Positions 1 to 23,865 of a DNA stretch of 23,865 nucleotides are shown in pieces. Source of the DNA: a virus. Location: the IMG/VR virus record IMGVR_UViG_3300011187_000308, positions 1-23,865 of that record, one strand, 5' to 3'. Each line of letters begins with the position of its first letter. Within the stretch, counting starts at the first letter, position 1. Below the pieces are notes generated by a model. The model was not told the origin of the DNA. It searched no databases and was given only the letters and a program-made list of their open reading frames with translations. A program made the position numbers and the translations under genes.

Positions 1-61
1 CACCGTATTCGATGGTCACATCCAACTCCTTCTTCTTACGAAGTGCTTTTTTAGTAGGCAT
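1..61 (-). CDS. Partial hypothetical protein, N-terminal 20 residues only
   Basis: The first 61 bases read on the minus strand as the start of an open frame running off the left edge. It begins MPTKKALRKKKELDVTIEYG and has no stop in the window. The N-terminus is very basic (seven Lys or Arg in the first eleven residues). The start codon is chosen because a TAAATA box lies six bases upstream on the same strand, the spacing seen before several other genes here. The gene is divergent from the glycan operon. No family can be recognised from 20 residues. Confidence 0.6.
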   Translation of the reverse strand, partial: MPTKKALRKKKELDVTIEYG

Positions 62-67
62 TAGTAA

Positions 68-75
68 TATTTAAT
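68..75 (-). promoter_or_regulatory. T4-late-type promoter box for the left-edge gene
   Basis: On the minus strand the box reads ATTAAATA, followed by six bases and the ATG at 61. It matches the T4 late consensus TATAAATA at seven of eight positions. The same box at nearly the same spacing precedes eight or nine other genes in the window. Promoter function is inferred from this repetition. Confidence 0.6.
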
Positions 76-105
76 GGTTTCCCCTTGATTTTACAAGACA
101 TGGTG

Positions 106-113
106 ATTAAATC
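106..113 (+). promoter_or_regulatory. Possible variant late-type box before the glycan operon
   Basis: The sequence ATTAAATC sits six bases before the ATG at 120, the same spacing as the TAAATA boxes elsewhere, but with C in place of the last A. It is the only candidate promoter seen for the 14-gene run 120-10324. The mismatch may mean weaker use or a different (early or middle) promoter class. Confidence 0.35.
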
Positions 114-119
114 TTATGT

Positions 120-863
120 ATGAGAATAGCGATATCAGGAACAGCGGGACAAGGTAAATCTACACTGATTAAAACCTTCATCCATAAGTGGGATATGTAT
201 AGAACACCAGCCAAGACTTATAGAGATGTAATTAAGGAAAAGGAACTCCCACATTCAACCGAAACCACCACGGAAACTCAATTAATGATTTTGGATGCGA
301 TGACCAAGGCGCAAGAAAAACATAAAGACGAAGAGTTCCTTATTTATGATCGTTGTGCTTGGGATAATCTCGCGTATAGTTTGGAAGCTAATGAGAGAGA
401 TGAAATTGCTGATGAGGTCATGGCTGTTATAATCGATGTCGCCAAAGCTTCCTTCAAGAATATAGATATTATCTTTTGGTTAAAATACGATCCAGAAACT
501 CAGGTTGTTGATGATAGTCTTAGAGAAACAGATATCGAATATATCAAAAAAATCGATAGCATCTTCGAAGATCTTTATAAACAATTCTTGGATCATTTGG
601 GGGAAACACCATTTTATATTCCCGAAAATTGCCCCGCGATCATCCCCATCGAAGGTAAAACTCTCGACGATAGAGTGAACTGGGTCGGTGAGTTTGTGGA
701 TTCTCAAGGTAATTTAGTAACTACTGATAAAAGCATTCTCGATCCCGAAAACATCGAAATGATGGAACAGATGATCAAGGAACAAGAAGTCTGGACTGAT
801 AAAGACGCTGAGTATAATAAGGTGGTGGATAACATTAAAAATATAGACATCGATGCTAAGTAA
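120..863 (+). CDS. P-loop kinase-like NTPase
   Basis: A 247-residue cytoplasmic protein with a Walker A motif at the extreme N-terminus (GTAGQGKST, residues 7-15). A kinase-like segment LIYDRCAWDNLAY follows at 74-86; its Asp-Arg pair resembles the DR(S/T) of nucleoside and nucleotide kinases and of NadR/AAA_28-type P-loop proteins. An Arg-containing stretch at 131-146 (DDSLRETDIEYIKKID) could be the lid. A small-molecule kinase is the best guess, but the substrate is not evident. It is the first gene of the long plus-strand run and its 3' end overlaps the next gene by 11 bases, so it is probably co-transcribed with the glycosyltransferases. It might phosphorylate a nucleotide or a sugar precursor, or be unrelated to the glycan genes. 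The ATG at 120 puts the P-loop at the normal distance from the N-terminus. Confidence 0.6.
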   Translation: MRIAISGTAGQGKSTLIKTFIHKWDMYRTPAKTYRDVIKEKELPHSTETTTETQLMILDAMTKAQEKHKDEEFLIYDRCAWDNLAYSLEANERDEIADEVMAVIIDVAKASFKNIDIIFWLKYDPETQVVDDSLRETDIEYIKKIDSIFEDLYKQFLDHLGETPFYIPENCPAIIPIEGKTLDDRVNWVGEFVDSQGNLVTTDKSILDPENIEMMEQMIKEQEVWTDKDAEYNKVVDNIKNIDIDAK

Positions 864-1704
864 AATAGGAGTGGGTGTTGTTACATGTGGTAGAAAACAC
901 ATGTTTGAAAAATTATTCGAATCTATGATCCCCTCCAAGGGTGATATAGACCATTTGTGTATTGTCGAGGATACTATCCACGAGAATCCAACATATGATA
1001 ATTATATCAAGGAAGTAACTGAAGACAAATGGAAGGGTGATAATACTATGATGAATATCACCACAGATGAAAATATGGGTGTGGCGAAAGCTAAGAACCA
1101 AGCCTTTACTCATCTTTTGGAGAAGGGTTGTGACCATATTTTCATAATCGAGGAAGATATGTTGATCAAGAGAAAAGACATCTTCCACGCATATATCAAA
1201 GCTTCAGAGAAGAGTGGTATCGATCATATGATGTTCGCGTATCACGGTCCTGCCAACAAGAACGGTATATCTGGTGGTAAACCTTGTCCAAGATTGGTTC
1301 TAGATTATGGTGATTTTTCTCTTTCTTTGAATCAAAACTGTGTCGGAGCTTTCTGTTATTACACTAGAGAGAGCTTGGAAACGTGTGGTTTGATTGATGA
1401 AAAGTTTAAAAATGCGTTTGATCACGTTTCTCATAGTTATGATTTATATCTGAAAGGATTTTCCACACCCTATTGGTGGTGGACGGATCTAGCAAATTCC
1501 CTAGATTATATCGAAGAACAAGAATGTTCAGAGGACTCGTCTTCGATAAAAACACCCGAAAATTTAGATAAGTGGAGAAACAATATGAGAGCATCATACG
1601 AATACTTCAAGGAAAAATTCGGAGTATTCCCATTCGGTTCAGAGGGAGTTAAGGATACACCAGAAGATTTAGTGATCGAATTGATAAAGGATAGAAAACA
1701 ATGA
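853..1704 (+). CDS. GT2-like (GT-A fold) glycosyltransferase
   Basis: A 283-residue protein with the opening of a GT-A glycosyltransferase: a beta strand and nucleotide-binding segment IGVGVVTCGR (5-14), then NMGVAKAKNQAF (74-85), resembling the N.G...A.N segment of GT2 enzymes. An acidic IIEEDM motif at 98-103 takes the place of the metal-binding DXD. The expected role is transfer of a sugar from a nucleotide donor to a glycan or protein acceptor in the cytoplasm; donor and acceptor are unknown. An unusual aromatic run (YWWW) lies near residue 208 and may form part of an acceptor pocket. The start overlaps the kinase-like gene by 11 bases. No downstream Met preserves the first strand, so the ATG at 853 is kept. 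No membrane segment is visible. Confidence 0.7.
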   Translation: MLSKIGVGVVTCGRKHMFEKLFESMIPSKGDIDHLCIVEDTIHENPTYDNYIKEVTEDKWKGDNTMMNITTDENMGVAKAKNQAFTHLLEKGCDHIFIIEEDMLIKRKDIFHAYIKASEKSGIDHMMFAYHGPANKNGISGGKPCPRLVLDYGDFSLSLNQNCVGAFCYYTRESLETCGLIDEKFKNAFDHVSHSYDLYLKGFSTPYWWWTDLANSLDYIEEQECSEDSSSIKTPENLDKWRNNMRASYEYFKEKFGVFPFGSEGVKDTPEDLVIELIKDRKQ

Positions 1705-2519
1705 AAACAGATTTGAATGGTGTTGGATTAATGATCCATTTTAGGAGAGATATCGATGATCGTTTTCGTAATTTGAAAATGGTTGTCGATTTTTATCGTA
1801 AACATTCAGATAATCTTGAAATCGTCATCGTAAATGATGACTCGGAAATGGATAAAGATATCAAACAACTCTGTGATGATTACTCATGTAAGGGGTTATT
1901 CATGGAGAATACCGATATCTACTGGAGAACCAAGGCTTTCAACGAAGCAGCGAAGGTGATACAACATGTGGACTGTTTAATTGCTGGTGATACTGATGTT
2001 ATCGTGGATCCAGTCTTCATATTGGAAGCGAAGGGAATTTTCGAGAAGAATGAAGAGGTTGGTATCGTTTATCCATACAATGGGATGTTCATCCATCTGA
2101 AGCAGCCGATGTTTGAATTATTCACTCGAAATCAACTCCTAGTTGATCTATTGGAAAAATCTCAAACATTGAAACCGATTCCATACGATCAAGATGAAAA
2201 TTTCTTGGTGGCACATCCCCACAGTAAGGGTGGTATGGTGATGTTTAGAAAGACTGCATATTTCTCGACCAACGGATACAACCCCAATTTTAGGGGATGG
2301 GGCTACGAGGATGATGAAATTTTGGCCAGATTCCAGAAATTTGGATGGAACATATTAAGGGTTGAGAATAAGGACGCTATCGCGTGGCACTTACCTCATG
2401 AGAACACTGTCAGAGAGCAGCATCCCTATTACGGTAACAATAGGAAGCACTCCGACTTCGTCTGCGAGTCGCAAGATATAGAAGAACTCAAAAATTACGT
2501 CAAAACTTGGGAAATATAA
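1701..2519 (+). CDS. Glycosyltransferase with GT7/GalNAc-transferase-type C-terminal motif
   Basis: A 272-residue GT-A enzyme. IVIVNDDS at 41-48 is the end of the nucleotide-binding region, and GDTDVIVDP at 96-104 holds the DXD motif (D97, D99). The segment GGMVMFRK at 177-184 followed by GWGYEDDE at 199-206 is the hallmark of the Glyco_transf_7C domain, shared by beta-1,4-galactosyltransferases, polypeptide GalNAc-transferases and bacterial chondroitin polymerases. It probably adds Gal, GalNAc or a similar sugar; the exact donor cannot be read from sequence. The start shares an ATGA overlap with the upstream gene and the stop shares TAATG with the downstream gene, so all three are likely translated in a coupled way. 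Confidence 0.75.
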   Translation: MKTDLNGVGLMIHFRRDIDDRFRNLKMVVDFYRKHSDNLEIVIVNDDSEMDKDIKQLCDDYSCKGLFMENTDIYWRTKAFNEAAKVIQHVDCLIAGDTDVIVDPVFILEAKGIFEKNEEVGIVYPYNGMFIHLKQPMFELFTRNQLLVDLLEKSQTLKPIPYDQDENFLVAHPHSKGGMVMFRKTAYFSTNGYNPNFRGWGYEDDEILARFQKFGWNILRVENKDAIAWHLPHENTVREQHPYYGNNRKHSDFVCESQDIEELKNYVKTWEI

Positions 2520-3223
2520 TGGATCCTAAATTTTCTATATGCATCCCAACATGGGAGCAGGGCGGAGCGGGTAGGAGACACTTGGAGGATTTGATTCTTT
2601 CCATATACAAACAGACGTATAATAATTTTGAGTTAGTGATTTCGGATCACAGTAAAGACGATGAAATAGAAAAATATGTTTTATCTTTGAATTGTGATGT
2701 GAAATATAAGAGGAGTGATAGAAAATACGGCAACGGGGTTGCTAATTTGAATGATTCTCTGGATATGGCTGATGGAGATTTGATAAAAATAATGTTTCAG
2801 GATGATTTCATGTATTCAGAGCATTGTCTAGAATATATCGTGGAAAATTTCGATTCGGATGTGAAGTGGATGGTGTGTGGTTGCAACCATACTTTGGATG
2901 ATGGTGTATCATTTAATAGGTTTTTCACACCATCTTGGAGTGATGATATAATCGAGGGGAATAATACCATAAGCTCACCATCAGTATTGACTATACGTAA
3001 TGAAATCGTGGAACATTTTGATGAAAATTTGGTTGTAATGATGGATTGTGAATATTACTATCGTTTATATTTGAAATACGGAGCACCCAAAATTCTCAAC
3101 GAGTTTTTGATCACTAATAGACAACATCCACACCAAATATCCAATACTCACACATCAAACGAGGAGGATGAATTTTTGTATTTAAAAAAATTATACGGCC
3201 ATGATAGTAACAGAAATTTATAA
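2519..3223 (+). CDS. GT2 family glycosyltransferase
   Basis: A 234-residue GT2 protein starting FSICIPTWEQGG (residues 5-16), a classic first strand of the fold. A following strand FELVISDHSKDDE is at 37-49, an N-rich donor-site segment NGVANLNDS at 72-80, and the metal-binding QDD at 94-96. Length and motifs are normal for a compact GT2 catalytic domain without a membrane anchor. The open frame extends to a TTG at 2507, but the ATG at 2519 is preferred because it forms a TAATG overlap with the preceding stop, matching the coupled style of this operon. The 3' end overlaps the next gene by 23 bases. Donor and acceptor are unknown. Confidence 0.75.
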   Translation: MDPKFSICIPTWEQGGAGRRHLEDLILSIYKQTYNNFELVISDHSKDDEIEKYVLSLNCDVKYKRSDRKYGNGVANLNDSLDMADGDLIKIMFQDDFMYSEHCLEYIVENFDSDVKWMVCGCNHTLDDGVSFNRFFTPSWSDDIIEGNNTISSPSVLTIRNEIVEHFDENLVVMMDCEYYYRLYLKYGAPKILNEFLITNRQHPHQISNTHTSNEEDEFLYLKKLYGHDSNRNL

Positions 3224-4094
3224 TGGGCAGGGATTGGGAAACCAATTGGCTTGTTATGTCACCACCAGAGTAGTGGCGAAAGATTTGGGGTATGATTTCG
3301 GAGTCATGAACCCCCACAAATTCAAATGTTTGGATTTCATGGATCTGGATTTTGGGTTGGAAGTTACTGGTGGATCTGGGCGCGAGGGTGGTCCTCCCGA
3401 CACTCTACCAGATGGTATCGATCACTATTACAGAGAAAGATATAATATTTTACCCAACGGTGCAAATGTCACCATTGATGACCCCAAACTCCTAAAAATC
3501 CCCGACAACACGAAGGTTGATGGTATATTTCAATCTGAGAATCAGATATATCACCGTAAAGATGAGATTAAAAAGTGGTTAAGAATTAAACCTGAAAAAG
3601 AATTTTATGAATACTCTAACCCCAATATTTGTGTTATAAACTATAGGGGAGGTGAATATGCTAGTGTTCCCCAATTCCATTTGAGGAATGAATACTGGCG
3701 CGATGCCATCGCTAGAATGTTGGAAATTAACCCAAACTTTGAATTTGTGGTGGTGACTGATGATGTGGAGAGAGCTTTGGTGACTTTTCCAGATTTTAAA
3801 GTGTGTCATAACGGCATAGCAACAGACTTCTCGATCATCAAAAACGCTCATTATCTAATATTATCCAATTCAAGCTTTCCGTATTTTGCCACATTAATGA
3901 ATGAGAATGTGAAGTATATCCTAGCTCCAAAATATTGGGGAAGACATAATGTTTCAGATGGGTATTGGGCTTGTGGGTATAATATTTTTAGAAACCACAG
4001 TTATATTGATAGAGAAAATAATCTCTTTACATACGGACAATGTGTGAGAGAATTCATGGAATACCGACAACAAGACCCCGATTTTTGGAAATGA
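3201..4094 (+). CDS. GT11-like (alpha-1,2-fucosyltransferase family) glycosyltransferase, divergent
   Basis: A 297-residue GT-B fold protein. The N-terminal GQGLGNQLACYV (9-20) is the GT11 G.LGNQL signature. NYRGGEY at 147-153 corresponds to the HxRRGDY motif that contacts the GDP-sugar phosphates in GT11. LSNSSFPYFA at 221-230 corresponds to the SNSTFSWWA motif. These motifs are degenerate compared with the second GT11 gene in this window, at 7952, so donor or acceptor specificity probably differs. GDP-L-fucose is the usual donor of the family. No GDP-fucose synthesis genes are visible here, so the donor would have to come from the host or from elsewhere in the phage genome. The ATG at 3201 lies inside the end of the upstream GT2 gene. 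Confidence 0.65.
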   Translation: MIVTEIYNGQGLGNQLACYVTTRVVAKDLGYDFGVMNPHKFKCLDFMDLDFGLEVTGGSGREGGPPDTLPDGIDHYYRERYNILPNGANVTIDDPKLLKIPDNTKVDGIFQSENQIYHRKDEIKKWLRIKPEKEFYEYSNPNICVINYRGGEYASVPQFHLRNEYWRDAIARMLEINPNFEFVVVTDDVERALVTFPDFKVCHNGIATDFSIIKNAHYLILSNSSFPYFATLMNENVKYILAPKYWGRHNVSDGYWACGYNIFRNHSYIDRENNLFTYGQCVREFMEYRQQDPDFWK

Positions 4095-4879
4095 TTTACG
4101 ATATTTGTTCATTTAATAACGAGTTAGACATGCTGGATCTTCGTCTGAAGATTCTGAATGATCATGTTGATAAGTTTATAATAGTTGAGGCCAATACCAC
4201 ATTTAGCGGAGTAGAAAAACCTCTCAACTATCTCAACAATAGAGAGAGGTTCAAGGAATATGAAGATAAAATACTCTATTACACAGTTCCCGATTCCCCC
4301 ACATCCTTCGAAGATGATAAGTGTGATCAGGAAATTCTTCAGATGGCTCTGGATAGTGATAATGTCACGCGAGAGCATATTTGTTGGTTAGTGGAATTCT
4401 ATCAGAAGGAATACATTAAGAAAGTTTTGGGTGGTGTATTGGAAGACGATGACATTTGCTATGTCTGTGATTTGGATGAGATTTGGAACTACGATCTTAA
4501 CTTCGAAGTGGGTGATGATATACACAAACCAAAGATCAACAACTGCTATATCGATTACCTAAATCTAAAAACGAACGAAAACTGGACATTTTTCACAGGT
4601 CCTATCGTAACGAAGTATAAGAACATCAAAAACGAATGTCTGAATCATCTGAGAACCTTGCGAAAAATGCAAGATCGATACACCTACCACGAAGATGGTG
4701 GTTGGCATTTTAACGCATTGGGTGGATCCGATAAAAAAATCGAAGATTTCCAACACCCTGTGTATCATAAAGACTACATGGAAAAGAGAAAGCACGGTGC
4801 TAGGGTTGACGAAGCGGGACTACCCGAGTATATACTGGAACACAGAGAAGAACTCAAAGAGAAGGGACTATTTTTATGA
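4091..4879 (+). CDS. GT17-like glycosyltransferase (beta-1,4-GlcNAc-transferase family)
   Basis: A 262-residue protein resembling family GT17, whose eukaryotic member MGAT3 adds a bisecting GlcNAc and which also occurs in bacteria and viruses. Recognisable parts are MIYDICSFNNELDMLDLRL at the start, VDKFIIVEANTTFSG at 26-40, CDLDEIW at 126-132 as the DXD-like catalytic metal site, and GGWHFNALGG at 203-212. The frame is open upstream to 4040, but the ATG at 4091 is chosen because it makes an ATGA overlap with the preceding stop and puts the conserved first strand at the N-terminus. The 3' end makes another ATGA overlap with the methyltransferase. Donor sugar is inferred to be a UDP-sugar. Confidence 0.7.
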   Translation: MIYDICSFNNELDMLDLRLKILNDHVDKFIIVEANTTFSGVEKPLNYLNNRERFKEYEDKILYYTVPDSPTSFEDDKCDQEILQMALDSDNVTREHICWLVEFYQKEYIKKVLGGVLEDDDICYVCDLDEIWNYDLNFEVGDDIHKPKINNCYIDYLNLKTNENWTFFTGPIVTKYKNIKNECLNHLRTLRKMQDRYTYHEDGGWHFNALGGSDKKIEDFQHPVYHKDYMEKRKHGARVDEAGLPEYILEHREELKEKGLFL

Positions 4880-5469
4880 CAAGAACAGAAATTATTAATC
4901 ATTTGATAAAGAGGGGTGAATATAAAAGTTACCTCGAAATCGGGGTGAACACACCAGCACAACCGGGCTACAACTGGACTGGTGTTGAAGTTGAGACCAA
5001 ACACGGAGTGGATCCAAACGTGGATACCACATATAAAATGCCATCAGACGAATTTTTCGAAAGTCACATTTCCCAAAAATATGATATCGTTTTCGTGGAC
5101 GGATTACACCTCTTCGAACAAGCCCACAGAGATATCATCAATTCGTTGAAACATTTAAATGACGGTGGTATCATCGTTGCCCATGACTGTAATCCCGTTG
5201 AAGAGATCACTCAGAGAAGGGAGAGAGCATCGGACGCATGGCACGGTGATGTCTGGAAAGCTATCGTAAAGCTTAGAATTCAGAATCCAGAATTATCTGT
5301 CGTGACTGTCGAAGCTGACGAAGGTTGTGGTTTGATTTGGAGGGGTGGTCAACAATTATTGAATTTTGGTGCGGATGATGATCCTTACGAATACTCGTTC
5401 TTGGAGAAGAATCGAGTGGACGCTTTGAATCTAATAACACCAGATACATTCTTGAAAATGTTCCCGTGA
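4876..5469 (+). CDS. SAM-dependent class I methyltransferase (Methyltransf_24 type)
   Basis: A 197-residue Rossmann-fold methyltransferase. YLEIGV at 19-24 is the SAM-binding motif I. YDIVFVDGLHLFEQAHRDI at 69-87 is the strand 4 region typical of the Methyltransf_24 group, and GGIIVAHDCNP at 97-107 is the following strand, with His-Asp possibly binding a metal or acting as base. WHGDVWKA at 122-129 recurs in family members found in polysaccharide and sugar-modification clusters. Given its position between a GT17-like gene and a DUF3431-like gene, O- or N-methylation of a sugar is the likely role. Methylation of another small molecule cannot be excluded. Both ends are coupled: ATGA upstream, GTGA downstream. 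Confidence 0.75.
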   Translation: MTRTEIINHLIKRGEYKSYLEIGVNTPAQPGYNWTGVEVETKHGVDPNVDTTYKMPSDEFFESHISQKYDIVFVDGLHLFEQAHRDIINSLKHLNDGGIIVAHDCNPVEEITQRRERASDAWHGDVWKAIVKLRIQNPELSVVTVEADEGCGLIWRGGQQLLNFGADDDPYEYSFLEKNRVDALNLITPDTFLKMFP

Positions 5470-6203
5470 GTAAAATTATAAATAATAATTTCGTTGTAGT
5501 CAGTGACTATAATTGGTTGCCAGAGAATCTTGAAGATTCTTGGGTCGATAAGTGGTGTGATAATTACCTGATATATGATCGATATCACAGATTCCCAGAA
5601 TCTGATAAGGTAAAGCACCAGAAGAATGTTGGTCAGAATGTGTATGACATATTCCACTTTATTCTGGAAAATTACGACAATCTCCCAGATTCTACCCTAT
5701 TTTGCAGGGCTTGTTTAATGAACCCGAAGGATACGGGAACACCTAGTCACGATGAAAACGGTAGAGTGATATCCAACGGTAATTGCACTGAGGAATTCTT
5801 TTTAAGTGTCGCCAACAATACAACGTTCACGGAGATTCAAGACTTCACATCCGAACCATGGAGGATTAACAACACAGCCAATAAGATTGGGGAAGATAAC
5901 AGCTACATGGAGATCAATAACTCTTGGTATTTTGGTAAACACGCTGGAAAATATTACTCAAACATTAATGATTTCTTCAATGATATGTATGTGAATCCTG
6001 AGATACCGCAGTGGTTTAGATTCTCACCAGGTGTGAATTACATAATTCCCAAGGAATATATATTAAAATATTCCAAGAATTTCTACCAACGAATTCTTGA
6101 TATACTAGGGTGGGATGTTATTGTTGGCGAAGCTCATATGCTCGAAAGAGCGTTATACACAATTTTCCATAATGATTGGGAAGTTAAAGAAGAATTTAAA
6201 TGA
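5466..6203 (+). CDS. DUF3431-like protein, possible glycosyltransferase-related
   Basis: A 245-residue protein resembling the DUF3431 group found next to glycosyltransferases. The segment from about 54 to 80 starts NVGQNVYDIF and ends PDSTLFC, where family members read as a Gly-Arg-Glu helix followed by a Leu-Pro-Asp-Thr-Phe strand. RFSPGVNYIIPKEYI at 185-199 and GEAHMLERALYTIF at 221-234 match the conserved C-terminal part (a Phe-Ser-Pro-Gly loop and the Glu-Arg helix). The biochemical activity of the group is not established. The start is a GTG at 5466, overlapping the upstream stop as GTGA. The next gene starts in another ATGA overlap, so it belongs to the glycan operon. A transferase or sugar-binding role is an inference from context. 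Confidence 0.5.
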   Translation: MSKIINNNFVVVSDYNWLPENLEDSWVDKWCDNYLIYDRYHRFPESDKVKHQKNVGQNVYDIFHFILENYDNLPDSTLFCRACLMNPKDTGTPSHDENGRVISNGNCTEEFFLSVANNTTFTEIQDFTSEPWRINNTANKIGEDNSYMEINNSWYFGKHAGKYYSNINDFFNDMYVNPEIPQWFRFSPGVNYIIPKEYILKYSKNFYQRILDILGWDVIVGEAHMLERALYTIFHNDWEVKEEFK

Positions 6204-7141
6204 AGAATGAAAATATTTTTATAACAGGTGGTGCTGGATTTTTGGGACAGCATCTCATCGAGAGGTTACACGAAGACAACCACATCACCGTATATTCACG
6301 GGATGAGGCTAAACATTACTATCTCAAGAAGCAATACCCGAACGTAAAATTTGTGATCGGTGACGTTGGGGATAGGGATCATCTAGTCAGATCTAGTGAG
6401 GGTCACTCGCGTGGCATTTTTGCTGCATCGTTGAAGCAAATTGAGGCTTGTAATGATAATTACGAAGTCGCGGCCAAGACTATCATTGACGGAGCCATAA
6501 ACTCAAGAATAGCAGCAGAGGAAAATCGGTTCTTCTCTGCCTGTTTCATATCCTCAGATAAGAGTAGATCAGCGACCACCATCTATGGTGGTATGAAATA
6601 TGTTGCTGGTGAATGTTTTATCGCCAATGCGGAATCCAGTAAATACACCACACATCTAACTACTGCTATCTATGGCAATGTTATGAATTCCACTGGTTCG
6701 ATCATCCCCCTCATATGGAAATCGATTGAGAGTGATAGAGTCCTTACATTATATGACACGGAAATGACGAGATTTTTGTTGGATATTGACGATGCTGTGG
6801 ATGTAGTGATGTATTCTCTAAATCTCGGAAGGAGTGGGTGTAATGTAATCCCAAAACTGGATTCATTTAGAATCGTGGACATATTTGAGATCTACAAAAA
6901 GAAGTTTGGTCTTCGATATGAGATTGGATTTCCCAGAACAGGTGAAAAGGTTCACGAAATCCTTGCTTCGGAGGAAGAAATGAGGAGAATGGACACGAAA
7001 GATAATAAATACATGCTACTCCCCCCGAATGGGAACAATCAAGATTTCTATATTCCAGAGGATTATTCGTCCAGAGATCACACAATTCCCAAAGAATCAC
7101 TTGACAAATTCCTTGAAAAGAGAAATTACTACAAGCCATGA
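6200..7141 (+). CDS. Nucleotide-sugar 4,6-dehydratase, FlaA1/CapE type (extended SDR)
   Basis: A 313-residue extended short-chain dehydrogenase. TGGAGFLG at 9-16 is the NAD(P)-binding glycine motif, followed by GDVGDRD at 54-60. AASLKQIEACNDNYEV (75-90) matches the AALKQV..E..P.E segment of PseB/FlaA1/CapE enzymes. SSDKSRSATTIYGGMK at 118-133 carries Asp120, Lys121, Tyr129 and Lys133, with the spacing of the catalytic Asp132, Lys133, Tyr141 and Lys145 of Helicobacter FlaA1. EMTRF at 188-192 is also typical. Family members convert UDP-GlcNAc to a 4-keto-6-deoxy sugar, often with C5 inversion, and the DK pair separates this class from RmlB-type dehydratases. With the RmlD-type reductase immediately downstream, synthesis of a 2-acetamido-2,6-dideoxy sugar is the best prediction. 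Both junctions are ATGA overlaps. Confidence 0.75.
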   Translation: MKNENIFITGGAGFLGQHLIERLHEDNHITVYSRDEAKHYYLKKQYPNVKFVIGDVGDRDHLVRSSEGHSRGIFAASLKQIEACNDNYEVAAKTIIDGAINSRIAAEENRFFSACFISSDKSRSATTIYGGMKYVAGECFIANAESSKYTTHLTTAIYGNVMNSTGSIIPLIWKSIESDRVLTLYDTEMTRFLLDIDDAVDVVMYSLNLGRSGCNVIPKLDSFRIVDIFEIYKKKFGLRYEIGFPRTGEKVHEILASEEEMRRMDTKDNKYMLLPPNGNNQDFYIPEDYSSRDHTIPKESLDKFLEKRNYYKP

Positions 7142-7959
7142 GAATTATTATATTTGGAAGCAACGGTATGTTAGGCACATACCTCAGAAAACATTTCAGT
7201 CAGAAGTATGATGTGATGACCCTTACTAGGGAACATATCGACTTAAACAGTTCAAGGGATGATATATACGATTTTTTGAAAGGTATTGTCAACTCCGATG
7301 ATATTATAATCAATGCCGCTGGAGTCATTCATCAAAGAAATCCAGAACCAGAGGAGATGGTCAATGTGAATGGTGCGTTTCCCCACATTCTTCAAGATAT
7401 AAAAGAAGATGTTGAATGTGAGGTGTTCCATATCACCACAGATTGTGTATTCACTGGTCAACAAATTGAACCCGAAAATTCATTACTTTCGTATGATGAA
7501 AACTCACACCACGATGCTTTGGATATATATGGTAGGACTAAGTCACTCGGAGAAGCACCAAAACTGTCTACGATAAGAACGTCTATCATCGGTGAGGAGG
7601 TGAGTAACAAGCTCTCATTGCTCGAATGGGCGAAAAGTAAAAAGGGTGAAATAGCCTTTGGGTATGTTGATCATTTGTGGAATGGTGTGACTTGTCACGA
7701 GTTGTGTCTATTAATTGACAATATGATATCCGACAATTTTTATTGGGAAGGTGTGAGACACTTCCATTCACCAGAATATGTGAATAAATTCTCCCTTTTA
7801 AATATTATTTCCGATGTTTATGGGCTGAATATACAAACAAAACCCACCACAAAGGGGAGTTGTTCCCGAGTGTTGAAATCCATACACAATGAGTATAGGG
7901 TAATGAAGAGCATTGAACAACAAATAAAGGAATTGAAAGAAATTAACATATATGAGTAA
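7138..7959 (+). CDS. RmlD-type nucleotide-sugar 4-ketoreductase
   Basis: A 273-residue SDR protein of the RmlD (dTDP-4-dehydrorhamnose reductase) family. GSNGMLG at 7-13 binds the dinucleotide. INAAGVIHQ at 58-66 and the N.N...P stretch (VNVNGAFP, 75-82) follow. ITTDCVFTG at 99-107 and YGRTK at 131-135 carry the Thr, Tyr and Lys of the active site. It would reduce the 4-keto group of the sugar made by the upstream dehydratase. A FlaA1/CapE-type dehydratase with an RmlD-type reductase recalls the WbvB/WbvR steps of UDP-L-RhaNAc and UDP-L-QuiNAc synthesis. In those pathways a C2 epimerase may follow, and none is visible here. The start overlaps the upstream stop as ATGA and the end overlaps the GT11 start by eight bases. 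Confidence 0.75.
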   Translation: MRIIIFGSNGMLGTYLRKHFSQKYDVMTLTREHIDLNSSRDDIYDFLKGIVNSDDIIINAAGVIHQRNPEPEEMVNVNGAFPHILQDIKEDVECEVFHITTDCVFTGQQIEPENSLLSYDENSHHDALDIYGRTKSLGEAPKLSTIRTSIIGEEVSNKLSLLEWAKSKKGEIAFGYVDHLWNGVTCHELCLLIDNMISDNFYWEGVRHFHSPEYVNKFSLLNIISDVYGLNIQTKPTTKGSCSRVLKSIHNEYRVMKSIEQQIKELKEINIYE

Positions 7960-8716
7960 ATGTTATGTAAAGGTTTGTGGGGGTCTGGGTAATCAACTCT
8001 TTCAGATCGCCAATGGATATGCATATTCAAAACGTTTCGATAAGGAATTGGTTATAGATTGTTCCACATGGAACGCATCGCAAGGGACGAATATCAAGGT
8101 TTATAAAGATACATTATTCAAGAATTTCCACTTCGGTGTGAAAGATGAACCGCTAACCTTAATAAGGGAAAGGGATAAGCAGAAGGAACAGGTAACAATT
8201 TATAATGAAATACCTAATGTGGATGGCTCTGTTTTGTTGGATGGTTATTTTCAGTCTTTGAAATACTTCGAAGATTATAAAGACGAGTTTATTTCTCTTC
8301 TTGAGTTGCCAGAAATAGATAGCGATAAGATAGAACACCCCAGCGTTGGTATGCATGTGAGGAGAGGTGATTATCTCTTATATAGGAATATATATCACTC
8401 TTGTGATACTGAGTATTTCGCATCGTTCTTTGATGTGTATAAAGATACCCATAAAATTTACATATACACCGATTCTCCCGAACACATATTGGAAGAGTTC
8501 GCGGATTTTGATTTTCAACTGGTTAGATCAGATTCAGAGTTAAAGGATTTCACCTCTCTTTCCAAGCACCAACAAATAATTGGAAGTAACTCCACATTTT
8601 CGTGGTGGGCTTCGTTGGTTGGTAATCCAGAAAAAGCGGTATTCCCATCTAAGTGGTATGTCGATAGACCACACGAGGATATTTTTAGAGAGGATATGAT
8701 ATTGAAAGATGTTTAA
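7952..8716 (+). CDS. GT11 alpha-1,2-fucosyltransferase-like protein
   Basis: A 254-residue GT11 protein with textbook motifs. GGLGNQLFQIANGYA at 10-24 is the N-terminal signature. HVRRGDY at 135-141 is the basic motif that contacts GDP-fucose. SNSTFSWWA at 212-220 is the C-terminal signature, preceded by a DFTSLSKHQQIIG stretch. It is compact compared with the roughly 290-300 residues common in bacterial family members. The predicted reaction is transfer of L-fucose (or a related 6-deoxy sugar) from a GDP-sugar onto a hexose. It is the better-conserved of two GT11-type genes here; the other is at 3201. The preceding gene's stop lies inside its first codons (ATGAGTAA) and its 3' end overlaps the next small gene by eight bases. 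Confidence 0.8.
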   Translation: MSKCYVKVCGGLGNQLFQIANGYAYSKRFDKELVIDCSTWNASQGTNIKVYKDTLFKNFHFGVKDEPLTLIRERDKQKEQVTIYNEIPNVDGSVLLDGYFQSLKYFEDYKDEFISLLELPEIDSDKIEHPSVGMHVRRGDYLLYRNIYHSCDTEYFASFFDVYKDTHKIYIYTDSPEHILEEFADFDFQLVRSDSELKDFTSLSKHQQIIGSNSTFSWWASLVGNPEKAVFPSKWYVDRPHEDIFREDMILKDV

Positions 8717-8972
8717 AAGTATAAATCATATGCTTTTCGAGGATAAGAAAGAAATAACCAATGAGTTAATTTCTGAGTTTTCCCCATATATGACAACAAG
8801 ATATTTGAGTTTTTATGATAAAGATCTCCTCAAATACGCGAACGACACATTGAATGTGTATGGTAATCTTTTCGATACAGAGGAGGAGACATTTAAATTT
8901 TATAAAAACGTGATCCCCAAATTGAAGATAAAAAAGATAAATTATATATCAAAAACGAAAAAAGATGGCTGA
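8709..8972 (+). CDS. Probable DNA polymerase clamp-loader small subunit (gp62/clamp_A type)
   Basis: An 87-residue protein with no glycan-enzyme features. It resembles the short clamp-loader A subunits of non-enteric T4-like phages: an N-terminal FKSIN segment (2-6), then SPYMTTRYLSFY at 25-36, YANDTLN at 43-49, and a basic C-terminal FYKNVIPKLKIKKINYI at 64-80. In family members the corresponding parts read roughly as a PF..NR.LS segment, a YANEMN segment and a basic tail. In T4, gp62 with gp44 loads the gp45 clamp, which is needed for replication and late transcription. The similarity is recalled by eye and the sequence is divergent, so an unrelated small protein remains possible. It overlaps both neighbours by eight bases, so it is read with the glycan operon. 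Confidence 0.5.
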   Translation: MFKSINHMLFEDKKEITNELISEFSPYMTTRYLSFYDKDLLKYANDTLNVYGNLFDTEEETFKFYKNVIPKLKIKKINYISKTKKDG

Positions 8973-9540
8973 ACACGCTTTTATACATATACCGAAAAAC
9001 GCTGGTTCATCATTTCGTGATGCGTTACAGAATACCCCCCAAATAAAATATTTTGGACATGATGTGATGAAGCGCAACGTGAGGACACTCAAAAAAATAT
9101 TCATTCTAAGAGAACCGATAGATCGATTTACATCAGCCTTTTTTTATGCAAAAAATCATTTACATGAAGATTATCATAGAGATATCATGTTCAATAACCC
9201 CAATGAATTATTGGAAGGTATTATAAATTTTAATATGATTGCTTACAGATTCTTTGAAAATATGAAATATAATCACCACGTCGATGGAGTGAGGATTCAT
9301 ATTGATTGGGTATTTGAAAAGCAGTGTAAATGGTTTCATGACCCTTGGAAGGTTATTCTTTATGATAAGCTTGATGAGGGGATCGATGACTTGAATGATA
9401 CATTGAACATAAACATCGAACTACCACACCGCAACAAGTCGAAGAAGAAAGAGTTTGAATATTCAGAAGAAAGTATCAATCTTTTGAATATTTTATATAA
9501 AGAAGATTTTGAACTTTATGAGCAATATACAAGAAGATAA
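8965..9540 (+). CDS. PAPS-dependent sulfotransferase (Sulfotransfer_2-like)
   Basis: A 191-residue sulfotransferase. FIHIPKNAGSSFRDAL at 6-21 is the 5'-phosphosulfate-binding loop, with the catalytic-type Lys11 and the Ser15-Ser16 pair. FILREPIDRFTSAFFY at 46-61 is the 3'-phosphate-binding motif with Arg49 and Ser57. The IPKNAGSS form and LREP.DR pattern are characteristic of the carbohydrate sulfotransferases that modify heparan and chondroitin and their bacterial relatives. It would transfer sulfate from PAPS to a hydroxyl on the glycan built by neighbouring genes. No PAPS synthesis genes are visible, so the donor would come from the host. It is somewhat short for the family, leaving little beyond the core. 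Its start overlaps the clamp-loader-like gene by eight bases. Confidence 0.8.
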   Translation: MAEHAFIHIPKNAGSSFRDALQNTPQIKYFGHDVMKRNVRTLKKIFILREPIDRFTSAFFYAKNHLHEDYHRDIMFNNPNELLEGIINFNMIAYRFFENMKYNHHVDGVRIHIDWVFEKQCKWFHDPWKVILYDKLDEGIDDLNDTLNINIELPHRNKSKKKEFEYSEESINLLNILYKEDFELYEQYTRR

Positions 9541-10324
9541 AAAATGCTTAGTGGCTGTCCCCACATTCATGCGTCCCCAGTTCTTACCTAGAATATTGGC
9601 TTGTTTTGAAAGGTTAGCTTATAGTAATAAGAGACTGGTCATTATAAATGATGACCATGATACTAGATATTTTTATGGGGGTAAAAATCCTCATATAGAG
9701 GTGGTCAATATAGATAAGCAAATTCAACTATCAGTTAAAAGAAATGTGTTGGCATCGTGGGATTTCGATATATTATTTCCTCTGGATGATGATGACCTAT
9801 TTTTACCCAATAGATTAATCAATCATGTTCGAAAATATAAGAAGCATCCAGACATAGACCTTTATAGAAATAGAGCCAAGTATACACTCGCGGGTGGGAG
9901 AGTGAAAGTCAGTGATGGTAATGATATGTTTCACAATACCTCCTTCACAAGAGAAGGGTTCTTCAAGGCTGGTGGTTACACGGGATTCGACCAATCCAAC
10001 CAAGATGATATGTCACTACAGAGAAATTTTAAACATAATTGTAATCTAAAAATAGAAGACGATTTCGAAAATATCGATTTTTATTACGATTTCGATGGTT
10101 GGAGATACCACAATACTGGTAATGGAGACGAATACATTTCCGAAGAGTTTTTGAAATTAAGTCAAAGACAGAGGACACAAAAGGGTGACATAACACTCAT
10201 GCCAGATTATGACAATTATGATAACATACATCGCATATGTTTGATGGCTAAAGATATGGAGGATGGATTATCCGTAAACGTGGATCCAGATAATAGGGCT
10301 AATATTATCACATTAGATACTTGA
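9518..10324 (+). CDS. GT2-like glycosyltransferase, last gene of the glycan operon
   Basis: A 268-residue GT-A protein. CLVAVPTFMRPQFLPRIL at 10-27 is the first strand and helix. RLVIINDDH at 39-47 is the second strand. KRNVLAS at 74-80 and FPLDDDDLF at 87-95 form the donor site, with the metal-binding acidic cluster D90-D93. NHVRKYK and the later GGYTGF stretch fit GT2 architecture. The open frame reaches back to a TTG at 9509, but the ATG at 9518 is preferred and still overlaps the sulfotransferase gene by 23 bases. It closes the plus-strand operon: a gap of 29 bases follows, then a separate late-type promoter and the co-chaperonin. Donor and acceptor are unknown. Confidence 0.7.
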   Translation: MSNIQEDKKCLVAVPTFMRPQFLPRILACFERLAYSNKRLVIINDDHDTRYFYGGKNPHIEVVNIDKQIQLSVKRNVLASWDFDILFPLDDDDLFLPNRLINHVRKYKKHPDIDLYRNRAKYTLAGGRVKVSDGNDMFHNTSFTREGFFKAGGYTGFDQSNQDDMSLQRNFKHNCNLKIEDDFENIDFYYDFDGWRYHNTGNGDEYISEEFLKLSQRQRTQKGDITLMPDYDNYDNIHRICLMAKDMEDGLSVNVDPDNRANIITLDT

Positions 10325-10339
10325 CATTAAGATATTTCT

Positions 10340-10347
10340 CATAAATA
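10340..10347 (+). promoter_or_regulatory. Late-type promoter box for the co-chaperonin gene
   Basis: CATAAATA matches the T4 late consensus TATAAATA at seven of eight positions and lies six bases before the ATG at 10354. With T4 geometry (box at -13 to -6) the transcript would start one base upstream of the ATG. Confidence 0.65.
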
Positions 10348-10353
10348 TTATCT

Positions 10354-10776
10354 ATGGCAAAAGACATTGATATTTTAGCGACTCAGAAATCACACATCGA
10401 TTTATCAGATAACGCGCTCCCCACTGATTTTGGTCTAGATGATTACAAACTTTCGAAGCTTTTCGATGATGTAATGTTGATTGAGTTTTGCGATTTAATC
10501 GAAGATGAGGAGGGTGGTGAGTTTATTGAACGTGGTGGAATCATTATCCCAGTCACACAAATCCAGAATGCGTGGAGAAAGGGTGAAGTGATTTTAAAAG
10601 GACCGAACGTCAAATTGGCTGAAGTTGGTGATATTGTGGTGTTCCCTAAAAATATGGGTATCCCAATCGCTAACGTGGAGGTCACTGACCATGGAAAAGT
10701 GAAGAACGGATTGTTCTTGAATGAACAGAGAATGTTTGGAATTTGTGAAGTAAATGAGAAAACTGAGGAGAAGTGA
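10354..10776 (+). CDS. GroES-like co-chaperonin, phage gp31-type
   Basis: A 140-residue GroES-fold protein. The core begins FDDVMLIEF at 37-45. An acidic flexible segment, DLIEDEEGGEFIERGGIIIP at 47-66, matches the GroEL-binding mobile loop ending in the hydrophobic Gly-Ile-Ile-Ile-Pro tip. GEVILKGPNV at 77-86 and VGDIVVFPKN at 91-100 are standard GroES strands, and MFGICEV closes the barrel. The N-terminal extension of about 35 residues is longer than in bacterial GroES. T4 gp31 replaces GroES on the host GroEL chamber to fold the major capsid protein, and phages of this type often carry such a protein. It is preceded by its own late-type box, separate from the glycan operon, and the next gene overlaps its end by 23 bases. 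Confidence 0.8.
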   Translation: MAKDIDILATQKSHIDLSDNALPTDFGLDDYKLSKLFDDVMLIEFCDLIEDEEGGEFIERGGIIIPVTQIQNAWRKGEVILKGPNVKLAEVGDIVVFPKNMGIPIANVEVTDHGKVKNGLFLNEQRMFGICEVNEKTEEK

Positions 10777-11158
10777 TTTACAGGGTCTGTTGAAGACTCA
10801 TGTTTGCGATATCTTCTTTTTGAGGAGGCATCCTGATAGAGCACCTGGAAGACCCGCGCACCGCCAAATGCTATGCACCAATAGTCCAGAAATTCTCAGA
10901 TCAGAAAATGGTATTAGAATTCTTAACTATAGGGATCCGAGCGGACCAAAAAAAGTCAACACCGTTACCCACAACTTAGTAGTCACATGGGATATAATGA
11001 TGCAAGATTGGAGAAATGTTTCCATGGATTTTTGTTTTCTCATCAACAAATACCCCGCCAATGAAGAGTTCTGGAAATATTTTAATAAAAATATATTCCC
11101 AATGAGCGCAAACGAAAAACTCCGTTACATGGATACAAAACTGAATTTACCGAAATGA
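10754..11158 (+). CDS. Hypothetical protein, possibly SH3-like barrel (DUF2693-type)
   Basis: A 134-residue protein. The first third is basic and Arg-rich (residues 1-38). The middle has RQMLCTNSPEILRS (37-50), then LVVTWDIMMQDWRNVSMD (75-92), an aromatic stretch EEFWKYFN at 104-111 and MSANEKLRYM at 117-126. The MLCTN and WD..MQ.WR features recall small phage proteins annotated as DUF2693 or SH3-like fold, but the match is weak. Their function is unknown. It overlaps the co-chaperonin gene by 23 bases upstream and the next gene by ATGA downstream, so it is probably co-transcribed. No other start in frame looks better than the ATG at 10754. Confidence 0.5.
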   Translation: MRKLRRSDLQGLLKTHVCDIFFLRRHPDRAPGRPAHRQMLCTNSPEILRSENGIRILNYRDPSGPKKVNTVTHNLVVTWDIMMQDWRNVSMDFCFLINKYPANEEFWKYFNKNIFPMSANEKLRYMDTKLNLPK

Positions 11159-11493
11159 ATATGGAAGAAGATGTCGAGATATATTTGAAAGATTTAATTT
11201 TTCGTGATGTTGAATTTGTTTTAGATTCCAAAGTCCTTAGAAAAGGAAGGATCGAGATATACAACACGAAGCAAAATTTCATCAAATTTAAAATACAAGT
11301 GGAAGATAAATCGAAAGACTGGGAAATAACATTCCCATACAGAATAGAAAAAATCGAGAGTGGTTATCTATTTGATTATGCGTTGAGCGCATTCTGCCCA
11401 CCAACACAGGAAGTGTATTGGACGATGAAAGCATTGGACAAATCCAATACTTCAAAGTTTTTCGACAATCACCTCTACGTGAACGTCACTTGA
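11155..11493 (+). CDS. Hypothetical protein
   Basis: A 112-residue protein of unrecognised family. It is predicted soluble, with alternating charged and hydrophobic beta-strand-like segments (for example RDVEFVLDSK at 17-26, KFKIQVEDKSKDWEITFPY at 44-62). No catalytic motif, Cys pair or membrane segment is visible. It starts in an ATGA overlap with the preceding gene. Nine bases separate it from the next, so it lies in the co-chaperonin to helicase transcript. Confidence 0.6.
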   Translation: MNMEEDVEIYLKDLIFRDVEFVLDSKVLRKGRIEIYNTKQNFIKFKIQVEDKSKDWEITFPYRIEKIESGYLFDYALSAFCPPTQEVYWTMKALDKSNTSKFFDNHLYVNVT

Positions 11494-11502
11494 CATAATT
11501 GA

Positions 11503-11715
11503 ATGTTCATGTATTCTTCCCACATGGAAGATACAAAAAAGCCTTTACACGAGGAAATAATGGCTCTCATGTTGGAGAGAGCGAAGGTGGGAAATAATAT
11601 AAATGAGTATATTAACCCAAATTTCTTATGTGAAATAGTCAACTCATTATATGTTTATTATGAATTGGAAAATGATGAAGTAGATGAATGGATATCTAAT
11701 ATGTGGGGTGCGTAA
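11503..11715 (+). CDS. Small acidic hypothetical protein
   Basis: A 70-residue acidic protein, predicted mostly helical, ending YYELENDEVDEWISNMWGA. No family is recognised. Three candidate ATGs lie close together (11503, 11509, 11524). The first is listed, but the third (giving a protein beginning MEDTKKPL) is equally plausible. It sits three bases upstream of the helicase gene and could act with it or regulate it, which is only positional inference. Confidence 0.5.
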   Translation: MFMYSSHMEDTKKPLHEEIMALMLERAKVGNNINEYINPNFLCEIVNSLYVYYELENDEVDEWISNMWGA

Positions 11716-11718
11716 TTT

Positions 11719-13341
11719 ATGAATGATTTAATATTAAACTTTCCAGAGGGGTTTGAGCCGAGGAGCAAACAAACCAAAGCACTTAAAGCAATTGAAACCG
11801 CTTTCCAAAAGGGGAAGAAGTTTGTGATTGTCCATGCTGATACGGGTGTCGGTAAGACGCACCTAGCCAAAACATTAGGAAATGTCTGTGATGATGTTCC
11901 CGATGAATATAAGAAAATCGTTGATAATTATAGGATTTTTTCCGATCAGGGAGCCGATTTAGCCGACGAATTCGATCCGTTTGGTTGCTACGCATTAACC
12001 ATCACCAAGTCTCTCCAAGACCAATACGAGAACGTATTCAACGACACTGGTGTTATGAAAGGTAAGTCCAATTACCAATGCCAAGTCGATGATAGCTTGA
12101 CTGTAGATGTCGCACCCTGTATCTATCTTAAAAGCATGAAGAACGACTGTTGGAAATCCAACACCTGCCATTATTACAATGCTAGGAACAATATGTTGAA
12201 ATCCAAATTCTCAGCGTTGAATTATAGTATGTTCTTCTCTCTTCCCGAACACTTGAAAAAGAGACAAGTTTTGGTCTGTGATGAAGGATCTGAGTTGGAG
12301 GAGCAATTGGTTGGGCAGTTCACATGTGAGGTGGATATAACATTCCTAATGAAGACAAAGACCTTGATTTCCTCCTTTCCGAACGAAAACAAGAAGAGTA
12401 AGATATTGTCGTGGATCGGTAATCTGATTGGTAATGTCGAAGAAAACCTACTAAACTACGAGGGGTGGTTTAGTAAGAACCCCACCAATAAAAACCCTGT
12501 CAAATTCAACAAGAAGAAGGGAGAGTATACTAGATTAACCAATCTAAAGAATTCTCTCGGTGTGTTAATGGAGACGTATTATGACAGTGAATACATCGTC
12601 GAACGACTCGATCAGAAGATTAGATTCATTCCTTTGAAGGTTGATGTTCTCTCGAAACATCTCTTCGATTGTGCAGAAAAGGTGGTTATCTTATCCGCAA
12701 CCATCATTGATTCGAAGTCGTATTGTGATTCTTTGGGTATCGATAATTATGAATATATTCACGTTGGGACAGATTTTGATCCCAAAAATGCTCCGATACA
12801 CATCATGGCAAAACAGAAATTAAATTATTCAAATTTGAAAAGTATGTTACCAAAATTGGTGGAACAAATCGAAGGAATTATGGAGCACCACTCCGACCAC
12901 AAGGGCATTATACATACCCACACCCAATATATTACTGATTACATAAGAGATAATATAGACTCTGATCGATTATTGTGTAGAGAGGCTGGTGTCCGAAACG
13001 AGGATCTATTAAAAATACACGAGGAGTCAGATGAACCAACCATCCTAGTATCTCCGTCCATGACTTATGGGGTTGATTTATACGATGATCTTGGTAGATT
13101 TCAGATAATACTCAAAGCACCATGGTTACCGACTAAAGATGTTCGCGTGGAAAAAATGATGAAAATTGATAAGATGTGGTATGTGAATTCCATGTTGAAG
13201 ACATTAGTCCAAGCTTCTGGTAGGATTATTCGATCCAAAGACGATAAGGGTGAGACTTATATACTTGACGGTGCGATTTATGATGCTATAAGTAGGAACA
13301 AGAAGAAATTACCAACCTTTTTCTTAGAAAGATTTAACTAA
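11719..13341 (+). CDS. DinG/XPD-type superfamily 2 helicase with iron-sulfur cysteines
   Basis: A 540-residue ATP-dependent helicase. A Q-motif-like RSKQTKAL lies at 15-22 and Walker A HADTGVGKTH at 39-48. Four cysteines, C121, C134, C144 and C150, sit between motif I and motif II, as in the 4Fe-4S domain of XPD and DinG. Walker B reads VLVCDEGSE (184-192), so the usual DEAH box is DEGS. Motif III is LSAT at 325-328, motif V SPSMTYGVDL at 445-454 and motif VI QASGRIIRSKDDKG at 498-511. Family members unwind 5'-overhang DNA, R-loops and forks, so a role in phage replication, recombination or R-loop removal is likely. It is shorter than bacterial DinG (about 700 residues). The AAA+ gene follows with a one-base TAATG overlap, suggesting linked functions. 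Confidence 0.8.
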   Translation: MNDLILNFPEGFEPRSKQTKALKAIETAFQKGKKFVIVHADTGVGKTHLAKTLGNVCDDVPDEYKKIVDNYRIFSDQGADLADEFDPFGCYALTITKSLQDQYENVFNDTGVMKGKSNYQCQVDDSLTVDVAPCIYLKSMKNDCWKSNTCHYYNARNNMLKSKFSALNYSMFFSLPEHLKKRQVLVCDEGSELEEQLVGQFTCEVDITFLMKTKTLISSFPNENKKSKILSWIGNLIGNVEENLLNYEGWFSKNPTNKNPVKFNKKKGEYTRLTNLKNSLGVLMETYYDSEYIVERLDQKIRFIPLKVDVLSKHLFDCAEKVVILSATIIDSKSYCDSLGIDNYEYIHVGTDFDPKNAPIHIMAKQKLNYSNLKSMLPKLVEQIEGIMEHHSDHKGIIHTHTQYITDYIRDNIDSDRLLCREAGVRNEDLLKIHEESDEPTILVSPSMTYGVDLYDDLGRFQIILKAPWLPTKDVRVEKMMKIDKMWYVNSMLKTLVQASGRIIRSKDDKGETYILDGAIYDAISRNKKKLPTFFLERFN

Positions 13342-14504
13342 TGGAAAGATACAACAATATTAAGGAATTATTAAAAGGGGCTATCGATAATGTGTATTGG
13401 GTCACTGACCCATCATTATATGATGGTCTCAACCCATATCCATCTCTATATGAGACCAAATTTGGGAACGTATCAACATCGTCTTTGAGTCTGAAAGATT
13501 ATTATGTTGATCTTTCGAAAGTCGATGAATTACACGAATTCTTGAATGAGTGGGGTTTTAATAATGTGAAACAGGGAGCGGTGGCAGAGTATAAAAATGG
13601 TAATTATTTTAACGATGAACTCAAATTACAACTAAGTGTTGAGTTCTTTGATGATACCGACAAAGCCAAGAAAAAGGACGAAGATGATGAAGAAGAGGTC
13701 TATAATTTTCCCGATGAAGACGATAGGGCGTTGATCATTTTTCATCCACTCAAGAAGAATAAGAAGACCATTAAAGAATTATTCGCTAGTATGGATGAAT
13801 CTGGTTTATGGAAAATTCGTAGAAACGAATCGAAGAAATTCTATATGATCGCAGAGGGTAGAAATGGTTTATATAAACAAGAGACTTCATTTAAAAATAT
13901 AGAAATCGAGGATGATAGGTATGATCTATACTACGGGAAGAAATTTCCACACGATAAATTCAAAAAATTCATGGACGATGAAACCGAAAGTCTTCTATTG
14001 CTCCACGGGGATCCCGGCACGGGCAAGAGCAATTACATCAAAAATCTAATCGTTGATGCGAAGAAGGATGTCATCTACATCCCACCATCGATGATGAATG
14101 TTATCGCAAGTCCCGGTTTCGTATCCTTCATGAGTAGGAATAAAAATAATATTCTTTTGATCGAGGATGCGGAAGAGATTCTTTCCAAAGATAGGAACCA
14201 AGCGACAAACAATCTCCTCGGATTGACTGATGGATTCTTGAAGGATTCCCTCGGTCTCAAGATTATCTGCACATTCAACTGTGATCTGAAAAGTATTGAT
14301 GATGCCTTGAAAAGAAAGGGTAGACTATACTTCGAATACAAATTCGACAAGTTGACAGTGGATGAATGTAAGGAGTTGGTGGAGTTTTCTGATCTGAATA
14401 TAGAGGTCGAAGAAGATATGACTCTAGCTGAGATTTTCAACTTCGATAAAGAAATAAGTGTGGAAAACTCATTCGAAGAGAGGAGAATAGGATTCGGTGC
14501 TTAA
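13341..14504 (+). CDS. AAA+ ATPase, Bcs1-like
   Basis: A 387-residue protein with a C-terminal AAA+ domain. Walker A is HGDPGTGKSN at 222-231. Walker B is NILLIEDAEEIL at 270-281, with an ED pair. Sensor 1 is CTFNCDL at 310-316 and an arginine-rich RKGR is at 325-328. The TNNLLGLTDGFL stretch (289-300) between Walker B and sensor 1 is typical of Bcs1-type ATPases. The N-terminal 200 residues are not recognised and contain an acidic linker, KKDEDDEEEVYNFPDEDD, at 111-128. Related phage proteins are annotated simply as AAA ATPases. The role could be protein or nucleoprotein remodelling in replication or assembly. It overlaps the helicase stop by one base. A late-type box is embedded at its stop codon, ahead of the tail gene. 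Confidence 0.75.
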   Translation: MERYNNIKELLKGAIDNVYWVTDPSLYDGLNPYPSLYETKFGNVSTSSLSLKDYYVDLSKVDELHEFLNEWGFNNVKQGAVAEYKNGNYFNDELKLQLSVEFFDDTDKAKKKDEDDEEEVYNFPDEDDRALIIFHPLKKNKKTIKELFASMDESGLWKIRRNESKKFYMIAEGRNGLYKQETSFKNIEIEDDRYDLYYGKKFPHDKFKKFMDDETESLLLLHGDPGTGKSNYIKNLIVDAKKDVIYIPPSMMNVIASPGFVSFMSRNKNNILLIEDAEEILSKDRNQATNNLLGLTDGFLKDSLGLKIICTFNCDLKSIDDALKRKGRLYFEYKFDKLTVDECKELVEFSDLNIEVEEDMTLAEIFNFDKEISVENSFEERRIGFGA

Positions 14505-14507
14505 ATA
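14500..14507 (+). promoter_or_regulatory. Late-type promoter box for the gp15-like gene
   Basis: CTTAAATA overlaps the TAA stop of the AAA+ gene (14502-14504) and lies seven bases before the GTG at 14515. An ATG at 14508, directly after the box, opens only a ten-codon frame and is not taken as the start. Confidence 0.5.
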
Positions 14508-14514
14508 ATGGATA

Positions 14515-15615
14515 GTGAAAGACTATTCATATTTCTTTGAAAAATCTAACCTTCTACACCTTTTCGTTTCGGCTTTCGATGATGCGTTCGTAAAACGCTA
14601 TGACGCTAATAGCAGAATATCGAAGGAACGGGTGGATGTGCGGTATGTTCACGGACCGAAACATAGAGTCCTACACGATCTCAACGATAGGGCAAAAACA
14701 CTAACTCTACCCGTTGTCACATTCGAAGAGACTAGTCTAAGGAGAGACACCACTAGGATACATAATAAGAACCAATTCCTTTATAGGAAAGAGTTGGATA
14801 GCACCAATAGATTATCTAAGATACCGACTCCGATCCCAGTGAATATGGAGTTGGATGTCAATATAATAGCGTATTATAAGGAAGACATCGATCAGATAAT
14901 ACAGAATTTTGTAGTAAACTGTAACCCATATATCATCGTTTCTTGGAGAATACCCGATGATTTCGAATTACCTTTCTACGATGAAATTAGAACGGAAATT
15001 CAGTGGTCGGGGGATATAAATTACGACAATCCGAAGGATCTGAGTCCAGATGTTAAATGGAGAATTTCGGCAAATACTTCATTCACCGTTAAGGGTTGGT
15101 TGTTTAAATCTGAACCACAGAACCAAGCACCCATCTACGAAATCGATGCTACATTCATCGCTAGTCCGACCATTTCGAGCTTTTGTTTCGATACTTATTA
15201 TAGTCGCGTTAGTGCGACTGGAGTAGAATCTGAGACCGTTTCGATCAGTGCTTACCCACAATTTACAAATTACTTCATCAATGGTAACCAATTTTATGAA
15301 GGTATAAACATAGATAGTTTAAATAATAAAAATCTTCTTTTCTATGGTAAGAGATTTGATTATAATAACACTTGGTATCTCAGTGCCAACCAGACAATAC
15401 CCGAATTAACCTACACGGAAATAGATACAGCGGTCTACCCGACCATTTCTGGATACTTACTCCCAGATGGGTTGATCGACACCGTTGACGATAATATTGC
15501 GGTGATCAGTTTTGATATAAACTATTTCTCTAGTTTGAGTAGTGATGTGACGGTTGTGACACGAAATGATGCTGGTTGGGCATCCACTTTACCTTTATAT
15601 ATTAATAATACTTGA
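14515..15615 (+). CDS. Tail sheath stabiliser and completion protein (T4 gp15-like)
   Basis: A 366-residue virion protein. The N-terminus YFFEKSNLLHLFVSAFDDAF (residues 6-25), then VRYVHGPKHRVLH at 42-54, PVVTFEETSLRRDTTR at 66-81 and PTPIPVNMELDVNII at 104-118 match the pattern of T4-like gp15 proteins. T4 gp15 forms the hexameric ring ending the tail tube and sheath and joins tail to head. T4 gp15 is 272 residues; the extra length here is a beta-rich C-terminal region (about 180-366) with Ser/Thr/Tyr-rich strands. The start is a GTG, the only start close to the late-type box that keeps the conserved N-terminal segment. A gap of 29 bases with another late-type box separates it from the portal gene. 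Confidence 0.7.
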   Translation: MKDYSYFFEKSNLLHLFVSAFDDAFVKRYDANSRISKERVDVRYVHGPKHRVLHDLNDRAKTLTLPVVTFEETSLRRDTTRIHNKNQFLYRKELDSTNRLSKIPTPIPVNMELDVNIIAYYKEDIDQIIQNFVVNCNPYIIVSWRIPDDFELPFYDEIRTEIQWSGDINYDNPKDLSPDVKWRISANTSFTVKGWLFKSEPQNQAPIYEIDATFIASPTISSFCFDTYYSRVSATGVESETVSISAYPQFTNYFINGNQFYEGINIDSLNNKNLLFYGKRFDYNNTWYLSANQTIPELTYTEIDTAVYPTISGYLLPDGLIDTVDDNIAVISFDINYFSSLSSDVTVVTRNDAGWASTLPLYINNT

Positions 15616-15630
15616 TATTGGAGTTTTTTC

Positions 15631-15638
15631 ATTAAATA
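15631..15638 (+). promoter_or_regulatory. Late-type promoter box for the portal gene
   Basis: ATTAAATA with six bases to the ATG at 15645, in the 29-base gap after the gp15-like gene. A T-run (TTTTTT) lies just upstream, but no convincing stem accompanies it, so a terminator is not called. Confidence 0.65.
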
Positions 15639-15644
15639 CTAAAC

Positions 15645-17450
15645 ATGGCAGGGACAGGAAGCTCAACGACACCATCCACTAATAGTCACTCACCAAGCAG
15701 TGACGGTAGGGGTGCTACTTACGATAGAAATATGCAGTCTTATTTGAAGAATAAGGGTGATTTCACCGTGACCCAGCCAGAGGAGGCTAAGAACACAAAA
15801 TACAAATACTTCCAGAAGGTTGGAATGCGTAGACCCGAAGCTATTGCAAAGAATTCGGTGGCTCTCAATAACGACTGGAATAATACAGCGTTTTCTGCCA
15901 TTTATCAGGATAAATCATTCACTGATATGATGTATGCTACCGCTTCCGAGGAGAAACCAGGAAGGCTACGAGACTACAGAACCATAGCATCCTTCTCAGA
16001 AGTCGCAGACGCTCTAGACGAGATATGTGATGAGACTATTAACGTCGATGAAAATGGTGACATTGCAACTCTTACATTCAGGAATACCGATCTTGAAAGT
16101 GATAAAAAAGAAGAAATAGAAAAAGAATTCAATAGATTCGTCTCACTTCTTGAACTAGAAGAAAACGGTTGGAACTACTTTAGACAATTTTTAATTGAAG
16201 GTGAATTGTATTTTGAGTTGATCCTAAAGGAAGAATATATCCACCAAGGAGTTGTTGCCATAAAGAACCTTCCAGCGGATCAGTTCGATCCAGTTTACGA
16301 CAACATCCAAAACATGATCATCAAGGGTTATCTATATAAGAAGCCCATTTTTTCGTCAGTCGATAATAAAAAAGTAGAGAGATTTGATTATATACCCTTT
16401 GAAAAGAGTCAGGTTCTTTATGTGAATAGTGGTGGATTTAATGAAACCAAAGACTTCATTATACCATTCATCGAAAACTGTAGACGAGCATATCGTCAAC
16501 TTTCACTGATCGAGGATTCTGTCGTTATCCATAGAATGGTTCACGCCCCTCTCAGATTCCTTTTCAACGTTGATGTTGGTAGACTACCCGTTCCTCAAGC
16601 AGAATCTTATCTCAGAAAGCTTCAAGCACAATACTGGTCAACCAAGACCTTCGACATGGATCAAGGCGACATTGTTAAGAAATACGCTCCACAATCCACT
16701 CTTGATAGTTTCTGGTTCGCCAAAAGACAAGGACAAGAACCTACCACAGTAGACACCTTTGGTGGACAACCAGAAACTGGTGGTATGGAAATTCTCGATT
16801 GGTTCATCCGTAAACTTTATCGCTCCCTCAAGACACCAGTTTCTAGACTCAACGAAGAAACTGGCTACAATGATGGAACCGAGATGTTGCGCGAAGAATT
16901 GAAATTTGCTAAAATGGTGATTCGCCAACAACAAAGTTTCGCGTCTGGTATCAAAAAGGCGTTTATTACTCACCTCAAGTTCAGAGAACTCTGGGATGAT
17001 AACGACCTTTTCGATGAGAATATCCGTGTGGAATTTAACGTTCCTACGAATTTCTACGACATGAGAGAGAGTCAAAAGCTTAATCTCAAAATCGAAACCT
17101 TTAATAATATTTCCACAAATGAAGAAATATCAACTACCTTTGCGATGAAAAAATATCTGAACTGGAAAGATATGGACATCCTAGCCAACAGAGCATTCCT
17201 CAGAAATGATGCGGAGTTAGCATTCGAAATTGAGCAGATACGGACAAATGGTCCGGGTTGGAAATCAGCCTTAGTAGACGCTGAGGCTGGTGCTGAAGAA
17301 GGTGATATGGGCGATCTAGGTGGTGGTGGTGGTGGTGGCGGTGGTGGAATGCCACCAGACTTCAGTGGTGGGGGAGCCGCAGTAGATGGTGGAGAGGCTG
17401 ATCTAGGCGTAGAAGAACCAGCACCAGAAGCAGAAGCACCAATCGAATAA
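15645..17450 (+). CDS. Portal vertex protein (T4 gp20-like)
   Basis: A 601-residue portal protein. The N-terminal 45 residues are Ser/Thr/Gly-rich and probably disordered. The core includes FSEVADALDEICDE (117-130), an acidic helix 150-170, and IPFIENCRRAYRQLSLIEDS at 273-292. VIHRMVHAPLRFLFNVDVGR (294-313) and PQAESYLRKLQAQYW (317-331) follow. The latter segments correspond to T4 gp20 around its MEDALVIYRLVRAPERR and IDVGN..R..AEQY motifs. ILDWFIRKLYRSLKTPVSRL and the TEMLREELKF helix further on also fit. The portal dodecamer is the DNA entry channel and head-tail connector. The C-terminal 50 residues, with a ten-Gly run and an acidic, Ala/Pro/Glu-rich end, exceed the T4 protein (524 residues) and look unstructured. 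The stop lies two bases from the stop of the convergent PAS-protein gene. Confidence 0.85.
   Translation: MAGTGSSTTPSTNSHSPSSDGRGATYDRNMQSYLKNKGDFTVTQPEEAKNTKYKYFQKVGMRRPEAIAKNSVALNNDWNNTAFSAIYQDKSFTDMMYATASEEKPGRLRDYRTIASFSEVADALDEICDETINVDENGDIATLTFRNTDLESDKKEEIEKEFNRFVSLLELEENGWNYFRQFLIEGELYFELILKEEYIHQGVVAIKNLPADQFDPVYDNIQNMIIKGYLYKKPIFSSVDNKKVERFDYIPFEKSQVLYVNSGGFNETKDFIIPFIENCRRAYRQLSLIEDSVVIHRMVHAPLRFLFNVDVGRLPVPQAESYLRKLQAQYWSTKTFDMDQGDIVKKYAPQSTLDSFWFAKRQGQEPTTVDTFGGQPETGGMEILDWFIRKLYRSLKTPVSRLNEETGYNDGTEMLREELKFAKMVIRQQQSFASGIKKAFITHLKFRELWDDNDLFDENIRVEFNVPTNFYDMRESQKLNLKIETFNNISTNEEISTTFAMKKYLNWKDMDILANRAFLRNDAELAFEIEQIRTNGPGWKSALVDAEAGAEEGDMGDLGGGGGGGGGGMPPDFSGGGAAVDGGEADLGVEEPAPEAEAPIE
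17319..17348 (+). repeat. GGN trinucleotide tract encoding ten glycines
   Basis: Ten consecutive glycine codons, mostly GGT, near the 3' end of the portal gene. Such a tract can vary in length by slippage in multiples of three. It encodes part of a probably flexible C-terminal tail. Confidence 0.8.
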
Positions 17451-17452
17451 GA

Positions 17453-18130
17453 TTAGATTAGCGGTATATTCAATTTTTTAGCCACTTCAATAGCCACAGA
17501 ATCCAATGGAATCATTGTCCCATGCCATAGATAATCATCCGCTTCGGGAATAGCACCCAACGGTCTCAATTTCACAGTCCAAGTTCCAATCGATTCATTG
17601 TCGGTGTTGATGAATTTTAAATTTCCTGAGTATTGCGAATGAGTATTTGCACACGCCACCCATCTTCCAATGAAAAGATCCAATTGGTCTTGGTCTTCGA
17701 TAAAACTCCTCCAACCCAATTTAAGTAGACTTTCCGAAGAGGCATTACATAAATGACAATATGCCTCATTGACTAAGTTATTACCCATTTTAGTTGTCAT
17801 CCTAAATGATGGATATGGGTTCAACCAAAAAGAAGCCTCTATTTCGGCTCTAACGATCCTCAGCGCATCCTTCATCGAACCACCACCGTTGGGCTTTATC
17901 TCCTTCTCCACCCTCTCTAAACGACCATCTATATCAAAAACCAATGATTTGACCTCACAAAGCATATGAGGCATTTCCCCATATTCCATTTGTCGTTTTT
18001 TTCTGTCCCTATACTTCTTCACGATAAAAGCTTTCACCCTCTTATATGATAGGAGAAAGGTGGTTACTGTGGTTACTAGAATAATAAAAAAATTCATGCG
18101 ACCAATAAGAAATGTTTCAAATTGTTCCAT
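17453..18130 (-). CDS. Membrane-anchored PAS-domain protein
   Basis: A 225-residue protein on the opposite strand to the flanking virion genes. Residues 12-28 (MNFFIILVTTVTTFLLS) form one transmembrane segment. A basic stretch at 30-47 suggests the C-terminal part is cytoplasmic. Residues 57-100 look helical and may form a coiled coil, leading into a PAS-like domain at about 98-210. Supporting PAS features are ASFWLNPYPSFRMTT at 99-113, N121 in LVNEAY, SSESLLKLGWRSFIEDQD at 131-148, W157 and a final HGTMIPLD strand at 203-210. PAS domains bind small ligands or cofactors or mediate signalling contacts. No kinase, cyclase or other output domain is present. Role unknown: a sensor, lysis-timing or membrane-interaction protein is possible. 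A late-type box lies five bases upstream of the ATG. Confidence 0.65.
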   Translation of the reverse strand: MEQFETFLIGRMNFFIILVTTVTTFLLSYKRVKAFIVKKYRDRKKRQMEYGEMPHMLCEVKSLVFDIDGRLERVEKEIKPNGGGSMKDALRIVRAEIEASFWLNPYPSFRMTTKMGNNLVNEAYCHLCNASSESLLKLGWRSFIEDQDQLDLFIGRWVACANTHSQYSGNLKFINTDNESIGTWTVKLRPLGAIPEADDYLWHGTMIPLDSVAIEVAKKLNIPLI

Positions 18131-18135
18131 TATAA

Positions 18136-18143
18136 TATTTAAG
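18136..18143 (-). promoter_or_regulatory. Late-type promoter box for the PAS-protein gene
   Basis: On the minus strand CTTAAATA is followed by five bases and the ATG at 18130. With T4 geometry, transcription would start on the A of the start codon. Confidence 0.6.
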
Positions 18144-18267
18144 ATAAGCGAACAGGAATTGTTCTAAAGTTAAGGAGCAGTTGTTTTGTGAGGGTGATCT
18201 GATGGGAGTCTATCTTCAACCCCCACTTGTGAGCGAGGTAGCCTTGTAATCAGTGATTGTTGTTGTA
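18144..18267. other. Non-coding stretch, GC-richer than flanks, with an imperfect stem
   Basis: This is the largest gap between genes (137 bases, including the promoter box). No convincing gene is seen on either strand: the longest plus-strand frames have fewer than about 35 codons and no good start. From about 18170 to 18240 roughly half the bases are G or C by eye, above the AT-rich surroundings. GTGAGGGT at 18188-18195 can pair with ACCCCCAC at 18219-18226 (seven of eight pairs). No tRNA T-loop or cloverleaf could be fitted. It may be a small structured RNA, a long 3' untranslated region of the NNGT-repeat gene, or simply spacer. Confidence 0.35.
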
Positions 18268-18567
18268 TCAACAGAATGAGACACAATTAAATGCTGAACT
18301 ATAATAAAATGCTGTTCCATTATTGGCACTTAAAGTCCAATCCGAATCGGTGGGTCTTTCACATTCATAGAAATATTCATCAGTGCCATTATTAGCTGAT
18401 GGGTGTATATATGTGTTATCCTGCCCCCATAGGATATATTCATTGGAAGATATACGATAGTAAGTAGTCCCGTTATTTGTTTCGGGAGCATCGGGAAAGG
18501 TGGATATTGATTCCACACCACAAGATATCGGATGATACTGTGTTCCATTATTCGATTCAAAGGCCAT
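18268..18567 (-). CDS. Small NNGT-repeat protein
   Basis: A 99-residue protein with the tetrapeptide NNGT at 6-9, 31-34, 59-62 and 82-85 (spacing 25, 28 and 23 residues). Each is followed by an aromatic-rich strand (QYHPIS, TYYRIS, DEYFYE, AFYYSS). The periodic Asn-Asn-Gly turn plus aromatic strand suggests a small repeated beta structure. Four cysteines (16, 69, 95, 99) could form disulfides or bind metal. There is no signal peptide or membrane segment. The gene is accepted because the repeats are coherent only in this frame and a late-type box lies five bases before its ATG. Position among virion genes suggests a minor decoration or host-contact protein, which is inference. No family is recognised. 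Confidence 0.65.
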   Translation of the reverse strand: MAFESNNGTQYHPISCGVESISTFPDAPETNNGTTYYRISSNEYILWGQDNTYIHPSANNGTDEYFYECERPTDSDWTLSANNGTAFYYSSAFNCVSFC

Positions 18568-18572
18568 AAGTA

Positions 18573-18580
18573 TATTTAAT
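18573..18580 (-). promoter_or_regulatory. Late-type promoter box for the NNGT-repeat gene
   Basis: On the minus strand ATTAAATA is followed by five bases and the ATG at 18567. It lies back to back with the box for the neck gene within a 28-base intergenic region. Confidence 0.6.
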
Positions 18581-18582
18581 AG

Positions 18583-18590
18583 ATTAAATA
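18583..18590 (+). promoter_or_regulatory. Late-type promoter box for the neck-protein gene
   Basis: ATTAAATA is followed by five bases (TAAAT) and the ATG at 18596. Only two bases separate it from the oppositely oriented box for the NNGT-repeat gene. Confidence 0.65.
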
Positions 18591-18595
18591 TAAAT

Positions 18596-19738
18596 ATGAG
18601 TCTTTGCGAGGTAACACCTATTTCAGCTTTTCAATCAACCAATCTAAATTCCAAGATAGGATGCTATCGAGAATTGGGTCAAAGAATATTGAGAACACTT
18701 GGTCATCCCATGATTAACGTGGAACTCCACGCCGATCAATTATACGAGGCGATTTCAATTTCTGTTGATTTCTTCACGAAATATGCTGGTCATTCCAAAG
18801 AATTCATTATTTTCGATAGTAGATTATATATCCATAATGTGGGAATAAACATCGGAGATTTGTTTACCGTAGCCAATTCTGATTACACTGTATCCCAAAA
18901 GTTGGATGGTAGGATGATAGGTCCTGACCCAGATTTTGAGGTTGATATACCAGAACCGCTCTATGTTTCTCTTTCTGCCATACCGAACAGTTACTTCACG
19001 GCATCTTCAGCTTTGAGTGGTGCTGTTCCCACAGATGGTATAACAAAGATGCAGATCATTGATGAGACCACGTATGCGATGATGACATCATACAATGTCA
19101 ATTTGGTGGATATTTTCCAACAATCATACCAAAAACCATTCACCGTCCAGTGTGAGAACGTTGAGAACGTTGAATCATTTAATAATATGTTCGACTATGA
19201 TATCATGGATCAACGTAAAGTTATCGATGTGGTGTCCTTCGAGGAGGGATCCACCGCTGGTGTCAATACCCTATTCTCCGTCGAACAGACAATGGCTCAA
19301 CAATCATTCCACGCATATTCACTGGGCAACTACGGGTTTGATATCCTGTCTTGGCACACCGTCAAGGAGTGGATGGACACGAGGGAAAAAATGTTTGCGA
19401 CTAGACGAGATGTGCATTTCGATTCTAGAACTCAGTATTTGAGAATGATACCTCAACCAAGGAATACACAATTCTACGGATTACTTGAATGTTATGTGGA
19501 AGATCCTCTCAGAGATATCATCAAAGAAAAATGGGTTTATGAATACGCCACAGCAATAGCAAAAGTGATGTGGGGAAGAATTTTAACCAAAATCAATGGA
19601 GTAGAGCTTCTTGGTGGAGGTAACCTAAATGGTGGCCAAGTTCTTGAAGAAGGACTCGGAGAGAAAAAAGACCTTGAAGATATGTTGGTCGAAGGAGGCT
19701 TCGGAGACTTCGATCCTGTCGGATTTATCGTAATGTAA
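18596..19738 (+). CDS. Neck / head-completion protein (T4 gp13/gp14-like)
   Basis: A 380-residue virion protein resembling the neck proteins of marine T4-like phages. Recognisable parts are VELHADQLYEAISISVDFF at 42-60 followed by TKYAGHSKEFIIFDS, and VIDVVSFEEGSTAGVNTLFS at 209-228. EQTMAQQSFHAYSLGNYGFD at 230-249, SWHTVKEWMDTREKM (252-266) and the C-terminal GGFGDFDPVGF follow. In T4, gp13 and gp14 seal the packaged head at the portal and create the tail-docking site. Which of the two this matches best is uncertain. It is expressed from its own late-type box. The DUF1353 gene follows after two bases. A short 9-base tandem duplication lies inside it. Confidence 0.65.
   Translation: MSLCEVTPISAFQSTNLNSKIGCYRELGQRILRTLGHPMINVELHADQLYEAISISVDFFTKYAGHSKEFIIFDSRLYIHNVGINIGDLFTVANSDYTVSQKLDGRMIGPDPDFEVDIPEPLYVSLSAIPNSYFTASSALSGAVPTDGITKMQIIDETTYAMMTSYNVNLVDIFQQSYQKPFTVQCENVENVESFNNMFDYDIMDQRKVIDVVSFEEGSTAGVNTLFSVEQTMAQQSFHAYSLGNYGFDILSWHTVKEWMDTREKMFATRRDVHFDSRTQYLRMIPQPRNTQFYGLLECYVEDPLRDIIKEKWVYEYATAIAKVMWGRILTKINGVELLGGGNLNGGQVLEEGLGEKKDLEDMLVEGGFGDFDPVGFIVM
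19154..19171 (+). repeat. Nine-base tandem duplication in the neck gene
   Basis: GAGAACGTT occurs twice in direct succession, giving ENVENVES in the protein (residues 187-194). It is in frame and probably a slippage duplication. Confidence 0.7.
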
Positions 19739-19740
19739 TC

Positions 19741-20256
19741 ATGGATATATCGATACCAGAGTTTGAAAGAGGAATACACTTCAAAGAGCAATCTCCCGAT
19801 GAGGGTGGTGACAAATATCGATATAAAACCAAAAAATCCACGATAGTTTGTTGGAGTGGGTTTTTATATGGTGATAAAAAGATATCCTTCGTGGATAAAA
19901 ATGGTAAAGAATGGCTTTACATAGACGCGAAACGCTTCATTATCGCTAAAAATTATGCTTGGGATGGTGCTTCCCCGAAAAAACATATACCTATTTTTGG
20001 ATGGGTGGGAACCCCTGATACGGAAAATACCATATTGGGAACTTTAATTCATGATGCGTTTGCTCAATTCATGACAACTGAACATTTCCCCTTTGGTCAA
20101 TCTACCAATAATAAAATATTCCGACACGTTTTAAAAAAAGAAGGCTTCCCAATGCCCCTATATTGGTTGTATTATGGGGGTGTGGCACTATACGATCTCG
20201 TTAGTGATCCGATGGATTATGGCGGGACCAAATCTATTATCTTGACAAATAAGTGA
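19741..20256 (+). CDS. DUF1353-family phage protein
   Basis: A 171-residue protein with the DUF1353 core. An N-terminal beta region is followed by NYAWDGASPK at 71-80, then TPDTENTILGTLIHDAFAQF at 91-110 with a conserved His-Asp (104-105). A C-terminal part, FGQSTNNKIFRHVLKKEGF (118-136), ends in a hydrophobic YWLYYGGVALY at 141-151. DUF1353 proteins are widespread in tailed phages, often near tail or lysis genes, and their biochemical function is not established. The hydrophobic end could contact a membrane. It begins two bases after the neck gene and has no late-type box of its own, so it is probably read from the neck promoter. Confidence 0.75.
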   Translation: MDISIPEFERGIHFKEQSPDEGGDKYRYKTKKSTIVCWSGFLYGDKKISFVDKNGKEWLYIDAKRFIIAKNYAWDGASPKKHIPIFGWVGTPDTENTILGTLIHDAFAQFMTTEHFPFGQSTNNKIFRHVLKKEGFPMPLYWLYYGGVALYDLVSDPMDYGGTKSIILTNK

Positions 20257-20263
20257 CATATGG

Positions 20264-20271
20264 TATAAATA
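20264..20271 (+). promoter_or_regulatory. Perfect T4 late promoter consensus
   Basis: TATAAATA is an exact match to the T4 late consensus and the only perfect one listed in this window. It is five bases before the ATG at 20277, which would make the start-codon A the transcription start under T4 geometry. Confidence 0.75.
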
Positions 20272-20276
20272 TATAT

Positions 20277-21074
20277 ATGAAAAACATTAAAAGTCTCGTT
20301 GGTTGTTTAATAATTTCTTTACTCACAGTGCCGATTTTCGCACAAGATAGTGAGCGTCAAATGCCGATACTCCCCCTCGGATCAATGACAGCAACACCGA
20401 CAGTTGTCCAAGTTGGAGTTACCCCGACACTCAACTGGGTGATTTACTTACCTCAAAATATAAATAAATCGATTACTATAAGACCACCAAATACGATTGA
20501 ACAATTGGATGACTTTTATGTTTCAGTGAGAACAGTGGGTATCGATAAGGATTATACTGACGTGAGGATGAGTGTGGATCGTGGTTCTTATTTTCAGTTG
20601 TTCTATGGTTCTAAAGAAGATGTGGAACCCCAAAATCCTCTCTATATCAAGAAACTAAACAAACATAGTCAAATAAATTTCGGTGGTCGTTACATAAAAG
20701 ACGGTGTCTGGACATCCCTTTTCACCACAAATAGTGTTAATGGAAGAGCTTTGATATTGTCGAATGGTGATGATCTACCTGAAGTTATCAAAGGTGAGAT
20801 GGAAAAAAATAATAGTTATCTTTCTCCATATGTGAATGGTTCAAATAAAGTTAGAATCAGTCCATTATCATTATTGGTGTTACTGGAATTGGATGATAAT
20901 GGTAGTTTCGATCATGATGATATAACACTTTTGGTCACATTTTCTAAACCAAATCCTAATAATGGTCATGGTAATAATATAGATGGTGTTGACTCTTCAA
21001 ATCCTGGTGCTGGTGGCGGTGGACCGAATGGTGAAGTAGACCCCTCTGGTGGAGTCGATGACGAGAAAAAATGA
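20277..21074 (+). CDS. Secreted hypothetical protein with Sec signal peptide
   Basis: A 265-residue protein beginning MKNIKSLVGC, with a hydrophobic core to residue 20 and a likely signal peptidase I site after Ala22 (PIFA, then QDS). LVGC at 7-10 resembles a lipobox but lies before the hydrophobic core, so a lipoprotein is less likely. The mature part is beta-rich (SMTATPTVVQVGVTPTLNW after residue 35). It ends in a low-complexity Gly/Asn/Asp tail followed by DDEKK. No enzymatic motif is seen. The frame also opens at a GTG at 20253, but the ATG at 20277 gives the signal peptide and the standard promoter spacing. It would act in the periplasm, in the outer membrane or outside the cell. Roles in lysis, superinfection exclusion or envelope alteration are possible but unproven. 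Confidence 0.65.
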   Translation: MKNIKSLVGCLIISLLTVPIFAQDSERQMPILPLGSMTATPTVVQVGVTPTLNWVIYLPQNINKSITIRPPNTIEQLDDFYVSVRTVGIDKDYTDVRMSVDRGSYFQLFYGSKEDVEPQNPLYIKKLNKHSQINFGGRYIKDGVWTSLFTTNSVNGRALILSNGDDLPEVIKGEMEKNNSYLSPYVNGSNKVRISPLSLLVLLELDDNGSFDHDDITLLVTFSKPNPNNGHGNNIDGVDSSNPGAGGGGPNGEVDPSGGVDDEKK

Positions 21075-21090
21075 TTTCTCGTATTTTATT
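21061..21090 (+). terminator. Rho-independent terminator overlapping the stop codon
   Basis: ACGAGAAA (21061-21068) and TTTCTCGT (21075-21082) form a perfect eight-base stem with a six-base loop, followed by the T-rich ATTTTATT. The loop contains the TGA stop of the secreted-protein gene (21072-21074). A second, weaker hairpin (ACTGG/CCAGT, 21092-21107) follows, before the fibre promoter. Confidence 0.65.
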
Positions 21091-21108
21091 GACTGGTATG
21101 CTCCAGTG

Positions 21109-21116
21109 AGTAAATA
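21109..21116 (+). promoter_or_regulatory. Late-type promoter box for the fibre gene
   Basis: AGTAAATA lies six bases before the ATG at 21123 and just after the terminator hairpins, so the fibre gene is an independent transcription unit. Confidence 0.6.
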
Positions 21117-21122
21117 TATAAG

Positions 21123-23444
21123 ATGAGATTGTTTAATGAGAAGGTGACTCCCACCTTGACTAATTCTTCTCTTAATATCCTAAAGGTTGAAAACTTCGAA
21201 GAGGTTTTTTTCGGTGTTTATGAGATAGAGTTAAACAAGAATAAATATCTAGTTGAAAAGATTTCCGACCACGATGGAGATCCCTTAGTATCTGTTCCAG
21301 TTGATGTCAAGGGAAAAAGGCGATCCATCCCCTTCATTTTGGTGGAGGGGAAGTTCGATGTTATTTTCAATGAGAGTTGTGAGTATATCGAGGAGGTTGA
21401 GGAAAATACACCCGACAAGGAGGATGAACTCGTTCAAATAATGGAGACTGTGGAAGACACAGATTCTCCAATTCTTGAGAGTAAGAGAGATAAATTACTT
21501 GAAGAAATAAGAAACGCGAAGACCTATAATGAGCAAGAACTCAAAAGGATAAAGAGAAAACAACAAAGGTCGTTACGTGAAGAATCAGAGAAAAAGGAAC
21601 AGGCTCTGGAACAATATCTAGAAGAATCCAGAGAGAATCTAGTGGAGGAATTCCTTTCAATTTCCAATAGTATAAAGGAAGAACTATTCGAAAGTAATGA
21701 TACCACGAGAGTTGAAGCCGAGAATCATATTTCCAGAAAGATACATTCATTATCACAAGAATTGAGAGAATCCCTTGAAGATGAAATACAACAGTCTTCA
21801 AAGAACTTCAGATCTTCTGCTAAAAAATTTCTAACCGAACTAAAAGAAAAGGATATCAAGCCGAATATTGATTCCAAATTGAAGGCAATCAATGATGATT
21901 TTGATTCTAAATTTGGAAAACTTGGTGCGGAGGTCAAGAAACAAATCCAAGAATCGATCAATCGATACGAAAAAAGTGAGAAGATACTATCAGAGAAAAG
22001 AGGTAAAGAAGACAAGAAATTTTTAATCGAAGGGTTATCCAAAGCTAAAACAACTCTACTCAAAGAGTTCATGGAAATATCCAATGATCTCAAGGGAGAG
22101 ATAGTGGATAAGAAGGATGATCAATATAAGGAACTCAAAACCGAGATAACTGAGAAGGTTGATACAGTCACAAACAATCTCCAGAAATTGGTAGAAAATG
22201 ATCTCAAGGAGGGGAAGAAAAAACTAAATTCATCCATCAAAAAACTTTTAGTTGAGTTATATGATGAGAATATAACAAAAAGAGTTGATACAGAACTCAA
22301 GGAGATAGCTGAAGATATTGTATCCAAAGTAGATGGGATCAATGAAGAAGTAAGCACCAGAGTCGATAAAATCGATAAAGATCTCAATAAAAAAATTAAA
22401 AATAAAATCAACAAGGAGGATATAACTTCCTTGGAGAAGCACATTGAATATAGATTTAATTGTTTGACTGAAAGTAATATTGAGATGAACGACAAGTTCA
22501 ATCACAATATCAACAAAGCTTTATCTAGAGTTGGAAATGTTGGCACTGAACTAAAGGAAATTACCGAGGGTATCAACACGAAAATTGGGGATCTCAAAGA
22601 TAAAGTAAAAGAAAATTTAAAAGAAAAGGTAGATAAAAAGGAAATCGAAGAGAGGATTCGCGTCCTCGTGGAAAACGATAAAACCCTCGGAAATAACCTC
22701 AAAAAGAATATCAATACGCTCGATGAGAAGATTCACTCCATGGGTGAAGAGGTTGGACAGGCGATTGATGATAAGCTAACTGAGATCGAAGAAAACGTTC
22801 GAAGCTATTATGATGATAGGTTGGAGATGCTTGAAGAGAGACGTTTCGACATTAAAGAAGATGCTCGACAGGAGATCACGGGAATTATAGAAGATTCCAA
22901 GAAGAAGTTGATAAGCGAACTCAGGGATTTTAAAAATGAGAAGCCGATTGAATTTGTAATAGAAAACGATAACGGTAAAAATACTAAAAGCTTCCACCAA
23001 ATAACCGAAGAAGTGGAAGATAAGATACGTAAGAAGGTTGATGATGAAGTCACTAGAATGCGTAAGTTTGTTTCCTATAATAGTGGTGGTGGTAGTGTGG
23101 CTCAACAGTTTGCCAACGGGGGGACAATGAACGGTAGTCTGACTGTTCATGGCTTACTCAATAGCACCGCAGTCGCAAGTAAAATCAAAAGACACACATC
23201 GACCACCACTATAGATGATACGGCGTATCAATGGAACGGTAATACTGACGGTGGGGGGTTTACATACACCCTACCAGTGGGTATACAAGATGTTAATTAT
23301 AAAATAGTAAATACTGGAACATCTGGAAATGCTCTTACAATAGTTCCAAACGGATCGGAAAAATTAATTGGAGCCGATTCCTTTGTCTTGATTGATGGGG
23401 AATCATTAGTAATTGGCTACGATACAATAGATGGATGGTATTAA
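21123..23444 (+). CDS. Long coiled-coil tail fibre or virion fibre protein
   Basis: A 773-residue structural protein in three parts. Residues 1-86 form a compact beta-rich domain (EVFFGVYEIELNKNKYLVEK at 27-46, SVPVDVKGKRRSIPFILVEG at 57-76), possibly the virion attachment point. Residues about 87-650 are almost entirely charged heptad-like sequence rich in Glu, Lys, Asp, Leu and Ile, indicating a very long coiled coil. After a GGGS linker at 655-658, residues 690-773 form a beta domain. Its TTTIDDTAYQW, FTYTLPVG, YKIVNTG, LTIVPNGSE and final GYDTIDGWY strands are typical of phage fibre and tail-spike C-terminal domains. The protein is probably a trimeric fibre, but a head fibre or whisker is an alternative. 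A self-contained terminator and promoter precede it. Confidence 0.75.
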   Translation: MRLFNEKVTPTLTNSSLNILKVENFEEVFFGVYEIELNKNKYLVEKISDHDGDPLVSVPVDVKGKRRSIPFILVEGKFDVIFNESCEYIEEVEENTPDKEDELVQIMETVEDTDSPILESKRDKLLEEIRNAKTYNEQELKRIKRKQQRSLREESEKKEQALEQYLEESRENLVEEFLSISNSIKEELFESNDTTRVEAENHISRKIHSLSQELRESLEDEIQQSSKNFRSSAKKFLTELKEKDIKPNIDSKLKAINDDFDSKFGKLGAEVKKQIQESINRYEKSEKILSEKRGKEDKKFLIEGLSKAKTTLLKEFMEISNDLKGEIVDKKDDQYKELKTEITEKVDTVTNNLQKLVENDLKEGKKKLNSSIKKLLVELYDENITKRVDTELKEIAEDIVSKVDGINEEVSTRVDKIDKDLNKKIKNKINKEDITSLEKHIEYRFNCLTESNIEMNDKFNHNINKALSRVGNVGTELKEITEGINTKIGDLKDKVKENLKEKVDKKEIEERIRVLVENDKTLGNNLKKNINTLDEKIHSMGEEVGQAIDDKLTEIEENVRSYYDDRLEMLEERRFDIKEDARQEITGIIEDSKKKLISELRDFKNEKPIEFVIENDNGKNTKSFHQITEEVEDKIRKKVDDEVTRMRKFVSYNSGGGSVAQQFANGGTMNGSLTVHGLLNSTAVASKIKRHTSTTTIDDTAYQWNGNTDGGGFTYTLPVGIQDVNYKIVNTGTSGNALTIVPNGSEKLIGADSFVLIDGESLVIGYDTIDGWY

Positions 23445-23447
23445 ATA
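23440..23447 (+). promoter_or_regulatory. Possible late-type box for the right-edge gene
   Basis: ATTAAATA overlaps the fibre stop codon. A second TAAATA begins at 23446. They are 13 and 9 bases from the ATG at 23461, longer than the usual 5-7, so this site would give a short leader or may be used less. Confidence 0.4.
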
Positions 23448-23460
23448 AATAAACAAGATT

Positions 23461-23865
23461 ATGAGTAGAGGATTTAATAGAGGAAGACAACCAGATGGAG
23501 ATTATGTGGATATGAGAGCAGACGGAATTGCTTTTACTACCACCACTCTACTATCTAGCAATGGGGAGTATACATCTGATTGGATGGATAGCGATGGGTT
23601 TAATACTATTGAAATTGTGGTGAATTCTGATGTTTCCAGTAGTGATCAAGGATTTCGTGTGGATTTTACAGATGATACATCAGCAGATACACCAACAGTT
23701 AGATTTTCCAGATTTTATGATTTTAGTGTGGTTGATGTTCAAAAAGGATATAAAATTTTCAGAGTTCCCACATCTTTGGACGGGTTCAGAGTAGATTACA
23801 TTAATGGGGTGGAACCACAAGAATCATTTTTCTTGAATACCACCCTCAGAGTAATACTACAACCC
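23461..23865 (+). CDS. Partial virion (tail or fibre-associated) structural protein
   Basis: An open frame of 135 codons runs from the ATG at 23461 off the right edge with no stop. It begins MSRGFNRGRQPDGDYVDMRA and then becomes strand-rich: LLSSNGEYTSDWMDSDGFNT at 31-50, IEIVVNSDVSS, QGFRVDFTDD, then a FRVPTSLDGFRVDYINGVE stretch. The pattern of a shielded-edge beta domain (SSNGEYTSDW, DGF, FTDD, DGFRV.Y.NG) recurs in phage structural proteins that sit beside fibre genes. It follows the fibre gene by 16 bases. The exact role (tail fibre accessory, baseplate or decoration) cannot be settled from the fragment. Confidence 0.6.
   Translation, partial: MSRGFNRGRQPDGDYVDMRADGIAFTTTTLLSSNGEYTSDWMDSDGFNTIEIVVNSDVSSSDQGFRVDFTDDTSADTPTVRFSRFYDFSVVDVQKGYKIFRVPTSLDGFRVDYINGVEPQESFFLNTTLRVILQP

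Follow-up and report, generated by a model that had tools for sequence, protein, structure and literature searches.

What does a phage gain from carrying a whole set of sugar enzymes, and what do those enzymes decorate? The DNA analyzed here (the window) is an IMG/VR record complete in itself, a linear fragment of 23,865 bases. The initial annotation described a run of thirteen genes in it (853-10324) as a phage-encoded pathway for a modified, sulfated glycan whose acceptor could be virion protein, phage DNA or the host surface.

The phage and its glycan genes

The window comes from an uncultured phage that is T4-like. Its T4-type portal protein is only 28-29% identical to portals among the phage records in the collection, and a near-identity search with the window against phage records gave 0 matches. 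We dropped inference of a host from cultured phages on the basis of this portal value and of the capsid protein of one relative, G2, which is about 33% identical to its nearest match. Among the relatives searched, psbA was absent and CsgG occurred only in G008 and G009. G+C content is even across the window (0.35-0.43). Promoter-like sequences were no more frequent than in shuffled sequences, terminator-like sequences numbered 9 versus a shuffle mean of 6.3 (sd, 2.4), and no clear pattern emerged from a scan for the late-promoter motif of T4. The features are as follows, in window coordinates.

120..863, +, P-loop nucleotide-kinase-like gene (AAA_28/dNK; Pfam 4e-14); conserved gene at the left edge of the slot, outside the glycan set
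853..1704, +, g1, GT-A-type glycosyltransferase with EEDM motif (phrog_2456, 1e-21)
1701..2519, +, g2, GT7C-type (beta-1,4-galactosyltransferase-like) glycosyltransferase (PF02709, 4e-14)
2507..3223, +, g3, GT2 glycosyltransferase (PF00535, 2e-12)
3201..4094, +, g4, GT11-like glycosyltransferase (PF01531, 6e-4; phrog_2644, 5e-14)
4040..4879, +, g5, GT17 glycosyltransferase (PF04724, 4e-21)
4876..5469, +, g6, class I methyltransferase (Methyltransf_24; PF13578, 2e-10)
5466..6203, +, g7, DUF3431 protein (PF11913, 2.5e-6)
6200..7141, +, g8, UDP-GlcNAc 4,6-dehydratase/5-epimerase-like SDR (PF02719, Polysacc_synt_2, 3e-44)
7138..7959, +, g9, RmlD-like reductase, 273 aa (PF04321, 3e-15)
7952..8716, +, g10, GT11 glycosyltransferase (PF01531, 4e-13; phrog_2644, 7e-28)
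8709..8972, +, g11, 87-aa backbone ORF
8965..9540, +, g12, PAPS-type sulfotransferase (PF03567, Sulfotransfer_2, 6e-6; phrog_3347, 9e-12)
9509..10324, +, g13, accessory GT2 glycosyltransferase (PF00535, 3e-7)
10354..10776, +, Cpn10/GroES-like (T4 gp31-like) co-chaperonin gene (phrog_3188, 1e-5); right border of the slot
11719..13341, +, DNA helicase (phrog_2488, 1e-91); conserved right flank
15645..17450, +, T4-type portal protein (PF07230, 1e-84); assigns the phage as T4-like
21123..23444, +, long coiled-coil fibre-like protein

The thirteen ORFs lie where they had been placed, all on the plus strand, with successive overlaps of 4-55 nt. Pfam and PHROG matches bore out the count of seven glycosyltransferases, and Pfam family matches confirmed the two nucleotide-sugar enzymes (a PseB/FnlA-like dehydratase and an RmlD-like reductase), the methyltransferase, the DUF3431 protein and the sulfotransferase. 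Twelve of the thirteen genes therefore stand as glycan genes, and g11 does not, being conserved backbone that travels with the co-chaperonin gene. The g2 protein matched beta4GalT1 structures weakly (E, 3e-4), Synechococcus phage proteins were 41% identical to g4, and PDB sequence searches with g5, g10, g12 and the DUF3431 alignment returned nothing usable. The AlphaFold model of g1 was too poor (pLDDT 51) and was not used.

Conservation within the island is highest for the DUF3431 gene g7, with 86-90% identity in close relatives and 54-61% in distant T4-like phages. A Foldseek search with its AF2 model (pLDDT 70) gave 0 matches at an E value of ≤0.001; the top match was C1GalT1, a GT31 enzyme (E, 0.016), and the top VIA rows were mostly GT-A enzymes and nucleotidyltransferases (Z up to 6.9). 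This modeled fold suggests that g7 is probably a GT-A glycosyltransferase, the eighth glycosyltransferase of the island.

The closest PDB entry to g8 was 4tqg (3e-41). This entry is Megavirus Mg534, a 4,6-dehydratase and 5-epimerase with a YxxxK motif; the next one, Mg535, is RmlD-like, with 270 aa and a conserved Cys, and serves as 3-epimerase/4-reductase, and the product of the two is UDP-L-RhaNAc in a fibril-glycan pathway (PMC9614988). The g8 protein carries the YxxxK motif as Y129-x3-K133, and Cys103 of g9, within TTDC, is invariant across 11 aligned sequences; in Mg535 and in GDP-fucose synthase, C3 epimerisation has been tied to a residue of this type. At the sequence level, the island thus holds a gene pair of the Mg534/Mg535 type, a YxxxK dehydratase adjoining an RmlD-like protein of about 270 aa with the Cys. 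As with Mg534/Mg535, g8 and g9 would convert UDP-GlcNAc to a UDP-2-acetamido-2,6-dideoxy-L-hexose (UDP-L-RhaNAc-like), and g7, which usually adjoins g8 and g9, would be the likely user of that sugar. We also considered pseudaminic acid, which is not indicated since g8 scored 177 bits against a PseB cutoff of 408 and no aminotransferase is present among the thirteen island genes.

Further residues would be added by g1 to g5, g10 and g13. GT11 enzymes usually take GDP-fucose, which would have to come from the host because the window has no gene for making it. The caps would be a methyl group from g6, presumed to act in sugar O-methylation, and a sulfate from g12, with host SAM and PAPS as donors. 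Read by eye, g12 has both PAPS-site motifs, for 5'-phosphate (IPKNAGSS) and 3'-phosphate (REPIDRFTSA) binding; from its family and these motifs, the island glycan is probably sulfated. This gene is a rare accessory, with homologues only in L082, L203/L223 and L204 among the loci compared and none in the phage collection at an E value of 1e-5. Taken together, family content, gene order and conservation give good support to the view that the phage encodes a pathway for an oligosaccharide that is branched and modified.

Conservation and exchange of the island

Scans with the portal protein and the dehydratase yielded 99 loci. Three large contigs, G1 (177,639 bases), G2 (207,489 bases) and G3 (154,167 bases), keep the island order from the kinase-like gene to the co-chaperonin gene, and this recurrence of genes and gene order across contigs of 154-207 kb means that the island is not a chance assembly. 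The distant T4-like phages G6, G7, L092 and L093 keep g3, g7-g8-g9, g4 and g5 together, with g8 61-63% identical in this group; for G6, identity is 21% for the portal and 30% for the capsid protein. A 642-kb uncultured phage carries g3-g7-g4-g5. Since these genes are shared with both the distant T4-like phages and the 642-kb phage, the cassette looks horizontally mobile.

Two relatives with portals at 51-53% identity, G8 and G9, had other sugar genes between the same borders in a Pfam tally. The kinase-like border gene is 34-38% identical in these two phages and 55-57% in close relatives. We sampled slots through the conserved helicase and clustered the gene families over 18 slots, which gave 97 families, or 81 after those found only in G1 and G2 were dropped. 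A single phage accounted for each of 61 of the 81. The only near-universal families were g11 (18/18) and g1 (17/18), and the co-chaperonin gene was conserved in the 18 slots. As the sole glycan gene kept in this way, g1 is a candidate for the conserved core transferase. The g11 gene accompanies the co-chaperonin gene in phages without the rest of the island, and we assign it to the backbone because the two stay where the remaining genes are replaced. The other slots contain glycosyltransferases, epimerases and methyl-, pyruvyl- and cytidylyltransferases; 42 further slot families include GT2, GT7C, GT10, GT6, FkbM methyltransferases, a pyruvyl transferase, LicD and a cytidylyltransferase. Judged by its gene families, the slot is a swap hotspot for sugar cassettes. 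Cassettes would be exchanged between phages within fixed borders, as in bacterial O-antigen loci, and related phages would consequently display differing glycans.

Candidate acceptors of the glycan

The earlier argument against an exported lipid-linked polysaccharide was that no initiating transferase, flippase or polymerase is present. We sought this set in the flanks of relatives, and it was absent there too. The flippase family PF01943 occurred in 0 of 12 relatives of 122-212 kb (controls positive in 13/14; these linear contigs may lack part of their genomes), and so did the initiating sugar-phosphate transferase family PF02397 (control positive in 10/14 genomes). No ORF with more than four hydrophobic segments was found in G1, G2, G3, G5, G6, G7, G8 or G9, and the same scan detected proteins of 13 and 9 segments in an Elusimicrobiales metagenome-assembled genome (MAG) locus. 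We rejected a Wzx/Wzy-type polysaccharide locus, as the relatives have neither PF02397 nor flippase or polymerase-like membrane ORFs. This absence is compatible with extension of host lipopolysaccharide (LPS) core or lipid-linked precursors, because the glycosyltransferases that extend these act in the cytosol and the host does the flipping.

The island is physically linked to capsid genes. In G1 and G2, the island is interrupted between g9 and g10 by genes for fibre, head closure, protease, scaffold and capsid (gp23) proteins; in G3 and G5, this fibre-to-capsid block comes after the portal gene instead. The genes next to the counterpart of the coiled-coil fibre-like gene in G3 and G5 are those for head closure, protease, scaffold and major capsid protein, and by this comparison capsid genes are expected to the right of the window end. 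A Ser/Thr-rich small protein of 150 aa follows the capsid gene in relatives.

The fibre module of G1, G2, G3 and G010 encodes, next to Mtd_N proteins, a mucin-like protein (158-215 aa) that carries Thr/Ser/Pro repeats. In these four phages its gene precedes, by 8-11 bp, a GT2 gene whose product matches PF00535 (2.5e-8) and has a conserved DxH motif; over the island-bearing relatives as a whole the gap is 8-12 bp. The DxH motif raised the suspicion of a GT27 (GalNAc-transferase), which a PDB sequence search and NCBIfam did not support. A scan with this GT2 yielded 430 relatives, and we kept the best 80 loci, 56 of them non-redundant. In 48 of the 56, the upstream ORF was at least 50% Ser/Thr over 30 residues, compared with 15 of 233 other same-strand ORFs of at least 100 aa in those loci, a background that is not a random sample. 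Most upstream Ser/Thr-rich ORFs among the best 80 of 430 end in a C..C[NK]xLx[FY]-type tail. The Thr runs in the 8 mucin-like genes checked use mixed codons, with identical-codon runs of three at most, which argues for selection on the protein and not for simple DNA repeats. The mucin-linked GT2 had 0 matches in 50,697 phage records, and it was present in 12 of the 13 relatives of >120 kb searched (G001-G004, G008 and G010-G017). The exception, G011, has the slot and no mucin-linked GT2, and G8 has the glycan slot and a GT2 homologue without a mucin-like protein before it; with these exceptions, we rejected a strict link between slot and mucin-like protein. For the pairing of a mucin-like protein with a glycosyltransferase in phages, a literature survey of partial coverage found no precedent.

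Of the three acceptors originally listed, we lean to virion protein: the proposal that the island is a cytosolic pathway glycosylating the phage's own virion proteins has, in our estimate, an even chance of being right. Activated sugars would be made in the cytosol, and the oligosaccharide would be assembled there and attached directly to virion proteins during infection, so that island-bearing phages may coat their own particles with sugars. These reactions, the acceptor and the purpose are proposals built on features visible in the sequences, namely gene content and order, the Megavirus-like g8/g9 pair, the absence of export genes, capsid linkage, the co-chaperonin border, slot exchange and the mucin-transferase pairing. 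The mucin-like protein of the tail-fibre module is the most specific acceptor candidate. We tentatively extend the proposal to a self-contained phage mucin-type O-glycosylation, in which a virion mucin-like protein would be primed by the adjoining GT2 and extended by the exchangeable island to give sugar-coat serotypes; this fuller scheme is possible and rather doubtful. Set against virion glycosylation, the mucin-like gene is known only from relatives, outside the window and distant from the island; its co-occurrence with the island may reflect shared descent; and G8 and G011 break the pairing. Capsid or head-fibre proteins, and not the mucin-like protein, could be the ones modified, a version counted within the virion proposal that we consider unlikely. 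The capsid module inside or beside the island and the 150-aa Ser/Thr-rich protein would fit it, as would the known glycosylation of mycobacteriophage capsids and tails (Freeman 2023, as cited in PMC12619734), but adjacency alone may be a sign of a plastic region.

Modification of the host envelope is the less probable but substantial alternative. Residues would be added in the cytosol to the LPS core or to lipid-linked O-antigen precursors of the host, which would export them; receptors would thereby be concealed from competing phages or from progeny after release. Such a phage could use host export and would need no flippase of its own; the authors of the pelagimyophage study favor host O-antigen (O-chain) modification for the glycosyltransferase genes of those phages (PMC7029224). 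The glycosyltransferase families of the island are typical of LPS loci, and a bacterial locus of O-antigen type that also encodes multi-pass membrane proteins holds homologues of g4, g7 and g5, which suggests enzymes native to surface-polysaccharide synthesis and so also weighs against the virion proposal. However, membrane and lipid-carrier enzymes are found in 0 of 12 relatives, the island is linked to capsid genes, the mucin-like protein has its own glycosyltransferase, and about 10 kb is a high cost to a lytic phage for a short-lived change. Phage DNA, with the sugars assembled on a hypermodified base, is a very improbable acceptor. T4 glycosylates its DNA, glycans built on DNA by virus-encoded glycosyltransferases are described in work cited in PMC12619734, g1 has a subthreshold match to a TET-associated glycosyltransferase (E, 0.05), and a nucleotide-kinase-like gene borders the slot. 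Against this, the thymidylate-synthase-fold hydroxymethylase family PF00303 occurred in 0 of 8 records, including G001-G003 (controls positive in 9; other routes to such bases are possible); a Tet_JBP search also had no match, but as its control was silent it carries no weight. The remaining probability goes to other explanations.

If glycosylation of virion proteins is correct, aquatic T4-like phages make the glycans on their surface themselves and vary them, like bacterial O-antigens, without export machinery, a bacterial-virus parallel to the fibril glycans of giant viruses. The purpose of many phage glycosyltransferases would become testable as particle coat versus host-surface alteration, and the island would be a source of cytosolic, possibly mucin-directed, glycosylation enzymes.

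Comparison with known systems

Glycan islands of T4-like phages are already known; the slot exchange and the mucin-transferase pairing look new. Pelagimyophage host recognition clusters are rich in glycosyltransferases (PMC7029224), and core glycosyltransferases are noted in moraphages (PMC12619734). The pelagimyophage and cyanomyophage clusters (PMC7029224) and those of Synechococcus phages S-B43, RN05-S and RB11-B resemble the island in that they belong to T4-like phages, place many genes for glycosyltransferases and nucleotide sugars close to fibre genes and carry no annotated export genes, and the three Synechococcus phages share the g4-g5 pair and g3 homologues. Unlike the island, the pelagimyophage and Synechococcus clusters have GDP-mannose dehydratase, aminotransferase and epimerases at another genome position, and no PseB-like, DUF3431 or sulfotransferase match was found in them.

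Among bacterial O-antigen loci, where cassette exchange between fixed borders is known, the Elusimicrobiales MAG locus L100 has homologues of g4 (52% identity), g7 and g5 together; it differs in its 13- and 9-segment membrane proteins, of which the phage island has none. The Megavirus and Moumouvirus fibril clusters (Mg534-Mg539; PMC9614988) likewise combine a 4,6-dehydratase/5-epimerase and an RmlD-like enzyme with the Cys with glycosyltransferases of their own, with sulfate metabolism as well in relatives, and the particles bear virus-encoded glycans. Those are eukaryotic giant viruses with proven glycans and a different cassette composition, whereas the glycan of the island is predicted from its genes. 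In mycobacteriophages, too, phage glycosyltransferases modify virion proteins (Freeman et al. 2023, cited in PMC12619734); as described there, few glycosyltransferases are involved, whereas the island encodes a whole biosynthetic pathway in an exchangeable locus.

Mucin-like protein and its GT2 neighbour

The mucin-like protein of the relatives' fibre module, a Thr/Ser/Pro-rich candidate glycan acceptor, has a conserved, Cys-containing C-terminal tail. A GT2 gene lies directly 3' of its gene, a pairing present in many uncultured phages (loci L264-L343, the best 80 of 430 GT2 relatives).

Mucin-like protein genes with a GT2 gene directly downstream
6952-7437, (-), L121 (from contig G002)
4540-5187, (+), L136 (from contig G003)
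3088-3621, (+), L247

Glycan loci in other genomes

In the related contigs G001 (29391-43014) and G002 (102779-112983), the glycan island encloses a capsid module together with a pair of homing-endonuclease-like genes, encoded on the other strand; this is a rearrangement relative to the layout of G003 and G005. Homologues of the island genes g4 (GT11-like; 52%), g7 (DUF3431) and g5 (GT17) occur in an Elusimicrobiales MAG (L100, 8958-13500), within a locus of O-antigen type that also holds genes for multi-pass membrane proteins.

Synechococcus phages S-B43, RN05-S and RB11-B (loci L102, L101 and L104) carry sugar-gene clusters of ~14 kb or more and offer a tractable test system. The S-B43 cluster directly adjoins tail fibre genes.
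L102 12738-26181, S-B43 sugar-gene cluster

Window ORFs outside the island

18268-18567, (-), 99-aa ORF whose four NNGT repeats are N-x-T sequons
20253-21074, 273-aa ORF with a hydrophobic N-terminal segment

The NNGT-repeat ORF shows 57-61% conservation in relatives and keeps its position, with the portal on one side and neck genes on the other. The hydrophobic segment of the 273-aa ORF looks like a signal peptide; a Pfam search gave no match, and the relatives compared had no counterpart.

CsgG genes

No CsgG (curli secretion) gene was found in G001-G003. Two relatives with different cassettes in the island slot, G008 (60573-61220) and G009 (9407-10063), each carry one, resembling the pelagimyophages, for which CsgG genes have also been published.
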